This document shows, piece after piece, positions 1-64,000 of a stretch of DNA of 64,000 nucleotides (position 1 is the stretch's first letter; every line of letters begins with the position of its first letter). The stretch is from Roseovarius litoreus (lineage in GTDB: Bacteria > Pseudomonadota > Alphaproteobacteria > Rhodobacterales > Rhodobacteraceae). A program made the translations under genes and the position numbers. The notes beneath the pieces are model-generated. The model was not told the origin of the DNA. It searched no databases and saw nothing but the letters and a program-made list of their open reading frames with translations. The stretch lies in NCBI RefSeq assembly GCF_900142765.1, contig NZ_FRCB01000001.1:186001-250000 (forward strand), read 5' to 3'.

Positions 1-2
1 AC

Positions 3-245
3 CCCGAAGAGGCCGCGATGATCGTCCTCGATAACGATGCGACCGGCGCGCAGACCGAAGAACACCAGATCCGCATGATGGGCGAGGTGGCGAAGTTGAC
101 GGCAGGCTCGAATGGCGCGCTTGACCCGGCGGATTTCGAACGCACGGTCCAGTCGCTGCTGTCGGGTGGATCGGCACCGGTGATCACCGAGCATCCCGGG
201 GACGCCGCATGGACCCATGCGATCACCGACAAGGCTCTGAACTGA
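3..245 (+). CDS. C-terminal end of a probable ABC transporter substrate-binding protein (NMT1/THI5-like)
   Basis: The frame is open from the left window edge to a TGA ending at 245, so only about 80 C-terminal residues are visible and the true start lies outside. The tail (NDATGAQTEEHQ, GALDPADFERTV, AWTHAITD) resembles the end of periplasmic binding proteins of the nitrate/sulfonate/thiamine-precursor (NMT1/THI5) type from Rhodobacterales. That is a recollection of the family, not a demonstrated match. No domain-defining part is present, so the substrate cannot be inferred. A GC-rich hairpin follows the stop. Confidence 0.5.
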   Translation, partial: PEEAAMIVLDNDATGAQTEEHQIRMMGEVAKLTAGSNGALDPADFERTVQSLLSGGSAPVITEHPGDAAWTHAITDKALN

Positions 246-272
246 GACCGCGTCTTTGCATTACATGATCGG

Positions 273-294
273 CCGGGGCGCAAGCGCGCCCCGG
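273..294 (+). terminator. GC-rich hairpin after the partial binding-protein gene
   Basis: An 8-bp perfect stem (CCGGGGCG at 273-280 with CGCCCCGG at 287-294) and a 6-nt loop lie about 28 nt after the stop codon. No T-run follows, so intrinsic termination is only possible. The rest of 246-527 shows no gene; it holds the promoter region of the carboxypeptidase gene, which I could not resolve. Confidence 0.3.
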
Positions 295-527
295 TTCAGC
301 CTCGGGCCTCGGGCACGCTGACCGCAGAAAACCGGTCGCCACATTCTTGCCTCAATCGCCGGTCTTGCGACAAGCGGCAACGCACCCCCAAGATGTTGAC
401 GGCTTGATGCAAAAATCCCTTTGAAATAAGGACTTTTCAGGACTCCGCGTCCATGCTACAATTTTCGGTAATATATAAAAGGCCAGTCGGATAACCGGCG
501 GCGCGAGAGGCAGAAAAGAGTAGTTCC

Positions 528-1976
528 ATGAAACTTTGGAGCAGCCAGCGCACCCGCTGGAGTGTGATAGCATTTGCGACGATCTGGATGCTTGTGGTCG
601 TACCCCTGAGTGCGATCGCAGCCCCCTATGCCGCGATGGTCATGGACGCGCGATCCGGCGAAGTCCTGCACGCGCATAATGCGGATACAAGACTGCATCC
701 CGCCTCCCTGACAAAGATGATGACGCTTTACGTTGTGTTCGAGGCCGTCGAAAACGGAGAGATCGGGCTGGATACGATGGTCACGATCTCTCAGCACGCG
801 GCCAGCGAACCGCCGAGCAAGCTGGGGCTGCGGGCCGGCCAGCAGATCCGCCTGCGCCACCTGATCCGCGCGGCGGCGATCAAGTCGGCCAATGACGCCG
901 CCACCGCTCTTGCCGAAGCGATCGAGGGCTCCGAGGCCCGCTTCGCGCGCCGGATGAACCGCACCGCCAAGGCGATGGGGATGACCCGCACGACCTTCAA
1001 GAACGCTCATGGCCTGACGGAGAACGGGCATCTGTCCACCGCTCGGGACATGACGATTCTCGGGCGGCACGTGTTCTACGACTATCCCGAGTATTACAAC
1101 TTGTTCTCGCGGATCACTGCAGATGCTGGCGTGCGCAAGGTATATCACACCAACCGGGCGCTGCTGAACAGCTACCGTGGTGCCGACGGCATCAAGACGG
1201 GCTATACCCGCGCGGCCGGCTTCAACCTTGTCGCAAGTGCCGAGCGCGGCGGCGAGCGCATTATCGCAACAGTGTTCGGCGGCAATTCCACCGCCTCTCG
1301 CAACGCCAAGGTCGCCGAGCTTCTGGACCTCGGCTTCCGCAAGGCGCCAAGCCGCGTGGCCCTGCACAAGCCGCGCCGTCCTGCCTATGCGGGCCGGATG
1401 CAGGACAGTGCACCAGACGGCGCCTTCGGCAAGACGGTGCGGCTGGCCACGGCCGCGGCGGTCAAGCGCAGCCTGCGCCCGCAGATGCGCCCATCGGCCG
1501 AACCGGCGCCGGTCGTCCTGGCCTCGAAGGAAGATATCGAACAGGCGATCATGGCGGCGCAAGAAACCCGCCTGCCCGTAGAAGAGCCGAAAATCGCCAA
1601 AGGATCAGCGACGCCGCCGCTCCCGAAGATCAACCCCGAGCCACGTCCCGCCGATCTGGTCCTGACCCGGACATCCGAGCCTGCTGCAGATCCCATTCAG
1701 GAGGTGGTGACCCGGGTGTCGACCTCGGGCGGGCGCAACTGGGGCATCAATATCGGGCGCTATCAAAGTCAGTATGAAGCGCAAAAGGTCCTTCTCCAGA
1801 CGGCGCTCAACGAGATGAGCACGCTGGATGGCAGCCTGCGCAAAGTCGTGCGGCGCCCCACCGGATTCGACGCGAATTTCATGGGCCTCTCGCGCGAAAC
1901 CGCGGATCTTGCCTGTCGCCGTCTGGCTGCAAAACAGGTCACCTGTTTCATGATCCAACCCGGCGGTGGTGCCTGA
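528..1976 (+). CDS. D-alanyl-D-alanine carboxypeptidase (PBP5/6-type, peptidase S11) with C-terminal SPOR domain
   Basis: 482 aa. It trims the terminal D-Ala from peptidoglycan pentapeptides in the periplasm. An N-terminal hydrophobic segment (about residues 12-30) is a signal peptide ending near AIAAPYA. All three serine penicillin-binding motifs are present: SLTK at S60-K63, SAN at S120-N122 and KTG at K223-G225. After the catalytic domain (to about 275) comes a long Ala/Pro-rich linker. The last 75 residues (from about 405, SGGRNWGINIGRYQSQYEA) match the septal SPOR peptidoglycan-binding domain, a layout seen in alphaproteobacterial DacA/DacF-type proteins. It lacks the usual C-terminal amphipathic anchor of PBP5, so SPOR probably supplies localisation. 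It is monocistronic and followed by a dispersed repeat. Confidence 0.93.
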   Translation: MKLWSSQRTRWSVIAFATIWMLVVVPLSAIAAPYAAMVMDARSGEVLHAHNADTRLHPASLTKMMTLYVVFEAVENGEIGLDTMVTISQHAASEPPSKLGLRAGQQIRLRHLIRAAAIKSANDAATALAEAIEGSEARFARRMNRTAKAMGMTRTTFKNAHGLTENGHLSTARDMTILGRHVFYDYPEYYNLFSRITADAGVRKVYHTNRALLNSYRGADGIKTGYTRAAGFNLVASAERGGERIIATVFGGNSTASRNAKVAELLDLGFRKAPSRVALHKPRRPAYAGRMQDSAPDGAFGKTVRLATAAAVKRSLRPQMRPSAEPAPVVLASKEDIEQAIMAAQETRLPVEEPKIAKGSATPPLPKINPEPRPADLVLTRTSEPAADPIQEVVTRVSTSGGRNWGINIGRYQSQYEAQKVLLQTALNEMSTLDGSLRKVVRRPTGFDANFMGLSRETADLACRRLAAKQVTCFMIQPGGGA

Positions 1977-1989
1977 GGGCAGATGCTGC

Positions 1990-2064
1990 CGGGGGCTCTG
2001 CCCCCGACGTTGAAATCCTGAAGGATTTCACCGCCTCCCCCGGGATATCTCCGGCCAGAAGAAG
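1990..2064 (+). repeat. Dispersed palindromic intergenic repeat, copy A
   Basis: It contains two palindromes: CGGGGGC-TCT-GCCCCCG and TTGAAATCC-tgaa-GGATTTCA. A conserved tail follows, reading CCTCCCCCGGGATAT and then GGCCAGAAGAAG. A near-identical copy in the opposite orientation lies at 19075-19148 inside the 5' end of yejE. The tail core recurs in inverted orientation at 2100-2122 and again at 32790-32817. The first palindrome could also terminate the upstream carboxypeptidase transcript. No protein-coding signal is present. Confidence 0.75.
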
Positions 2065-2099
2065 CCGCACCCCGCGCAGATCGAAGGGACGGCCCAGGG

Positions 2100-2215
2100 C
2101 TTCTTCTGGCTATAAATATCCTGAAACACTCGACCTTTGACCCGAGGCATCAGCGAAGGGTAGAACGCGCGCCGTGATCGAATGCCTCTCAGCTTGTCGC
2201 GAAACACTTCAGGCC
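2100..2215 (+). repeat. Dispersed intergenic repeat, second module (copy A')
   Basis: It begins with a degenerate core CTTCTTCTGGC..AAATATCC, followed by CCTTTGACCCGAGGCATCAG, GCGAAGGG and GAACGCG, and ends in GTCGCGAAACACTTCAGG. The same string of blocks recurs at 32716-32817 between ybaB and recR, with small changes (CCTTTGACCTGAGGCACCAG, CGCGAAACCCTTTAGG) and with the TTCTTCTGGCC core on the other side. The shared blocks show a dispersed noncoding family. Its function is unknown. Confidence 0.6.
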
Positions 2216-2259
2216 GAGGAGGCAAGGCCCCCTCACACCGCCCGATAGACACAGCACCA

Positions 2260-2418
2260 TCAGGGTTTGGGGTGATCGTCGTATTCGTCGCTCAGAATGC
2301 GGCGCGCATCGCCTTCCGGATCGTCGTACTGGTTGCTGCGCACCGTGTAGACGAAAAACACCAGTCCAAGCGCGCCCAGGAAAAGCGAAATCGGAATGAG
2401 ATAGGCGAGGATGGTCAT
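2260..2418 (-). CDS. ccoS: cbb3-type cytochrome oxidase assembly protein CcoS
   Basis: 52 aa, read directly from the complement: it begins MTILAYLIPISLFLG and ends DDHPKP. One N-terminal membrane helix (about residues 3-24) is followed by a short polar tail with YDDPEGDARRIL, the usual CcoS/FixS pattern of a tiny helix-plus-acidic-tail protein. CcoS is needed with CcoI for copper and haem maturation of cbb3 oxidase. It is the last gene of ccoGHIS; its ATG lies 4 nt after the ccoI stop. The size is typical for the family. Confidence 0.9.
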   Translation of the reverse strand: MTILAYLIPISLFLGALGLVFFVYTVRSNQYDDPEGDARRILSDEYDDHPKP

Positions 2419-2422
2419 GCGG

Positions 2423-4618
2423 TCACCTCAATCGCAGCGCGTTCAGCGACACGGTAATGGAACTCGCAGACATCGCCAAGGCCGCGATCAGCGGCGAGCA
2501 GAGCCCCGCCATGGCCAGGGGAACCGCAATGATGTTGTAGATCGTGGCGATGCGGAAGTTTTCCCTGATCCGGCGCGTCGCCGCGCCGGCGGTCGCACAG
2601 GCCGAGGCAATCGGCGCAAGGTCGCTACCGAGCAGCACGATATCCGAGGCGACGCGCGCTGCATCGAGCGCGGAGGCCGGTGAGATCGAGACATGGGCGG
2701 CAGCGAGTGCCGCCGTATCATTAAGCCCGTCGCCCACCATGAGCACCTTGGCGCCGCGCGCGGACATCGCCTGAATGCGCGAGGATTTGTCAGCCGGCAC
2801 GGCCTCGGCCAGCCAGTGAGTGATCCCCAGCCGCTCGGCCAGCGCCTCGACCGCGGGGGTGGTATCTCCGGACATGAGATACACGTCCTTGCCCGCATCC
2901 TTGAGAGATTGCACCGCTTCAGCCGCGCCTTCGCGCAGACGGTCGGTGAAGGTGAACGCCACCGGCGCGCCCTCGCCCCTGTCAAGGAAGGTAGCGGTTT
3001 CGGCGCGACCCTGTGCGCCGATCCAGCTGGCACGGCCAAGCCGCACCTCGCGGCCATCAACGAGGGCGCGGGTGCCATAGCCGGGCACTTCGCTCAGGTC
3101 GCTCACCGGGGCCGGGGCGAAACCGGCCTCACGCGCGGCGCGCGTGATGGCTTGCGCCAGCGGATGGGACGAGCCCTGCGCCAGCGCCAGAGCGAGTTCC
3201 GCATCGCGGCGCGGGATGTCGGCGAGATTGGTCAATTCGGGCGTGCCTGCCGTCAGGGTGCCGGTCTTGTCGAACACCACGGTGTCGACCTGGGCCAGCC
3301 GCTCGAGCGCGGTCTCGTGCTTGATGAGCATCCCGCGCCGGAACAGCTTGCCCGAGGCGGCCGTGGTCACCGCCGGCACCGCAAGGCCAAGCGCACAGGG
3401 GCAGGTGATGATCAGCACCGCTGCGGCGATATTGAGCGCCGTGCGCATGTCGAACGTGTAGAGATACCAGCCCACAAAGGCCAAGGCCGACAGGATATGC
3501 ACCCCCGGCGCATAGAGTTTCGCGGCACTGTCGGCCAGCGAGGTATAGCGAGAGCGCCCCGATTCCGCGATGGCCACCAGATCGGCCATCTGGTGCAGCG
3601 ACGTGTCCTGTCCCACGGCCGAGGCGCGGATGGTCAGCGGGCCGGTCAGGTTCACCTCGCCCGCCGACACGGTCTGACCTTCGGCGGCGAAAACGGGTAG
3701 CGTCTCGCCGGTAAGCAATGAGCGGTCAAGCTCCGAAGTGCCGGAGACGATCTCGCCATCCACGGGCATCCGCCCACCGGGACGCACAAGCAGCAGATCG
3801 CCCACGGCAAGTTCGGCCACGTTCACGATCTCTTCGGTGCCGTCAGCGCGCAGGCGGGTGGCACGGGGCACTTCGAGAGCGGTCAGTTCCTCGGCAGCGG
3901 AGCGGGCGATGGCACGGGTCCGGTGATCGAGATAGCGGCCCGCAAGCAGGAAGAATGTCAACGCGAGAGCCGCGTCGAAATAGGCGTGCTTGCCCGAGAG
4001 CGAGGTTTCCCAAAGCGAGGTGACCACCGCCAGCACGATCGCCAGCGTGATCGGCACATCCATATTGAGCTGCCGATTGCTGAGCGCGGCCCAGGCGTTG
4101 CGAAAGAACGGCTGGCCGGAAAAGGCAATGGTGGGCAGGGCGATGGCCGCCGAGATCCAGTGAAAGAGATCCCGGGTCGCATCTGCGGCACCGGACCAGA
4201 CCGAGACCGACAGCAGCATCACGTTCATCGATGCAAAGCCCGCCACCGCCAGCCGCATCAGCAATTCGCGTCCGGCACGATCGTTCGCCGTCGCGTTGAG
4301 CGTGCCCGCATCCAGTTCATGCGCCTCGAAGCCAAGGGCCTCCACAAGGGTTTTCATCTCTTGCGCGGTCACATCGGGATCGGCCTCGATGCTGGCGCGT
4401 TTCAACGTCAGGTTCACTCGCGCCGATCTGACACCGGGATGCGCGTTGAGCGCCTTTTCTATCTTGGTGATGCAGGCCGAACAGTGGATTGTCGGCAGCG
4501 ACAGGGCGATCTGCGCCCCGCCCTGCGCATGCAGGGCGGTGGCGGCCAGTTTGTCCGCGGCAGGAGCGGCTGCACAGGCCGGGCAAGCCGAAGCGGTCGG
4601 GCGCATGGTGGCTGTCAT
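2423..4618 (-). CDS. ccoI: Copper-translocating P-type ATPase CcoI (FixI-like)
   Basis: 731 aa from the chosen ATG. It moves Cu(I) out of the cytoplasm to supply the CuB site of cbb3 oxidase. A Cys pair (CPAC near residue 12) precedes a heavy-metal-associated domain with HCSAC at about C46/C49. Then come eight or so membrane helices, the CPC ion-binding motif in TCPCALG (about 404), the phosphorylation site DKTGT (about 447) and GDGLND (about 630). The frame extends to a TTG at 4627 that overlaps the ccoH stop, but AAGGA sits directly against that TTG and 9 nt before the ATG at 4618, so I prefer the ATG. Third gene of ccoGHIS. Confidence 0.95.
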   Translation of the reverse strand: MTATMRPTASACPACAAAPAADKLAATALHAQGGAQIALSLPTIHCSACITKIEKALNAHPGVRSARVNLTLKRASIEADPDVTAQEMKTLVEALGFEAHELDAGTLNATANDRAGRELLMRLAVAGFASMNVMLLSVSVWSGAADATRDLFHWISAAIALPTIAFSGQPFFRNAWAALSNRQLNMDVPITLAIVLAVVTSLWETSLSGKHAYFDAALALTFFLLAGRYLDHRTRAIARSAAEELTALEVPRATRLRADGTEEIVNVAELAVGDLLLVRPGGRMPVDGEIVSGTSELDRSLLTGETLPVFAAEGQTVSAGEVNLTGPLTIRASAVGQDTSLHQMADLVAIAESGRSRYTSLADSAAKLYAPGVHILSALAFVGWYLYTFDMRTALNIAAAVLIITCPCALGLAVPAVTTAASGKLFRRGMLIKHETALERLAQVDTVVFDKTGTLTAGTPELTNLADIPRRDAELALALAQGSSHPLAQAITRAAREAGFAPAPVSDLSEVPGYGTRALVDGREVRLGRASWIGAQGRAETATFLDRGEGAPVAFTFTDRLREGAAEAVQSLKDAGKDVYLMSGDTTPAVEALAERLGITHWLAEAVPADKSSRIQAMSARGAKVLMVGDGLNDTAALAAAHVSISPASALDAARVASDIVLLGSDLAPIASACATAGAATRRIRENFRIATIYNIIAVPLAMAGLCSPLIAALAMSASSITVSLNALRLR

Positions 4619-4623
4619 CGCCG

Positions 4624-5079
4624 TCAATCCTTGATGAGCACGACCCGCTGCTGAAACTCGGTGCCGTCATCGGCCAGCGCGGTCATGCGAATGTTCCAGT
4701 TGCCATCGCCAAGCGGCACGGGTGCCACATAGGCCTGACCATCGAAGCGGAAATCGGGGGTCACATCCTCGGCCACATGGGTGGCGCGCCCGACGGTGGC
4801 GTCGAGCATCGCCACTTCAACGGGACGACCCGCTTCATCGGTGATCGACAGGGTCAGCGTCCCGTCCTTGTGATGCGCGCCGATGGTCCAGCCAAGCGCC
4901 TCCTGGGCGGCCTTGCGATCGTCGAAGGTCTGGCTTGCGACATAGGAATTGCGCACTTCCAGCCCGGGGAAGGTGTTCACCGCCGAATAGGCCAGCACCA
5001 GATTGACGCTGATGATGACGCCGAATGCCCCTCCGAAAATGGCGAATACGTGCTTGCCGGTCAGTTTGCGTTCGGCCAT
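4624..5079 (-). CDS. ccoH: FixH-family cbb3 oxidase accessory protein CcoH
   Basis: 151 aa. One N-terminal membrane helix (about residues 8-31, HVFAIFGGAFGVIISVNLVLAY in part) anchors a periplasmic domain of FixH type (NSYVASQTFDDRKAAQEALGW near residues 42-62). FixH/CcoH acts with CcoI in assembly of the cbb3 oxidase. Its ATG overlaps the ccoG stop as ATGA, implying translational coupling, and its stop abuts ccoI. The length is normal for the family. Confidence 0.92.
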   Translation of the reverse strand: MAERKLTGKHVFAIFGGAFGVIISVNLVLAYSAVNTFPGLEVRNSYVASQTFDDRKAAQEALGWTIGAHHKDGTLTLSITDEAGRPVEVAMLDATVGRATHVAEDVTPDFRFDGQAYVAPVPLGDGNWNIRMTALADDGTEFQQRVVLIKD

Positions 5080-6515
5080 CAGTTGTCCCTCCCATTGAAT
5101 ACGGTGTCTTCATAGGCCCGGTCGCCTGTCGAAATATCCTCGACCCACAGGCGCACCTCGGTGCGTTCGTTTTGCGCCGGGGCCGAGCCCGGAGGCGCCA
5201 CCAGATAGACCCGTTGCAGCATCGTGCTGTCGGCAGGCACATCGACGGTGGCATAGGGCGTGCCCTCAAGCGCGAGGCGGATCGTCGGATCGCCCTTGAC
5301 CGACAGGTTGTAGGGGCGGTCCTCGCCATGCTTGTTGCGCAGACGCACCTCATAGACATTGCGGATCGAGCCGTCGGACAGGGTCACATAGGTCGGGTTG
5401 CGGACCGGTGCTACGGTCATGTCCACCTCGGGCCGGATGAACAGCGCAAAGACCAGCCCGATACCGACAAGTGCCCAAAGCGTGGTATAGAGGATCGTGC
5501 GCGGTCGCAGGATGTGCTGGATGATCGGCTTTGGCTTGCCCCCGGCGCGTTCTGATTGCTCGTCGGTCAGGGCCATGTAGTCGATCAACCCGCGGGGCTT
5601 GCCGATCTTGGCCATGATGTCGTCGCAGGCGTCGATGCACAGGGCACAGGTGATGCATTCAAGCTGCTGGCCGTCGCGGATGTCGATGCCCACCGGGCAG
5701 ACATTGACGCAGGCCATGCAATCGATGCAGTCGCCCTGCTCTTGTCCGGCCTTCACCTCGTTCGAGTTCTTGCGCGGCTCGCCGCGCCATTCGCGGTACC
5801 CCACGGTCAGCGTATCTTCGTCCATCATCGCGGCCTGAATACGCGGCCAGGGGCAGGCATAGATGCAGATCTGTTCGCGTGCGAACCCGCCGAACACAAA
5901 GGTGGTGCCGGTCAGGATGGCGATCGTGGTATAGGCGATCGGGTGCGCGTTGAGTGTGAACAGATCGACCAGCAGCGTGGGCGCATCGGTGAAATAGAAC
6001 ACCCAGGCGCCCCCGGTGGCCACCGCGATCAAGAGCCAAGTGATCCATTTGGTGAGCCGCAGGCGGATCTTGCGGGCGTCCAGCTTTTTCTGACGGTGCA
6101 GCCGCAAGCGGGCGTTGCGGTCGCCCTCTATCCAGCGCTCCACGAGGATGAAAAGATCGGTCCAGACGGTCTGCGGGCAGGCATAGCCGCACCACACCCG
6201 GCCAAGCGCCGAGGTGAACAGGAACAACCCCAGACCCGCCATCACCAGAAGACCGGCGACGAAATAGAACTCATGCGGCCAGATCTCGATCCAGAAGAAG
6301 AAGAAACGCCGGTTCGCCAGATCCAGCAGCACGGCCTGATCCGGCAGGTTCGGCCCGCGATCCCAGCGAATCCATGGCGTGACGTAATAGATGCCAAGCG
6401 TGACGATCAGGATCGCCCATTTCAGATTGCGGAACTTGCCATAGACTTTCTTGGGAAAGACCGGTTCTCGTGCGGCGTAAAGGCTGGGTGCGGCATCGGG
6501 TTGGGTGTCGGACAC
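5079..6515 (-). CDS. ccoG: Cytochrome oxidase accessory protein CcoG (RdxA/FixG-type polyferredoxin)
   Basis: 478 aa, GTG start at 6515 with GGAG 7 nt upstream. It is a membrane iron-sulfur protein that reduces copper during cbb3 assembly. Several membrane helices occupy the first 220 residues and include the conserved RVWCGYACPQTVW block. Two [4Fe-4S] motifs follow at about 260-310: CIDCMACVNVCP and CITCALCIDACD. Another helix (about 345-365) and a C-terminal Ig-like domain (IG_FixG_C type) complete it. It is first in ccoGHIS and preceded by an FNR box at 6580-6593, so anaerobic induction by FnrL is expected. Confidence 0.96.
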   Translation of the reverse strand: MSDTQPDAAPSLYAAREPVFPKKVYGKFRNLKWAILIVTLGIYYVTPWIRWDRGPNLPDQAVLLDLANRRFFFFWIEIWPHEFYFVAGLLVMAGLGLFLFTSALGRVWCGYACPQTVWTDLFILVERWIEGDRNARLRLHRQKKLDARKIRLRLTKWITWLLIAVATGGAWVFYFTDAPTLLVDLFTLNAHPIAYTTIAILTGTTFVFGGFAREQICIYACPWPRIQAAMMDEDTLTVGYREWRGEPRKNSNEVKAGQEQGDCIDCMACVNVCPVGIDIRDGQQLECITCALCIDACDDIMAKIGKPRGLIDYMALTDEQSERAGGKPKPIIQHILRPRTILYTTLWALVGIGLVFALFIRPEVDMTVAPVRNPTYVTLSDGSIRNVYEVRLRNKHGEDRPYNLSVKGDPTIRLALEGTPYATVDVPADSTMLQRVYLVAPPGSAPAQNERTEVRLWVEDISTGDRAYEDTVFNGRDN

Positions 6516-6579
6516 GGAATCACTCCGGTATTCGTGTTCTTGTTCCCCTGTCTTGTCTCAGGTGACGGCCGCACCAGCC

Positions 6580-6593
6580 TTGACCTGTGTCAA
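6580..6593 (-). promoter_or_regulatory. FnrL-binding box upstream of ccoG
   Basis: The sequence TTGACCTGTGTCAA is a dyad fitting the alphaproteobacterial FnrL consensus TTGA-N6-TCAA. It lies 65 nt before the ccoG start, a normal place for an activator site in an FNR-dependent promoter. An FnrL gene is encoded in this window. The start of transcription was not determined. Confidence 0.8.
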
Positions 6594-6612
6594 ATTCTGA
6601 CTCTGAAAGTGA

Positions 6613-7494
6613 TCAATTCGCCGATGCCGCGGCCTGCTTGCGCAGCCATCCGATAAAGGCCTTGGCCTTGCTGCGCGGCGCACCGGGCCGTGTGACGATG
6701 TAATAAGCGGTGTCCTCGGGTTCTTCGAACAGCAATTTCAGGCGGCCCGCCGCCACGTCATCCTCGACCCATTGCCGCACGGTCAGCGAAACGCCCTGCC
6801 CCTGGCGCACCCCTTCCAGCAGCAGGTTGCCGGGCACCTGCGTCATGCCACCGATGCGGAACGAGGCAAGCCCCTTGCGGCTCAGCCAATCGGTCGACTC
6901 GGACGTGCCGTATTCCTGCACCCAAGGCAGGTCGATCAGATCCTCGGGCCGCCTGATGCTGCGGCCCGCCACCAGCGACGGCGCGGCCACCACCACCAGC
7001 GGCGAGGAAAACAGCCGCTCGGCCTCGACACCGGGCCAATGGCCCATACCGTGCCGGATGGCGATATCGATGCCACCGGGTTCGAGTGCGACACGTTCAG
7101 GGGTGGGATTGATCATCACATCCACGTCCGGATGCCGGTTCCGGAAATCCAGAAGCCGAGGCATCAGCCACTGCGCGGCAAAACCCGGCGTGGTCGAAAT
7201 CTGCAACGGTCGGTCGGCATCCGCGCCGGTCAGCGCTTCGACCGTGCGCGCAATAGCACCAAAGCCCGCGCGCAGCGCATCGGCCAGATCGCGCCCCGCA
7301 GGCGTCAGCGCCAAATGCCGACCGGACCGATCCACCAGCGCGACGCCCATATGCCCTTCGAGCGCCTTGACCTGCTGGCTGATCGCGGCATGGCTGACAT
7401 TGAGCGCAGCGCCAGCGGCGCTGGCCGATCCGGTCTCGGCCAGTGCGGAAAAGGCGCGCAAGGCAGTCAAAGGCGGCATGGAAAGCCAATCCAT
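6613..7494 (-). CDS. LysR-family transcriptional regulator (GcvA-like)
   Basis: 293 aa. The N-terminal winged helix-turn-helix occupies about residues 8-66 (LTALRAFSALAETGS, ISQQVKALEGHMGVALVDR). The rest is a type-2 periplasmic-binding-like effector domain with GcvA-type features (LPWVQEYGTSESTDWL). Such proteins usually control a divergent or nearby gene and themselves. It sits between ccoG and ccoP, splitting what is often an adjacent ccoNOQP-ccoGHIS arrangement. The divergent neighbour is a 51-codon ORF. The effector is unknown. No strong Shine-Dalgarno is seen before the ATG. Confidence 0.88.
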   Translation of the reverse strand: MDWLSMPPLTALRAFSALAETGSASAAGAALNVSHAAISQQVKALEGHMGVALVDRSGRHLALTPAGRDLADALRAGFGAIARTVEALTGADADRPLQISTTPGFAAQWLMPRLLDFRNRHPDVDVMINPTPERVALEPGGIDIAIRHGMGHWPGVEAERLFSSPLVVVAAPSLVAGRSIRRPEDLIDLPWVQEYGTSESTDWLSRKGLASFRIGGMTQVPGNLLLEGVRQGQGVSLTVRQWVEDDVAAGRLKLLFEEPEDTAYYIVTRPGAPRSKAKAFIGWLRKQAAASAN

Positions 7495-7594
7495 AATGTA
7501 ATCTCAGCTTACAGGTTGCAATTTTTCCTGAGTCGCAGAATGGCAGATTTATCCCCATATTCACAGGACAAATCACCCCACGAAAGGGCACGCC

Positions 7595-7750
7595 ATGCTG
7601 AACGTATTTGCAAAATCTTTCATGACAGCCACACGCAACGCACCCAACGATCGCTGGGGGCCGCCAAGCCACTGGTCCCGCTCCGAACGCTTCGACAACC
7701 GCCGCCGCGCCGAAATCGAGGCTCATCTCGAAGCGCGCAGACGGGATTGA
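7595..7750 (+). CDS. Small Arg-rich hypothetical protein, divergent from the LysR gene
   Basis: 51 aa (MLNVFAKSFM to EARRRD), with GAAAGG 6 nt before its ATG. It is basic, with a run of Arg residues in the C-terminal half (RSERFDNRRRAEIEAHL), no signal peptide and no membrane segment. The amphipathic-looking C-terminal helix recalls short DUF1127-like proteins, but I cannot claim membership. It faces away from the LysR gene across about 100 bp, the classic arrangement for a LysR target. Coding status rests on the ribosome site, codon bias and position. Confidence 0.5.
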   Translation: MLNVFAKSFMTATRNAPNDRWGPPSHWSRSERFDNRRRAEIEAHLEARRRD

Positions 7751-7866
7751 ACACGTCTGGTCATGGTCTGATTGTCGGGGGCATCTTGATGCTTGCGCGC
7801 GCAAAAATCATGGTGCCGGGCGTGACCTGATCGGGGCAAGCTCTGCCGCCTCACGGTCACGAAATT

Positions 7867-7914
7867 GGCACCGGCCTTCCTGGAAACGCGCGAACAGGAC
7901 GGAAGGCCGGTGCC
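7867..7914. repeat. Perfect 14-bp inverted repeat between the small ORF and ccoP
   Basis: The arms are GGCACCGGCCTTCC (7867-7880) and GGAAGGCCGGTGCC (7901-7914), with a 20-nt loop. A second, weaker GC stem lies at about 7923-7940 and is followed on the plus strand by CGGGTATCTTTTT. The pair lies between convergent gene ends (small ORF and ccoP) and may be a transcription terminator or barrier. The long loop is not typical of an intrinsic terminator. Confidence 0.55.
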
Positions 7915-7968
7915 TGACCCCACGGGCGGCGAACCACCCGCGGGTATCTTTTTGTCAGAGTCGCAGGA

Positions 7969-8838
7969 TCATTCCCCGCCACCCAGCTGGTGGACATAGG
8001 TGGCCACAGCGCGGATCTCGGCCTCGTTCAACTCGGCACCGCCCATCGGAGGCATGACACCGAAGCGCGAATAGGTGACCGTTTGCTGCAACGTGTCGTA
8101 ATCCCCGCCATAGAGCCAGATCGCGTCCGAGAGGTTGGGCGCACCCTGATAGATGTCGCCCTCCCCGCCGTCACCATGACAGACCGCGCAATTGTCGAGA
8201 TAGACCTGCTCTCCGGCGGCGACCAGCGTTGCGTCGCGCGGCTCATAGCTGGGCGACATGGACATCACGTAGTTGACCACCTGATCGATCTGCTCGGCTT
8301 CGAGGATCTCACCGAAGGCGGGCATCTGCGAATAGCGCGCATCGGGGTCTTCCTCATTCCGGATGCCATGCTTGATCGAATAATGGATATCCTCGATCGT
8401 GCCGCCCCAAAGCCATGCGTCATCCTGCAGGTTGGGATATCCCTTGGCACCCGCCGCGCCCGAGCCGTGGCACTGGGCGCACCATGTCTTGAAGACAGAA
8501 GCACCGGCCGAGCGCGCATAGGTGGCAAGCTCGGGATCGTTGGCGATCGCGGTCAATTCCACCGAAGCCAGCTGTGCGTTGATGCCGGCATTGGCGGCCT
8601 CGGCCTCGGCGATCTCCTGGGCGACATTCTCGCGCGTGGACCAACCCATATAGCCCGATGTCGCCCCCGAGATCATCGGCCATGCCGGATAGGCGATCGA
8701 GTACCAGATGCCCCAGACGATGGTTGCATAGAAGATCCACAGCCACCAGCGCGGCAGGGGGTTGTTGTACTCTTCGATACCGTCCCACTCATGGCCGGTG
8801 GTTTCGACCTCGTGCTTCTTGTCGGATTTCTTAGCCAT
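7969..8838 (-). CDS. ccoP: cbb3-type cytochrome c oxidase, di-haem subunit CcoP
   Basis: 289 aa. It relays electrons from c-type cytochromes to CcoO/CcoN. A short cytoplasmic N-terminus with HEWDGIEEYNNPLPRWW leads into a membrane helix (about residues 30-52), then two cytochrome c domains with CAQCH and CAVCH haem motifs. The frame extends to a GTG at 8847 overlapping the ccoQ stop, but AAGGAGG is about 10 nt before the ATG at 8838 and only 1 nt before the GTG, so I use the ATG. It is the last gene of ccoNOQP, with FnrL control through the boxes before ccoN. Confidence 0.96.
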   Translation of the reverse strand: MAKKSDKKHEVETTGHEWDGIEEYNNPLPRWWLWIFYATIVWGIWYSIAYPAWPMISGATSGYMGWSTRENVAQEIAEAEAANAGINAQLASVELTAIANDPELATYARSAGASVFKTWCAQCHGSGAAGAKGYPNLQDDAWLWGGTIEDIHYSIKHGIRNEEDPDARYSQMPAFGEILEAEQIDQVVNYVMSMSPSYEPRDATLVAAGEQVYLDNCAVCHGDGGEGDIYQGAPNLSDAIWLYGGDYDTLQQTVTYSRFGVMPPMGGAELNEAEIRAVATYVHQLGGGE

Positions 8839-8843
8839 GTCTC

Positions 8844-9038
8844 TCACGCCTCCTTGGCGTCGGCCTCACCCTCGCGGGCGGGTTTGTCTTCGTGCCGGAA
8901 GGGGATGCCTGACGGATCTTCGTATGTTTCGGTCGCGCCGGGCCGAAAGACCCAAAGCACCACACCGATGAAGAAAAGGAACAGGAACAGCAGCATCCAG
9001 CTGTCGGCGAATTCGCGGAGCAGGGAATAGGTTTCCAT
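8844..9038 (-). CDS. ccoQ: cbb3-type cytochrome oxidase subunit CcoQ
   Basis: 64 aa. A single membrane helix (about residues 14-32, WMLLFLFLFFIGVVLWVF) is followed by a polar tail, as in CcoQ/FixQ subunits. The family stabilises the oxidase or tunes its assembly. A strong GGAGGA lies 6 nt before the ATG. It sits between ccoO and ccoP in the canonical order. The length is within the family range. Confidence 0.9.
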   Translation of the reverse strand: METYSLLREFADSWMLLFLFLFFIGVVLWVFRPGATETYEDPSGIPFRHEDKPAREGEADAKEA

Positions 9039-9050
9039 GATCTGTCCTCC

Positions 9051-9779
9051 TTATCGGCTGGCCACGGGCGTGAAGGTCGAGAAATCGACCAGCGTGCCAA
9101 GCATCTGCAGATAGGCGATCAGCGCATCCGCCTCGGAAATCCCGGCCTGACCGTCGAAATTACGCACATTGACCTTCTCGCCATAGCGCTCGATCAACCC
9201 GTCATAATCGCCGAACGGATCGATCTGCGCGCGGAAATCCGCAGCTGCGTTCTCGATCATCTCGTCGGTATAGGGCACACCGACAAGCGCATGGGTCTTG
9301 AGCAGGTCTGCCGTATATTCCGGCTCGATCAGGCGGTTTTCGAGGTAGCCGTATTTCGGCATGACCGATTCCGGCACCACGGATTGCGGATCGCGCAGGT
9401 GGTCCACGTGCCAGTCATCCGAGTAGCGGCCACCGACACGGGCCAGATCCGGCCCGGTCCGCTTGGACCCCCACTGGAACGGATGGTCATACTGCGACTC
9501 CGCCGCCAGGCTGTAATGGCCATAGCGTTCCACCTCGTCACGCATGGGCCGGATCATCTGGCTGTGGCAGACATAGCAGCCTTCGCGGATATAGATATCC
9601 CGGCCCGTCAGCTCCAGCGGGGTGTAGGGGCGCATGCCCTCTACATCCTCGATGGTGTTTTCCAGCCAGAACAGCGGTGCGATCTGCACGATGCCGCCGA
9701 TGGTGACCACCAGGAAGGCAAAGATCGCAAGAAGAGTGACGTTCTTCTCAAGGATCTTGTGTTTGTCGAGAATTGCCAT
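9051..9779 (-). CDS. ccoO: cbb3-type cytochrome c oxidase, mono-haem subunit CcoO
   Basis: 242 aa. It has an N-terminal signal-anchor helix (about residues 15-38) and a periplasmic cytochrome c domain. The haem site CYVCH sits in [14 protein letters not shown] (about residue 68), which is diagnostic of CcoO/FixO. It passes electrons from CcoP to haem b in CcoN. It is second in ccoNOQP, starting 15 nt after the ccoN stop with its own AAGGGA ribosome site. No oddities. Confidence 0.96.
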
Positions 9780-9794
9780 TGGTCGGTCCCTTTC

Positions 9795-11399
9795 TTATTC
9801 GGCCGGGACAACGGAGTTGCGGGCATCTACTGCCGGGCTCCGTTTGACGGTCATGAAGAGGTTGTAGCACATGATGATTGCGCCAGTGATGTAGAGCACC
9901 CCGCCCAGACCGCGCACCACATACATGGGCAGCTTGGCGTCCACGGTGTCGGCGAACGAGTTCACGAGGAAACCGTTGGCATCGACTTCGCGCCACATCA
10001 GGCCCTCCATGATGCCGGTCACCCACATGGACGCCGCGTAGAGGATGATGCCGATCGTGGCGAGCCAGAAGTGCCAGCTGACCATCGACAGCGAATAGAG
10101 CCGCTCCCGATTCCACAGACGCGGCACAAGGAAGTAGAGCGCGCCGAAGGTGATCATGCCGTTCCAGCCAAGTGCGCCGGAATGCACATGCCCGATCGTC
10201 CAGTCGGTGTAATGCGACAGTGAGTTGACCGCGCGGATCGACATCATCGGGCCTTCGAAGGTCGACATGCCGTAAAAGCCGATGGAGATCACCATCATCC
10301 GGATGATCGGATCGGTGCGCAGCTTGTCCCATGCGCCCGACAGCGTCATCAGGCCGTTGATCATCCCGCCCCAGGACGGCATCCAAAGAACGATCGAGAA
10401 CACCATGCCAAGCGTCGACGCCCAGTCAGGCAGCGCGGTGTAGTGCAGATGGTGCGGACCGGCCCAGATATAGATGAAGATCAGCGCCCAGAAGTGGATG
10501 ATCGACAGCTTGTAGCTATAGACAGGGCGCTCGGCCTGTTTCGGGACGAAATAGTACATCATCCCCAGAAAGCCCGCCGTCAGGAAGAAGCCCACGGCGT
10601 TATGGCCATACCACCACTGGGTCATCGCATCCTGCACGCCCGAGAAGACCTGCACTGATTTCGAGCCGAAGATCGAGACCGGGATCGACAGGTTGTTGAC
10701 CACATGCAGCATCGCCACCGTGATGATGAAGCTCAGGTAGAACCAGTTGGCCACGTAGATATGCGGCTCCTTGCGGCGCACGATCGTGCCCAGGAACACC
10801 GCCAGATAGGCCAGCCAGACGATGGTCAGCCACCAGTCCACATACCATTCAGGCTCGGCATATTCCTTGGACTGCGTGGCACCCAGAATATATCCGGTCG
10901 CCGCCAGCACGATGACCAGCTGATATCCCCAGAAGACGAACCATGCGAGGTTCCCACCCCAGAGCCGCGCCGCCGATGTCCGCTGCACCACATAGAACGA
11001 GGTGGCGATCAGGGCGTTGCCGCCGAAGGCGAAGATCACAGCGCTGGTATGCAAAGGACGCAGTCGGCCAAAATTCATATAGCCCTGGGCCCAATCGAAA
11101 TTCAGCTGCGGGAACGCAAGCTGGAAGGCGATGAACGTGCCGGCCAGAAAACCGACGACACCCCACAGGGCGGTCGCTATGACCCCGGCGCGTATGACGC
11201 CATCCATGTATTCACCGGACAGGTCGACCTTGGTCACCGGCTCTTCCGTCTGGCGCAGCGTCCACAGGAAGAGGCCGGCAGCCACAAGCGCCACTGTCAG
11301 CGCATTGACCAGATAGGCCAGATCGCGCGCATAATTGGCGGCGATCAGCGCAAGCAGCGTGATAACCCCCAGCACGATCAGTTTGAAATAGTTCGTCAT
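9795..11399 (-). CDS. ccoN: cbb3-type cytochrome c oxidase catalytic subunit CcoN
   Basis: 534 aa. This is the haem-copper catalytic subunit, which reduces O2 at a high-affinity haem b3-CuB centre and pumps protons. About twelve membrane helices are visible. Conserved blocks include the low-spin haem His region ([17 protein letters not shown]), [11 protein letters not shown] with the CuB-proximal His, and [13 protein letters not shown] carrying the paired His. The C-terminal [16 protein letters not shown] is typical. It is first in ccoNOQP, with two FNR boxes in the 200-bp divergent region shared with the stress-protein gene. Confidence 0.97.
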
Positions 11400-11493
11400 T
11401 TTGCGTCCCTTCGTCTCTTTCCACGCGATTCGAACACATCGCGCAGGCGCGTTTAGACTGGTCCGTTAATGAAGCTCACAGCCCAGGGCCGCC

Positions 11494-11507
11494 TTGATCT
11501 GCATCAA
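11494..11507. promoter_or_regulatory. FnrL box 1 between ccoN and the universal stress gene
   Basis: TTGATCTGCATCAA is a perfect FNR-type dyad (TTGAT-N4-ATCAA). It lies 95 nt from the ccoN start and 93 nt from the usp start, so it can serve either promoter. Confidence 0.88.
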
Positions 11508-11525
11508 AGCTAAGCGGCTGATTTG

Positions 11526-11539
11526 TTGACGCGTATCAA
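11526..11539. promoter_or_regulatory. FnrL box 2 between ccoN and the universal stress gene
   Basis: TTGACGCGTATCAA fits TTGA-N6-TCAA. Its centre is 32 bp from that of box 1, about three helical turns, so two FnrL dimers would lie on the same DNA face. It is nearer to the usp start (61 nt) and may mainly activate that gene. Confidence 0.8.
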
Positions 11540-11599
11540 GGCAGACAGGGCCGCGACGTGATTTGCGTAAAGACAGAGATTTCAAGGAAGGAACACGAT

Positions 11600-12439
11600 A
11601 TGTCCTATAATTGCTTGTTCAGCGTAGTTACCGCCGAAGACCTGGTCGATGATGTCATGGCCCATGCCGTGGCCATGGCCGCTGCGCATGACGCGCATCT
11701 GGACGTGCTGTGCCTTGGCGTGGATCGCAGCCAGACAGGATACTACTACGCCGGGGCCAGCGCGGTGATCCTGCAAGAGACCATCGCCCGCGCCCATACC
11801 GAATCCGAAGCGGTCGAGAAACGCGTCATCAAGGCGCTCGACGGGTCGGGCATCCGTTGGGCGACCGAAACCGGCGTGGCACAACTGGCCGATCTTGGGC
11901 GGCATGTGTCGGCACGGGCGCGGTTCTCGGATCTGGTGATCCTGCCCCGGCCCTATGGCGAAGGGCGCGGCATCGAGCTCGAGCCGGTCACGGAATCCGC
12001 ACTCTTCGAAGGACACACGCCCGCGCTGATCGTGCCGCCGGGGATCGCACCGGTTCCATCGCCCAAGCGCGTCATGATCGGCTGGAACGAAGGCGCCGAA
12101 GCGCTCAGCGCCGTACGCGCGGCCATGCCGCTGCTAGTTCAGGCCGACACCGTGCATGTGGTGGTGATCGATCCACCCAGTCACGGGCCGAACCGCTCGG
12201 ATCCGGGCGGGCTCTTGTCGCAGTATCTGGCGCGGCACGACGTGAAGGTGGAAATCGACGTTCTGACCAAAACGCTGCCCCGCATATCGGACGTGATGCT
12301 GCGCCATGCCGCCGATATCAACGCCGACATGGTGGTGATGGGCGCCTATGGCCATTCACGCTTCCGCGAAGCGGTGTTCGGTGGCGCCACACGCTACATG
12401 CTGGAGCAGGCCGAAATGCCGGTCTTCATGTCGCACTGA
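11600..12439 (+). CDS. Universal stress protein (UspA family, tandem-type)
   Basis: 279 aa from the ATG at 11600, which has an AAGGAAGGAA ribosome site; the upstream GTG in the same frame lacks one. The C-terminal Usp domain carries the ATP-binding signature GAYGHSRFREAVFGGATR (about residues 248-265), while the N-terminal half is a diverged Usp fold. Proteins of this form are often induced by low oxygen. It is transcribed divergently from ccoNOQP across two FNR boxes, so co-induction by FnrL is likely. A strong terminator follows. Confidence 0.9.
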   Translation: MSYNCLFSVVTAEDLVDDVMAHAVAMAAAHDAHLDVLCLGVDRSQTGYYYAGASAVILQETIARAHTESEAVEKRVIKALDGSGIRWATETGVAQLADLGRHVSARARFSDLVILPRPYGEGRGIELEPVTESALFEGHTPALIVPPGIAPVPSPKRVMIGWNEGAEALSAVRAAMPLLVQADTVHVVVIDPPSHGPNRSDPGGLLSQYLARHDVKVEIDVLTKTLPRISDVMLRHAADINADMVVMGAYGHSRFREAVFGGATRYMLEQAEMPVFMSH

Positions 12440-12471
12440 CCCATTGCGCGACACCCACATCGCAAAAGAAT

Positions 12472-12498
12472 GGCGCGCCCCGACCGGGCGCGCCTTTT
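12472..12498 (+). terminator. Intrinsic terminator after the universal stress gene
   Basis: A perfect 9-bp stem, GGCGCGCCC (12472-12480) with GGGCGCGCC (12486-12494), a 5-nt loop and TTTT at 12495-12498. It separates usp from the convergent fnrL. Confidence 0.9.
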
Positions 12499-12533
12499 CA
12501 CGTGACATCCTGTGCAGAAGCTGCGCTGCTGCC

Positions 12534-13280
12534 TCAGGCTAGCATACCGCCGTCGCTGTCGTCGCCCGCCTCGTCCAGCAGCCGGTTGAAATCCGGCACC
12601 GTCACATGGCGCTTGCCTTCCAGCACAATGACCCCGTCGCGCTTGAGCGCCGAGATCTGCCGGCTCACCGTCTCCAGCGTCAGACCCAGATAATCGGCCA
12701 TCGCCTCGCGGGTCAGCGGCAGATCGAACACCATCGGCCCCGTTCGGCCCACCATGTTGAGCGCCGCATCCCGACGCGCGATGATCGACAGCAGGCTCGC
12801 GATCTTCTCGCGCGCGGTCTTGCGCCCCAGCACCAGCATCCATTCGCGGGCGGCATCCAGCTCATCGAGCGTCATCTCCAGAAGGCGCTGCGCGATATGC
12901 GGGGTGCGGTTGAGCATGTCCTCGAACGGCTGCTTGCGGAAACAGCACATCACCAGATCGGTTGTGGCCACCACGTCATACGCCGCCGTGACACGCCCCG
13001 GACGCCCCACGAAGTCACTCGGCAGCAACAGCCCGACCATCTGGGTCCGGCCATCTTCCATCGCCTGTGTCAGCGTGGCGATACCCGACACGACCGATCC
13101 GACGAAATCCATCTTGTCCCCGGCCCAGATCACGGTCTGCCCCGCCTCGAAGTTCCTGTAATATTTGATCTGATCCAGACGCTCCAGCTCATCGGCTTCG
13201 CAGCGTGCGCAAACGGCACGATGGCGGATAGGACAATCACCGCATTCGCGCGGCATGGCCTTTGTATCTTCGTTGAGCAT
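12534..13280 (-). CDS. fnrL: Oxygen-responsive Crp/Fnr-family regulator FnrL
   Basis: 248 aa from the ATG at 13280. A longer frame would start inside the FNR box at 13300-13313 and is rejected. It is the global anaerobic activator of Rhodobacterales. N-terminal cysteines (C13, C16, C24, C27 in CGDCPIRHRAVCARC) and a later CC (near residue 125) provide ligands for an oxygen-labile [4Fe-4S] cluster. Next come a cyclic-nucleotide-binding-like fold, a dimer helix and a C-terminal helix-turn-helix (LTREAMADYLGLTLETVSRQ) with the E-x2-S-R recognition pattern of FNR. The box 20 nt before its start suggests autoregulation. Confidence 0.96.
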   Translation of the reverse strand: MLNEDTKAMPRECGDCPIRHRAVCARCEADELERLDQIKYYRNFEAGQTVIWAGDKMDFVGSVVSGIATLTQAMEDGRTQMVGLLLPSDFVGRPGRVTAAYDVVATTDLVMCCFRKQPFEDMLNRTPHIAQRLLEMTLDELDAAREWMLVLGRKTAREKIASLLSIIARRDAALNMVGRTGPMVFDLPLTREAMADYLGLTLETVSRQISALKRDGVIVLEGKRHVTVPDFNRLLDEAGDDSDGGMLA

Positions 13281-13299
13281 GGCGGTTCTCTTAAAGGTG

Positions 13300-13313
13300 T
13301 TGATCTGAATCAA
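13300..13313. promoter_or_regulatory. FnrL box between fnrL and hemN
   Basis: TTGATCTGAATCAA is a perfect FNR-type dyad in the 68-bp divergent region. It is 19 nt from the fnrL ATG and 35 nt from the hemN ATG. Close placement to fnrL suggests repression of its own gene, while hemN could be activated or leaderless. The transcription starts are not visible. Confidence 0.88.
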
Positions 13314-13348
13314 GGCCGGACCTGTAAACTAAATTTAACACTTCATAC

Positions 13349-14704
13349 ATGATTACGAAAGCACAACTCGCCACATTGGGACTGTTTGACGCGAAGGTAC
13401 CGCGTTACACCAGTTATCCAACGGCACCTCATTTCGGGCGCGACATCGGCGCCGGGGATTTCATCCGCTGGATCGAGGCGATTCCGCAGGGCTCAAAGAT
13501 ATCGCTTTACGTGCATGTCCCGTTCTGCAGGAGGCTCTGCTGGTTCTGTGCCTGCCGCACTCAGGGCACGCAGACCGACAAACCGGTCATCGCCTATCTC
13601 GAAACCCTGAAGACCGAATTGCAGATGCTGGGCAAGCACCTGCCCCGTGGCGTGCAATTGTCTCGTCTGCACTGGGGCGGTGGCACGCCGACCCTGCTTC
13701 AGCCGTCGATGATGCAGGATCTGGCCGAGGCCATAAAGAAGATCGCGCCCTTCACCGACGAGACCGAATTCTCGGTCGAAATCGACCCCAACGAGATCGA
13801 CGGTCCGCGCCTCGATGCCCTTGCCGCAGCCGGGATGAACCGCGCCTCGATCGGGGTGCAGGATTTCAACGATGACATCCAGCGCTCGATCGGCAGGCTT
13901 CAGGGCTATGACATCACGAAATGGGCCGCGGACGAGATTCGCGCCCGTGGCGTCGCCAGCCTGAATGCCGATATCCTTTACGGCCTGCCCCATCAGAGCA
14001 AGGCGCGGATCACCGAAAGCGTGCAAAAGCTGCTGTCGCTCAATCCCGATCGCGTGGCGCTTTATGGCTATGCCCATGTGCCTTGGATGGCCAAGCGCCA
14101 GCAGATGCTGCCCTCGGACGCGCTGCCCACCCCCGAGGAACGGCTCGAGCTTTACGAAACCGCGCGCCGCCTCTTCTTGTGGGACAATTACGCCGAGATC
14201 GGGATCGACCATTTCGCCACGCAGGATGACGGGTTGACCATCGCGCTCAAGGCCGGACGGCTTCGGCGCAACTTCCAGGGCTATACCGATGATACCGCCG
14301 ATGTGCTGATCGGTGTCGGCGCGTCCTCGATCTCGAAATTCCCGCAAGGCTTTGCCCAGAACGCCCCCGCCACGGGCGCCCATACCGGTGCGATCCGCGA
14401 GGGGCAGTTTTCCACCGCCCGCGGCCATGCCTTCAGCGACGAAGATCGCCTGCGCAGCCGGATGATCGAACAGCTGATGTGCGAGTTCCGCATCGACGCC
14501 GCCGAGATGTCGGACAGCTTCGGTGTCAGCCCGCAACGCGTCCGCAAGATGCTCGAGGCAGGTGCCGCGCCGTTCAAAGGGCTTGTCAAAGTCGACGAAA
14601 ACGGCCTTTTTGTTCCGCCCGAGGCGCGCCCCTTGACGCGGATGATCGCGCGCAGCTTCGATGCCTATGAACTCAGCAAGGCCGGCCACAGCTCGGCCAT
14701 CTGA
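13349..14704 (+). CDS. hemN: Oxygen-independent coproporphyrinogen III oxidase (radical SAM)
   Basis: 451 aa. It converts coproporphyrinogen III to protoporphyrinogen IX without oxygen, supplying haem for the cbb3 oxidase. The N-terminal motif PRYTSYPTAPHF is a HemN hallmark. The radical-SAM cluster motif is in YVHVPFCRRLCWFCAC (C-x3-C-x2-C-x-C, near residue 60). HWGGGTPTLL (about 110) and GYAHVPWMAKRQ are also conserved, as is a C-terminal HemN domain (MIEQLMCEFRID). It is divergent from fnrL; the EEP-family gene starts 5 nt after its stop. Known in Rhodobacter as the fnrL-linked gene hemZ/hemN. Confidence 0.97.
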   Translation: MITKAQLATLGLFDAKVPRYTSYPTAPHFGRDIGAGDFIRWIEAIPQGSKISLYVHVPFCRRLCWFCACRTQGTQTDKPVIAYLETLKTELQMLGKHLPRGVQLSRLHWGGGTPTLLQPSMMQDLAEAIKKIAPFTDETEFSVEIDPNEIDGPRLDALAAAGMNRASIGVQDFNDDIQRSIGRLQGYDITKWAADEIRARGVASLNADILYGLPHQSKARITESVQKLLSLNPDRVALYGYAHVPWMAKRQQMLPSDALPTPEERLELYETARRLFLWDNYAEIGIDHFATQDDGLTIALKAGRLRRNFQGYTDDTADVLIGVGASSISKFPQGFAQNAPATGAHTGAIREGQFSTARGHAFSDEDRLRSRMIEQLMCEFRIDAAEMSDSFGVSPQRVRKMLEAGAAPFKGLVKVDENGLFVPPEARPLTRMIARSFDAYELSKAGHSSAI

Positions 14705-14709
14705 GCCGG

Positions 14710-15642
14710 ATGCGCATCGCCACGTTCAACGTCCAGTCGCTGCGCCTGCGCGGCGACCACTTGAGCGGGGCGCATGACGACGACACGCCCGAACGCGCCG
14801 ATCCCTCTCTCGATCATCGCGACCGTCTTCTGACGGCGCAGGTGATCCGCGATCTAGATGCCGATGTGCTGGCCCTGCAAGAGGTGTTCGACAGCGCGGC
14901 GCTGGATCATTTCCACGACCATTACCTGATCCCCGCCGGCATGCCTCCCTATCCGCATCGCATCTGCCTGCCCGGCAATGACGGGCGCGGTCTGGATATC
15001 GCGCTTCTGTCGCGCATGACGCCGTGCGACGTGGTCAGCCATGCCGCCCTTCGCCCCGCCGATCTGGGGCTCGCCGTGCCACCGCGCCTGCATGCCGAAA
15101 CGCCGATTTTCCGGCGCGACTGCCTTCGGGTGGAATTGGCGGGGCTCACGCTTTTCCTTGTGCATTTCAAGGCGCCCACACCCGATCCCGACGCCGCGCG
15201 CCCGGTCCGTGCCCTCGAAGCCGCCGCGCTGCGCGCCCTGATCGAGGCCCGGTTCGATGACCCCGCTCGCGCCATGTGGCTGATCCTCGGCGATCTGAAC
15301 GATCCTTGGGACGCGAAGGATCCGCCCTCCACGGCGCCTGTCCTGCCGCCTTTCTCGGTCAATCTGATGGACCGATTGCCCGAGGATGCGCGCTGGTCCT
15401 ACCATGATGCCTGGTCAGACCGATATGGCCGCCCGGATCAGATCCTCGCCAGCCCCGCACTGGCCCGCGCCTGCCCGGATGCCATGCCCGAAATCCTGCG
15501 TCATGGCATGGCTCTGGAAGCTGCGCGCAATGATGGCCCCCACCTGCCGGATGTGGGTCGGCACCGCCCCCATGCCAGCGATCACGCGGCGCTCGTCATT
15601 GATATCGGTCGTGTCGCCAGCCCTCCCGGGACGCCATACTGA
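14710..15642 (+). CDS. Endonuclease/exonuclease/phosphatase (EEP) family protein
   Basis: 310 aa. The DNase I-like fold is shown by an N-terminal MRIATFNVQSLR, the metal-binding Glu in DVLALQEVFD (about residue 60), HFKAPTPDPDA, LILGDLNDPWDA (about 195) and a late HRPHASDHAALV (about 296) carrying the catalytic Asp-His pair. Members hydrolyse phosphodiesters in nucleic acids, lipids or inositol phosphates, and the substrate here is not predictable. There is no signal peptide. It follows hemN by 5 nt, so it is probably cotranscribed, though a haem-related role is not implied. Confidence 0.87.
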   Translation: MRIATFNVQSLRLRGDHLSGAHDDDTPERADPSLDHRDRLLTAQVIRDLDADVLALQEVFDSAALDHFHDHYLIPAGMPPYPHRICLPGNDGRGLDIALLSRMTPCDVVSHAALRPADLGLAVPPRLHAETPIFRRDCLRVELAGLTLFLVHFKAPTPDPDAARPVRALEAAALRALIEARFDDPARAMWLILGDLNDPWDAKDPPSTAPVLPPFSVNLMDRLPEDARWSYHDAWSDRYGRPDQILASPALARACPDAMPEILRHGMALEAARNDGPHLPDVGRHRPHASDHAALVIDIGRVASPPGTPY

Positions 15643-15664
15643 CCTTTTATAGCAGGAGGCCCGC

Positions 15665-16348
15665 ATGTCCCGCCTGAAGACATGGTTAACGGCAGCTTTA
15701 CTGGCAGGCCCGGCCATCTCCGAACCGCTTGCCTGTCCCGGACCGGGACCGACGATCACCGTCACCGCCGGCACGACAGACCATGCGGTGCATCTATGCA
15801 GCGTCGCACGGGCGGCGCGTAGCAGGCTGGCCGCCTGCCACATGCCACAGATCGCACCGATCGATATCCGCATTGTGACCGAACTGCCTGCCCAGCATGC
15901 GAAATGCATGGGCCTCTATCACTGTGACACCGAGATCATCGAGATCCTCGATCTTGCCGGCCTGCGCCGGAGCGTCTCCCCTTCCAGTGCCTTCGCCCGA
16001 ATTCCCCCTGAAGCCCTGCAAGACAGCTTGGTCGCCCACGAAATGGTCCATGCCCTGATCCATCAGCGCCTTGGTGCAGACAGCGGCCCTCCGGTACAAA
16101 ACGAATATATCGCCTATGCCATGCAACTGGACCTGATGTCCGACCCGGCGCGTCAGGCCCTGCTTGCCGCGCGCGACATCACGGCTCCGATTCCTCCCGA
16201 AGGTCTGAATGAGATAATCCTGCTCATGGCGCCTGATGTCTTCGCGATCTTCTCATGGCACCACTTTCGACAAGAAGGCCATGGCTGCACCCTGATCGGC
16301 AAGCTGCTCGACGGCGCGCCCGGACCCTTCCCGAACATATCACCCTGA
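15665..16348 (+). CDS. Secreted protein with a zinc-metalloprotease-like HExxH motif (DUF6639-like)
   Basis: 227 aa with AGGAGG before the ATG. An N-terminal signal peptide (TWLTAALLAGPAIS, cut near residue 20) implies export. HEMVHALIH (about residues 122-130) fits HExxH-x-x-x-H zinc sites, and conserved Cys residues (CPGPGP, LCSV, CHMP, CMGLYHC) suggest disulfides. I associate it with the Rhodobacterales DUF6639 group from memory. Proteolytic activity is not shown. It starts 22 nt after the EEP gene, so the two may form one secreted/envelope unit. It converges on yejF. Confidence 0.6.
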   Translation: MSRLKTWLTAALLAGPAISEPLACPGPGPTITVTAGTTDHAVHLCSVARAARSRLAACHMPQIAPIDIRIVTELPAQHAKCMGLYHCDTEIIEILDLAGLRRSVSPSSAFARIPPEALQDSLVAHEMVHALIHQRLGADSGPPVQNEYIAYAMQLDLMSDPARQALLAARDITAPIPPEGLNEIILLMAPDVFAIFSWHHFRQEGHGCTLIGKLLDGAPGPFPNISP

Positions 16349-16368
16349 ACACCGCCGCGCACCCCGCC

Positions 16369-17958
16369 TCAGGCCGGCACGTCCAATGCGGCCTGCAGCA
16401 ATGTCTTGGCATAATCGGTCTGCGGACGCTCGAACAGATCCTCAGCGGTGCCGTATTCCACGATATCGCCCTGTTTCATCACCGCCACCCGATGGCTCAT
16501 GGCCCGCACCACCGTCAGGTCATGGCTGATGAACAGATAGGCCAACCCGTATTTCACCTGCAGACGGCGCAGCAGATCGACGATCTGCACTTGCACCGTC
16601 ATGTCGAGCGCCGATGTCGGCTCGTCCAGAACGACCATCTTTGGCCGCAGGATCATGGCGCGCGCAATGGCGATGCGCTGCCGCTGACCCCCGGAAAATT
16701 CATGCGGATAGCGATCCATCGTGACCGGATCAAGATCCACCTCCTGCATCACCTCGGCCACCAGCTCCCGCACGGGTCGGCCATCCGGATTGCCATGCAC
16801 GCCCAGACCTTCCGCGATGATCTGCTCGCAGGTCATGCGCGGGCTCAGACTGCCGAAGGGATCCTGGAACACGATCTGCATGTCCCGCCGCCTGCGGCGC
16901 AGCGCCCGTGTCGACCAGCCATGCACATCCTCGCCATCGAATGTGATGCCGCCCTCGGACTGGATCAGCCGCATGATCGCCAAAGCCAGCGTCGTCTTGC
17001 CCGATCCACTTTCGCCCACGATGCCAAGCGTCTCACCGGCGCGCACATTGATCGTGGCCGCGTTGACCGCCTTCACATGGCCCACCGTGCGGCGCAAGAA
17101 GCCCTGCTGGATCGGGAACCACACGCGCAGCCCATCGGTGCGCACAACCTCTCTTGCCTCCTGGCGCACCGGCTCCGGTCGTCCCGAGGGCCGCGCCGCC
17201 AGAAGCTTCTGCGTATAGGGATGCTGCGGGTTGTCGAAGATCTCGCGCACCGGCCCGCTTTCCACGATCCGTCCGTCCTTCATAACGCAGACCTTGTCGG
17301 CGATCCGCGACACCACGTTGAGGTCATGGGTGATGAACAACAACCCCATGCCCTCCTCGCGCTTGAGCTCTGCCAGCAGCTCGAGGATCTGCGCCTGAAT
17401 GGTGACATCCAGCGCCGTGGTCGGCTCGTCCGCGATCAGGATGTCTGGCTTGTTGGCCAGCGCCATGGCGATCATCACCCTCTGGCGCTGCCCGCCCGAC
17501 AATTGATGCGGATAGGCCGTCAGCCGGCTTTCCGCGTCCCGGATGCCCACCCGTTCCAGCAATTCCACGATGCGTGCGCGCGCCTCGGCCCCGGTCAGCC
17601 CCTGATGCAGCTCCAGACTTTCGGTGATCTGCTTTTCCAGAGTGTGCAGCGGGTTGAGGCTCGTCATCGGCTCCTGGAAAATGAAGCTGATGTCATTGCC
17701 CCGCACCTTGCGCAGCCGCTTGTCCGGCGCGCCGATCATCTCCTGTCCGTCATAGGTGACGCTGCCCTCGACCTGCGCCGATGCGCCCAGCAAGGACACC
17801 GTGCTCAGCGCCGTGACCGATTTGCCCGAGCCCGATTCGCCCACCAGCGCCACCGTCTCGCCCCGGTCCACCGTGAACGAGACACCATGCACCGCCTGCA
17901 CGATCCGCCCGTCCTGCCGAAAACCGACCTTCAGATCCGTCACCGTCAACACACTCAT
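16369..17958 (-). CDS. yejF: Oligopeptide ABC transporter, dual ATP-binding protein YejF
   Basis: 529 aa from the ATG at 17958, which overlaps the yejE stop as ATGA. Two complete ABC ATPase domains are fused. Domain 1 has GESGSGKS and [12 protein letters not shown]; domain 2 has GESGSGKTT and [14 protein letters not shown]; both are followed by Walker B ([16 protein letters not shown]). It powers the YejABEF importer for peptides, known in enterobacteria for microcin C uptake and peptide resistance. It is last in yejABEF. The length is typical. Confidence 0.95.
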
Positions 17959-19187
17959 TCGAAGGTCTTCCTCGGATCGAACGCGTCGCGCACCCCCTCG
18001 AAGATGAAGACCAGCAGCGACAACATGATTGCAAAGGCGAAGAACGCCGTGAAGGCCAGCCACGGCGCCTGCAGGTTCTGCTTGGCCTGCAGCGTCAGCT
18101 CTCCCAGGCTGGGCGCACTCGACGGCAGACCGAATCCCAGGAAATCCAGACCCGCCAGAAGCGAGATCGTGCCCGTGATCACGAACGGCAGCATGGTCAG
18201 CGTGGCCACCATCGCATTGGGCAGCATATGGCGGAACATGATGGTCAGGTTGCTCACGCCAAGCGCCTTGGCCGCGCGCACATATTCAAGGTTGCGCGCC
18301 CTCAGGAACTCGGCCCGCACCACGCCCACCAGAGCCATCCAGCCGAACAGAACGGTGATCGCCACCAGCAGCCAGAAACTTCGCGGCAGAATGGCAAAGA
18401 GGATGATGATGACATAGATCTGCGGCGTCGCCGCCCAGATCTCGATGATCCGCTGGAAAATCAGATCCAGCCGCCCACCGAAATACCCCTGCAGCGCGCC
18501 CGCGAAAATCCCGATCACCGAACACAGCGCCGTCACGATCAGCGTGAACATCACCGACAATCGGAACCCGTAAAGCACCCGCGCCAGCACATCGCGTTTG
18601 GTGTCGTCCGTGCCCAGCCAGTTCTGCGCATTGGGCGGCAACGGCGCGGCACCCGGACGATCCACCGTGGTGTCATAGCTGTAGGGAATGAGCGGCCAAA
18701 CCGTCCACCCCTTCTCGATCTGCGCGCCATCCACCACGCCGTCCTGCGCATCCTCCAGAACGCCCTCCGGATCGTCGAAACAGATATCCAGCCCCCCCGA
18801 CACGATCAGACATTCCACCTCCGGATCGCGATAGATCGCCTCGGTCTCGAAATCCCCGCCAAAGGCGGTTTCGGGATAGAAGGTGAAGATCGGCATATAA
18901 AGCTCGCCGCGATACTTCAGCACGATCGGCTTGTCATTGGCCACGAACTCGGCAAAGAGCGTGATCGTGAAGATCACCCCGAAGATCAGCAGCGACCAGA
19001 ACGCGCGCCTGTTGCGCTTGAAATTCCGCCAGCGCCGCTGGTTGAGCGGCGACAGGCTCAACACCCCGCCGCGCTTTCTTCTGGCCGGAAATATCCCGGG
19101 GGAGGCGTTGAAATCCCCCTGGATTTCAACGTCGGGGGCAGGGCCCCCATCCTTGCCTGCCACGGCCATTCGCTCACGGTCCGGCAT
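17955..19187 (-). CDS. yejE: Oligopeptide ABC transporter permease YejE, with a repeat-derived N-terminal insert
   Basis: 410 aa. It is an inner-membrane permease with a long periplasmic loop after helix 1 and the EAA-type loop (EFLRARNLEYVRAAKALGVS, near residue 287). The conserved body begins at LSPLNQRRWRNFKRNRRAFWSL (about residues 44-65). The preceding ~25 codons are the dispersed palindromic repeat (19075-19148) read in frame. The ATG at 19187 has GGAGGG 7 nt upstream and lies 3 nt after the yejB stop, so I keep it. Translation could instead begin at GTG or TTG codons just before the conserved body. Confidence 0.92.
   Translation of the reverse strand: MPDRERMAVAGKDGGPAPDVEIQGDFNASPGIFPARRKRGGVLSLSPLNQRRWRNFKRNRRAFWSLLIFGVIFTITLFAEFVANDKPIVLKYRGELYMPIFTFYPETAFGGDFETEAIYRDPEVECLIVSGGLDICFDDPEGVLEDAQDGVVDGAQIEKGWTVWPLIPYSYDTTVDRPGAAPLPPNAQNWLGTDDTKRDVLARVLYGFRLSVMFTLIVTALCSVIGIFAGALQGYFGGRLDLIFQRIIEIWAATPQIYVIIILFAILPRSFWLLVAITVLFGWMALVGVVRAEFLRARNLEYVRAAKALGVSNLTIMFRHMLPNAMVATLTMLPFVITGTISLLAGLDFLGFGLPSSAPSLGELTLQAKQNLQAPWLAFTAFFAFAIMLSLLVFIFEGVRDAFDPRKTFE
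19075..19148 (-). repeat. Dispersed palindromic repeat, copy B, inside the 5' end of yejE
   Basis: It is the reverse orientation of copy A (1990-2064): TTCTTCTGGCC, AAATATCCCGGGGGAGG, the GTTGAAATCC/GGATTTCAAC palindrome and CGGGGGC..GCCCCC. Here it is within an open reading frame and keeps frame, adding residues of the pattern APDVEIQGDFNASPGIFPAR to YejE. Confidence 0.75.
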
Positions 19188-19190
19188 CGC

Positions 19191-20285
19191 TCAGCCCTCC
19201 CGCTTTTCGAAATCGATCCTGGGATCGACCAGCACATACATCAGGTCGCTCAGGATATTGACCAAAAGACCGATCAGCCCGAACAGGAACAGCGTGCCGA
19301 ACATCACCGGATAATCGCGCCCCACCGCCGCCTCGAAGCCAAGCCGCCCAAGCCCGTCCAGCGAGAAGATCGTCTCGATCAGCACCGAACCGCCGAAAAA
19401 CACCCCGATGAACACCGCCGGAAAGCCCGCGATCACGATCAGCATCGCGTTTCGGAACACATGACCGTAAAGCACCCGCCCCTCGCTCAGGCCCTTGGCC
19501 CGCGCGGTCATCACGTAATGCTTCTTGATCTCGTCAAGGAAACTGTTCTTCGTCAGCAGCGTCAGCGTCGCAAAGGCCGAAATCGTCGAGGCCAGAACCG
19601 GCAGCGCAATATGCCACAGATAATCCAGGATCTTGCCCGTCACGCTCAGCTGCTCCCAATTGTCCGAGGTCAGCCCCCTGAGCGGGAAAATCTGCCAATA
19701 GCTGCCGCCCGCAAACAGCACCAGCAGCATGATCGCAAACAGAAAGGCCGGGATCGCATAGGCCACGATGATCACCGCACTTGTCCATGTGTCAAAGCCC
19801 GACCCGTCGCGCACCGCCTTGCGGATCCCAAGCGGGATCGAAATGAGATAGGCGATCACCGTCGACCACAGGCCAAGCGTGATCGACACCGGCATCTTTT
19901 CCAGCACCAGATCCGTCACCTCGATCTTTCGGAAATAGCTCTCTCCGAAATCGAAGCGCATGTAATTCCACATCATGTTGAGGAATCGCTCCAGCGGCGG
20001 CTTGTCCAGCCCGAATTGCCGCTCCAATTCCTCGATCAGTTCGGGCGGCAGGCCGCGCGCGCCCAGATACTTGTCACCCCCGGCACCGGCGGCGGTCATG
20101 TCCTGTCCCGCATCGCTGCCCGAACCGGAAAAGCTTTCGAACACATCGCCCTGCCCTTGCATGTTGGCGATGACCTGCTCCACCGGCCCGCCCGGCACGA
20201 ACTGCACCAGCGCGAAATTGATGACCATGATCCCCAGCAAGGTGGGGATGATGAGCAAGAGCCTGCGCAGGATATACGCACCCAT
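19191..20285 (-). CDS. yejB: Oligopeptide ABC transporter permease YejB
   Basis: 364 aa. It is a BPD-type permease with an N-terminal helix ([20 protein letters not shown]), a periplasmic loop containing the family pattern [18 protein letters not shown], and several helices. The cytoplasmic coupling loop lies around [28 protein letters not shown]. It pairs with YejE to form the channel. It is second of yejABEF, 109 nt after yejA. The glycine-rich [17 protein letters not shown] insert near residue 55 is a variable loop. Confidence 0.95.
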
Positions 20286-20394
20286 TCAGACGCCCCCCCC
20301 GGTCCCGTTCATGGCCGCGCAGGGCCATGCCCGCGCATCGCGCGGCACCCGTGGCGCGCGCCTGATCGCAAGATCGGTTCGCACGGCACCGCCT

Positions 20395-22338
20395 TCACAG
20401 CGCCCCCGCCTCTTGCAGCGCCTTGGCCTTGTCGGCGTTGTACCACCAGAAATCCAGCACGCCCAACGCATAGGGCGGAAGGGTTTCGGGATGCTCGTAC
20501 ATGTCCCAATAGGCCACCCAGTTGCTGTCATTGTACCAGACCGGCACCATGAAGAACTCATAGCGCAGCGCCCGGTCCAACGCGGTCAGCGCCACCTGTT
20601 CCTGTTCGCGCGTCTCCGACTCGAGCGCCGCGTTGATGATCGCATCGACCATCGGGCTCGCCAGACCGGCGGGATTGAAGAGGCTGAACTCGGCCTCCTG
20701 ACTGCCATAGCGCTGCATCAGCCCCGTACCAGCGGCCAGAAAAGACGAATAGCTGTCGAACACCAGATCATAATCGCGGTCGCGGTTGCGCATCGTGTAT
20801 TGCGACGGGTCCACATTCTCGAACTGCGCATCGATGCCCATCAGCTGCAGATTGCTCACGAAGCTTTCCACCACCGCACCCAATGTGGCCGACCCCGAGG
20901 ACGGGATCGGAAATTCCAGCGTCAGCAACTCGCCTTGCGCATTGCGCCGCTTGCCATCAGACCCCACGGCCCAGCCCGCCTCGTCCAACAGCGCCATCGC
21001 GCGGCGCAGGTTGCGCCGGTCGTTCAGACGCTCGCCATTCGATGTATGCGCCATCACCGCCGGTTCGCTCAGAACCGCCTCGGGGATCACGTCGCCAAGG
21101 CTCTGCAGCAACTCCAGCTCGGCGCCTTCGGGCACGCCCTCGGCCTGCAGCGGCGTGTCCTGCACGAAGGAATGCCGCTGATTGAACAGCCCGAATTGCA
21201 GCGATTGGTTGGTCCATTCGAAGTTGTAGCCCAGCGCAACCGCCTGCCGCACGCGCTTGTCCTTCAAGGGCTCGCTGGCAAGGTTGAACACGATCCCGTT
21301 GGGTGTGGGCGGATTGCCATCGGGCAACTCGTCCAGCGTGACCCAGCCCTTGTCCACCGCCGGGAAATCATATCCCGTGGCCCATGTCTTGGAATTCGTC
21401 TCCGCGCGGAAGGTGTATTCGCCGGCCTTGAACGCCTCGAAGGCCGCGTTGTCATCGGCGAAATACTCGATCCTGATGCGGTCGAAATTATGCCGCCCCC
21501 GGTTGATCGGCAAATCCTTCGCCCAATAGTCGGGGTTGCGCGCATAGACGACGCGACGATTCACGTCATAGCTTTCGACCTGATAGGGGCCTGACCCCGG
21601 CGCCGCATCCAGCCTCGGCTCATCGAGCCTTGCCTCGTTGGCCTCGTACCATGCCTTCGGAAACACCGGCGTGCTGCCCACCTGATCGATCAGCGACCGG
21701 CGCGAAATACCTTCGGCAAATGTGAACTTTACCCGGTGATCGTCCAGCGCCTCGGCACTCAAGACCCTCCGGCTCACCGCCTGCGCATAGGACGGCAGAC
21801 CCTGTTCCAGAAACAGGTTATGCGAAAAGACGACATCATGCGCCGTGACCGGCGTCCCATCGGCGAACCGCGCCTCGGGGCGCATGTTGAAAATCACCCA
21901 GGTTTTTCCGGCGTCATACTCCAGACTTTCGGCCAGCAACCCGTACATCTCGCCATAGACATCCGCAGGGGCCGGGCCACCGCTGGCCGGCATCTCGCCC
22001 AGCAGGCTTTCATAGACCATCCACGACAACCGCGCCGCACGGCCCTTGCGCGAATAGGGGTTCATCGAATCAAACGTCCCCGGCGCGTAAAGCGAGATTT
22101 CACCCCCCTTGGGCGCCTCCGGATTGACGTAGTTGAAATGCTCGAAATCGGGCGGATAGCTCAATTCGCCGTAATAGGAATAGCCATGCGACCGGATCAC
22201 CTGATCTTCGGCCATGGCCTTTTGCGCCACAAGCGCCGCGATCGTCAGGCCGATCATGCCCGCCACCCCCAGCAGGCTGCGGCGCAAGTCACTCAAGGGG
22301 ATCATCCGGGCTCTCGCCCGGTTGCGGTATCCGGTCAT
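20395..22338 (-). CDS. yejA: Extracellular peptide-binding protein YejA of an ABC importer
   Basis: 647 aa from the ATG at 22338, which has AAGGAG 6 nt upstream; the frame runs 108 nt further without support. An N-terminal region of Arg residues and a hydrophobic stretch (LLGVAGMIGLTIAALVAQKAMA) form a signal peptide. The mature part is a family-5 solute-binding protein with SYYGELSYPPDFEHFNYVNP and GSGPYQVESYDVNRRVVYARNPDYW. It captures oligopeptides for YejBEF. It is first in the operon, so the promoter should lie in 22339-22480. The size fits the YejA family. Confidence 0.94.
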   Translation of the reverse strand: MTGYRNRARARMIPLSDLRRSLLGVAGMIGLTIAALVAQKAMAEDQVIRSHGYSYYGELSYPPDFEHFNYVNPEAPKGGEISLYAPGTFDSMNPYSRKGRAARLSWMVYESLLGEMPASGGPAPADVYGEMYGLLAESLEYDAGKTWVIFNMRPEARFADGTPVTAHDVVFSHNLFLEQGLPSYAQAVSRRVLSAEALDDHRVKFTFAEGISRRSLIDQVGSTPVFPKAWYEANEARLDEPRLDAAPGSGPYQVESYDVNRRVVYARNPDYWAKDLPINRGRHNFDRIRIEYFADDNAAFEAFKAGEYTFRAETNSKTWATGYDFPAVDKGWVTLDELPDGNPPTPNGIVFNLASEPLKDKRVRQAVALGYNFEWTNQSLQFGLFNQRHSFVQDTPLQAEGVPEGAELELLQSLGDVIPEAVLSEPAVMAHTSNGERLNDRRNLRRAMALLDEAGWAVGSDGKRRNAQGELLTLEFPIPSSGSATLGAVVESFVSNLQLMGIDAQFENVDPSQYTMRNRDRDYDLVFDSYSSFLAAGTGLMQRYGSQEAEFSLFNPAGLASPMVDAIINAALESETREQEQVALTALDRALRYEFFMVPVWYNDSNWVAYWDMYEHPETLPPYALGVLDFWWYNADKAKALQEAGAL

Positions 22339-22482
22339 GCCGTGCTCCTTGTCAGACGATCTCAAATGTGGCGCTGAACTCGTCATTTGCAAGCTACCGG
22401 AGGGCGCCACCCTCATACAAGCGCTGAAATTGCCGTGATCGGTCATTCGGCCGCCACCCGCCTCGCCGCCATCTTCCCATGC

Positions 22483-22514
22483 AAAAGGCCGCCGTCCCGG
22501 CTGGGTCGGCGGCC
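22483..22514 (-). terminator. Intrinsic terminator after the di-haem cytochrome gene
   Basis: On the minus strand, GGCCGCCG and CGGCGGCC (8 bp, 22507-22514 with 22487-22494) form a stem with a 12-nt loop, followed by TTTT at 22483-22486. A short TAACGC/GCGTTA hairpin also sits right at the gene's stop codon. Confidence 0.85.
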
Positions 22515-22542
22515 TCTCGATAGGCGCGTAACGCTTTTTGCG

Positions 22543-23631
22543 TTACTGAGCGACGCTCTGCAGGTACGAGACCACGGCGGCGCGGTCCTCTTCCTTGCGC
22601 AGACCGGCAAAGCTCATCTTGTTGCCCGGCGCATACTCCTTGGGATTCTCAAGGAAGGCGTTCAGCTCGTCGGCGGTCCACACACCGCCATGATCCTGCA
22701 GCGCGTTGGAATACCGGAAGCCCTCGACGCTGCCGATCTCACGACCAACCACACCATAGAGGTACGGACCGACACCGTTCGCGCCCTCTTCCAGCTTGTG
22801 GCAAGCGGCACAGCGGCGGAACAGGCTTTCGCCTTCCGACGGATCGGTTGCGGCAACCAGTTGCGCAAAGGCCGACTCGGCACCGCCGGCATCCGCCGTC
22901 GCTGCGGCGGCTTCAGCCGCAGGTGTGGCCTCGGCCTGAGTCGTCGCCGGCTCTTCTGCGGTCACGGCCTCGGCAGGGGCGGCTTCGGCCTGCGCGGTCT
23001 CGGCAGGGGCAGCTTCCGCCTGCGCGGTCTCTGTCGCCGCCGGTTCGGCAGCCGGCTCGGCGGCGGCCTCTTCCTGTGCGGCGGGGGCGGCTGCGGACAC
23101 TTCGGTCATGTCACCATCGGTCATGTCGAGGAACGCGATCAAGTTCGCGCGATCCTCTGCCTTCGGCAAACCGGCAAAGCCCATCGTGGTGCCCGGCGCA
23201 TACCCCTTGGGGTTGGCAAGGAACGCATCCAGCTCTTCGGGTGTCCACACATCGTTCACCGCGATCAGGTTGCCCGAATAGCTAAAGCCCTGCGACGCGG
23301 CCACGTCACGTCCGACCACACCATAAAGATAGGGGCCAGTGCCGTTCGCACCCTGCTCCAGCTTGTGACAGGCCGCGCATTTGTTGTAGACGCGCTCGCC
23401 CTTGCCGACATCGGCTGCGGCGTAAAGCTCGGCAAAGCTGGGGCCTTCCTCGGCCACTTCCTCGGCGCCTTCGCCCTCACCCGTATCGATCACGTAGCCC
23501 TGCGCATGATCTTCCCCATGCTTGCCGCCCGTGTGATACAGCGATTCCGCCGCCCAACTGCCCAGAAGGAAGATCAGAAGCGCGCCGCAAAAGCTGCCAA
23601 GGACCTTCGTGAATGTCATCGTGTCGAACAT
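22543..23631 (-). CDS. Membrane-anchored cytochrome c with two tandem cytochrome c domains
   Basis: 362 aa. A single N-terminal helix (about residues 9-27, VLGSFCGALLIFLLGSWAAE) anchors it. Two class-I cytochrome c domains follow, each with CAACHKLE haem sites (near residues 85 and 272) and Met-ligand loops (TTMGFAGL, NKMSFAGL). They are joined by a roughly 75-residue Ala/Glu/Pro/Thr-rich linker containing the near-exact repeat ETAQAEAAPA. Single-domain relatives (cytochrome c552/CycM/cy) carry electrons from bc1 to oxidases. The domains resemble each other closely, suggesting internal duplication. Monocistronic, with a strong terminator. Confidence 0.9.
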   Translation of the reverse strand: MFDTMTFTKVLGSFCGALLIFLLGSWAAESLYHTGGKHGEDHAQGYVIDTGEGEGAEEVAEEGPSFAELYAAADVGKGERVYNKCAACHKLEQGANGTGPYLYGVVGRDVAASQGFSYSGNLIAVNDVWTPEELDAFLANPKGYAPGTTMGFAGLPKAEDRANLIAFLDMTDGDMTEVSAAAPAAQEEAAAEPAAEPAATETAQAEAAPAETAQAEAAPAEAVTAEEPATTQAEATPAAEAAAATADAGGAESAFAQLVAATDPSEGESLFRRCAACHKLEEGANGVGPYLYGVVGREIGSVEGFRYSNALQDHGGVWTADELNAFLENPKEYAPGNKMSFAGLRKEEDRAAVVSYLQSVAQ

Positions 23632-23752
23632 GTGCCCGTTTCCCGTTAGGTATCCGTCGCGGCGTATCTATCCGCTTCCCCTCATGTGGCGCAAGGTGTA
23701 GTTTGCGCGACCAATCGACCGACCCCGGACCAATCCACAGGAACCACCCATC

Positions 23753-24586
23753 ATGACCAAGCGCATTGCCTTCCAGGGCGAGCCAGGCGCCTATTCCCAT
23801 CAGGCCTGCCGCGAAACCTATCCCGACATGGAGGCCATGCCCTGCCGCACGTTCGAAGACGCCATTCAGGCGGTGCGCGGTCACGAAGCGGACCTCGCCA
23901 TGCTGCCGGTCGAGAACTCGACCTTCGGACGAGTCGCCGACATTCACCACCTGCTGCCCGATTCCGGCCTGCACATCATCGCCGAAGCCTTCGTGCGCGT
24001 GCATATCAACCTTCTGGCCCTGCCGGGCGCATCGCTTGCCGATATCGACCGCGCCATGAGCCATACGATGCTTCTGGGCCAGTGCCGCGAATTCCTGCAC
24101 GAACACGGCATCCATCGTGTCACCGGCGCCGACACCGCAGGCTCGGCCCGTCAGGTCGCCGAAACCGGCGATCCGTCCCTGGCCGCTCTGGCCAGCGAAC
24201 TCGCAGGCGAGATTTATGGTCTGGATGTCATCGCCCGCAACATCGAGGACGAGGGCAACAACACGACGCGCTTTCTCGTGATGTCCCGCGATCCCGACTA
24301 TTCACGGCGCGGCGACGACGGGATGATGACGACATTCGTCTTTCAGGTCCGCAACATCCCCGCCGCTCTCTACAAGGCGATGGGCGGTTTCGCGACGAAC
24401 GGCGTCAACATGACCAAGCTGGAAAGCTACATGGTGGGAGGATCGTTCAACGCCACGCAATTCTATGCCGATATCGAAGGCCACCCCGAAGATCCCGCCG
24501 TCAGGCGCGCGCTCGACGAACTGGATTACTTCACCTCTGAGGTGCGGATGCTCGGTGTCTACCCGGCCGATCCGGGCCGCCACTGA
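23753..24586 (+). CDS. pheA: Prephenate dehydratase (phenylalanine biosynthesis)
   Basis: 277 aa. It converts prephenate to phenylpyruvate. The catalytic domain starts at IAFQGEPGAYSHQA and contains LPVENSTFGRV, and NNTTRFLVM (about residue 170) with the TRF active-site motif. A C-terminal ACT domain (about 195-275) carries TKLESYMVGGSFNATQFYAD, the phenylalanine-sensing ESR/P-type region. It is a stand-alone dehydratase without chorismate mutase, as usual in alphaproteobacteria. It is transcribed alone, divergent from the cytochrome gene. Confidence 0.95.
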   Translation: MTKRIAFQGEPGAYSHQACRETYPDMEAMPCRTFEDAIQAVRGHEADLAMLPVENSTFGRVADIHHLLPDSGLHIIAEAFVRVHINLLALPGASLADIDRAMSHTMLLGQCREFLHEHGIHRVTGADTAGSARQVAETGDPSLAALASELAGEIYGLDVIARNIEDEGNNTTRFLVMSRDPDYSRRGDDGMMTTFVFQVRNIPAALYKAMGGFATNGVNMTKLESYMVGGSFNATQFYADIEGHPEDPAVRRALDELDYFTSEVRMLGVYPADPGRH

Positions 24587-24587
24587 C

Positions 24588-24612
24588 AGGACCGCCCGGT
24601 CGGGCGGGTCCT
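24588..24612. terminator. Hairpin between the convergent pheA and SRPBCC genes
   Basis: GGACCGCCCG (24589-24598) pairs with CGGGCGGGTCC (24601-24611; one G bulged) across a 2-nt loop, between two convergent stop codons. No T-run is present on either side, so the terminator call is tentative. Confidence 0.45.
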
Positions 24613-24616
24613 CATC

Positions 24617-25084
24617 TCACGACACGCGGCTTTGGCGCTCTTCCAATTCCTGTGCATACTGGGACACGCGCTTGCGCAGGCGGCGTGTGATCGTCTTGCG
24701 CGCCAGCTTGAGCGACTGCACCAGCAAGCGCGCCGTCAGGTTCTTGGGCACCAGCTCGATGTCCAGATTGAGCCGCGTGCGATTGCGTGACAGCGCCACA
24801 AGCTCCACCACCATCTGTCCACCCATTGTGGGCGAACGCGAGGCCATGGTCAGCCCGTTGGGCGGGTCCAGACGTGCCAGTTCGATCTGCACCTCGCGCT
24901 GTTTGCCGCGCAGCATGAACGTTATATCCCAGGCCATGCCCGGCCCATCCGCCTTGAGATCGTCGACCCTCAGCACCTCGGCGCCGCGCCGCATGGCACG
25001 ACGCTCGAACGCCTGAAAATCCGTAATCTGTTCATAGACGAAATCGATCGGAGCCTCGACATCCTCCCGGGCGTTCATTTTCAT
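24617..25084 (-). CDS. SRPBCC-family (polyketide cyclase/START-like) protein
   Basis: 155 aa. The opening MKMNAREDVEAPIDFVYEQITDFQAFERRAMRRG is the first strand/helix of the START-like fold, with later strands GPGMAWDITFMLRGK and TRLNLDIELVPKNL. Such proteins bind hydrophobic ligands in a deep pocket; no ligand can be named. There is no signal peptide. It converges with pheA. The C-terminal third is Arg-rich (ARKTITRRLRKRVSQYAQ). The start could be the second ATG at 25078. Confidence 0.75.
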   Translation of the reverse strand: MKMNAREDVEAPIDFVYEQITDFQAFERRAMRRGAEVLRVDDLKADGPGMAWDITFMLRGKQREVQIELARLDPPNGLTMASRSPTMGGQMVVELVALSRNRTRLNLDIELVPKNLTARLLVQSLKLARKTITRRLRKRVSQYAQELEERQSRVS

Positions 25085-25138
25085 TGCTGTTCACACTCCA
25101 ATGCATGGCACTTTTACCCACCAGCCGGCATTCTTGCC

Positions 25139-26107
25139 TCAATCCAGCGTATCCGCAAGCCAGTTGCGCAAGAGGAACTGGGCGATCGCCCCCTGTCTGG
25201 CAGCCGCCAGAAACGGGTGCTCCTTCGCAAAGGCCCGCAGGATATCCTCCCGCGTGAACCATTGCGCATCCTCGATCTCATGCGGGTCTATGGTGATCTC
25301 GTCGCTCAGCGCTTCGCCCCGGCATCCCATCATCAGCGAGGACGGAAAGGCCCAGGGCTGGCTGGCGAGGTACCCCACCTCCCCGACACGCACCGACGTT
25401 TCCTCGAACACTTCGCGCCGCACCGCGGCCTCCATCGTCTCGCCCGGTTCGATGAACCCCGCCAGCAGCGAATACATCCCCTCGGGCCAGCCCGGCGACC
25501 GGCCCAGCAACACCCGGTTGCCGCGCGTGATCAGCATGATGACAACTGGATCAGTGCGCGGGAAATGATGCCCGCCACAGGCTCCGCAGACCCGCTGCCA
25601 GCCCGATTGCGCCATCTCGCTTTCCGCCCCGCAGCGCGCGCAGAACCGATGGCTCAGATGCCAGCCCAGAACGGCCTTTCCCGTCGCCGCCAACTCTGCA
25701 TCGCGCGGGCTGAGCCCGCTCATGATCCGGCGCAATTCGGCAAAGGCCATGCTTTGGGCCAGCGCCGGATGGCGCTGCTCGGTCGGGTCCAGAAAACGGT
25801 CCAGCTGGCTGTCATCCAGATCCTCGGGCGTCCAGCTCGACAGGTCATGCGCAAAGACCAGCCGCCCCTCTTCACGCCCCAGCAGCACCGGCGCGCCATC
25901 GGCCTCGGCCAGCACCGGATGATCCAGATCCAACCGCACCAGCCGGTCCAGACCGTCCCCTTCCACAAGCGGCTTGCCACGCCAGAACAGCACCGCACAG
26001 GCCCCGTCCCGCTCGATCGCCCGGGCCAGCTCCGCCATGTCCCCGCGCAGCTCCGCGGCCCGGTCCAGCCCCGATCCCCCGAAGGTCACTGTTTCGGCAT
26101 GTCTCAT
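25139..26107 (-). CDS. nudC: NAD+ diphosphatase / NADH pyrophosphatase NudC
   Basis: 322 aa from the ATG at 26107, which has AAGGAGA 6 nt upstream; the frame is open further without a ribosome site. It hydrolyses NAD(H) to NMN(H) and AMP and can decap NAD-RNA. There is an N-terminal NUDIX-like domain, then a zinc ribbon (CARCGAESE, CGACGGHHFPR), then the Nudix box GFIEPGETMEAAVRREVFEETSVRVG. The SQPWAFPSSLMMG motif is specific to NudC. It is upstream of the SRPBCC gene on the same strand. Confidence 0.95.
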   Translation of the reverse strand: MRHAETVTFGGSGLDRAAELRGDMAELARAIERDGACAVLFWRGKPLVEGDGLDRLVRLDLDHPVLAEADGAPVLLGREEGRLVFAHDLSSWTPEDLDDSQLDRFLDPTEQRHPALAQSMAFAELRRIMSGLSPRDAELAATGKAVLGWHLSHRFCARCGAESEMAQSGWQRVCGACGGHHFPRTDPVVIMLITRGNRVLLGRSPGWPEGMYSLLAGFIEPGETMEAAVRREVFEETSVRVGEVGYLASQPWAFPSSLMMGCRGEALSDEITIDPHEIEDAQWFTREDILRAFAKEHPFLAAARQGAIAQFLLRNWLADTLD

Positions 26108-26337
26108 ATCGCGTCTCCTTCGCGCTTCAGGTGCCATGTTCCCGCAGCCCCGACAAGCCGCTCCGGGCACGCGACGTCATGCCGCATCGCCGCAATACAC
26201 GTTATAATTGTTTAATATGTTTACATTTCCCGCTAAATGCGTTATTATCCATTTGTTAACCATAACTATTAACCCGTGATCGCCCGGCCTTTGGCTCCGG
26301 TCGTCTCGTCTCGTGCCCTTGATGCGGTTGCGCCCCG

Positions 26338-28263
26338 TTGAAAAACCATTCCTCTTCCACTCCCTTCCGGACCACCGGTTCCTCTGCGACCCTCCGCCTC
26401 AGACTGCTCGAAACCACCGACATTCACGGACATATCGCGCCCTTCGACTATCTCGACCACCGCAACCAGCGGCATGGCGGGCTGGCGCGTGTCGCCACGC
26501 TGATCCGTGCCGCCCGTGCCGAGGCGCGCAATTGCCTGCTGTTCGACAATGGCGATTTCCTGCAGGGCAGCGCGCTCAGCGATCTGCTGCACGACCCCGT
26601 TGGCTGGCACGGCCCGCATCCCGTCATCGCGGCGATGAACGCTCTGGATTACGACGGCGCGGCGCTTGGCAATCACGAATTCGACTTCGGCCTCGATTTC
26701 CTCTGCGATGCCCTGTCCCAGGCCCGCTTTCCCGTCGTCTGCGCCAATCTGCACCCAATGGGCACGACCCGGCTTCCCGCCACCCCGACCCTTCTGCTCG
26801 AACGCCGGCTCGAAGATGAGGCAGGACAACTGCGCGATCTCAGGATCGGGGTGATCGGCGTGGTGGTGCCCCAGGTCGCCAAATGGAACCGCGATCACCT
26901 CGAGGGCCGGGTCGCGGCCGCCGGCATCGCCGAAACCGCGCGCCTGCAAGCCCCGGCCTTGCGGGCCGCCGGGGCCGATCTGGTGGTCATGCTGGCCCAT
27001 ACCGGGATCGACGCCGCCGCCGATCATCCGGGGCTGGAAAACGCGGCGCTGCCGCTGGCTTCGGTTTCCGGGGTCGACGTGGTTCTGGCAGGCCACAGCC
27101 ACCGGGTCTTTCCCGGCCCCGATCACGATGGCCTCCCCGGCGTGGACACCGCTCTTGGCACGCTCCATGGCATTCCCGCGGTGATGGCCGGTTTCGCCGG
27201 ATCGCATCTCGGCATCGTCGATCTTGACCTCAGGCAAGACGCGCGCGGCTGGCGCATCACGCACCACCACTGCGAGGCGCGCCCGGTCCAGCACGCCCCG
27301 GGAACACCGCCCACACCTCCCGATCCGGCGATCCTCAGGGTGGTGGGTCGTGCCCATCACCGAACCGTCTCGGCGATGCGCAAGCCCCTCAACACCACCC
27401 GCACGCCCCTGCACAGCTATCTGGCGCTGATCCGCGACGATCCGGTGACCGCGCTCGTGAACGCAGCCCAGACCGCCGCCATCGCACGCGCACTCCTTGG
27501 CACCAGGGCCGAGGGCCTGCCGGTCCTGTCCGCCACGGCGCCCTTTCGCACCGGCGGGCGCGCCGGCCCCTATCATTACATCGACATCACGCCCGGTCCG
27601 TTCCGCATGGGGGATGCCGTCAATCTCTATCCCTTCCCCAACACCCTGACCTGTGCGCGCATCACAGGCGCCCGGCTGCGCGACTGGCTCGAACGCGCCG
27701 CCAGCTGCTTTCACCAGATCCGGCCGGGCCTTGCCGATCAGCCGCTGCTCGACCCCAGATTTCCCGGCCATGCCTTCGACACCGTCTCCGGCGTCACCTA
27801 CCGCATCGATCCGGGCCAGCCCGCGCGCTTTGGGCCGGACGGCACCCTGATCGACGCCGAAGCATGGCGCATCCGCGATCTGCAGATCTTCGGCAGAGCC
27901 GTCAGGGATACCGACCTCTTCGTGCTCGCCACAAACACATACCGCGCCTCCGGCAGCGGCCCCTATCCTATGCTGACCGACCACGACATCCTCGACGCTC
28001 CCGCCCTGCAGGTGCGCGATGCTCTGGTCAACCATGTGCGCCGTGGCCCCCCGATCGACGCCCGCCGCGGCACCGGCTGGGCCTTGCGCCCGGTCTGCGG
28101 GGCCAGCGTGCTGGTCGATACAGGCCCCGGACTGCGACGCCACCCGTGGGATATCCGCGCACTCGGCGCCGAAGAGCTGGGCTGCGACGCCAAAGGGTTC
28201 CTGCGCCTGCGCCTGCCTCTGGGCGCCGATGCGCCCCTTGCGAATCCGCCGCAAGACCCCTAG
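26338..28263 (+). CDS. 2',3'-cyclic-nucleotide 2'-phosphodiesterase/3'-nucleotidase (CpdB-like 5'-nucleotidase family)
   Basis: 641 aa. The N-terminal calcineurin-like metallophosphoesterase domain shows TTDIHGHI, FDNGDFLQGS, GNHEFDFG, MLAHTGID and AGHSHRVFPG. The C-terminal 5'-nucleotidase domain (about 350-620) has VNLYPFPNTL and RIDPGQPARF-type blocks. It degrades extracytoplasmic nucleotides. An in-frame TGA at 26320 bounds the frame, and the only early initiator is TTG at 26338, with no clear Shine-Dalgarno and no obvious signal peptide. The unusual start leaves the N-terminus uncertain. The upstream 26171-26337 is strikingly AT-rich and may hold its promoter. Confidence 0.85.
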   Translation: MKNHSSSTPFRTTGSSATLRLRLLETTDIHGHIAPFDYLDHRNQRHGGLARVATLIRAARAEARNCLLFDNGDFLQGSALSDLLHDPVGWHGPHPVIAAMNALDYDGAALGNHEFDFGLDFLCDALSQARFPVVCANLHPMGTTRLPATPTLLLERRLEDEAGQLRDLRIGVIGVVVPQVAKWNRDHLEGRVAAAGIAETARLQAPALRAAGADLVVMLAHTGIDAAADHPGLENAALPLASVSGVDVVLAGHSHRVFPGPDHDGLPGVDTALGTLHGIPAVMAGFAGSHLGIVDLDLRQDARGWRITHHHCEARPVQHAPGTPPTPPDPAILRVVGRAHHRTVSAMRKPLNTTRTPLHSYLALIRDDPVTALVNAAQTAAIARALLGTRAEGLPVLSATAPFRTGGRAGPYHYIDITPGPFRMGDAVNLYPFPNTLTCARITGARLRDWLERAASCFHQIRPGLADQPLLDPRFPGHAFDTVSGVTYRIDPGQPARFGPDGTLIDAEAWRIRDLQIFGRAVRDTDLFVLATNTYRASGSGPYPMLTDHDILDAPALQVRDALVNHVRRGPPIDARRGTGWALRPVCGASVLVDTGPGLRRHPWDIRALGAEELGCDAKGFLRLRLPLGADAPLANPPQDP

Positions 28264-28273
28264 ATAGCTCCAC

Positions 28274-28368
28274 GAGAGGTTGGCGCGGGCAGGCGCCTCG
28301 CCAACCCGGTCAGGTCCGGAAGGAAGCAGCCGTAACGAGCCCCGCTTGGGTCGTTGTCCAACCTCTCA
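28274..28368 (+). ncRNA. ffs: Signal recognition particle RNA (small bacterial type, 4.5S)
   Basis: The diagnostic apical-loop sequence GGTCAGGTCCGGAAGGAAGC, continuing AGCCGTAACGA, lies at about 28308-28338. Ends pair as GAGAGGT (28274-28280) with ACCTCTC (28361-28367), closing one long hairpin of about 95 nt, the usual SRP RNA size in alphaproteobacteria. It binds Ffh for cotranslational membrane targeting. In this group ffs typically lies upstream of dnaX; here several genes intervene. The ends are estimated from the pairing. Confidence 0.95.
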
Positions 28369-28525
28369 CCTTCCCTCCCTTCCCTGTTCTGTGCCGCTTT
28401 TGCCGGGCATCGGCCAATTGGTCGCACCTTCAGGGCCGATTTCCCTCAACTTGTCGGGGTTTTCGGCCTTTCCTCCCGGCAGCACCGTCCTATCTGCACC
28501 CCGTGGCATTCAATCGGAGGCAAAG

Positions 28526-28792
28526 ATGGACGGACAAACAGTCGACACGGATCGCCGCACCGCCGAGGCGCTGCGCCAGCAGGACGTGTATGAAAAAGCG
28601 ATGGCCTCTCTCAAGCTCGAGCGCCGCAAATCCGAGGCGATGGGCTATGCCGTGATGGCGACCCTCGACAGCTTCGAGCCGGCAAGCCGTGGCGAAGGCT
28701 GGCTGGGACGCGCCGTGTTCTGGTCCAAGATCGGCTGCATCACCTTTGTCTGTGTCGTTCCCAATTATCTGGTCTGGCGCCTGCTTCTGTAG
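28526..28792 (+). CDS. Small membrane-anchored hypothetical protein
   Basis: 88 aa from the ATG at 28526 with GGAGG 6 nt upstream; an open frame extends left through the SRP RNA and is not used. It has a charged N-terminal helix (RTAEALRQQDVYEKAMASL) and one C-terminal membrane segment (about residues 68-88, IGCITFVCVVPNYLVWRLLL). No family recognised. It starts about 158 nt after ffs and ends 17 nt before the methyltransferase-like gene, so they may be cotranscribed. Confidence 0.65.
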   Translation: MDGQTVDTDRRTAEALRQQDVYEKAMASLKLERRKSEAMGYAVMATLDSFEPASRGEGWLGRAVFWSKIGCITFVCVVPNYLVWRLLL

Positions 28793-28809
28793 CCTGCAGC
28801 GCGTCCCCC

Positions 28810-29619
28810 GTGACACCTGAGACGGAAACACCCTTCATTCGGCTCTTGCGCCTTGTGACGGGCCTTTTTCGTGCGCCCCCCGGCGCCGGGCGCATCGCCT
28901 TGGCCGTGGCTTATGGCGTGGTCTGTCACGCCGTCTTCGCCGTGGCGGTGATCGCGATGATCGTGGCGATGTTCTTCGGCATGAGCGAAAGCCTGGGCCG
29001 CGTGCCCGCCCCTTGGTACATTCTGGCCAATGCGCTTTTGATCCTGCAATTCCCTCTGGCGCATTCGGTATTGCTCACGGCGCGGGGGCGCGCCTTTCTG
29101 GCCCGGCTCGCGCCACGGCCATACGGGGCGACACTGGCCACCACCACCTATGCGATCATCGCCTCTGCACAGCTGGCCGCGCTCTTTGTGTTCTGGACCC
29201 CAAGCGGCATCGTCTGGTGGCGCGCCGAGGGCGCGGCCTTCTGGGCTCTGTGCACCGCCTACGCCTGTGCATGGCTCATCCTCATCAAGGCCAGCTATGA
29301 CGCCGGCGCCGAGGTGCAGTCCGGTGCGCTTGGCTGGATGTCACTGGTTCAGAAAATCAGCCCCCGATTTCCCGACATGCCTGAAACGGGCCTCTTCCGG
29401 GTGATCCGGCAACCGATCTATGTGGGCTTCGCACTGACCTTGTGGACCGTGCCGGTCTGGACACCCGATCAACTGGCGCTGGCGCTTGGCTATACCGCCT
29501 ATTGCCTGCTTGCCCCCCGGCTCAAGGAACGCCGCTTCGCCGCTCTCTATGGCGACCGCTTCCGCCGGTACCAGACCCGCACACCCTACATCCTGCCGCG
29601 CTTGCCCCGCTCCCGCTGA
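28810..29619 (+). CDS. Integral membrane protein of the isoprenylcysteine methyltransferase/NnrU-like family
   Basis: 269 aa with a GTG start at 28810. About six membrane helices are visible. The C-terminal part has RVIRQPIYVGFALTLW (about residues 196-211) and LKERRFAALYGDRFRRYQ (about 238-255). These correspond to the R(H/Q)P-x-Y-x-G and ERxxxxxYGxxYxxY blocks of ICMT/PEMT-like membrane methyltransferases. The usual His of RHP is Gln here. The substrate is unknown. NnrU relatives occur near denitrification genes, but none are present here. Confidence 0.7.
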   Translation: MTPETETPFIRLLRLVTGLFRAPPGAGRIALAVAYGVVCHAVFAVAVIAMIVAMFFGMSESLGRVPAPWYILANALLILQFPLAHSVLLTARGRAFLARLAPRPYGATLATTTYAIIASAQLAALFVFWTPSGIVWWRAEGAAFWALCTAYACAWLILIKASYDAGAEVQSGALGWMSLVQKISPRFPDMPETGLFRVIRQPIYVGFALTLWTVPVWTPDQLALALGYTAYCLLAPRLKERRFAALYGDRFRRYQTRTPYILPRLPRSR

Positions 29620-29704
29620 CAGCGCGCCGATCCGAGCGCCCCTCTCCTGCGGCGCAACGCACGCAGCCTTAACCACGGCATCTGCCGATATCCGCACCGA
29701 CGCG

Positions 29705-29732
29705 ATACCGACGTAATACCGACGTGATACCG
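29705..29732. repeat. Short 11-bp tandem repeat
   Basis: ATACCG occurs at 29705, 29716 and 29727 in an 11-bp period (unit ATACCGACGTR, about 2.6 copies). The spacing is close to one helical turn. It lies in the 162-bp gap between two convergent genes; no function is assigned. Confidence 0.5.
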
Positions 29733-29781
29733 AACAGCGTTTTCATTTGTTATTCAGCGCCTTAACCCTGATTCGCGGCCC

Positions 29782-30264
29782 TCACACCCGCCGCGCCCAT
29801 GCCAACTGCGCCTCCGTCTCCACGGCGCAGGGCCGGATCGCCCTGAGCCGCGCCAGCGCCGCCTCCGGCGCCTCGCCCGCCTCGATCATCAGCCGCAGCG
29901 CCGCCATCCCCGACCGCCCGCAGCCCCCCATGCAATGGATCAACACCCGGCCCCGCCCCTGCAGCGCCGACAGCGCGGCATTGCTGGCCACATGCCAGGC
30001 CTCCTCGCCTTCGGGGTCGGGAATGTCCATATCCGTCACCGGCACATGCATCCACCTCGTGCCCATATCCTGCACATCGCTCCCCAGATCGCCCGCCCCT
30101 TGCGAGACAAGCTCCGGCAGGGTGACCATCGAGACCACCAGCGCCGGCTTCCAGTCGCGCAGATGAGCGATGTCCTCGGTATAATGCCCGCCCCGCCCCG
30201 GCATCGGCGCCAGGGCCAGTATCCCATCTGCGACCTGCAAGGCGTGAATGATAAATCCTGTCAT
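29782..30264 (-). CDS. Dual-specificity/tyrosine protein phosphatase-like protein
   Basis: 160 aa. The signature HCMGGCGRSG (about residues 109-118) matches the C-x5-R-S/T phosphatase P-loop, and the upstream Asp of PVTDMDIPDPEGE (about 75-87) can act as general acid. The opening IIHALQVADGILALAPMPGRGGHYTEDI resembles bacterial cyclin-dependent-kinase-inhibitor-3-like/DSP phosphatases common in Rhodobacterales. The substrate is unknown. It is divergent from dnaX and transcribed alone. Confidence 0.82.
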   Translation of the reverse strand: MTGFIIHALQVADGILALAPMPGRGGHYTEDIAHLRDWKPALVVSMVTLPELVSQGAGDLGSDVQDMGTRWMHVPVTDMDIPDPEGEEAWHVASNAALSALQGRGRVLIHCMGGCGRSGMAALRLMIEAGEAPEAALARLRAIRPCAVETEAQLAWARRV

Positions 30265-30461
30265 GATTACAATGCTCTAAGTTATATTCCGGGCCTCGTC
30301 TCCCGGCGCTCCGAAAGCGCTCTGTCCTGCCCTTCCACCCGCATATCCTTGCCTCAAGCCCATCCAAAAGCAAGCCAAACGGCACTGCCCGCTTTAGACG
30401 GTGGACGCCCCCCGCCCCCCGCTTTAGGCTGGCAGCGATCTCCGAATCCGACAGGCTCCGC

Positions 30462-32252
30462 ATGACCGACACACCCACCAGACCCTATCAGGTGCTCGCC
30501 CGGAAATACCGGCCCGAAACCTTTGCCGATCTGGTGGGTCAGGACGCGATGGTGCGGACGCTGAAAAACGCGTTCAAGGCCGACCGGATCGCGCAGGCCT
30601 TCATCATGACAGGCATCCGCGGCACCGGGAAGACCACCACCGCCCGGATCATCGCCAAAGGCATGAACTGCATCGGCCCCGACGGTCAGGGCGGCCCCAC
30701 CACCGAGCCATGTGGCCAGTGCGAACATTGCACCGCCATCATGGAAGGCCGCCATGTCGACGTGCTGGAAATGGACGCCGCCTCCCGCACCGGCGTCGGC
30801 GACGTCCGCGAAATCATTGATTCCGTTCACTATCGTGCCGCTTCAGCGCGCTACAAGATCTACATCATCGACGAGGTGCACATGCTCTCGACCAGCGCGT
30901 TCAACGCGCTGCTCAAGACGCTCGAAGAACCTCCCGCGCATGTGAAATTCATCTTCGCCACCACCGAAATCCGCAAGGTGCCGGTGACCGTCCTCAGCCG
31001 CTGCCAGCGCTTCGATCTGCGCCGGATCGAACCCGAGGTCATGATCGCGCTCCTGCGCCGGATCGCCGACGCCGAAGGCGCGCAGATCACCGATGACGCC
31101 CTTGCCCTCATCACCCGCGCTGCCGAAGGCTCGGCCCGGGACGCCACATCGCTGCTGGATCAGGCGATCAGTCATGGCGCCGGCGAAACCAGCGCCGACG
31201 AAGTGCGCGCCATGCTGGGCCTTGCCGATCGCGGGCGGGTGCTCGACCTGTTCGACCTGATCATGAAGGGCGATGCCGCGGGCGCCCTGACCGAGCTGGG
31301 CGGCCAATATGCCGAAGGCGCCGATCCGATGGCGGTGCTGCGGGATCTGGCCGAGATCACCCACTGGATTTCCGTGGTCAAGATCACCCCCGAAGCCGCC
31401 GACGATCCTACCATCGGCCCCGACGAACGCGCCCGCGGCCAGCAGATGGCCGAGGCGCTTGCGATGCGCGTCCTGACCCGGATGTGGCAGATGCTGCTCA
31501 AGGCGCTCGACGAGGTGGCCGAGGCGCCAAACGCCATGATGGCCGCCGAAATGGCCGTGATCCGACTGACCCACGTGGCCGATCTTCCCACGCCCGAAGA
31601 ACTCGTGCGCAAACTGCGCGACGCACCGCCCCCCGCAGCCCCGTCGCCCGGCTCGGGTGTCGGCGCTGGCGGCTCCGCGTCCCACGGCGGCACCTGCCGC
31701 GCAACCGCCGCGCAAACCACCACCATGCCCGCGGCACCCCATCCCGGCCCCTCCGCTCCCGGCGCGCGTGCCCCAGGCGGCCAACAGGCCATCGCACTCG
31801 CCGCCGAGACCGCCCTTGCCCTTTACCCGACCTTCGAGCATGTGGTCGAACTCATCCGCGCCCACCGCGACGTCAAGCTGCTGGTCGAGGTGGAAACCAA
31901 TATGCGGCTCGTCTCCTACCGACCCGGCCGCATCACCTTCCAGCCCACCGGCAACGCGCCTCAGGACCTGTCCCAACGTCTCGGCGCCGCGCTGCAACGC
32001 TGGACGGGAAATCGCTGGGGGATCAGCATCGTCAACGAGGGTGGCGCCGAGACGATCGCCGAAAAGCGCGACGCCGCCGAGACCGCCCTGCGCCACGAGG
32101 TCAGCCGCCATCCGCTGGTGCAGGCGGTGCTTTCGGCCTTTCCAAAGGCGCAGATCACCTCGATCCGCACCGAGGCCGACATCGCCGCCGAAGCCGGCGC
32201 CGAGGCACTGCCCGAAGTCGAGGATGAATGGGACCCCTTCGAGGAAGACTGA
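30462..32252 (+). CDS. dnaX: DNA polymerase III subunit gamma/tau
   Basis: 596 aa. It is the clamp-loader ATPase of the replicative polymerase. LARKYRPETFADLVGQ opens the AAA+ domain, followed by Walker A GIRGTGKTTTAR (about residue 50), a zinc module with CGQCEHC (about 87), Walker B IYIIDEVHML (about 135) and the sensor SRCQRFDLRRI. A Pro/Ala-rich linker (about 385-445) precedes the C-terminal tau-type domain. I saw no A/T-rich slippery heptamer for programmed frameshifting. It heads dnaX-ybaB-recR. Confidence 0.96.
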   Translation: MTDTPTRPYQVLARKYRPETFADLVGQDAMVRTLKNAFKADRIAQAFIMTGIRGTGKTTTARIIAKGMNCIGPDGQGGPTTEPCGQCEHCTAIMEGRHVDVLEMDAASRTGVGDVREIIDSVHYRAASARYKIYIIDEVHMLSTSAFNALLKTLEEPPAHVKFIFATTEIRKVPVTVLSRCQRFDLRRIEPEVMIALLRRIADAEGAQITDDALALITRAAEGSARDATSLLDQAISHGAGETSADEVRAMLGLADRGRVLDLFDLIMKGDAAGALTELGGQYAEGADPMAVLRDLAEITHWISVVKITPEAADDPTIGPDERARGQQMAEALAMRVLTRMWQMLLKALDEVAEAPNAMMAAEMAVIRLTHVADLPTPEELVRKLRDAPPPAAPSPGSGVGAGGSASHGGTCRATAAQTTTMPAAPHPGPSAPGARAPGGQQAIALAAETALALYPTFEHVVELIRAHRDVKLLVEVETNMRLVSYRPGRITFQPTGNAPQDLSQRLGAALQRWTGNRWGISIVNEGGAETIAEKRDAAETALRHEVSRHPLVQAVLSAFPKAQITSIRTEADIAAEAGAEALPEVEDEWDPFEED

Positions 32253-32360
32253 ATTGCGCGGAACGGCTTGCCAGTCGCCATCCGCCGACCGATATGATGT
32301 AACGACACCAAACACCCAGATGTGCCGGGCCGCCCCGGCCCTGCCACCAAGGAGAAGACA

Positions 32361-32705
32361 ATGTTCAAGGGATTGGGCCAAATGGGCGACATGGCCAAGA
32401 TGATGAAGGCCGCTCAGGAAATGCAGCAGAAGATGGCCGATCTGCAGGAAGACATGCACAACATGATGGTCGAAGGCGTTTCCGGCGCTGGCCTCGTCAA
32501 GGCGACATGCAGCGCCAAGGGCGAACTCAAGGCCCTCGATATCGACCCCTCCATCTTCAATTCGGACGACAAGGAAGTGGTCGAGGATCTCATCCTCGCC
32601 GCGATCAAGGACGCGCAGCAAAAGGCCAGCGACCGCGCCCAGGAAGAAATGGGCAAGCTCACCGAAGGCCTGGGCCTTCCCAAGGACATGAAGCTGCCCT
32701 TCTAA
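32361..32705 (+). CDS. YbaB/EbfC-family nucleoid-associated protein
   Basis: 114 aa from the ATG at 32361 preceded by AAGGAG. The Met-rich N-terminal helix (MFKGLGQMGDMAKMMKAAQE) and the body KATCSAKGELKALDIDPS are typical of YbaB, a small dimeric DNA-binding protein encoded between dnaX and recR in most proteobacteria. The size is as expected. Confidence 0.95.
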   Translation: MFKGLGQMGDMAKMMKAAQEMQQKMADLQEDMHNMMVEGVSGAGLVKATCSAKGELKALDIDPSIFNSDDKEVVEDLILAAIKDAQQKASDRAQEEMGKLTEGLGLPKDMKLPF

Positions 32706-32715
32706 AGCATTGCCC

Positions 32716-32850
32716 CTTTGACCTGAGGCACCAGCGAAAGGCGGAACGCGTGCAACGATTGAACGGAGCACTGCATTTCGCGAAACCCTTTAGGTTTCTT
32801 CTGGCCTTAAATATCCCGGGGAGCGCGAGGGGCTGGCCCCTCGCTTCCTC
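32716..32850 (+). repeat. Dispersed intergenic repeat, copy C, between ybaB and recR
   Basis: Blocks CCTTTGACCTGAGGCACCAG, GCGAAAGG, GAACGCG and CGCGAAACCCTTTAGG match the module at 2140-2215, followed by TTCTTCTGGCCTTAAATATC and CCGGGGAG as in copies A and B. It ends in a GAGGGGC/GCCCCTC palindrome. It sits inside what is normally a tight dnaX-ybaB-recR operon, adding about 170 bp before recR. Confidence 0.65.
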
Positions 32851-32878
32851 CCCTACAGCCCTTGTATCGGCCTGAACA

Positions 32879-33472
32879 ATGTCATCGAACCGCGACATAG
32901 ACGCCCTGATCGAGATGATGGCCAAGCTGCCCGGGCTCGGGCCGCGCTCGGCCCGGCGTGCTGTGCTGCATCTCATCGCCAAGCGCGATCTGCAACTGAT
33001 CCCGCTGGCCGACCTGATGCAGCGCGTCGCCGCCACCGCCCGTGAATGCCTCAACTGCGGCAATATCGGCACCACCGAGATCTGCGATATCTGCGCTGCC
33101 GAAAAACGCGCCAACGGACAGATCTGCGTGGTCGAGGATGTGGCCGATCTGTGGGCGATGGAGCGCGGTCATGCCTTCAAGGGCCGCTATCATGTGCTTG
33201 GCGGCACGCTCAGCGCCCTCGATCAGGTGGGCCCGGAACAATTGCGCATCCCGCAGCTGATCGACCGGGTCACCGCCGAATCCATCAACGAGGTCATCCT
33301 GGCCCTCAACGCCACGGTCGAGGGCCAGACAACCGCGCATTATATCGCCGATCAGTTGGATGGCCGGGTGACCCTGACATCGCTGGCCCAAGGCGTCCCC
33401 ATCGGTGGCGAGCTGGATTATCTGGACGACGGCACGATCAGTGCCGCGCTCGCCGCACGCAAGCAGGTCTGA
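32879..33472 (+). CDS. recR: Recombination protein RecR
   Basis: 197 aa. It works with RecF/RecO to load RecA at gaps. It starts with a helix-hairpin-helix ([20 protein letters not shown]), then the zinc finger C-x2-C-x(8)-C-x2-C in [16 protein letters not shown] (about residues 57-72), then a Toprim domain ([28 protein letters not shown]). The length matches the family. It is last of the dnaX cluster and followed by a bidirectional terminator. Confidence 0.96.
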
Positions 33473-33498
33473 CGCGCGCACTCCTGCACCACCACAAC

Positions 33499-33533
33499 AA
33501 AAAACCCGACCGCATCAAGCGGCCGGGCCTTTT
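33499..33533. terminator. Bidirectional intrinsic terminator between recR and trcR
   Basis: CCCGACCGC (33505-33513) pairs with GCGGCCGGG (33519-33527) with one A-C mismatch and a 5-nt loop. CCTTTT follows on the plus strand, and a T6 run (AAAAAA at about 33499-33504) follows on the minus strand, so it can end both convergent transcripts. Confidence 0.9.
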
Positions 33534-33553
33534 CGGGGACAACGACGCGGTGC

Positions 33554-34315
33554 TTACCGGCGATCGTCGTCCTCATCCTCGTCATCGTCGCTGTCAGGCA
33601 GGTTGAAGAAGCTGTCAGCGTCGTATTTCTGTTCTCTTTCATCATCCTCGTCGCGCGGATCGCCACTGAGGCTGAAGGTTTCCAGCCCTTCGATCGCCGT
33701 GGGCATGCGCGGCTCGGCACTGGCTTCGAGGCTCTGCTCGGTGCTCAGCAGCTTGCGGCGCTCGTCATCGCTCAGCGCCTCGCCTTCCTTGGCGCGTTTC
33801 GCGGCGGCCTTCTGCACCGCCGCGTCCAGCTCGGACTGTTTGCACAGACCAAGGGCAACCGGATCGATCGGCTGCATGTTCGCGATGTTCCAATGGGTAC
33901 GCTCACGGATCGTCTGGATGGTCGGCTTGGTGGTGCCCACCAGCTTGGCGATCTGGCTGTCGACCAGCTCGGGATGGAACTTGACCAGCCAGAGGATCGC
34001 GTTCGGACGGTCCTGTCGCTTGCTCAGCGGCGTATAGCGCGGGCCACGGCGTTTTTCCTCGCCGACGGCGGCGGGGTTGAACTTGAGCTGCAGCTTGTGC
34101 AGCGGGTCCTTTTCGGCCTTTTCGATCTCGGCCTGGGTCAACTGGTTGTTGGCCACAGGGTCGAACCCCTTCACGCCCGATGCCACATCGCCATCGGCGA
34201 TTCCCTGAATCTCAAGCTCGTGCAGCCCGCAGAAATCGGCGATCTGCTTGAAGCTGAGCGTCGTATTGTCCACCAGCCAGACGGCGGTGGCCTTTGCCAT
34301 AAGCGGTTTAGCCAT
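33554..34315 (-). CDS. trcR: Cell cycle transcriptional regulator TrcR (DUF1013)
   Basis: 253 aa from the ATG at 34315 with GAAGGAGG about 9 nt upstream. The whole protein matches the alphaproteobacterial DUF1013/TrcR pattern: MAKATAVWLVDNTTLSFKQIA at the start, QLKFNPAAVGEEKRRGPRYTPLSKRQDRPNAI in the middle, and VGTTKPTIQTIRERTHWN forming a helix-turn-helix (about 130-147). The C-terminus is extremely acidic (DSDDDEDEDDDRR). It regulates cell-cycle genes in Caulobacter-type networks. Monocistronic. Confidence 0.92.
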   Translation of the reverse strand: MAKPLMAKATAVWLVDNTTLSFKQIADFCGLHELEIQGIADGDVASGVKGFDPVANNQLTQAEIEKAEKDPLHKLQLKFNPAAVGEEKRRGPRYTPLSKRQDRPNAILWLVKFHPELVDSQIAKLVGTTKPTIQTIRERTHWNIANMQPIDPVALGLCKQSELDAAVQKAAAKRAKEGEALSDDERRKLLSTEQSLEASAEPRMPTAIEGLETFSLSGDPRDEDDEREQKYDADSFFNLPDSDDDEDEDDDRR

Positions 34316-34447
34316 GTGTTTCGGGCCTCCTTCACGCATATCTTCCCCGTCGCCGGACTCGGCGGCACCTGACCAGGTGCGGGTTTCCGTTGTCGGGGAA
34401 CTTGGCGGCTATATAGTGTCCCACGTGACAAATTGAAAGTCCTAAAC

Positions 34448-35080
34448 ATGCGTGTGTTCCTGTTGCTCCTGTTGATCCTCGGCACGACCGCCCGCGCCGA
34501 AGCCGACCGCCCGGGAGAGTTCGACTATTACGTTCTGGCGCTGAGCTGGTCGCCGACCTGGTGCGCCCTCGAAGGCGACGCGCGCGGCTCGCCGCAATGC
34601 GATGCCAGCCGCGATCACGGATGGGTGCTGCATGGGCTATGGCCGCAATATCACCGTGGCTGGCCGGACCATTGCCAGACCTCCGAAAGACCGCCCTCGC
34701 GCGCTATGACGGCGCAGATGGCCGATATCATGGGCACACCGGGCCTTGCCTGGTATCAGTGGAAAAAGCATGGCACCTGCTCGGGCCTCTCGGCCCCTGC
34801 CTATTTCGCCCTGTCACGCGAGGCCTACGAGGCGGTGAACCGCCCCGAGGTGTTCCGCAAGCTGAAAGATCCCGTCAAGGTGCCGGCCCGCGTGATCGAA
34901 GAAGCTTTTCTCAAGGCCAACCCCGAGTGGGAGCCGGACATGCTGACCATCACCTGCCGCAGCGGCCGCATACAGGAAGCGCGGCTTTGCCTGTCGCGCG
35001 ATCTGCGTCCCGTGCCCTGTGGCCGCGACACGGTTCGGGATTGTTCGATGAAAGACGCGCTCTTCGATCCCATCCGCTGA
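34448..35080 (+). CDS. Secreted ribonuclease T2
   Basis: 210 aa from the ATG at 34448; a TTG 15 nt upstream is less likely. The signal peptide is MRVFLLLLLILGTTARA. Both RNase T2 catalytic blocks are present: HGLWPQY (about residue 62) and WKKHGTCSG (about 100), carrying the catalytic His residues. Cys residues likely form the family's disulfides. It cleaves single-stranded RNA outside the cytoplasm, probably for phosphate or nucleoside scavenging. Monocistronic. Confidence 0.92.
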   Translation: MRVFLLLLLILGTTARAEADRPGEFDYYVLALSWSPTWCALEGDARGSPQCDASRDHGWVLHGLWPQYHRGWPDHCQTSERPPSRAMTAQMADIMGTPGLAWYQWKKHGTCSGLSAPAYFALSREAYEAVNRPEVFRKLKDPVKVPARVIEEAFLKANPEWEPDMLTITCRSGRIQEARLCLSRDLRPVPCGRDTVRDCSMKDALFDPIR

Positions 35081-35102
35081 TCTCTGCAGGCGGGGTACAC
35101 GC

Positions 35103-35654
35103 TCAGAACAGGCGCGTCACCAACACAACCGCAACCACCGGCACCAGCAGCACATGGGTCACATGATCGAACCAATTGCTGCTGCCCCAGCCCAAGACCC
35201 AAAAGGCTTGTCCCAAAACGGCCACCAGCGGCAGGAACCAATTGCCGGTCGCCAGACCGTAAAGGCACACCGCCAGAACCATTCCTGCCACCGGCAGCGG
35301 CGCATAACCGATGCGATAGATATCCACCGGCACCGCCCCCATGGCGCTGGCCAGAAACAGCACATAGACCAGCAGGAACGCCCCCAGCTCCAGCGCCGAG
35401 AAGGGCACAACCGGCAGACCCAGCTTAGCCCCCATATGCCGCAGCGCCAGAGCCGGCAGCATCACCCCGAACGGCGCCAGCAGCGCCACCATTCCGCGTA
35501 GCGGCAGCGTATCGCGGAACGCCAGAACCGCCGCGGCCCCCACGACCCCACCGATCCAGACCGAAGCAGGCGCGCCCGCGACCCAGCCGGCCAAAGCAAA
35601 AACCAGCCACGCCAGGATCACCGCCAGCCAGACACTCGCCAGAACACCGGTCAT
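35103..35654 (-). CDS. Multi-pass membrane protein of unknown function
   Basis: 183 aa from the ATG at 35654, overlapping the sialidase-like gene stop as ATGA. Five or six hydrophobic helices span nearly the entire protein, and the C-terminal part reads GWGSSNWFDHVTHVLLVPVVAVV. No family recognised. It is last in the COQ9-quinone oxidoreductase-sialidase-like group, so it is probably cotranslated with the sialidase-like protein. Confidence 0.7.
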   Translation of the reverse strand: MTGVLASVWLAVILAWLVFALAGWVAGAPASVWIGGVVGAAAVLAFRDTLPLRGMVALLAPFGVMLPALALRHMGAKLGLPVVPFSALELGAFLLVYVLFLASAMGAVPVDIYRIGYAPLPVAGMVLAVCLYGLATGNWFLPLVAVLGQAFWVLGWGSSNWFDHVTHVLLVPVVAVVLVTRLF

Positions 35655-36772
35655 TGCGCCGCCACCCATGCTTCGTTGAAGACATGCGCGCGCAGACCTT
35701 TCTTGGTGCCATGTGAATAGGCCAGCAGGATCTGCCCATCAGGCAACCGCCTCAACATCGGATAGCGCGCATCGCCCGGTTGCCGGTCAAGGCTGTGGAT
35801 CACCCGCCAGCTGCCCCCCTCATCCTCGGACAGCGCCAGATGCAAGAGATCGGCACTGTCTGCGCCACCATTCATCGCCATCAGGATACGCCCCCCCGAC
35901 ACCGGCAGCGCCGCCACCGGCGCGCTTGGATGGGCAATTCCCGTCGCCTCGGCCTCGCTCCATGTGCGGCCGCCATCTTGGGTGCGGCTGACATAGACCT
36001 GCCCGCTATTGTCGAAGTCGCGCAAAAAAGCCAGCGCACGCGCGCCGTCCAGCACCACAATCATCGGCTGTATGGGCTTGATCCGCTTGCCTGTCATCCG
36101 TCGCAGATCGCGGGCCCGACCCTGCGCGTCGGTTCGGACAAGCACGCCATAGGTTGACCCCATCTCGAAATAGGCAGGCAGCGCCATCGACCCGTCCGAA
36201 TAGGCGACCATCGGCGATTTCACCAGCATGGACCGGTTGAGAAAGGGCGACAGGTTCAGCTTGCGCGCCCAGACCGGATTGCCCTTGTCCATGCGCACAT
36301 CGGCCACCGACGCCATCGCCCATCCACCAACCGACACGACCGTCGCATAAAGCGCGTCATGCGCGGCTTCGTTCTGCACCGTGTTGCCAAGCGTCACCAC
36401 AAGTTGCCGCGGCTCGAACGCATCGCCAAGCGCGGCGCTGGTCAGATAGGGCTCAGGGGGGGCAGCCTGCCAGCCGGTCTCGTCACGCCTCAGCACGACG
36501 CGATGGATTTCGACATCGGGCTGCGCCTCGGACGAACCCTGAAACCACAAGATGCCCACCTCGTCGCCATTGATCGTGATCGCGGGCGAATGGGCCATGC
36601 CTTCGCTTGGTGTATGATCGAAGACCGTGTCGAACACAGGCGCTCCGGTCGGAGGCGGGCTTTCGGGAACGGCGAAGGTCCAGTTCAGCGTCTCGTCACG
36701 CCACAACGCATACCCGCTCAGGCCAATGCTGAGCACCGCCATGGCCAGAATGGCAACCTGCACCAGCCCCAC
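35651..36772 (-). CDS. Sialidase-superfamily (BNR-repeat) exoenzyme-like protein
   Basis: 373 aa with a GTG start 4 nt after the quinone oxidoreductase gene. An N-terminal helix (about residues 5-23) anchors or exports it. The rest is a six-bladed propeller with Asp-boxes SRTQDGGRTW and SEDEGGSW and a PAITINGDEVGILWFQGSSE strand, matching the exo-alpha-sialidase fold used by many Roseobacter proteins. The catalytic Tyr/Glu and Arg triad could not be confirmed, so the enzyme activity is open. Confidence 0.75.
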   Translation of the reverse strand: MGLVQVAILAMAVLSIGLSGYALWRDETLNWTFAVPESPPPTGAPVFDTVFDHTPSEGMAHSPAITINGDEVGILWFQGSSEAQPDVEIHRVVLRRDETGWQAAPPEPYLTSAALGDAFEPRQLVVTLGNTVQNEAAHDALYATVVSVGGWAMASVADVRMDKGNPVWARKLNLSPFLNRSMLVKSPMVAYSDGSMALPAYFEMGSTYGVLVRTDAQGRARDLRRMTGKRIKPIQPMIVVLDGARALAFLRDFDNSGQVYVSRTQDGGRTWSEAEATGIAHPSAPVAALPVSGGRILMAMNGGADSADLLHLALSEDEGGSWRVIHSLDRQPGDARYPMLRRLPDGQILLAYSHGTKKGLRAHVFNEAWVAAQ

Positions 36773-36776
36773 CGGC

Positions 36777-37760
36777 TTACCCCACTTTCAAGACGATCTT
36801 GCCGATATGGGTACTCTTTTCCATATGGGCATGGGCCAGCGCGGCATTGGCAAGCTCGTATTCGGAATCCATCACCGGCGCGACCTGCCCCGAGGCCAGC
36901 AGCGGCCAGACATGCGCGCGCAGCGCCTCGGCGATCATCGCCTTGGCCTGATCGCTTTGCGGGCGCAAGGTCGAGCCGGTGATCGTCAGCCGGCGCATCA
37001 TGACCTGGGCAAAGTTCAACTCCACTTTGGGACCCTGCAGAAACGCGATCTGCACCAGCCGCCCCTCATCCGCGAGACATTTGACATTGCGCGGCAGGTA
37101 ATCGCCCCCCACCATATCGAGGATCAGATCGGCGCCACCCTCGGCGCGCATCACATCGACGAAATCCTCGGCGCGGTAATTGATCGCCCGCTCCGCACCC
37201 AGATCAACGCATTTGGCGCATTTTTCATCCGATCCCGCCGTGGTGAAGACCCGCGCGCCAAAGGCATTCGCCAGCTGGATCGCCGTCGTGCCGATCCCGG
37301 ACGAGCCGCCATGCACAAGGAACCTCTCGCCCGCCTTGAGGGCGCCACGGCCAAAGACATTGGACCAGACCGTGAAGAATGTCTCGGGCAGGCAGGCCGC
37401 TTCGCGCAGGCCCATGCCCGCGGGGATCGGCAGGCAATGTGCAGCAGGCGTGGCGACATACTCGGCGTAACCGCCCCCGGGCAGCAAGGCGCAGACCTTG
37501 TCGCCCACACTCCAGTCGCTCACACCATCACCGATGGCGACGATCTCGCCGGCGGCTTCCAGCCCCGGCAGGTCGCTGGCGGTCGGCGGCGGCGCGTAAA
37601 GCCCGGCGCGCTGCAAGGCATCGGGGCGATTGACCCCGGCATAGGCCACCTTGATCACCACATCGCCCGCGGCCGGCGCCGGGACGGGACGGCTTGTCAG
37701 CCTCAGGACATCCGGGCCGCCGGGTTCAGTGATTTCCACGGCGTTCATCATATCGGTCAT
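36777..37760 (-). CDS. NAD(P)H quinone oxidoreductase (zinc-less MDR, PIG3/QOR-like)
   Basis: 327 aa, ATG at 37760 with GGGAGA 5 nt upstream. It is a medium-chain dehydrogenase without zinc ligands: VAYAGVNRPDALQRAG and LPGLEAAGEIVAIG near the N-terminus, NADP-binding VHGGSSGIGTTAIQLANAFG (about 146-165), and ILDMVGGDYLPRN. PIG3/QOR enzymes reduce quinones or enones. It follows the COQ9 gene by 30 nt, a common pairing in Rhodobacterales. Confidence 0.9.
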   Translation of the reverse strand: MTDMMNAVEITEPGGPDVLRLTSRPVPAPAAGDVVIKVAYAGVNRPDALQRAGLYAPPPTASDLPGLEAAGEIVAIGDGVSDWSVGDKVCALLPGGGYAEYVATPAAHCLPIPAGMGLREAACLPETFFTVWSNVFGRGALKAGERFLVHGGSSGIGTTAIQLANAFGARVFTTAGSDEKCAKCVDLGAERAINYRAEDFVDVMRAEGGADLILDMVGGDYLPRNVKCLADEGRLVQIAFLQGPKVELNFAQVMMRRLTITGSTLRPQSDQAKAMIAEALRAHVWPLLASGQVAPVMDSEYELANAALAHAHMEKSTHIGKIVLKVG

Positions 37761-37790
37761 GCGTGTCTCCCTGGCTTGGTCGCGGCCTGT

Positions 37791-38486
37791 TTACGCCTGT
37801 CTGTTCCAGCGGCCCGGCATCCCGGCCTGCTGGCGGCGCTGTGCCTGTGGCGCGCGCACCTTGCCGAACACCCTCAGCGGACCCGCCATCAGCCCGCTCA
37901 GGACCTTGTTGTCGCGCATCTGCGCCTTGAGCTTCTCGAACGACATCACATTGTCGATCCGGCGATCCAGAAACGCCCAGGTTGCCTCATGGCCCGGGCT
38001 GTCATCGCCCAGCCAATACAACAGCGTCGTGCTGTAAACGCCCGACAGGGTGGCGCGTTTGGTATACCAGTTCACATCGTCCGATGTGTCGCCAAGCGCG
38101 GTCCAGATCAGATCGCATGTGCCCCAGACCGCCTTCGCCCCATCCGCGGCATACATGGGCAGCGAAAACAGCGTCATGCCCCGCCGCACCAGCTCCTTGT
38201 CGTCGACCGCCTCCAAGCGGTAGCGCACCGCGGCCGCGACACGGTCGCGAAAGCGCAGCTGGCTCAGATCTTCGGTCGTCAGGCGCTCCAGCATCAGCGC
38301 GTCACCCTCGGCGTGATAGGCCAGCGCCAGATCCACCGCACCGCGCGGACAGACCGCCCGCGCCAGGCCCGGCTCGATCCCCGTGTCGCGAATCGCCGCC
38401 TGAAAGGCATCCTCGCTCCAGCCGTCGAAGGGCACGTGCATCTTGGCTGCATCCAGCAGCTTTGCCTTGATATCCGGGTCGGTCAT
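37791..38486 (-). CDS. COQ9-family protein (ubiquinone biosynthesis)
   Basis: 231 aa from the ATG at 38486, preceded by GGAGG 6 nt upstream. KAKLLDAAKMHVPFDGWSEDAF opens a TetR-like helical fold without DNA-binding function. The C-terminal half (DTSDDVNWYTKRATLSGVYSTTLLYWLGD) is the lipid-binding COQ9 domain. COQ9 assists the hydroxylation step of ubiquinone synthesis by binding isoprenoid intermediates. It is first of a four-gene group and divergent from rpsU. Confidence 0.93.
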   Translation of the reverse strand: MTDPDIKAKLLDAAKMHVPFDGWSEDAFQAAIRDTGIEPGLARAVCPRGAVDLALAYHAEGDALMLERLTTEDLSQLRFRDRVAAAVRYRLEAVDDKELVRRGMTLFSLPMYAADGAKAVWGTCDLIWTALGDTSDDVNWYTKRATLSGVYSTTLLYWLGDDSPGHEATWAFLDRRIDNVMSFEKLKAQMRDNKVLSGLMAGPLRVFGKVRAPQAQRRQQAGMPGRWNRQA

Positions 38487-38596
38487 CGCTTGCCTCCATT
38501 CGATCGGCGCCACCCTAGACAAAGGAAAGACGCTTTGCTATACGGCCACTTCCTGCAAACTTACGCAACTTCAACTTGGAAAGGTGGTGACACCAC

Positions 38597-38803
38597 ATGC
38601 AGGTTAGTGTTCGCGACAACAATGTCGATCAGGCGCTTCGTGCCCTGAAGAAAAAGCTGCAGCGCGAAGGCGTTTTCCGTGAAATGAAGCTTCGGCAGCA
38701 TTTCGAGAAACCGTCCGAGAAGAAAGCGCGCGAAAAAGCCGAGGCAATCCGCCGCGCTCGTAAACTGGCGCGCAAGAAAGCCCAACGCGAAGGCCTTCTC
38801 TGA
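38597..38803 (+). CDS. rpsU: 30S ribosomal protein S21
   Basis: 68 aa. The start [20 protein letters not shown] and the Arg/Lys-rich tail ([15 protein letters not shown]) are typical of S21. GGTGGTG precedes the ATG. It is a separate transcription unit ending in a clear terminator. Confidence 0.97.
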
Positions 38804-38839
38804 AGACCGCAGCACGCCGAACGCGACACAAGAACGACG

Positions 38840-38874
38840 ACCCCCGGGCAGCCGCTTCGGGGGTTTGTCTTTTC
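38840..38874 (+). terminator. Intrinsic terminator after rpsU
   Basis: ACCCCCG (38840-38846) pairs with CGGGGGT (38858-38864), followed by TTGTCTTTTC. The remainder of 38875-39095 shows no gene. Confidence 0.85.
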
Positions 38875-39095
38875 TGAAATCACGTGCATGGAAAAAGCGT
38901 CGTGGTCAAAGCCGTGTCGGCCGGATCTGCAAGCCACCGCGCCTTGGCCATTTCGTGAAATCGAAGGCAGGGGAAAAGACATCTGGTCTGATCCCGTTTC
39001 CGCGCGTCGTAGCGTCATAAACGAGGATCGCTTGCATCCTTGGCTGCTTGAATATACCCAGCGGTCATACATGACAAACTTATGACGGACCCAAA

Positions 39096-39785
39096 ATGAT
39101 CAGGCTCAGTCCAATTGACCAAATCCTTTTTGGACTGATGAACGCCACACTGCTTTTCACATTGGCGTACAGCGTTTTGGGAATGAGCCTGCAATACGAG
39201 GCGGGTTTCGGCGCCGAGGACGGCCCGGTTGAATACGGCACGGCCATTTGTCTCTTCCTCTCGTGCTTGATCCTGATGAGCCAGGCAATCCGCACGGCGC
39301 GTTTCAGCGGAGCATCCTCGCTCTGGCTTGTTCTTTATTCGGCAGCCTTTCTGTTTGGCGCCGGCGAAGAGATTTCTTGGGGACAGCGGATCATCGGCTG
39401 GGAAACCACCGGCTTTTTTGCCGAACACAACGTGCAGAACGAAACCACGCTGCATAACCTGGCTTTTGGCGACGAACAGCTGACGAAATCCCTTTTCGGA
39501 TCCTATCTGACGGTTGCCATCCTGTTGTATCTCGTCGTTCTGCCTCTGCTTTATTCCCGCGTCTCGCTCGTCGCGCGCCTTGTTGATCGGATCATGCTGC
39601 CTTTGCCGTCGGCGCGTCACGGGATCACTGCGGTCGGGGCCAGTCTTGTCATCGGCCTGCTTGCGACCGTGTCCCGCAAGTGGGAGGCCTACGAGTTCAT
39701 CTTCAGCCTGCTGACGATGTCGATCTTCCTGCATCCGGCCAATGCGCATCGGTTCACAAAGCGTAATCCCGACACCAAGACCTGA
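39096..39785 (+). CDS. Multi-pass membrane protein of unknown function with a GEEISWGQR motif
   Basis: 229 aa. About six hydrophobic helices are visible. Between helices 3 and 4 lies a striking polar motif GAGEEISWGQRIIGWET (about residues 87-103) followed by NVQNETTLHNLAF (about 111-123). The pattern recurs in uncharacterised membrane proteins I have seen near polysaccharide genes, but no function is known to me. The ribosome site is weak. It converges with the aspartoacylase-like gene, with only 2 nt between them. Confidence 0.72.
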   Translation: MIRLSPIDQILFGLMNATLLFTLAYSVLGMSLQYEAGFGAEDGPVEYGTAICLFLSCLILMSQAIRTARFSGASSLWLVLYSAAFLFGAGEEISWGQRIIGWETTGFFAEHNVQNETTLHNLAFGDEQLTKSLFGSYLTVAILLYLVVLPLLYSRVSLVARLVDRIMLPLPSARHGITAVGASLVIGLLATVSRKWEAYEFIFSLLTMSIFLHPANAHRFTKRNPDTKT

Positions 39786-39787
39786 CG

Positions 39788-40822
39788 TCAGATAATCTCG
39801 TCCTCGTCGAACATCGGCATCGGCGCCATATGCGCCGTGATTCCGCGCGCCACATCCTCGGGGCTCGAGGTTTGCGCCACATGGAACAGTGCGTCGCCCT
39901 CATAGACCACGGGCATGTTCGTTCGACCGATGATGATGCCTTGCTGATCGGCAACGACCTCGGCCTCGAATTCGCCAAACGGGTCCGAAATCGCGCCCAT
40001 CACCGTCCCCGGCTCCACCATGTCACCTGTCGCCAGATAGCCGCGCAGCAATCCGCCCGCAGGCGCGCGATACCAGGTCGACTCGCTGCAATAGAGCGGT
40101 TCGGCACGCTTGCGCGGCACTCCCTTGCCACTGATCATGCCCAGATGGTTCATCACCCGCAAGATCCCCGCAACGCCGGTGCGCGCGGCAAACTCGTCGA
40201 ACCTCAACCCCTCACCGGCTTCATAGAGCAGCACGTCGACGCCCTCATGTTCAGCCGCCATCCTGAGCGAGCCGTCGCGCAGGTTCGAGGGCATCACCAC
40301 AGGTGGCGCGAACACATCCGCCAACGCGCGCAGCCGGTCATTGCCCGAGGTCAGACGCAACTGCGGCAGATTGGTGCGCCGGATCGCAGCGGAGTGCAGG
40401 TCGATCCCGATATCCGAGCGCCTGACCACTTCGGTCATGAAGATATGCGCCAGCCGCGACGCCATCGACCCTGTCGCATGGCCCGGAAAGCAGCGATTCA
40501 GATCCCGCCTGTCCGGCAGGTATCGCGAATGATTGAGAAATCCGAAGGTATTCACGATGGGCACCGCAAGAAGCGTGCCCGAAAGCTGCGCCAGCGCCTT
40601 GGAATTCAACAGTCGCCGCACGATCTCGGCGCCGATCACCTCATCGCCGTGAACAGCCGCCGACACGAACATCACAGGCCCCGGCTTGCGCCCATGCACC
40701 ACGCGCACCGACAAATGCACCGGCGTGTGATCCGACAACTCGCTCACGGGCACATCCACGGTGCGGCGCGTGCCCGGTGGCACCGTCACGCCCGCGATAT
40801 CGAACGGTTTGCGTCTGGCCAT
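39788..40822 (-). CDS. Succinylglutamate desuccinylase/aspartoacylase-family metallohydrolase
   Basis: 344 aa, AAGGG upstream of the ATG at 40822. It is a zinc M14-type amidohydrolase: zinc ligands in SAAVHGDEVIGAE (H-x2-E, about residues 58-61) and DLHSA (about 141-145), with RDLNRCFPG carrying the substrate Arg-Asn. It removes acyl groups from N-acyl amino acids. A C-terminal beta-rich domain (ATGDMVEPGTVMGAI) is typical of the AstE/AspA-like subgroup. The precise substrate is unknown. Confidence 0.88.
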   Translation of the reverse strand: MARRKPFDIAGVTVPPGTRRTVDVPVSELSDHTPVHLSVRVVHGRKPGPVMFVSAAVHGDEVIGAEIVRRLLNSKALAQLSGTLLAVPIVNTFGFLNHSRYLPDRRDLNRCFPGHATGSMASRLAHIFMTEVVRRSDIGIDLHSAAIRRTNLPQLRLTSGNDRLRALADVFAPPVVMPSNLRDGSLRMAAEHEGVDVLLYEAGEGLRFDEFAARTGVAGILRVMNHLGMISGKGVPRKRAEPLYCSESTWYRAPAGGLLRGYLATGDMVEPGTVMGAISDPFGEFEAEVVADQQGIIIGRTNMPVVYEGDALFHVAQTSSPEDVARGITAHMAPMPMFDEDEII

Positions 40823-40931
40823 CTCACGCCCTTCCCGGCTGCGTCCCTCTCTGCAGGCTTCCCCTTGCAGGTTGCAGTTGCTATGCAGCCCTAGTTTCGT
40901 TCACACGCCAAAAGGCTGTTTTCCAGCGCCG

Positions 40932-41816
40932 ATGTCAATTCCAGTCGCCCCAGAACGTGTGACCGTGGTCACCGTCGCCCATAACAGCCTTGCGGTCCTG
41001 CCCAAGATGCTGGCGTCAGTGCCACGCGGCAGCACGGCCATCGTGGTCGACAATGCCTCGCGCGATGCCGCGGCCCTGGCCGATCTGGCGCGGACTCATG
41101 GTGCGCAGCTGCTCCGCAACGAGGACAATCGCGGCTTCGGTCCCGCCTGCAATATCGGCGCGGCCGAGGCCCCGAGCGAATTCGTGCTGTTCCTGAACCC
41201 CGATGCCCGGCTTGGCGATGGCGCGATCGAGGCGCTTGTCGCAGCGGCTGACGCGCATCCCGAGGCCGTGGCCTTCAACCCGGCGATCACGGATGGCAAG
41301 GGACGCCCCTATTTCAAGCGCGGCAGCGTTCTTTTGCCCGCCTCTGCGCGCTTGCCCGCCGGATGGCCCGACGCAGACCGCGAAGTGCCTGTTCTGACCG
41401 GCGCTGCGTTTTTCGTGCGCCGCGCGGCGTTCGAGGCGGTAGGCGGCTTCGATCCCGCGATCTTCCTTTATCACGAAGATGATGATCTTGCCCTTCGCCT
41501 CAAGACGGTCGGCTCCCTCATGTTCGTGCATGGCGCGCGCGTGACCCATGACGCAGGCAACTCCACTGTCCGATCCCCCGCCTCTGCCGCGTTCAAGGCC
41601 TTTCACATGGGCCGCTCACGGGTCTATGCCGCGCGCAAGCACCAGTTGCCCGGCGCGGGGCGCAAGGCGCTTGTCTCGGCACTGGTGCAACTAATCTCGC
41701 CGCTCACTCTCTTGTCGGCCCGCAAGCGCGCCAAACAACTGGCCTTCCTTCGCGGCGTTCTGGACGGGCTGCGCACCCCCGGCTCGGACCGACAAAGCCC
41801 CAAAGGATCACAATGA
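40932..41816 (+). CDS. Family 2 glycosyltransferase (rhamnosyltransferase-like)
   Basis: 294 aa from the ATG at 40932. The GT2 fold is seen in VTVVTVAHNSLAVLPKML, AIVVDNASRDAA, NRGFGPACNIGAA, the DxD-like LFLNPDARLG (about residue 87) and LTGAAFFVRRAAFEAVGGFDP, with the base region FLYHEDDDLALRLK. It adds a sugar from a nucleotide donor to a surface glycan. Its stop overlaps the HAD gene start (ATGA), so the two are coupled. It opens the polysaccharide region on the right side of the window. Confidence 0.9.
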   Translation: MSIPVAPERVTVVTVAHNSLAVLPKMLASVPRGSTAIVVDNASRDAAALADLARTHGAQLLRNEDNRGFGPACNIGAAEAPSEFVLFLNPDARLGDGAIEALVAAADAHPEAVAFNPAITDGKGRPYFKRGSVLLPASARLPAGWPDADREVPVLTGAAFFVRRAAFEAVGGFDPAIFLYHEDDDLALRLKTVGSLMFVHGARVTHDAGNSTVRSPASAAFKAFHMGRSRVYAARKHQLPGAGRKALVSALVQLISPLTLLSARKRAKQLAFLRGVLDGLRTPGSDRQSPKGSQ

Positions 41817-42436
41817 CATCGCAGTCATTGCCCAAAGACACCGCATTTTGCTTTGATCTGGACGGCACGATCACGCAGACCGAACTGCTGCCGCTGATCG
41901 CCGCCGAAATCGGGCTTGAGCGGGATATGGCCGCGCTGACCAAGGCGGCGATGGAGGGCCGGACCGCGTTCGAGCCCTCGTTCCGCCATAGATGCCAGCT
42001 TTTGAGCGAGATACCGCCAGACACGATAAGGCGTGTGATATCCGACGCGCCACTTGATCCGCATATTCTGGGATTCATCCATGAGAACCGGGAGGATTGC
42101 TTCATTCTGACCGGCAATCTCGACATCTGGATCGCGCCCATCATCGAGCGCTGTGGATGCCGCGCCTATGCGTCCGAAGGCATGTATACTCATGGCACGC
42201 TCGAGCTGACGACAATCCTGAACAAGGCGGCAACCCTGCGCCGTATCGCAGAGACGTTTGACTACAGGCGCATCATCGCCATCGGCGATGGCGCCAATGA
42301 TGCCGACATGCTGTCCGAAGCCACGATCGCGATCGCCTTCGGCGGCGTGCATCCTCCCGCAGCATCGGCAATCCACGCCGCGGACCATGTGGTGTATGAC
42401 GGGAAGGCATTGTGCAGCCTGCTGAAGTCGCTTTGA
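41813..42436 (+). CDS. HAD-superfamily phosphatase (SerB/HAD-IB-like)
   Basis: 207 aa. Motif I is FDLDGTIT (about residues 14-21), motif II ILTGNLD (a Thr before Gly; about 98), and motif III/IV GDGANDADML (about 163-172). This is phosphoserine-phosphatase-like in topology, but the alpha-helical cap is short. It is coupled to the preceding glycosyltransferase, so a sugar-phosphate or lipid-phosphate substrate is plausible. The substrate is not determined. Confidence 0.85.
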   Translation: MTSQSLPKDTAFCFDLDGTITQTELLPLIAAEIGLERDMAALTKAAMEGRTAFEPSFRHRCQLLSEIPPDTIRRVISDAPLDPHILGFIHENREDCFILTGNLDIWIAPIIERCGCRAYASEGMYTHGTLELTTILNKAATLRRIAETFDYRRIIAIGDGANDADMLSEATIAIAFGGVHPPAASAIHAADHVVYDGKALCSLLKSL

Positions 42437-42592
42437 AGATATGCCAGGACATCGGCAGATCCCGAACCGGGTCCACACATCTGCCAGCGGGACAAGAACG
42501 AAAATTGACTTCACGAAGACCGGCCAATAAAAGCCCGACATCGTTGGGTCAGAGCCAACCGTGACATTTTTCGGAATACTGGAGCCCGCCTG

Positions 42593-44368
42593 ATGGGAAA
42601 ATCCTCCCAAAAACAACCGATGTTCAGTCCAACCGACATCGACAACATCAAGTGGTTTTGGCGGAATTACCTGAAGGACAAGTCGCCCTGGTTGCTGTTG
42701 GTCCTCGCAATGGTCTCGGCGCAGGCCCTTGTTTATCAACAGTTCCTGTCGCTCACCGAAAACGGGCTTCGGGTCATCTTCGAGGATGGCTCACTGTCCC
42801 AATTGATCAAGGTCTGCGCATTCGTGTTCCTTCTCTTCGGCACGCGTGCCGTGTTGTCTTATGTGACGCCCCGCATTTCGGTCTGGCTTGCCAGCAACGC
42901 GGTTCGCTCCATGCGGCAGGATCTCATCAAGCATTTGTTGCGGCTGGACCTATCTTACTTTGAAAAGACAAAATCGGGCGATATCATCCTGCGCCTGGTC
43001 AGTCAGGTCGACAGCCTCAGTCATTTTGTGGGACAGGGCACTGTCGCCGCCGTGAGGGATTTGGCCACGGTCATCGTGGTATCAGGGTATTTGATCTATA
43101 AATCCCCCCTGCTCTTTACGGCTGCCATGATCGTGATACCGGTTCTCGTTCTGATGATGCGCGGGATCTCCGGCAAGATCAAAGAGGTCCAGCAAAGCGC
43201 GGAAAACGCGTTTGGCAACTACATGTCGGGCATCGAAGAGATGACCAACGGCATGCGCACGGTGAAAATCTCGGGTCAGGAAGATCGCGAGCGGGATCGG
43301 CTGTTCGAGGCAACCAACGGCATCCGTGATCTGATGATCAGACTGAATGCCGTGCAGGCTCTGTTCCCACCTTCGATCGATGTCGTGTCTGCCTTTGTCT
43401 ATGTGTTGGTCATCGGCGGCGGCGGCTACATGGTGATCCAGGGCGGGTTCGGCATGGATGCCGCCGGGATCATCGCGTTTTTGCTGGGCCTCGTGATCAT
43501 GTTCGATCCGCTGCGCCTGCTGGCCAGTTTCTTTGCCCAGTTGCAAGCCAGCCTGATTCTGCTGGACAGCATTCGCGGGGTCTACCGCGAGAAAATGCGC
43601 ATCACGGATCACGAAGGCTCGGTCGCAGAGTTCAACACCGAAGGTGACATCAAATTCGATCAGGTCAAATTCGCATATGACCCGCAGCACCCCCTGTTCG
43701 AGGATCTGGACCTGATGATCGAAGGGGGCAAGAAAACCGCCATCGTGGGCGCGACCGGGTCGGGCAAGACCACGGTCCTCAGCCTTATCACCCGGCTTTA
43801 CGATGTGGATGGCGGCAAGATCACCATAGACGGGCTCGATGTCCGGGACATCAAGGTCAAGTCACTGCGCAGCTCGTTTTCGGTCGTGGCTCAGGACATC
43901 GTGATCTTCAACGACACGATCTATGAAAACATCCGTTACGTCGCCCCGAACGCAACGGAAGAAGAAATCTGGGCCGCTGCGGAAGCCGCTGAAATCGCAG
44001 ACCTCATGCGCGCAAGAGGAAGTGCGCCGCTTGGCCCCAAGGGCAGCCAGCTGTCCGGCGGACAAAAGCAACGCATCGCCATCGCCCGCGCTTTCCTGCG
44101 CTCGGCGCCCATACTCCTCTTGGACGAGGCCACATCGGCCCTCGACCAGAAAACCGAAGAAAAGATCCAAGGCGCCCTCCAGCGCCTGTCCAAAGACAAG
44201 ACGACGATCATCGTGGCGCACCGCCTGTCATCAGTCGTCGCGGCGGACAAGATCTATGTCCTGGATATGGGGCAAGTCGTGGAACAGGGCTCTCACGCCG
44301 AACTGATTGCCAAACAGGGTCTCTATGCGGCCATGTACGCCTCTCAGAAAGAAGGGTATGCGACCTGA
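42593..44368 (+). CDS. ABC exporter, fused permease and ATPase (MsbA-like)
   Basis: 591 aa, TGGAG 8 nt before the ATG. The membrane domain occupies about residues 25-330 (six helices). The ATPase domain has Walker A GATGSGKTT (about 386), signature [14 protein letters not shown] (about 485) and Walker B ILLLDEATSALD (about 506). Homodimeric exporters of this type flip lipids or lipid-linked sugars. Being among glycan genes, it may move a lipid-linked glycan or lipid A-type substrate. 156 nt after the HAD gene. Confidence 0.92.
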   Translation: MGKSSQKQPMFSPTDIDNIKWFWRNYLKDKSPWLLLVLAMVSAQALVYQQFLSLTENGLRVIFEDGSLSQLIKVCAFVFLLFGTRAVLSYVTPRISVWLASNAVRSMRQDLIKHLLRLDLSYFEKTKSGDIILRLVSQVDSLSHFVGQGTVAAVRDLATVIVVSGYLIYKSPLLFTAAMIVIPVLVLMMRGISGKIKEVQQSAENAFGNYMSGIEEMTNGMRTVKISGQEDRERDRLFEATNGIRDLMIRLNAVQALFPPSIDVVSAFVYVLVIGGGGYMVIQGGFGMDAAGIIAFLLGLVIMFDPLRLLASFFAQLQASLILLDSIRGVYREKMRITDHEGSVAEFNTEGDIKFDQVKFAYDPQHPLFEDLDLMIEGGKKTAIVGATGSGKTTVLSLITRLYDVDGGKITIDGLDVRDIKVKSLRSSFSVVAQDIVIFNDTIYENIRYVAPNATEEEIWAAAEAAEIADLMRARGSAPLGPKGSQLSGGQKQRIAIARAFLRSAPILLLDEATSALDQKTEEKIQGALQRLSKDKTTIIVAHRLSSVVAADKIYVLDMGQVVEQGSHAELIAKQGLYAAMYASQKEGYAT

Positions 44369-44692
44369 CGAAGTGTCGAAGAGAGAGCGGCCGCAACATC
44401 GAAGCATCCACCTACCTGCACTTGAAGCCAAGGCGCGCGCGTCAAGCTGCACCGGATGCCGCCTTTCACATCTTGCGCCTCGACTTCCAAGCCAGACAGA
44501 GATGCATACTATCCACACCGCGCGGCTACCGCATCGCTCCACCCGAAATGGTAACGCCCTGTCATACCGCGCCGCAAAGACAGCCTGCCCGCCATCATCC
44601 GATGGACCCGCGCCGGATCATCGACTAAGCATCATGCGCGGCCTTCCATAAGGCGCCCAAGGATCAACGTCAGGTAATCAGGATTTCAGCCG
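44369..44692. other. 324-bp gap without a recognised gene
   Basis: No open frame here has family features or a ribosome site. A 68-codon plus-strand frame at 44422-44628 has atypical composition (many Pro/Arg/His) and is not credited. The gap should contain the promoter of the RgpF-like gene; AGGA precedes that gene's ATG. Confidence 0.4.
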
Positions 44693-45847
44693 ATGCGGAA
44701 ATTTCCTCTTTGGAAACTCAAGCGCGAGATCCTGCGCTTCGGCCGACAGATCGCCGAACTGCCGGGCCTGACATGGGAATATTTCGACCTGCGCACCAGC
44801 TATGACCGCAAGGCGGCTGCCATGCGCAAGACCCATGAGGGTGATCTGCCGATGGGCCGCGAGGTGGCCATCTACCTGATCTTTCCGGCGGGCGGCATCC
44901 TGGCGTCGCATCTCGACGCGCTGCGCCTGATGATCGACGAGGGCATCAGCCCGGTCGTTGTTTCGAACCTTCCGCTCTCCACGGACGATCTGGCAACACT
45001 GGCGCCCCTGACCACCCGGATCATTGAACGTCCCAACCTGGGCTATGATTTCGGCGGCTACAGGGACGGTATTCTGGCGCTCGAAAGCACCCTGCCCGAT
45101 CTGGACCGGCTCTATATCCTCAACGATTCCGCCTGGATGGTGGAGGCGCCGCAAAGCTGGTTCGACGACGTGCGCACCAAGGGCGTGGATTTCTGCGGGG
45201 CCACGTCGAATTACGGGATCAAGCGCCATGACGCAGACGATTTCCGCGACCTACGCTGGCAATACACGATCCATCACCGGAATTTCCATTACGCCTCTTA
45301 TGCGTTGGCCATCGGACGGACCATTCTACAGGATCCGGCCTTCGTGACCTTCTGGAAACGCTTTCGCCTGTCGAACCAGAAAAAGCGCACCGTCCGGCGC
45401 GGCGAGATCGGTCTCACGCAATGGGTTATGCGGCATGGTTTCAGCCATGAGGCCACCTGTTCCGTCATGGACCTCGACACGGAAATCGCGGCGCTGGACA
45501 CGGCCGAGCTTGACGCCGTGACGCGCAACCTCATCATCCCTGAACGCCCCCGGATCCGGGCAAAGCGCGACGAGGTACTGCTCAGCGATCCAGCAACCCC
45601 CGAGGGCCGGCGCGACCGTATCCAGATCATCCTGACTGCGGTCTCGGCGCAGGCCATGGGCTATGTGATGCCCTATTACACGCTGCGCCATCGCGGCTTT
45701 CAGTTCGTCAAGAAGTCACCCCTGTGGATATCAGCGGCGGGATCGCAAACGACGCTCGACATCCTGTCGTCCCTGCCCGGTCCGATGGGCCAGACAGCCT
45801 ATGCCGAGGCGCTGCAGATCGTGGCAAACCGTCCCCCGGCCGAGTGA
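44693..45847 (+). CDS. RgpF-like rhamnan/polysaccharide synthesis protein
   Basis: 384 aa. The block VAIYLIFPAGGILASHLDALRLM followed by VVVSNLPL, RPNLGYDFGGYRDGIL (about residues 112-127) and LYILNDSAWM matches the RgpF domain (rhamnan synthesis F), a glycosyltransferase-like fold. It probably acts in cell-surface polysaccharide assembly. The last 46 codons (45710-45847) occur again at 52446-52583 with 10 mismatches, on the far side of an AT-richer operon. Confidence 0.85.
   Translation: MRKFPLWKLKREILRFGRQIAELPGLTWEYFDLRTSYDRKAAAMRKTHEGDLPMGREVAIYLIFPAGGILASHLDALRLMIDEGISPVVVSNLPLSTDDLATLAPLTTRIIERPNLGYDFGGYRDGILALESTLPDLDRLYILNDSAWMVEAPQSWFDDVRTKGVDFCGATSNYGIKRHDADDFRDLRWQYTIHHRNFHYASYALAIGRTILQDPAFVTFWKRFRLSNQKKRTVRRGEIGLTQWVMRHGFSHEATCSVMDLDTEIAALDTAELDAVTRNLIIPERPRIRAKRDEVLLSDPATPEGRRDRIQIILTAVSAQAMGYVMPYYTLRHRGFQFVKKSPLWISAAGSQTTLDILSSLPGPMGQTAYAEALQIVANRPPAE
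45710..45847 (+). repeat. Left copy of a 138-bp direct duplication (rgpF-like 3' end)
   Basis: It encodes KKSPLWIS to the stop of the RgpF-like protein. The right copy lies at 52446-52583 in the same orientation. By hand alignment without gaps 128 of 138 bases agree, and homology stops exactly at the stop codon and just before the first Lys codon. The two copies bracket 6.6 kb of lower-GC DNA. Confidence 0.9.
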
Positions 45848-46003
45848 TCCCTCGCTGACGCCCGGATCAGCTTGCCGCCTATGGGACATGATTCAGTTGG
45901 CGGAAGATCATCGGGTCAGTTCAGAAGGGACCCTTGATGGTCCTGCAACTAGCTGGTAACGCTTTTGAGCGTCCACCCGCAGGTGAGTTTGGCTGCTATA
46001 TCG

Positions 46004-47914
46004 ATGTTCAAAAGACTAAGGGATAAGGCTTGGAGGACCGAGCAGGAAAACTACGGAAAGCCGGACGCCGACTGTGGAAAACTTCCAGTTCAAGAATGGC
46101 GACCCGTGCAGATGGGCGAACGCATCAGGGTCGTATTCTTGGTGATGACGCCCCAGATTTGGCCATCCGTGGAGCCTGTTTGGCGCAAGGTCGCGACTGA
46201 CGAAAGGTTCCATTCGAAAGTCGTTGTCATCGAGAAAAACTCGGATGTCGACGCGCTTTCAGGGCTGCAGGGTGCACATGAGCTTCTGACAGCGCGAGGC
46301 GTCCCTTTTGCGAAAGGTGCTTCTTTCTCGCTCGCGGCATACGAGCCGCATATTGTTTTCTACCCACTTCCTTACGACCACTTCTATCCGCCAGAATTTG
46401 CACCGGAATTGGCGCAGTCGATTGGCGCCCGTATCGCGTACGTTCACTATGGTCTTGAAGTTGGGGGAGGTGCCTACAACGCTAAGTACCAGCACGATGA
46501 GCCCATTCTCCGCAACGCCTGGCGGATTTTTGCGCGATCCCGACACCAGATGTCGAATTTCGCAAAATACTGCGAAAACGGAAACGCCCATGTCGTCCTT
46601 ACCGGGCATCCACGCGGGGATAAATCGCCTGCTGATGAAGGGCAATTACCTACGGATGCAATATCAAGGGCCAACGGACGCAAAATTGTTTTGTGGACAC
46701 CACATTTCTCTGTGGCAGGTCGGCGGAAATGGTCTTCGTTTCTGGAGAACCATGCGACGATCGCAGAAGAAATTGAAAAACGGAAAAATCTTTTCTTCAT
46801 CTTCAGGCCACACCCCTTCTTGGAGAGCACCTTGAGGACCGCAGAAGGCTGGGACACAGAAACAGTCAATCAGCTTTTTGACCGCTTCCGAAAAATGGAA
46901 AACCTGTATTTCGACACAAGCCCCGACTATTGGCCTACATTCAACGGTTCGGATGCGTTGATGACTGACCCCGGGTCGTTTTTGGTGGAGTTTTTGTTGC
47001 TTGATCGACCGATCTGCTTGTTGGAAAGCAAGGACGGCATAGGGCTTTCGCAAGAGGTTGCAGGTTTCACGGCCTTTGAAGCTGGAGCAACTGGCCAAGA
47101 AATAGCAGCGTTTCTTGATTTGGTGGAGCAGGGCAAGGACGAGAAATCCGCTGCGCGCCAGAATGCAAGACAACAATATTTCGGGTCAAGCGATGGTTTG
47201 GTCGCGCAACGTATCGTCGACGAGATGGTGCATGGCATCTCTGACCGGCCTTACACGATCGCGCGCGTGAAAGAGAACGAAAAACACGAGGCGGCGTTCC
47301 GTTATTGGAAACAGGCCAAAACGACGTTTCTCGCCCCCGAAGAGTACTATGCGAAGCAAGAGGTTTTGTTGAAGCAGCTTCTTGAACGTTTGCAACCGGC
47401 CGGATTTGCGCTTGATGCAGGGTGCGGAAATGGACGCTTTACAGAAGTCTTCGCAAGGTTTTTCGAATTCGTCGAGGGGTTCGATCCAGGGGAAGAACTC
47501 ATCAAGCAAGCACGTGCAAACGCCCAAGATAACGGCATCTCGAACATCGAATACCGGATTGACAGCCTGGAGACCCCCTCTCTGATGTCAACCTACGACT
47601 TGGTGTCCTGCATGGGGGTCCTGTCTGGAGTTATCGATAACGAACGTTTTCTGCAGATTACACATTGGCTGCGCGCAGCTTGCAAACCAGACGGACTGCT
47701 ATTGTTGAAAGACAGTCTGAGCGTCGGCTCTGCTCAATCCATAGAAGCTGACGGCTACGTGGCGGTGTACAGGAACATAAGTGACTACCTGGCGGCATTT
47801 CGTGCAGCGGGTTTCTCATTGGAAGAAGAAATTGTCATCGCTCCAACGAATGACAAGGGCCTGACCAATCGGCTGTTTGTCCTGCAAGCTGTCGCTTCTC
47901 GGGTTGGTGCATGA
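46004..47914 (+). CDS. Fusion of a CDP-glycerol glycerophosphotransferase-like domain with a SAM-dependent methyltransferase
   Basis: 636 aa from the ATG at 46004; an in-frame TTG at 45965 is an alternative and the ribosome site is weak. Residues about 1-420 resemble TagB/TagF glycerophosphotransferases: AYVHYGLEVGG, VLTGHPRGDKS, VLWTPHFS, FIFRPHPFLE and DALMTDPGSFLVEFLLLDRP. Residues about 465-630 form a class-I methyltransferase with FALDAGCGNGRFTEVF and YDLVSCMGVLSGV. The predicted role is transfer of a phosphate-linked group from a CDP donor onto a glycan plus a methylation. It is first of the seven-gene operon; ATGATG junction with the next gene. Confidence 0.78.
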   Translation: MFKRLRDKAWRTEQENYGKPDADCGKLPVQEWRPVQMGERIRVVFLVMTPQIWPSVEPVWRKVATDERFHSKVVVIEKNSDVDALSGLQGAHELLTARGVPFAKGASFSLAAYEPHIVFYPLPYDHFYPPEFAPELAQSIGARIAYVHYGLEVGGGAYNAKYQHDEPILRNAWRIFARSRHQMSNFAKYCENGNAHVVLTGHPRGDKSPADEGQLPTDAISRANGRKIVLWTPHFSVAGRRKWSSFLENHATIAEEIEKRKNLFFIFRPHPFLESTLRTAEGWDTETVNQLFDRFRKMENLYFDTSPDYWPTFNGSDALMTDPGSFLVEFLLLDRPICLLESKDGIGLSQEVAGFTAFEAGATGQEIAAFLDLVEQGKDEKSAARQNARQQYFGSSDGLVAQRIVDEMVHGISDRPYTIARVKENEKHEAAFRYWKQAKTTFLAPEEYYAKQEVLLKQLLERLQPAGFALDAGCGNGRFTEVFARFFEFVEGFDPGEELIKQARANAQDNGISNIEYRIDSLETPSLMSTYDLVSCMGVLSGVIDNERFLQITHWLRAACKPDGLLLLKDSLSVGSAQSIEADGYVAVYRNISDYLAAFRAAGFSLEEEIVIAPTNDKGLTNRLFVLQAVASRVGA

Positions 47915-48693
47915 TGCAAAATGGAAGCCAAAAGCAGCGCGCGGTCATCTTACTTGCCGCTGGCCAAGGATCGCGCCTGCGTCCACTTACTGAAACGTGC
48001 CCTAAATCGCTTTTGAAGATGGGGCAAAAAACCGTTCTGGAAACGATCCTCGATTCCGTGCTTGAAACCGGCCCCCGTGAGATCGTGGTTGTTACCGGGT
48101 TCGAAAGCGAACAAATGTCCGAATTCGTTGCCGCAAGATATCGCGGAAAAGACGTGCGTACGATTGAAAACGTTGACTACCTGTCAGACACGAATATCCT
48201 TTCCGCCCAAGTTGGCGTTTCAGCCCTGTCAACCCCTGAAAATGGGTATTTCCTCATCGAAACAGACATCATTACAACCCCGGATGTATGGAAATCCATC
48301 ATAGCACAGGAAGCACGCCTTGGCAGTTTCTGGGTCACGCGTGGTGTCTACGGTGCAGATCTGACCGGAGGCATTGTGCAAGTGGACGGGACCGGCATGG
48401 TTACTGATATCCGATATGAGCCGCTCTACGATCCTCGTTTTGATGGTTGGCCCAAGATGCTGGGCGTCTTGAGCGTTGGGCCCGACGAAGTTGCCGCAGA
48501 TATAGAAACGCGACTCTTGGTGTCTGAGCAATCGACTTTCAATTACTACATGGTGCCCTGGATTACTTATTCCGAGCGCCTTCCGTGTCGGATATTTGAT
48601 CTGAAAGATCATTTTGCGATGTCATTCAATACAATGGACGACTATCAAGCAGCCCAAATTGCTTTTGCATCCCAACAGCGAGGCTCAACTTGA
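47911..48693 (+). CDS. Nucleotidyltransferase (LicC/CTP:phosphocholine-type or sugar-phosphate)
   Basis: 260 aa. The signature AVILLAAGQGSRLRPLTETCPKSLL (about residues 10-34) is the NTP-transferase GxGxRxxPxTxxxPK motif. Asp residues for metal binding appear in FLIETDIITT (about 113). The nucleotide is likely CTP or another NTP, and the phosphorylated substrate is unknown. LicC and the Campylobacter phosphoglutamine cytidylyltransferase are the same fold and similar length. It is coupled on both sides by overlaps. Confidence 0.82.
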   Translation: MMQNGSQKQRAVILLAAGQGSRLRPLTETCPKSLLKMGQKTVLETILDSVLETGPREIVVVTGFESEQMSEFVAARYRGKDVRTIENVDYLSDTNILSAQVGVSALSTPENGYFLIETDIITTPDVWKSIIAQEARLGSFWVTRGVYGADLTGGIVQVDGTGMVTDIRYEPLYDPRFDGWPKMLGVLSVGPDEVAADIETRLLVSEQSTFNYYMVPWITYSERLPCRIFDLKDHFAMSFNTMDDYQAAQIAFASQQRGST

Positions 48694-49079
48694 TGGACGT
48701 CAGCTTCTTTCCCGTCGCCGAACTCAAGCACATTGAAGGGTTCAGTCAAAAGCGCGTCGATTGGCTGACGCAAAAAATCCTGGATGAAGGCGTTTGGACG
48801 AAACCCCTCGCCCTTGATGATGAACATGGATTGGTGCTCGATGGACAGCATCGCATGGAAGCCGCACTTGCGCTAAACCTCAAGCGCGTGCCTGTTGTCC
48901 GGTTTATCTATGCTGACGTGCCTTTGCGTTCGTTGCGTCCGAACAATCATACGTTCACCTGGGAGACTGTTGTTGACCGCGCGCTGTCAGGCGACATTTA
49001 CCCTTACAAAACAGTCAAACATGACTTCTCGGATCCCCTTCCCCAAATCAACATCAATCTCGAGGATCTGCGCACATGA
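48693..49079 (+). CDS. Small ParB/Srx-fold protein resembling free-serine kinases (SerK/SbnI type)
   Basis: 128 aa. The ATG at 48693 overlaps the preceding stop (TGATG). LALDDEHGLVLDGQHRMEAALALNLKRVPVV contains the ParB-fold DGQHR motif (about residues 50-54), equivalent to DGHHR in ADP-dependent serine kinase SerK and in SbnI. A Glu in HIEGFSQKR (about 15) may match their catalytic Glu. The tail TWETVVDRALSGDIYPYKTVKH mirrors the family's K-(T/S)-x-(R/K)-H end. I infer phosphorylation of serine or a similar hydroxy compound. There is no DNA-binding domain, so a plasmid-partition role is unlikely. Confidence 0.62.
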   Translation: MDVSFFPVAELKHIEGFSQKRVDWLTQKILDEGVWTKPLALDDEHGLVLDGQHRMEAALALNLKRVPVVRFIYADVPLRSLRPNNHTFTWETVVDRALSGDIYPYKTVKHDFSDPLPQININLEDLRT

Positions 49080-49744
49080 CGGTGTCACGCGCAATCATAT
49101 TGGCCGCCGGTCAAGGCTTCCAACTGGATGGAATCTGCAAGGTTTTGTTGCGTCATCCGACAACTGGAAAAACCATTCTCCAGACGGCGATAGAAGCGTT
49201 CAACGGAAAAGAGATCACAGTTGTCGTTGGCTATAAAGCAATCGACATCATGCAGGATTACCCCCAACTCGACTATGTGATTAATCCGGATTGGGCCGCG
49301 TCCAGCAATGCACTGAGCCTGGGCCTGGCATTGGATGACCGGCCGGCATATGTCGTTTCCGGTGATATCTTTCTTAGCCGGGACCTTATCGCCGAGTTGG
49401 ATCAGTCGGCACCTGACCTTGTCTTGTGCGAAGGTCGAGAGAACCGCAGCCTTACAGCAGTCCATTGTGTATTCGACGAGGCTGGAGTTCTGGAAGAAAC
49501 ATATCACGGCCCGGTGCGAGATCATAAGCACCCCGAAGCCATCGGTCTCTTCAAGGCCTCCAGCTCGGCTTTGCTGCAACGCTGGAAGAAACAGTGTCTG
49601 AAACACTCGAACCTGTTTGTAGGCGAAACACTCCCGTTTGATTCCGCACCGATCCACCGCCACGACTTGGGCGAACATGCCTTCGACGAGATCAACACGC
49701 ATGTGGACTATCTGAACCTGCTCCAGAGGTGCAGAGAACCATGA
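49076..49744 (+). CDS. Second nucleotidyltransferase-fold protein with an altered signature
   Basis: 222 aa. SRAIILAAGQGFQLDGICKVLL retains the Gly-rich loop (GQG) and a later Lys but has Gln in place of the usual Arg and lacks the P-x-T-x-x-P segment. VSGDIFLSRDLI supplies the metal Asp, and RENRSLTAVHCVFDEAG follows. The form resembles MobA-like or phosphoglutamine-cytidylyltransferase-like enzymes. It may activate a second substrate or be catalytically altered. ATGA overlaps on both sides. Confidence 0.72.
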   Translation: MTVSRAIILAAGQGFQLDGICKVLLRHPTTGKTILQTAIEAFNGKEITVVVGYKAIDIMQDYPQLDYVINPDWAASSNALSLGLALDDRPAYVVSGDIFLSRDLIAELDQSAPDLVLCEGRENRSLTAVHCVFDEAGVLEETYHGPVRDHKHPEAIGLFKASSSALLQRWKKQCLKHSNLFVGETLPFDSAPIHRHDLGEHAFDEINTHVDYLNLLQRCREP

Positions 49745-50985
49745 TCCGCGCAATTACAATCGGCCTGCCAATCTATGACATGCCATTGCCTGAAATTCGT
49801 GCTCAGGTCAGCGAATTTTCTCAAGCGATGGGCGATGCCATCAACGAACGCCAATGGCCGATGCGGACGACCAGATACTGTCTGCCGCCACTACCTACAT
49901 CTTTCGAAGCGGAAGCACACAAAATCCCGGCCTTGATCGGCTCCGTCGCCCGGTTGTCAGATGAAACCGGCGTCCGATGGTTTTGCTTACCCGTTGATCT
50001 GACAGACGACACCCCGCACAAGGCGCGCCTGGACGCGCTATTGTCCACGCTATTGCGAGAAGAGCGTTTGTTTACAAACCTGATCGTCGCAAAGGACAAG
50101 ACCATATCCCTGCGCGGCGCCCGGTCAACGGCTGAGTTCATCCTGTCTGTATCGCGCAAAAGCCGAAAAGGTTATGACAATTTCCGTTTGGGCGCCTCAT
50201 GCGAGTGCCTTCCGAACACGCCCTTCTTTCCCTTTTCGCGCCACGAAGGGTTGGATCTTGCGTTTAGCCTTGCGCTTGAAACGACTGAAATCGCTTTGGA
50301 AGTGGCTCGAGGAACCAGGTCACTCGAGCAGTTTCAATCCGAGTTCGTCGAGCGGTTGTCAGAGCGGTTGGTTGAAACGGATCGGTTCGCATCGGAACTG
50401 TCAACGAAAACCGGTGCTCGCTATGCTGGCTTGGATTGTTCTCTTGCACCATTCCCGGACGGCAAGACCTCGGTTGGGCGATTATTAGAACTGCTGGGGG
50501 CGGATCCGTTCGGCAGCCATGGCACAGTCTTTCTGACAGCGCTTTTGACCGATTGCCTCAAAACCTCGATCTCTTCGACCGGGGTTCGTTCGACAGGATT
50601 CAATGGCGTCATGTACTCGGTCCTGGAAGATGACATCCTGTCAAGGGCAAGCCGCCGCCGCCGCCTTGATATCTCGGCGTTGAATCTGTTTGCCACGATG
50701 TGCGGATGTGGCCTGGACATGATACCCGTGCCAGGGGACGTGCTTGTTGATGACATCGAACTGGCAATTCTGGATACTGCCACGTTGGCGGTCAGGCTCA
50801 ACAAGCCGCTCGGCGTCCGTTTGTTGCCGATCCCTGAGCATACGCTTAATGAGATGACCGAATTCAACATGGACTTTCTGTGCGACGCCAGGGTTTTCAA
50901 TCTTCCCGGATCTGATTCCCACCTAGTGTTTGACGAAACGCAATGGGCATTTCAGAGCCCGCACGCCATAGGTAAGCAAAAATGA
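49741..50985 (+). CDS. DUF711/UPF0210-family protein
   Basis: 414 aa. It shows the family's blocks: MIRAITIGLPIYD at the start, NTPFFPFSRHEGLDLAFSLALET (about residues 159-181), YAGLDCSLAPFPDGKTSVGRLLEL (about 224-247), GSHGTVFLTALLTDCLK, GFNGVMYSVLEDDILSRAS and TMCGCGLDMIPVPGDVL (about 317-333). I recall that the fold resembles glycyl-radical-enzyme barrels; no reaction is established to my knowledge. Here it lies in a surface-decoration operon, a context that may help assign it. The start overlaps the previous gene (ATGA). Confidence 0.8.
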   Translation: MIRAITIGLPIYDMPLPEIRAQVSEFSQAMGDAINERQWPMRTTRYCLPPLPTSFEAEAHKIPALIGSVARLSDETGVRWFCLPVDLTDDTPHKARLDALLSTLLREERLFTNLIVAKDKTISLRGARSTAEFILSVSRKSRKGYDNFRLGASCECLPNTPFFPFSRHEGLDLAFSLALETTEIALEVARGTRSLEQFQSEFVERLSERLVETDRFASELSTKTGARYAGLDCSLAPFPDGKTSVGRLLELLGADPFGSHGTVFLTALLTDCLKTSISSTGVRSTGFNGVMYSVLEDDILSRASRRRRLDISALNLFATMCGCGLDMIPVPGDVLVDDIELAILDTATLAVRLNKPLGVRLLPIPEHTLNEMTEFNMDFLCDARVFNLPGSDSHLVFDETQWAFQSPHAIGKQK

Positions 50986-51680
50986 TCGACGCCGAAAAAG
51001 TCAAAGCATTTTGGGAAAATCGTGCCGCCAAAATGGGCGAGGTTGCGTTCGAGAGCATTGTGAACTTGGAGGAAGACCAGGAAGCTCTTGCCGAGAAGAT
51101 CCGGGTTGAGAAGGAAAATGTCTTCAAAACTCTTGGAGATGTCACAGGCAAATCGATCCTGGATCTCGGTGCTGGCATCGGGCAGTGGGCGTTTCGCTTC
51201 GTGGAGCACGGCGCCAAGCATGTAACAGCTGTTGAATATGCTGCGAACCTTGTGCGCATTGGTCGAGAGGAAGCAAAACGCCGGGACGTTTCATGCATAG
51301 ACTTCATTGAATCGCCCGCGGAAAAATTCACTTCGGCACAAAGATTTGATATTGTTTTCATCTCTGGATTGTTCGTGTATCTGAACGACGATCAGGTGGA
51401 GGAATTGATGCCACATCTGCGCGAGATGACCGCCCATAGCGGTGTCGTTGTGCTACGCGATGGCACAGGGGTCCCCGAGCGCCACGAGATCAACCAAAAA
51501 ATGTCAGATCATCTGGGGCTTGAGTATTCGGCCATTTACCGTACCCGAGAAGACTACATGCAGCTTTTTCTCGATATCGGGCTCGAATGCCGGCATGAAC
51601 AGAACATGTTTCCAGAGGGGCACCCGCTGAATAAATATCCCGAGACAAGGCTGCGGCTTTACAGGTTTGAAAAAGGGTAA
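50982..51680 (+). CDS. SAM-dependent class-I methyltransferase
   Basis: 232 aa. SAM-binding motif I is ILDLGAGIGQWAFRF (about residues 58-72), motif II-like VTAVEYAANLV, and motif IV FDIVFISGLFVYL (about 121-133). Its N-terminus VKAFWENRAAKMGEVAFESIVN resembles the class of methyltransferases found in glycan and natural-product clusters. The acceptor is unknown. It overlaps DUF711 by ATGA, and its TAA overlaps the racemase ATG as TAATG. It is a second methyltransferase besides the fused domain. Confidence 0.85.
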   Translation: MIDAEKVKAFWENRAAKMGEVAFESIVNLEEDQEALAEKIRVEKENVFKTLGDVTGKSILDLGAGIGQWAFRFVEHGAKHVTAVEYAANLVRIGREEAKRRDVSCIDFIESPAEKFTSAQRFDIVFISGLFVYLNDDQVEELMPHLREMTAHSGVVVLRDGTGVPERHEINQKMSDHLGLEYSAIYRTREDYMQLFLDIGLECRHEQNMFPEGHPLNKYPETRLRLYRFEKG

Positions 51681-52426
51681 TGCCACGTATTTATCCGACA
51701 CTACCAGACGTGAGGTGGCCTTCGGAAGAAGGAGCCATAGGTGTCGTCGGAGTGGCCCCATGGGCCACCGTGGATTTTCTTTCGCAAGTATACAAACACA
51801 CTACGGCATCGAAGGATTGGCAATTTCCTCGCGTTTTGGTGGATGCCAACTCCAAAATCCCCAGCCGAGGTCGATATTTCGATCTGAATGAAACCGATCC
51901 GTCGCCTTACATTGCAGCAACAATAGATGAGCTGATAGCAGCCGGCGCTTCGGTCGTGGTTGTACCATGCAACACCGCACATATTCTTTTCGATCGCTGG
52001 TGCTCTCCGGAACGAACCGAGGTCGAAAGCATCATTGACGCGACGCTAGCGGAATTGTCAAAGGACGATCCAGATCGCGTCGCAGTGCTTGGGTCAGTGC
52101 ATTTGGTGCGTCACAGAACCTATCTCGAGCCGTTGGAGAACTCCGGTTTTCTGTGCCACGATGTCACGGATGATGAACAGCGCTTGATCAACATGATCAT
52201 CAGCGAAATCAAAATTTCAAATACACTTCAAGAAACGACATCTGTCGGGTTCAGGTTGATTCTGGAAAATCTTGAAGACTTGGGCACAAAAACCATCATT
52301 CTCGGATGCACAGAGCTGGCGCAAGCTTTGCGCTGCGTGACTGATCATCGGTTCACTGGTCAGATCATTGACTCGAACGCTGCCTTGGCAAAAGCGGCAC
52401 TTCTTCGATTGGTTCAGGCTGGGTGA
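51680..52426 (+). CDS. Aspartate/glutamate racemase-family protein
   Basis: 248 aa. Both catalytic Cys motifs of the PLP-independent racemase family are visible: VVPCNTAHILFD (about residues 95-106) and IILGCTELAQAL (about 209-220). VVGVAPWATVDFL replaces the usual GGMGPEAT opening. Relatives (YgeA/RacX) racemise diverse amino acids. It is last in the operon, suggesting a D-amino acid or an epimerised precursor in the product. Its stop lies about 20 nt before the duplicated rgpF-like tail. Confidence 0.82.
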   Translation: MPRIYPTLPDVRWPSEEGAIGVVGVAPWATVDFLSQVYKHTTASKDWQFPRVLVDANSKIPSRGRYFDLNETDPSPYIAATIDELIAAGASVVVVPCNTAHILFDRWCSPERTEVESIIDATLAELSKDDPDRVAVLGSVHLVRHRTYLEPLENSGFLCHDVTDDEQRLINMIISEIKISNTLQETTSVGFRLILENLEDLGTKTIILGCTELAQALRCVTDHRFTGQIIDSNAALAKAALLRLVQAG

Positions 52427-52445
52427 AAGCTCAGTGGCAGGCCAC

Positions 52446-52583
52446 AAGAAATCACCCCTGTGGATATCGTCGGCGGGATCGCGAACGACCCTCGACATCC
52501 TGTCGGCCCTGCCCGGTCCGATGGGCCAGACAGCCTATGCCGAGGCGCTGCAGATCGTGGCAAACCGCCCCCCGCCGGAGTAA
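52446..52583 (+). pseudogene. Remnant of a second rgpF-like gene (last 46 codons)
   Basis: It encodes KKSPLWISSAGSRTTLDI to NRPPPE and a stop, matching the end of the RgpF-like protein with four amino-acid changes (A/S, Q/R, S/A, A/P) and a different stop codon (TAA for TGA). The upstream part of the gene is missing; sequence before 52446 belongs to the racemase end and a short joint. This is the right flank of the acquired segment. Confidence 0.88.
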
Positions 52584-52597
52584 TGCGGCGAGGGTGC

Positions 52598-53695
52598 TCA
52601 GACCAGTTCGCGCACAGCCGAGATGACCTCATCGCACTGGGCTTCAGTCATCTGCGGGCCAATGGGCAGGCTGATGACCTCGCGCGCAAGACGACTGGCC
52701 AGTGGCAGGTCCGCATCCGACAAACCCATCGGGCCATAAGCCGCCTGCGCATGCGGCGCGATCGGATAATGCACCAGGGTCTGGACCCCACGCTCGGCCA
52801 GCCGCGCAATGAACGCATCGCGCTCGGGATGGCGCACCACGAACAGGTGCCAGACCGGATCGACACCGGCTGCCACCTGCGGAAGGATCAGCCCGGTATC
52901 TGCGAAAGCGTAAAGATAGCGCGCGGCAATTCCCGCCCGGCGCGCGTTCCATTCGTCCAAAACCCTCAGCTTTACCGACAGGAACGCCGCCTGCACCGGA
53001 TCAAGCCGGCTGTTCAGGCCCGGCTCTTCATTGCGGTATTTCTCGCGTGAGCCGTAGTTGCGCAACAGCCGCAGCCGGTCGGCGATCTCCGGATCATCGG
53101 TGGTGATCCCACCACCATCGCCGAGCGCACCAAGGTTCTTGCCGGGATAGAAGCTCCAGCAGACCGCGTCGCCATGCGCCCCGATCCTGCGCCCCCCCGA
53201 CCGCGCGCCATGGGCCTGCGCGGCATCTTCGATCACCTTGAGGCCCAGCTCGCGCGCCACCGGCATGATCGCGCCCATATCGGCCGGCTGACCATAGAGA
53301 TGCACGGGGATCACCGCCTTGACGCCAGGCTGCATCGCGGCACGAATGCCTTCGGCAGTGATGTTATGCGTGGCCTCGTCCGGCTCGACCGGCACCGGCA
53401 CCGCGCCGCATTGCGACACCGCCAGCCACGTCGCGATATAGGTATTCGACGGCACCAGGACCTTGTCGCCCGGCCCGATATCCAGCGCCATCAGCGACAA
53501 ACGCAGGGCATCCAGCCCGTTGGCCACACCAATGGCATATTCCGCCTCGCAATAGCTGGCGAAAGCGGTCTCGAACCGCTCCACATCCGGCCCGAGGATA
53601 TACCAGCCCGACCGCAACGAAGCGAGCATCGCGCCTTCGGCCTCGGCGGCCAGCTCGTCATAGGCGGCTTTGAGATCCAGAAACGGCACCACCAT
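52598..53695 (-). CDS. DegT/DnrJ/EryC1-family sugar aminotransferase (FdtB-like)
   Basis: 365 aa from the ATG at 53695, one base after the upstream stop. [13 protein letters not shown] opens the fold; the PLP-binding Lys is in [15 protein letters not shown] (about residue 182), and NYGSREKY and [12 protein letters not shown] are conserved. It transaminates a keto-deoxyhexose nucleotide. With the adjacent 3,4-ketoisomerase this is the FdtA/FdtB pair for dTDP-3-amino-3,6-dideoxygalactose; the enzymes making the dTDP-keto sugar are not in the window. Confidence 0.88.
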
Positions 53696-53696
53696 G

Positions 53697-54104
53697 TCAG
53701 CCGCGCACTTCTTTGATGAACTGATCGTGGTCGCGAATATAATCGCCCTCATCGTAAAACGCCGATGCCATCACCATGCACACCGCACCCGATGAAAAGT
53801 TGTCCAGATAGCGCCACATCATCGGGCAGATATAAATTCCGAAATATGACCGGTTCAGGTGGAACGTCTTTTCCTCATACCCGTCGCTCAGCGTCAGATC
53901 GAAACTGCCCGACATGGCGATCATGAACTGATGCAGGTTGCGATGCGCATGCGCGCCCCGATCCGATCCGCCAGGCACATCATAAAGATAATAGACACGC
54001 TTGATGTCGAAAGGGATGTGGTTGCCGCCCTCGACAAAGGTCAGGTTGCCCCGTGCGTCTTCGATCTTGGGCAGGTTGATGATCCTGCATTGGCTCAGCG
54101 ACAA
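53697..54104 (-). CDS. dTDP-4-keto-6-deoxyglucose 3,4-ketoisomerase-like cupin (FdtA/WxcM C-terminal type)
   Basis: 135 aa from a TTG start with GGAGGG 6 nt upstream, which decides this start. The cupin fold is visible: [30 protein letters not shown] (His residues at about 49 and 51 are catalytic in FdtA), and [14 protein letters not shown]. It isomerises the keto group from C4 to C3 before transamination by the downstream aminotransferase. The 54105-54349 gap upstream shows no gene. Confidence 0.88.
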
Positions 54105-54349
54105 GAATTTCCCTCCTCGTGGGCAAGACGATGCGCCCTGCCATGTCCCTCAAAATCGACGCGCTGCGATTCGGTCACTCACTGACGTCGGGATAGCGAA
54201 TTTTATGGCACCCGACCAGCGGCCGACCTGCAAAGCCGCCACAGGCCAGACCTTTGCAAGCCTCCGGTAAAGACGACGCTTTGACAATGGAGGTTTGAAC
54301 AGCAAAACAACACCATGTCTTGCAGTTTCAGATCAAACCGGACCCGAAC

Positions 54350-56263
54350 ATGAAATACCGCCCCGAAATCGACGGTCTACGCACCGTCGCCGTGATGCCG
54401 GTCATTTTCTTTCATGCCGGTCTGGACCTCTTTTCGGGCGGGTTTGTCGGCGTCGATGTTTTCTTCGTCATCAGCGGATATCTCATCACGTCCATCCTGA
54501 TCGACGATCTGCAAAAGGGCACATTCTCGATCGCGCGCTTCTACGAACGCCGCGCAAGACGCATTCTGCCCGCGCTGTTCTTCGTCATGCTGTGTTGTGC
54601 GCCCTTCGCATGGGCCTGGATGCTGCCATCGCAGATGGAGGATTTCGGCAGGTCCGTGATCGCCGTGGTGTTCTTTGCCTCGAACATCCTCTTCTGGCAG
54701 AACATCGATTATTTCGCGCCCGCGGCCGAAGATAATCCCCTGCTGCACACATGGTCTCTGGCCGTGGAGGAGCAGTTTTACATCTTCTTCCCGCTCCTGC
54801 TCTTGTGGCTCTGGCGCTTTGGCCGCAATCCAGCCTTCTACGCGGTTCTTGGGATTTGCGTCGTGAGCCTTTTGCTGGCGGAACTGGGCTCGCGGACGGC
54901 CCCTGGCGCCACATTCTACCTGCTGCATACCCGCGCCTGGGAATTGGGTGCGGGGTCGCTCTGTGCCTTCGTGCTGCACCGTCGCGGCCCACTTGCGAAT
55001 GGCTATCTTGCGGCTGCGGGTCTGTTGGCCGTGCTCATGGCGGCGACACTCTATGACAAGACGATTCCCTTTCCGTCGCTCTATGCGCTCTTGCCGGTTG
55101 TCGGCACCGCACTGATCATCCTTTATGCAGGCCCGTCGACAGTGGTCGGAAAGCTTCTTTCGCTGCGCGGCATGGTGGCGATCGGCCTGATCAGCTACAG
55201 CGCCTATCTGTGGCACCAGCCGCTTTTCGCCTTCGCGCGCATCCGCAGCCTGACCACCCCATCCGAGCCTCTGATGATCGGCCTGAGTCTTTTGTCACTC
55301 GGCCTTGCCTATCTCAGCTGGAGGTTCGTCGAAGCCCCCTTCCGGCGTAAAACCGGGATGTGGCTTCCAGCCCGCCGCCACGTCTTTGCCGCCAGCCTGC
55401 TGGCAAGTCTGACCATTTGCATCGCAGGCGGCATTGTCGTGTCCCGCGAGGGGGCGGTGCTGCGCGCGGATGCCGAAGAGATGCGCGGGCTTGATGACCG
55501 CATCGCCATAAATCCGGGCCTGCATATCGACTGCACTGCGGACTTCACGCTTTCCGAGAAATGCCGGACATCCGACACGTCCGAAATCCTGCTTTGGGGC
55601 GACAGTTTCGCGATGCACTTGGCCCAGGGGCTTTTGGCCAGCGATCCGGAAATGAAGCTGCAACAGCACACCAAATCACAATGCGCCCCGATGCTTGGCA
55701 TCGCCCTGAACCTGTCGACGGCAGGATATGGCGAGCAATGGGCGCGCGACTGCATGGCCTTCAACGATCAGGTGCTGGAGTGGCTCGAGGCCAATGACAG
55801 CGTGACCCATGTCGTTCTGTCATCCCCGTTTTCCATCATCTTTTACGATCTGTTCGACCGCGAGGGCACTACATATTCCGCGTCTCAGGATCGCGTTCTG
55901 GCCGCTTTGCGCGAAACCTTGGCGCGGATCCGTGACACCGGCGCCGAGGTTGTCCTCTTCGCCCCGACACCCGGCAGCGGTTACGACACAGGAGCCTGCG
56001 CCATGCGCAGTGCAAGGTTCGGTCTTGATGAGGCCACCTGCGATTTCCCGCCTGGTGATGAACTGGACAAGATAGTGGCAGACTTTCTGGCGCAGGTGGC
56101 CGATGAGGTGAAGATCTTGGACCTGACAGACATGATTTGCGGCACCGGCACATGCGATGTCATTCAGGACGGCGCTTTGATTTACCGCGACAGGTTTCAT
56201 CTCTCCAAAGAGGGATCGGCCTATCTGGGTGCGAAATGGGATTGGGCCGGGATGCTGCGATAG
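54350..56263 (+). CDS. OafA-type acyltransferase: AT3 membrane domain plus SGNH hydrolase-like domain
   Basis: 637 aa from the ATG at 54350; an in-frame TTG at 54320 is possible. MKYRPEIDGLRTVAVMPVIF and GGFVGVDVFFVISGYLIT are the hallmarks of acyltransferase family 3; about ten helices reach residue 375. A C-terminal domain (about 405-637) has LLWGDSFAMHLAQG, the SGNH block I Asp-Ser, and DRFHLSKEGSAYLG with the late Asp-x-x-His. Such proteins O-acetylate LPS O-antigen or other glycans in the periplasm. Confidence 0.92.
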   Translation: MKYRPEIDGLRTVAVMPVIFFHAGLDLFSGGFVGVDVFFVISGYLITSILIDDLQKGTFSIARFYERRARRILPALFFVMLCCAPFAWAWMLPSQMEDFGRSVIAVVFFASNILFWQNIDYFAPAAEDNPLLHTWSLAVEEQFYIFFPLLLLWLWRFGRNPAFYAVLGICVVSLLLAELGSRTAPGATFYLLHTRAWELGAGSLCAFVLHRRGPLANGYLAAAGLLAVLMAATLYDKTIPFPSLYALLPVVGTALIILYAGPSTVVGKLLSLRGMVAIGLISYSAYLWHQPLFAFARIRSLTTPSEPLMIGLSLLSLGLAYLSWRFVEAPFRRKTGMWLPARRHVFAASLLASLTICIAGGIVVSREGAVLRADAEEMRGLDDRIAINPGLHIDCTADFTLSEKCRTSDTSEILLWGDSFAMHLAQGLLASDPEMKLQQHTKSQCAPMLGIALNLSTAGYGEQWARDCMAFNDQVLEWLEANDSVTHVVLSSPFSIIFYDLFDREGTTYSASQDRVLAALRETLARIRDTGAEVVLFAPTPGSGYDTGACAMRSARFGLDEATCDFPPGDELDKIVADFLAQVADEVKILDLTDMICGTGTCDVIQDGALIYRDRFHLSKEGSAYLGAKWDWAGMLR

Positions 56264-56354
56264 GGCGAAAAACAAGGCGAACGGGCAGGTGCAGCCACCG
56301 GAACCAGACATAGTACGGGGCTGAGCTCAACCACGGCATCCATGGGAAAAGCTG

Positions 56355-57194
56355 TCAGGATGGATGATCCGCACGCCGCTTTCTGAAAGAAAGCTTCATA
56401 TATGGAATGAGGTTCGGAGCCAGTTTGATAAATCTCAAAAATCCGATCTTTCGGAGAAACAAACCGATTGTTCCTATGAACCTTTGCCTTTTCCGAAATT
56501 CTTCGTCCTCGACGACACGGCTGACGATATCGTCGATGATTTCTGTTTCATCACTGAGATCCAAATTGAGCACTGTTCGATTTTCTCGAATGAACTTTTT
56601 AACGTCCCGTTTTTTGACGAAATTGAGAGAAGCCCACAGTCCAAAGGACTGAGTATCCTGCTCTAATTTGTCGATGTGGCGCTTGAAAAATTGGTACGTC
56701 AAGGCCTTGGTTCCCAATACCGGAATACGGAAATGACTTTCATACGGGAAACTGTAGTTGGGGCATAACACCAGAAACACACCATCGTCCTTGAGCTTCT
56801 CTGAAACCCATTCCAAAAAGTGTCTCCAATTCTCAACGTGCTCAAACACGTTAACGCAATAGATCAGGTCATACTTTTTATCGGTTTCGTAATTTTCGTA
56901 TGAGCATGGATTTATATCTACGCCACTTTCCTGGACGAGCGCGTTAAGCTCTTTAAGAGAAGAAAAGCCGTCTCCGAATGGCTCTATCCCGTCAAAAAGA
57001 TGATTGGGATACATTTCAGAAAAGACAGACAATAAAATACCACTGCCGCAGCCGACCTCGAGAATGTTTGAGTGATCCTTAAGCACCAATATCTTTTCAT
57101 TGACATAGCGAAAGCCGAATTTTGCTTCGGCCACCCATAAAGCAGAGTTTGGGATATCAGAACTCTCTACAAAAGTGATGACTTTGGAGTTCAT
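56355..57194 (-). CDS. SAM-dependent methyltransferase
   Basis: 279 aa from the ATG at 57194; the frame continues to a GTG at 57227 without a ribosome site. Motif I is NILEVGCGSGILLSVFSE (about residues 42-59). YDLIYCVNVFEHVENWRHFL (about 105-124) is motif IV of the Methyltransf_11/23 type. The DNA is clearly AT-rich relative to the left half of the window. It is downstream of the aminotransferase gene on the same strand (64-nt gap). The acceptor, probably a glycan intermediate, is unknown. Confidence 0.82.
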   Translation of the reverse strand: MNSKVITFVESSDIPNSALWVAEAKFGFRYVNEKILVLKDHSNILEVGCGSGILLSVFSEMYPNHLFDGIEPFGDGFSSLKELNALVQESGVDINPCSYENYETDKKYDLIYCVNVFEHVENWRHFLEWVSEKLKDDGVFLVLCPNYSFPYESHFRIPVLGTKALTYQFFKRHIDKLEQDTQSFGLWASLNFVKKRDVKKFIRENRTVLNLDLSDETEIIDDIVSRVVEDEEFRKRQRFIGTIGLFLRKIGFLRFIKLAPNLIPYMKLSFRKRRADHPS

Positions 57195-57258
57195 GGATTG
57201 TCCATTCTCTTGCACGACAGTTTTCACGACGCGTCCGGTGTCCGATAATATTCTGCGT

Positions 57259-58386
57259 TCATGCGAAAAATTTTCTTACTGCTTCTATTATCCGGTCTTG
57301 GTGCTCCTTGACGCCGTAATAAACAGGCAAACGTACAAGTCTCGAACTCAAGACATCAGTGTTTTCAAGACTACCGTGCGTCTTGCCAAATCTTGTTCCG
57401 GCAGGAGAGGAGTGCAGGGGGACATAGTGAAACGGCGTCATTACACCCTCTGCCGACATTTTTTCAATGAAACGATCTCGATCGCCGGGAGTTCTTAGGA
57501 CGATATAAAACATGTGCCCATTAGACACACAGTTTTCTGGGCAAAACGGAAGTCCCACAAGGCCTTCATCGCTTAGCTCAGAAAAGCTCTCACGATAACG
57601 ATTGCAGACCTCTATTCTGTACTTAGTCACGTCTTGCGCGGTTTCGAGCTGCGCGAACAAATATGCCGCGACCAATTCAGATGGCAGATAAGAAGAACCG
57701 ATATCCACCCATGTGTATTTGTCCGTTGCACCGCGGAAAAACTTCTTCCGGTTGGTCCCCTTCTCACGCAAAATCTCGGCTCTTTCTAAATATGAACGAT
57801 TATTTACGATGAGCGCCCCGCCTTCGCCCGAAAGGATATTTTTGGTCTCATGGAAACTGAACGCGGAGAAGTCCGAAAGCGTTCCCGCCAGCCTCCCCTT
57901 GTAGGTCGACAGCATTGCCTGCGCCGCGTCTTCGATGACGAATAGGTTGTGTTTGGACGCGATGTCATTGATGACATCCATTTCGGCGCAGACACCAGCA
58001 TAGTGAACCGCAATTATGGCCTTGGTTCTTGGCGTAATCGCATCCTCGATCAACGTTTCGTCTAAATTCAGAGTGTCCTTGCGTATATCGACGAATACCG
58101 GAACGGCACCTCTCAAAACGACGGCGTTGGCAGTGGAGACGAAGGTGTATGATGGAAGAATGACCTCATCGCCGGGCTGCAGATCTGCAAGCATGGCAGC
58201 CATCTCCAGAGCCCCGGTGCAGGAATGCGTCAAAAGAGCCGGACTTTCGAACGTCTGTTCAAGCCATTCGTGACAGCGTTCTGTGAAGGGTCCATCGCCG
58301 GAAAGTTTGCTGCTGTTGACGGCCTCCGTTAGGTACTCCAACTCGCGGCCAGTCATCGAAGGGCGATTGAACGGCAGCTTTTCCAT
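57259..58386 (-). CDS. dTDP-4-amino-4,6-dideoxygalactose transaminase-like (WecE/RffA type)
   Basis: 375 aa from the ATG at 58386, where AAAGG lies 11 nt upstream and the product begins MEKLPFNRPSMTGRELEYL, the family's usual opening. The PLP Lys is in SFHETKNILSGEGGAL (about residue 187). The WecE pattern GTNRKKFFRGATDKYTWVDIGSSYLPSEL follows (about 218-246). It transfers an amino group from glutamate to a dTDP-4-keto-6-deoxyhexose to give dTDP-Fuc4N. The DNA is AT-rich. The upstream 58387-58561 gap has no gene. Confidence 0.9.
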   Translation of the reverse strand: MEKLPFNRPSMTGRELEYLTEAVNSSKLSGDGPFTERCHEWLEQTFESPALLTHSCTGALEMAAMLADLQPGDEVILPSYTFVSTANAVVLRGAVPVFVDIRKDTLNLDETLIEDAITPRTKAIIAVHYAGVCAEMDVINDIASKHNLFVIEDAAQAMLSTYKGRLAGTLSDFSAFSFHETKNILSGEGGALIVNNRSYLERAEILREKGTNRKKFFRGATDKYTWVDIGSSYLPSELVAAYLFAQLETAQDVTKYRIEVCNRYRESFSELSDEGLVGLPFCPENCVSNGHMFYIVLRTPGDRDRFIEKMSAEGVMTPFHYVPLHSSPAGTRFGKTHGSLENTDVLSSRLVRLPVYYGVKEHQDRIIEAVRKFFA

Positions 58387-58561
58387 TGTTCTGAGACCTT
58401 TGTCTGTTTCTCGTGGTCTCATTAAAGAGACACATGGCCGTTTGAAAATCGCATGTTCAGGATTGCCTACTAACAAGGTCAATGAATCTCAAGACCATTG
58501 ATATCAAGCCGGGCTTGATTTTACCTCGGATCAGCCCGCTGCGACGCCCCTGAAAACTGCG

Positions 58562-59179
58562 CTAGCTGCATTCAAGGAATAAATGCGTGTATGGAAAGCG
58601 AAGCCTATTGGGTGCAACCGTCGCCTTTACATTGGAAAACACTTTTGAGGCGATCTCCAAGTATTGCTCTTTCGTACGAACATACTCCCCTCGGTCTTTT
58701 GAAAGCATGTAACGCGCAATTGGGCTTTGCCCGTCCACGTAACAGCCGTCAAAAGAAACGAAGCGAGCATCCTTCGAGAACATGGATTTGCTCCATTTAA
58801 GCATCTCAATCGCTTGGTGGTCATCAAGATGATGCAGCACGCCCATCGAAGCCACAAGATCAAAGGGCTCGACATTCAACTGCTCCGGGGAGCCCGTCGA
58901 TTCAAACTGCAGATGGATAAATTCACCCCGGTCGCCATGTGCTTCGCGGGCGCGAGCAATATACTTCTCGCTGCCATCGACACCGACATAATGCATGCTG
59001 TCAGGCAGATATCTGAGAATGTCTGCCGGGCCGCATCCCACATCAAGCATCCGCATGCCGGGATAGGGGCGGATCAAACTATCCCTGAATTCACGACGCA
59101 AGTTGCCGGCACCAACGCACCATTGAAAAAACGAATATACGTTTGAATTTTCCAAATAGCTTCTGGCGTCTAGTGTCAT
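58562..59179 (-). CDS. SAM-dependent methyltransferase
   Basis: 205 aa from the ATG at 59179 with GGTGG upstream. Motif I is MRMLDVGCGPADILRYLP (about residues 40-57), and FDLVASMGVLHHLDDHQAIEML (about 106-127) is a classic Methyltransf_11 motif IV. FVSFDGCYVDGQSPIARYML is the downstream strand. It lies 37 nt after the GT39-type gene in the same direction. The substrate is unknown. The AT-rich composition resembles the neighbouring genes. Confidence 0.82.
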   Translation of the reverse strand: MTLDARSYLENSNVYSFFQWCVGAGNLRREFRDSLIRPYPGMRMLDVGCGPADILRYLPDSMHYVGVDGSEKYIARAREAHGDRGEFIHLQFESTGSPEQLNVEPFDLVASMGVLHHLDDHQAIEMLKWSKSMFSKDARFVSFDGCYVDGQSPIARYMLSKDRGEYVRTKEQYLEIASKVFSNVKATVAPNRLRFPYTHLFLECS

Positions 59180-59216
59180 CAAGTTACCACCTGTGAATTG
59201 CAAACCGTGCAAATTG

Positions 59217-60749
59217 TCAGCGTTGCCGGACTATGTTCCAGTGTAATGTTACGGCTGATTTTTCCCGCCATAGACTTTCCATTTTCATACTCGGCGGCAT
59301 TGCCGCGCCTTCCAAATATGAAAGATGTGCTGCGTGTTTCCCCATCGTGACTTCATGCGTCGATAGGATTTCATATTGCTCTTTCACGATAGGGTCGAGC
59401 GCATTGAGTTGTTCAGTGCTCATAATCTTGTATTTTGTATCGCACAGTTGGGGGGCCCATTCGCACCACCAGTACGGAACAAGCTGGGTCACATTAGGAT
59501 CAAGCGTTTCGGAGCTGACAGCAAGCACCCATCCCCCGCCATTATCTACGATAACACCGGGTATTTGCCCTGCAACATTTGCCATCTCATACATACCACT
59601 ATAGCCCATGTCGTGGGACAATTTTTGAGCTTGGAAAACAAACAGAATGGCAGAAAGCCCTATGAGCGCATTTCGCACTATCGTGTTCGGGATCCGCGCC
59701 AATCCAACGGCGAAGAATATTGCAATCCAAGGCAGGCTCGGGCTGAGTAGCTTTACGCCGCGCAAGGCATAAAACGTGTGAAAAAGAGCAGGTAATACAG
59801 AGATCACAACAAGCAGCTGGTATCTGGGTTCGCTCAGTCTGCTGATTGCAGTGTTTATACATCTGCGCCACGAACTCAATTTTAACAAGGCAAATACCAC
59901 TACATACAGCGCAACGGGGGTAAAATAAAATATGAGTACATGCAGGTAATAAATGGGATCAACATTGATCATGCCTGTGCCGGCCTCCCTCGGATACAGG
60001 AAGGCCAGATTGAACATCTGGTCGAGAAAATCGAACTCGACATGAAACAAAACGACTGGAAACAGGGCGGCAAGAACCGCCAAAAACGTCTTGGTCTTCA
60101 GCTTTACGTCGTTGGCCCTGAGTCTAAACAAAGTGATGAGGCATACCACCACCACCGCTGCCAAGACCGGTGCGACACGGTAGCTGCCAACTGTCACAAA
60201 ATACCCTGCAAAAAAGCCGGCCGCCAGAAGCCATCCCTGACTTACGTCTTGGGTCTTTTGCCGGATTTTCCCTGACTCTGATATGCATGGCACAATGGCT
60301 TGCAGGAAAAACATGATACTGGCCAACAGCAAGCCTGCGGCCAGCACATCAGGATAAATGAGCCGCCCATAATACACATTGAGTGGCAGAACGGCGAAGA
60401 CGATTACAGCGATGTTTCTTGCTGTTTTCCCATAAATCCTACCGACGAATACCCAAAGTATGAGCATCGACGCCACAAAGGAGATCAGGGTTACTGCTCT
60501 TGCCGAAGCAATGGGATCGTCCCACAAAAGACGAAAACCGGCGATTAGCGTCACATAGCCCGGCCTGGCATAGTACAGAGGCGCCGAAGGCTCATAGCCT
60601 GCAATATTAGCGCCTTCCAGTATGTAGGCAGCCTCGTCAAAGGAAGACAGCGCCTGTTCAGCCAGCCCGTTCAACCTGAGCGCCAGTCCAACAAGGAGAG
60701 ACAACACAAACAGCACTAGACCCTTATCTATTTCAGAAAATCTGCCCAT
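59217..60749 (-). CDS. Polytopic glycosyltransferase-like membrane protein (GT39/ArnT-like)
   Basis: 510 aa from the ATG at 60749. About ten membrane helices are followed by a soluble C-terminal domain. The first periplasmic loop has LSSFDEAAYILEGANIAGYEPSAPLYY-type acidic DEA residues (about 38-40) expected in GT-C enzymes. The usual position of a serotype-specific gtr acceptor transferase is beside GtrA/GtrB, as here. It probably moves a sugar from undecaprenyl phosphate to a periplasmic glycan; the family assignment is by architecture. Confidence 0.72.
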   Translation of the reverse strand: MGRFSEIDKGLVLFVLSLLVGLALRLNGLAEQALSSFDEAAYILEGANIAGYEPSAPLYYARPGYVTLIAGFRLLWDDPIASARAVTLISFVASMLILWVFVGRIYGKTARNIAVIVFAVLPLNVYYGRLIYPDVLAAGLLLASIMFFLQAIVPCISESGKIRQKTQDVSQGWLLAAGFFAGYFVTVGSYRVAPVLAAVVVVCLITLFRLRANDVKLKTKTFLAVLAALFPVVLFHVEFDFLDQMFNLAFLYPREAGTGMINVDPIYYLHVLIFYFTPVALYVVVFALLKLSSWRRCINTAISRLSEPRYQLLVVISVLPALFHTFYALRGVKLLSPSLPWIAIFFAVGLARIPNTIVRNALIGLSAILFVFQAQKLSHDMGYSGMYEMANVAGQIPGVIVDNGGGWVLAVSSETLDPNVTQLVPYWWCEWAPQLCDTKYKIMSTEQLNALDPIVKEQYEILSTHEVTMGKHAAHLSYLEGAAMPPSMKMESLWREKSAVTLHWNIVRQR

Positions 60750-60798
60750 GTTTCCCGATTTTTTCTTGGTCTGTGCATGATGTTGGTGATGCGTGGGT

Positions 60799-61191
60799 CT
60801 AGCGTGGCTTGGCGTCGGAGGCAAATACCCAATACCTTTGAATTTGAAAAAAGCTGATCGAGGCGATTACGAGTCCTACCAGCACAACCCATTGATGCGC
60901 GAAACCGAGCAAGTCCGTCCCGACATAAAGTATAAGCCATTGAAGAGAGTAGCTCGCCACATAGCCGACGAGATAGCGCAGGCTGGAATGATATCTCTTG
61001 GTCGACGAATTAAATGTCCACGTGCTGTTCGCAAGATAATTCAGCACAAGGCCCAGCAAGGTTGCGAAGAACAAAGCACTTTTCGGCCCGACACCGACAA
61101 ACAACGTGAGCGAATAATATACTGCAAGTACGGACACATTCGTGATCAAACCAACAAATATGTACCTAGCGTGGACCAACCCAAACTTCAT
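60799..61191 (-). CDS. GtrA-family membrane protein (lipid-linked sugar flippase)
   Basis: 130 aa from the ATG at 61191; a TTG at 61200 overlapping the upstream stop is an alternative. Four membrane helices are visible: YIFVGLITNVSVLAVYYSL, SALFFATLLGLVLNYLANSTWTF (the family's N-Y-x(5)-WTF block), YLVGYVASYSLQWLILY and VVLVGLVIASISFFQIQRYWVF. GtrA proteins help flip undecaprenyl-phosphate-glucose in O-antigen modification. It sits with a GtrB-like transferase and a GT-C protein. Confidence 0.88.
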   Translation of the reverse strand: MKFGLVHARYIFVGLITNVSVLAVYYSLTLFVGVGPKSALFFATLLGLVLNYLANSTWTFNSSTKRYHSSLRYLVGYVASYSLQWLILYVGTDLLGFAHQWVVLVGLVIASISFFQIQRYWVFASDAKPR

Positions 61192-61196
61192 GACAA

Positions 61197-61868
61197 TCAA
61201 CCTGAAGGGGTTGCGTCAGGGGTGACTGGGCGTTCAGCCTCGCGAATAAATCTAGCCGGAACACCTGCGACCACCGTGAAATCCGCAACATCACGGGTTA
61301 CGACCGCGCCAGCACCGATGACTGCGCCTTCACCGATGGAGATGTCTGGAAGTACGGTTGCGTTGGTGCCTATCGATGCAAACCGACCGATTGAAACCCG
61401 CCCGGCAATGGCCGCGCCGCCCATGATGTGAACGCCGTCAGCGATGATGCATTCATGATCCACGGTGCAGCCTGTATTCAAGATGACGCCGTCTCCCAAC
61501 CTGACAAAATGATTGACCTGCACACCTTGCAGCGCGACCAACATGCTTCCAGGCTCTACGGTTTGTTTAAGGTTTGCAGATGCATCGATCAGGTTTAAAG
61601 GCGTGTGTCCACGAAGTCGCAAGTCGTTGAGGAGATGAGTTCGGACTGCTCCGTGTAAGCCACCTATGGCAACAATGAACCGGGACTTCGTGGCCAACAA
61701 GTCTGCGAGCTCGTCCCGATCGCGCATGATTGGAAAACACGACGCCCATTCAGGCACGGTTTGCGACACCAGATCCACAAGCGTGATGTTTGTGTACCCT
61801 CGGCTCAAAAGTTCCTGGGTGTATATCCTGGCCTGAGATCCGGTCCCCCAGACTATCGTTGGCTCCAT
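61197..61868 (-). CDS. NeuD/PglD-family sugar O/N-acyltransferase
   Basis: 223 aa from the ATG at 61868 (MEPTIVWGTGSQARIY, as PglD-type proteins begin); in-frame ATG at 61904 would overlap the upstream gene. The N-terminal Rossmann-like domain (about 1-85) binds substrate; the C-terminal left-handed beta helix has hexapeptide repeats (LGDGVILNTGCTVDHECIIADGVHI). The putative catalytic His is in TVDHE, and the end VVAGVPARFI is typical. It likely N-acetylates the amino sugar made by the WecE-like enzyme. It begins 13 nt after the GtrB-like gene. Confidence 0.88.
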   Translation of the reverse strand: MEPTIVWGTGSQARIYTQELLSRGYTNITLVDLVSQTVPEWASCFPIMRDRDELADLLATKSRFIVAIGGLHGAVRTHLLNDLRLRGHTPLNLIDASANLKQTVEPGSMLVALQGVQVNHFVRLGDGVILNTGCTVDHECIIADGVHIMGGAAIAGRVSIGRFASIGTNATVLPDISIGEGAVIGAGAVVTRDVADFTVVAGVPARFIREAERPVTPDATPSG

Positions 61869-61881
61869 AGACAAACTGTCT

Positions 61882-62928
61882 TCAGTCTTTTCTAGCGATT
61901 TCATCGACGATAAAGATCGGACGGTGCTTGGCCTCTGCCAGAACCCGTCCGACATACAGCCCGACGACGCTGATCACAAACAGATGAGCGCCACCCAAAA
62001 AAGTTGTCAAAATGGCAAGCGTGGCAAACCCGGCCACCTCGATTACTCCAATTGCATATTGGATCATTATGACGAAGCCAAAGACAAGGGCTCCCAGACA
62101 TACCGCAAGCCCCAAACCCGCAATCCACCATAGCGGACGTTCCGAGTATGCAATTATGGCTTCCAAGGCAAGAGAAGCGAGCTTCAGATAAGTGTATGAC
62201 GACTTGCCTTCCGGCCTTGTTGATCGCGGGACGCGGATTGAGCCTGTAGCGAAACCAACTTGAGCCATGATCGCCGGGAAAAGACGCAGTTGCTCGGGGT
62301 AGGCGCGATATGCGTCCGCCACCTTATGTGAAAACAACCTGAAATTACCAATCTCAGAGGACACTTCCAGACCTGAAACCCAGCGAAACATGCCGTAGAA
62401 CAATCTGGACCCGTAACTGCGGCGGCGTCCATGCCCGGAGGCAGAACGTTCAGCGATCACCACATCCAATTGGTTGTCCACAGCATGTTGGTAAAGTGCG
62501 GGTATCTGCTCGGGGGGATCCTGAAGGTCACAATCCATAACGACGTACCACCGCGCCTGAGCATATGCGATCCCGGCGGAAATGGCTGCGTGTTGGCCGA
62601 AATTCCGGCTAAGGCGTATGCCTACGACGCGGCTATCCGCGGCGGCGACGGCTTCGATTTCAGTCCAGTCGTTTCCGGGGCTTCGATCATCTACCAACAC
62701 CAGCTGGAAAGACAGTCCCTGCTTTTCGAGTGCTTGATGAGTTCTGTCCACCAACTCCGAAACAAATACCGCCCCCTTGTAAAAGGGTACTATGACCGCG
62801 ACGTCACATGCCTCCTTTTCGTCGGTCAACCCGACGTGAGGTGCTGCGATCCTGGCCGTGAAATCCGTCATGTTGCGTTTGCTTCGCCCGGTCGGAATTT
62901 GGTCTTTGAGCTGCATAGCGCGGATCAC
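61882..62928 (-). CDS. GtrB/DPM1-like family 2 glycosyltransferase with C-terminal membrane helices
   Basis: 348 aa with a GTG start at 62928; GGAG lies 6 nt upstream and too far (18 nt) from the ATG at 62916, so the GTG is chosen. The GT2 domain shows VAVIVPFYKGAVFVSELV, LVLVDDRSPGNDW, RNFGQHAAISAG and DCDLQDPPEQIPAL (the DxD at about residue 134). Two C-terminal helices and LYVGRVLAEAKHRPIFIV end it, as in GtrB/ArnC enzymes that load a sugar onto undecaprenyl phosphate. It is first in the gtr-like group. Confidence 0.9.
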   Translation of the reverse strand: MIRAMQLKDQIPTGRSKRNMTDFTARIAAPHVGLTDEKEACDVAVIVPFYKGAVFVSELVDRTHQALEKQGLSFQLVLVDDRSPGNDWTEIEAVAAADSRVVGIRLSRNFGQHAAISAGIAYAQARWYVVMDCDLQDPPEQIPALYQHAVDNQLDVVIAERSASGHGRRRSYGSRLFYGMFRWVSGLEVSSEIGNFRLFSHKVADAYRAYPEQLRLFPAIMAQVGFATGSIRVPRSTRPEGKSSYTYLKLASLALEAIIAYSERPLWWIAGLGLAVCLGALVFGFVIMIQYAIGVIEVAGFATLAILTTFLGGAHLFVISVVGLYVGRVLAEAKHRPIFIVDEIARKD

Positions 62929-63016
62929 TAGTCACTCCAAGTCACCTTGTCACCATTTTAGTTAGGCAATTAGCAACGCACGCTGACGGCGACACACCTC
63001 AACGCGTACTCATACA

Positions 63017-63625
63017 TTGAATTGTATCGCAAACCGACACGCAACCAACGAAAACCCCTTTGTGGTAATCCTATCTGCCTATAGCGCGACACACGATCTT
63101 TACAGGCTCGCAGGTGATCTTGCGAGTGCCCGAGTGACGACGATGTTTCCCGATGAGGAACGGATGAACGTCACTCCGCCCGTTGCCGAACTTGTTGAAG
63201 TCATGAAATCACATTCATATGCCGGCCCAGAAGCCGAGGCACCAACGGTATTTGACTTCACAGGTCAATTACCCATCGCGGTCCACTTCCTGAATGGGCG
63301 TGCTCCCGGCGCACCGTGGTTCCTTGATTATTTCGGGCCCGGCTTCAGCCGTGCAATATTTGCCGAACTCGACAACAGCGTTTTCGTTAATGGCTGGGTC
63401 CTTGTTCGACAGGACGAAACGGGCGCAGTGGATCAAAACGCCCCCCACTTTCGTATGTTTCTGGAGCGCCTTGACGGTCTTGGTATTGTCTTCGAGGAGC
63501 TGTTCGAACGGGTCGCTATAGTATCTGCTCCGAATTGGGGAAGGTCTGATGAGACGTTCACCGTCAAACATTTCAAACCAGTGTCCCTGGATGCGACAAA
63601 AAACGGTGTTCCTTCCTCTCGTTGA
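63017..63625 (+). pseudogene. Orphan C-terminal soluble domain, possibly a truncated membrane glycosyltransferase
   Basis: 202 codons opening at a TTG with no Shine-Dalgarno and no nearby ATG until residue 50. The product has no signal or membrane helix. TVFDFTGQLPIAVHFLNGRAPGAPWFLDYF and FVNGWVLVRQDE with FEELFERVAIVSAPNWG look like the periplasmic tail that follows the membrane part of GT-C-like proteins. A gene missing its N-terminal half is the simplest reading; a separate small soluble protein is possible. Base composition is intermediate. Confidence 0.45.
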
Positions 63626-63883
63626 TTGGCGCTAATCGCCCCCGACCAAGCATATCATGGCACTTTCGCTTCCAGCCCTCGGGCCAATGCACCAAGACCC
63701 TGGCCAGGTTAATAACGAAGAAGCAGCTGGAAATACGCGTCGCATGGCGCCAGAAATCAACCTTCAGACATTTCGAAAATCCTGCCTCGACAGACGACTG
63801 TACTCATTTGCAATAGACTTTTATCCAATCGGGATAGTCGGCCTATGGTCTTATACAGACCTGAGGCAGGAATAAACTTCTAG
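63626..63883. other. Gap without a recognised gene
   Basis: Short open frames on the plus strand overlap each other in different frames and lack ribosome sites or family features. No transposase remnant, hairpin terminator or tRNA was seen. AT content is high. Confidence 0.35.
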
Positions 63884-64000
63884 ATGTCCCTAATAAGTTC
63901 TCGGTTCCAATCTGGTATGGATAAAGTATCGCGTATTGTGAACCAGTTGCCGATTTTTGATATAATGCTGTTCACAGCGAATGCACGACGAGATAGCTTA
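63884..64000 (+). CDS. Start of an open frame cut by the right window edge
   Basis: From the ATG at 63884 the frame is open for 39 codons to the edge (MSLISSRFQSGMDKVSRIVN onward, then QLPIFDIMLFTANARRDSL). AGGA lies about 14 nt upstream, a weak ribosome site. No family can be named from so short a piece. It could be a further glycan gene. Confidence 0.35.
   Translation, partial: MSLISSRFQSGMDKVSRIVNQLPIFDIMLFTANARRDSL

Follow-up and report, generated by a model that had tools for sequence, protein, structure and literature searches.

By analogy, the closest precedent for the locus described here is the pair of flagellin glycans formed by Type A of C. difficile (CD0240-CD0244) and b-type of P. 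aeruginosa PAO1 (PA1088-PA1091), both proposed to be made via CDP-threonine. For these clusters, a phospho-amino acid is proposed to be converted to a CDP-amino acid, with an N-methyltransferase and a TagF-like phosphotransferase in the same pathway; the nucleotidyltransferase is likened to phosphocholine cytidylyltransferase, and the unit is linked to the sugar by a phosphodiester (PMC10714395, PMC11833859). Threonine is the amino acid in these glycans and flagellin the protein that they decorate, and a HAD protein of the ThrH/phosphoserine-phosphatase-like kind is thought to provide the phosphate (PMC10714395, PMC11833859). CDP-threonine as the donor for a surface decoration was proposed only in 2023 (PMC10714395).

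The window analyzed here is a 64,000-nucleotide stretch of a Roseovarius litoreus contig, and it carries a cassette of seven forward-strand genes, A to G (46004-52426), described in the initial annotation as overlapping at each junction. All seven reading frames are open and all six junctions overlap (A/B by 4, B/C by 1, C/D by 4, D/E by 4, E/F by 4, and F/G by 1 nt); the start codons are ATG, with both a TTG at 48690 and the ATG at 48693 possible for gene C. Pfam bears out the initial family calls of a phosphotransferase/methyltransferase fusion, nucleotidyltransferases, a DUF711 protein, a methyltransferase, and a racemase. Likened by described functions, the cassette and the two flagellin clusters each combine a nucleotidyltransferase, a methyltransferase, and a TagF-like transferase; they differ in that a ParB/SerK-fold protein stands in place of the HAD protein, there being no HAD domain among the seven cassette proteins by Pfam, and in that the cassette contains, beyond these, DUF711, a racemase-like enzyme, and another nucleotidyltransferase. 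What is new relative to the known flagellin pathway is the putative ParB-fold kinase, the DUF711 protein, the racemase, and the existence of viral versions.

Biosynthesis of the O-methyl phosphoramidate (MeOPN) of Campylobacter also uses an amino acid kinase, a CTP-dependent cytidylyltransferase, and a transferase, and the pathway proposed for the cassette shares this kinase, cytidylyltransferase, and transferase logic. MeOPN synthesis differs in depending on a glutamine kinase, a glutamate-removing hydrolase, and phosphoramidate chemistry, and no MeOPN-type kinase or hydrolase domains are present in the Pfam matches of the seven proteins. The Type A and b-type glycans are closer to the cassette than the MeOPN system, which the initial annotation had named as an analogue (PMC10714395, PMC11833859). 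Among the open-licence papers listed in our literature searches, none was seen to describe these genes as a set; the logic itself had already been proposed for Type A and b-type.

The cassette looks foreign, to judge from its lower GC content (52.4%, with flanks of 60.2% and 60.4%), a flanking direct repeat, and the presence of gene E in only one of 292 genomes sampled from its order, namely its own. The left copy of the 167-nt repeat (45709-45875) consists of the 3' end of an RgpF-like gene (44693-45847; PF05045), which makes up most of the repeat, plus a short stretch beyond; the right copy (52445-52611) is a remnant of the same 3' end, and the two forward-strand copies are 87% alike. The surrounding host locus contains GT2, RgpF-like, FdtA, DegT, and acyltransferase genes. 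A SerB-like HAD gene lies outside the cassette at 41813-42436, and in a congener that lacks gene A, a SerB-like HAD gene likewise stands next to GT2 and RgpF genes.

Gene C (48693-49079, 128 aa) has no Pfam match, yet SerK ranks first for it in both NCBIfam and the PDB, in line with its initial description as SerK/SbnI-like; its scores fall far below the equivalog cut-offs for both SerK (24.7 bits against 380) and SbnI (12.4 bits against 350). The predicted structure is a single 128-residue domain of the ParB/sulfiredoxin fold (pLDDT 95.5) that superposes on SerK (5x0k) over 127 of 128 residues with an rmsd of 1.3 Å and Z of 19.1, and on SbnI (5uje) over 128 residues with Z of 17.1; Z is 8.7 or less for sulfiredoxin, Noc, and ParB chains. 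Residues E16, D51, G52, H54, and R55 are unchanged in all nine aligned sequences, and the invariant glutamate aligns with SerK Glu30, which is mutated in several SerK PDB entries (E30A and E30Q in their titles). Gene C thus resembles SerK and SbnI in its fold, this glutamate, the DGxHR stretch, and the C-terminal strand, but it aligns to SerK residues 16-242 with about half of the intervening residues missing. On the strength of the structural model, we propose that gene C encodes a compact free-serine kinase. Short relatives of gene C also occur on rhizobial plasmids amid siderophore genes and with a cysteine-synthase-family gene, a setting that we take to resemble the operon in which SbnI supplies phosphoserine.

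Proteins of the ParB fold frequently act as switches, and a SerK-like archaeal protein bound CTP, so gene C could instead be a nucleotide-dependent regulator in an operon whose LicC- and TagF-type enzymes build a conventional phosphate decoration of the polyol or choline kind; a TagD-like gene upstream of the related Burkholderiales locus described below would suit such a decoration. We consider this very improbable, as gene C is a lone 128-residue domain, all six loci that we compared retain its Glu30 equivalent, its DGxHR stretch, and, at the C terminus, a PYKTV[KQ]H motif, and it is fused to a nucleotidyltransferase in two of them.

Genes B (47911-48693, 260 aa) and D (49076-49744, 222 aa) both match NTP_transf_3 in Pfam (43.2 and 35.5 bits; cut-off 27), with D a diverged relative at 23% identity to B. 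LicC (1jyk) is the first of 16 PDB matches to gene B alone (45.2 bits), and a profile built from both types of domain, B and D, places LicC (76 bits) and PntC (74 bits) on top, whereas a sequence search with gene D on its own returns nothing from the PDB at E ≤ 0.1. An LAAG motif, one lysine, and one aspartate, presumably the metal site, are invariant in these domains, and D has a glutamine in the LAAG loop where B has an arginine. The cassette differs from the LicC and PntC systems in having no choline or phosphonate genes. Sequence comparison therefore leads us to propose gene B as a LicC-type cytidylyltransferase that would use CTP and phosphoserine.

CDP-linked donors are typical of the TagF and LicD families, and gene A (46004-47914, 636 aa) has a TagF-like phosphotransferase domain (residues 177-408; Glyphos_transf PF04464, 47.4 bits, cut-off 22.1) followed by a SAM methyltransferase domain (residues about 456-604). 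Gene F (50982-51680, 232 aa) is a SAM methyltransferase by Pfam, putatively an N-methyltransferase of the amino-acid unit. Gene G (51680-52426, 248 aa) matches the Asp/Glu racemase family (PF01177, 81.7 bits), a superfamily characterized by two cysteines, and its C97 and C210 are invariant in the three bacterial loci. The cysteate racemase CuyB is the nearest curated family for the racemases of all three, at 139.5 (gene G), 147.0, and 153.5 bits, all of which are under the CuyB cut-off of 190.

Putting these assignments together, we judge it slightly better than an even bet that the cassette makes a CDP-activated amino-acid unit and joins it through a phosphodiester to a glycan at the surface. 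Free L-serine would be phosphorylated to O-phospho-L-serine by gene C, and phosphoserine and CTP would be joined to form CDP-serine by gene B, perhaps with D. The amino-acid unit would then be altered by G and E, with the alpha carbon probably inverted or equilibrated by G, and methylated by F together with the C-terminal methyltransferase domain of A, whose TagF-like domain would finally pass the phospho-amino-acid unit on to an acceptor sugar with release of CMP. The analysis establishes the gene set, its recurring core, the folds of C and E, and the conserved residues; from these we infer serine as the substrate, CTP as the donor, the order of the steps, and a glycan as the acceptor. Phosphorylation, activation, possible epimerization and methylation, and transfer had been suggested at the outset, and this is partly supported: the logic fits the gene set and its recurring core, but it has precedent in Type A and b-type, and the steps are predicted from sequence. 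If CDP-serine or a relative is made, the cassette would represent a second such route, based on another kinase, widening the chemistry to racemization and extra methylation and extending its reach to viruses.

The same logic could operate on a hydroxy or amino compound other than serine, and C and B would then act on threonine, on some hydroxy acid, or on whatever the DUF711 and racemase enzymes produce. The methylated threonine of the Type A and b-type glycans, the resemblance of G to cysteate rather than serine racemase, and the presence of E in every one of the six cores all speak for such a unit, but the model of C fits closely onto kinase structures determined with phosphoserine, and archaeal SerK is reported to be specific for free serine and inactive towards threonine and homoserine (PMC5120207). 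We regard a non-serine unit as unlikely, and retain serine as the preferred substrate.

Genes for a nucleotidyltransferase, a SerK-like protein, and a DUF711 protein are adjacent in 6/6 loci found, three bacterial and three on viral contigs, and the first two are fused in two of them (Coriobacteriaceae and one viral contig). This adjacency argues that the A-G genes belong together, and recurrence of the set elsewhere argues that the grouping is more than chance, with statistics kept thin by the few loci (n=6) and the rarity of the whole set. The expectation that the genes co-occur in other genomes therefore holds for the core, with the full seven-gene set not found in all loci. A Burkholderiales contig keeps B-C-D-E-F-G in order, at 43, 59, 54, 46, 55, and 43% identity, and a TagF-like sequence adjoins them. 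In a Coriobacteriaceae contig, the B-C fusion is followed by DUF711 and racemase genes, with a LicD gene adjacent; no F-like gene was found in these 6.8 kb, and a scan of the phylum of this genome recovered that genome only (1/376). Because a gene D counterpart is absent from four of the six loci, the racemase was not found in any of the three viral loci, and F is missing from the Coriobacteriaceae contig, the D, racemase, and F steps are not universal.

The three viral contigs share an arrangement in which a sulfatase-family gene is followed by nucleotidyltransferase, SerK-like, DUF711, and methyltransferase genes, and the contig with the nucleotidyltransferase-SerK fusion has an extra gene following the sulfatase-family gene. 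No TagF or LicD relative was noticed near the three viral cores, only the sulfatase-family gene; a UDP-sugar-dehydrogenase-type gene lies near one of them (L050). Putative glycosyltransferases are also seen by eye at L050. Searching four viral records for terminases yielded a single sub-cut-off match, in a 335-kb contig, and PHROGs matched 4 of 10 viral-locus proteins, including an exonuclease near the L052 locus, and had no match for E; the viral status of the contigs therefore rests mainly on the IMG/VR call. Two further candidates were set aside: L054 (4.5 kb), whose B-C fusion runs into portal-like sequence (by eye) with no DUF711 gene, may be chimeric and was excluded from the six, and L055 has a weak C match (30%) with none of the other six proteins matched. 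Further viral scans returned the same three contigs only. Scanning named phages with the viral E and B-C proteins gave 17 partially matching records with coverage of at most 49% (12 fecal 'Bacteriophage sp.', four Listeria, and one Enterococcus); of the other named-phage scans with these proteins, one was matchless and one gave two records, whose annotated neighbors include no such set.

Gene E (49741-50985, 414 aa) is a DUF711 (UPF0210) protein (PF05167, 200.8 bits, cut-off 25), and its structure matches that of the DUF711 protein SP0239 (2ha9; Foldseek E 9.1e-17, Z 35.4, rmsd 2.6, 354 aligned). Family and fold are thus shared with SP0239, as are six residues, Cys321, Glu296, Asp297, Asp326, Lys355, and Arg360, which are common to all 34 other DUF711 proteins. 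It belongs to a diverged subfamily, in which F111, N147, F148, E180, T270, Y292, and other positions are invariant in the six loci but different in 26 to 34 of the 34 others. A literature passage places DUF711 in the ribonucleotide reductase/glycyl radical enzyme barrel superfamily, and gene E shares the glycyl radical enzyme barrel fold with Z of about 12. A glycyl-radical role was set aside because the radical-loop motif is absent from all 40 DUF711 sequences, as judged with a crude pattern (RV.G[FWY].[STA]).

In the passages available from the open-licence literature we found no function for DUF711/UPF0210, and the cassette would supply a pathway context for a family that already has a solved structure. 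It is possible, though on balance doubtful, that the DUF711 family acts on free or CDP-linked amino acids, and that this subfamily, with a compact ParB-fold serine kinase and a CTP-dependent activating enzyme, makes a new CDP-amino-acid donor for the decoration of bacterial surface glycans and, in the case of some large viruses, of their own or their host's. By extension, the remaining DUF711 family would act on a related amino-acid phosphate.

A DUF711 protein with the CGCG motif of the six loci is located after an NRPS gene, which means that the chemistry of E-type proteins need not involve glycans. That relative, the short SerK-like proteins within siderophore operons, and the lack of an exporter of its own in a Pfam scan of the seven cassette proteins would be expected if the genes made a small soluble metabolite, such as a nucleotide-linked or phosphorylated amino-acid natural product, rather than a glycan decoration. 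We think this improbable, since A belongs to the TagF family of transferases, the bacterial relatives are accompanied by LicD and TagF genes, the host locus has the GT2, RgpF-like, FdtA, DegT, and acyltransferase genes, and L050 has the dehydrogenase-type gene and the putative glycosyltransferases noted by eye; a surface glycan is thus our preferred acceptor.

DUF711 matches were present in 266 of 296 genomes sampled from one bacterial class. Among 35 other DUF711 loci (2.6-4.2 kb each), none has a B- or C-like neighbor. Two DUF711 genes of intermediate score from the window's phylum (165 bits and 162.5 bits) and another, at 128.6 bits, from the class to which the Coriobacteriaceae genome belongs were also examined in contexts of 8.9-18 kb, where E alone was matched. 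Scanning plasmids with E gave 29 records, none of which reaches 60% identity or spans 80% of E; the gene names in these records, where given, are PFL family or UPF0210.

The seven plus-strand genes A to G (46004-52426) overlap at every junction, by 4, 1, 4, 4, 4 and 1 nt from A to G, as the initial annotation described, and its domain assignments are borne out: A (46004-47914) joins a TagF-like domain (Pfam PF04464) to a methyltransferase, B (47911-48693) and D (49076-49744) have the nucleotidyltransferase fold, E (49741-50985) is a DUF711 protein, F (50982-51680) a methyltransferase and G (51680-52426) an Asp/Glu racemase. Gene C (48693-49079, with a possible TTG start at 48690) has no Pfam match, and its match to the NCBIfam SerK family is weak, at 24.7 bits (cut-off 380).

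The genes form a coherent set. With E as query, a pattern scan of the genome collection, limited in reach to close relatives, found two loci. A Burkholderiales contig keeps B-C-D-E-F-G in order, with identities of 43, 59, 54, 46, 55 and 43%; a TagD-like gene lies upstream (137.7 bits; cut-off 165.4), and a TagF-family gene (PF04464, 160 bits) and a second stretch matching A at 26.5% lie downstream on the opposite strand. On a Coriobacteriaceae contig, B and C form a single ORF followed by DUF711 and racemase genes, and a LicD-family gene on the opposite strand starts ~160 nt away. Scanning viral contigs with a three-sequence E profile identified three loci (L050, on a 335-kb contig, L051 and L052), all with a sulfatase-family gene and then nucleotidyltransferase, SerK-like, DUF711 and methyltransferase genes; in L050 the nucleotidyltransferase and SerK-like proteins are fused, with one extra gene (5998-6774) preceding the fusion, and the L051 methyltransferase scores 26.5 bits, just under the Pfam cut-off of 27. 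Among the six loci, the window's included, a gene-neighborhood comparison showed the nucleotidyltransferase (B), SerK-like (C) and DUF711 (E) genes to be adjacent in every one, with a methyltransferase after E in five; the co-occurrence expected of all seven genes thus holds for the B/C/E core but not throughout, as, within the stretches compared (6.8 to 19 kb in the five loci other than the window's), the racemase is present in three loci and D in two. None of 35 other DUF711 loci (2.6-4.2 kb, spanning near neighbors only) encodes a C-like or B-like protein at E <= 0.01, using five queries for C and two for B.

High-scoring relatives of E were also counted in genome samples, in each of which the genome used as the center is itself among the matches. 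There are two (E <= 1e-50) in 349 genomes from the order of the Burkholderiales genome, the second of which (G1177, 219 bits) lies in a different setting from the cassette, and one in 296 from the class of the Coriobacteriaceae genome, where 265 others have a DUF711 match scoring at best 129 bits versus 610. One of 398 genomes in the window's phylum has such a relative, with four others at 113-165 bits, and two further samples gave 1 of 7 and 1 of 376. The DUF711 gene of the G1177 locus (L056, 9316-10530) has the cassette-type CGCG motif; its neighbors, read by eye, are an NRPS gene before it and thioesterase and phosphopantetheinyl transferase genes behind it.

The predicted structure of E (pLDDT 78, with residues 370-414 poor) matches SP0239 first (Z 35.4); ribonucleotide reductases come next, at Z up to 14.3, and then glycyl radical enzymes at Z ~12. 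A glycyl radical loop motif, sought with a crude pattern, was not found in the DUF711 sequences compared. Because some residues fixed across the six loci (R45, D232, S234, P237, S244, K274, E296, D297, C321, G324, D326, D345, K355 and R360) also occur unchanged in all 34 other DUF711 proteins, and others (F111, N147, F148, E180, T270, Y292 and more) differ there, we read the E-type sequences as having one DUF711 active site with a putatively altered substrate pocket.

An AlphaFold model of C built from six sequences (pLDDT 95.5) superimposes 127 of 128 residues on SerK-type chains at 1.3-1.8 Å (Z 15.3-19.8) and 128 residues on SbnI (Z 13.9-17.1), in agreement with the original assignment; sulfiredoxin, Noc and ParB chains score Z <= 8.7. 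Relative to SerK, C skips about half of the chain, the 127 residues aligning over SerK range 16-242. All nine aligned C-type proteins, three of which come from other operons, share Glu16, Asp51, Gly52, His54, Arg55, Pro105, Lys107, Thr108 and His111 (numbered from the TTG start), and Glu16 aligns with SerK Glu30, a residue mutated in several SerK entries. Short C relatives with no annotation beyond that of a ParB N-terminal domain protein are encoded on Agrobacterium vitis (L005, 8914-9438) and Bradyrhizobium (L006, 9001-9432) plasmids beside PLP enzyme, cysteine-synthase-family, octopine-dehydrogenase-family and IucA/IucC genes, a setting that we take to resemble staphyloferrin B synthesis; these are likely unrecognized SbnI-type serine kinases in siderophore operons. 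SbnI makes phosphoserine for staphyloferrin B synthesis, according to the title of a cited reference. A SerK-like protein on a Chimaeribacter arupi plasmid (L007, 8959-9387) has a different setting from the other two, an unexplained biosynthetic set of pyrE, dihydroorotate dehydrogenase, PLP enzyme and hydroxylase genes. Counting against C as a kinase, a SerK-like archaeal protein binds CTP and not ATP in a screen, in the part of the report drawn on here (PMC12704722). On a 4.5-kb viral contig (L054, 1079-3778), a nucleotidyltransferase-SerK fusion runs into portal-like sequence, judged by eye, and may be chimeric.

Searched alone against the PDB, B matches LicC first (45.2 bits) and D has no match at E <= 0.1; a profile built from eight domains of B and D type places LicC (76 bits) and PntC (74 bits) ahead of the GlmU family. 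LAAG, one Lys and one Asp are invariant in these domains, with D having Gln instead of Arg in the loop. Since the LicD and sulfatase-family genes at other loci belong to families other than the TagF of A, the comparison suggests that different transferases may draw on a like donor. The G-type racemase keeps both cysteines in all three loci, and cysteate racemase is its best curated family each time, under the cut-off. Cobetia phage Carin-5 (L057, 7995-8717) has a nucleotidyltransferase annotated as CTP:phosphoglutamine cytidylyltransferase beside glycosyltransferase genes, and CDP-linked decoration pathways of other kinds may be present in phages.

The proposal that an amino acid is phosphorylated, nucleotide-activated and put on a glycan fits the gene set and its recurrence, although we infer the serine substrate, CTP donor and glycan acceptor. 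In the best reading, serine would be converted to phosphoserine, CDP-serine and a modified CDP-amino acid, which would then form a glycan phosphodiester. The logic has precedent: in the sections of two reports used here (PMC10714395; PMC11833859), the Clostridioides difficile Type A glycan is GlcNAc-phosphate-N-methyl-L-threonine, the Pseudomonas aeruginosa b-type glycan is deoxyhexose-phosphate-N,N-dimethylthreonine, and CDP-threonine is proposed for both pathways. As far as those sections go, the gene sets have the same proposed roles as the cassette, but the phosphate-transfer protein is a HAD enzyme rather than a ParB-fold protein, and DUF711, the racemase and the second nucleotidyltransferase are extras of the cassette. 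The cassette would therefore be a variant on known logic.

The cassette looks like an insert in its host locus. GC content is 52.4% between two copies of a 167-nt direct repeat (45709-45875 and 52445-52611; 87% identity), versus 60.2% before (38001-45875) and 60.4% after (52612-56311), and third-position GC is 0.52-0.61 in the seven cassette genes versus 0.71-0.77 in seven neighbors. The repeat consists largely of the 3' end of the RgpF-like gene upstream and is likely a scar of the cassette's arrival. Of 292 genomes sampled from the order, only the cassette's own yielded E. RgpF gene-like DNA is found in 12 of 84 genomes of the genus, counting the window's own and two with 28-nt stretches only; in regions from five of the 12, the RgpF gene is present in all and gene A, the sole cassette gene queried there, in none.

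Because the cassette is surrounded by GT2, SerB-like HAD, ABC transporter and RgpF-like genes on one side and DegT, FdtA and acyltransferase genes on the other, the locus fits a surface polysaccharide setting. The HAD protein (41813-42436), nearest to SerB at 82 bits (cut-off 144), adjoins the GT2 gene; in a congener (L077), GT2 and RgpF genes likewise have such a HAD protein alongside. In the Type A glycan model, as given in the section used (PMC10714395), the phosphate step is assigned to HAD proteins of SerB-like type. In a second block, on the minus strand (56355-62928), third-position GC is low in each of four genes for which it was computed: the methyltransferase gene (0.50), DegT (0.55), 59217-60824 (0.55; 535 aa, with no Pfam match at 1e-5) and GT2 (0.59). 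A further methyltransferase and a hexapeptide protein are encoded there too, and this is perhaps another acquired glycan block.
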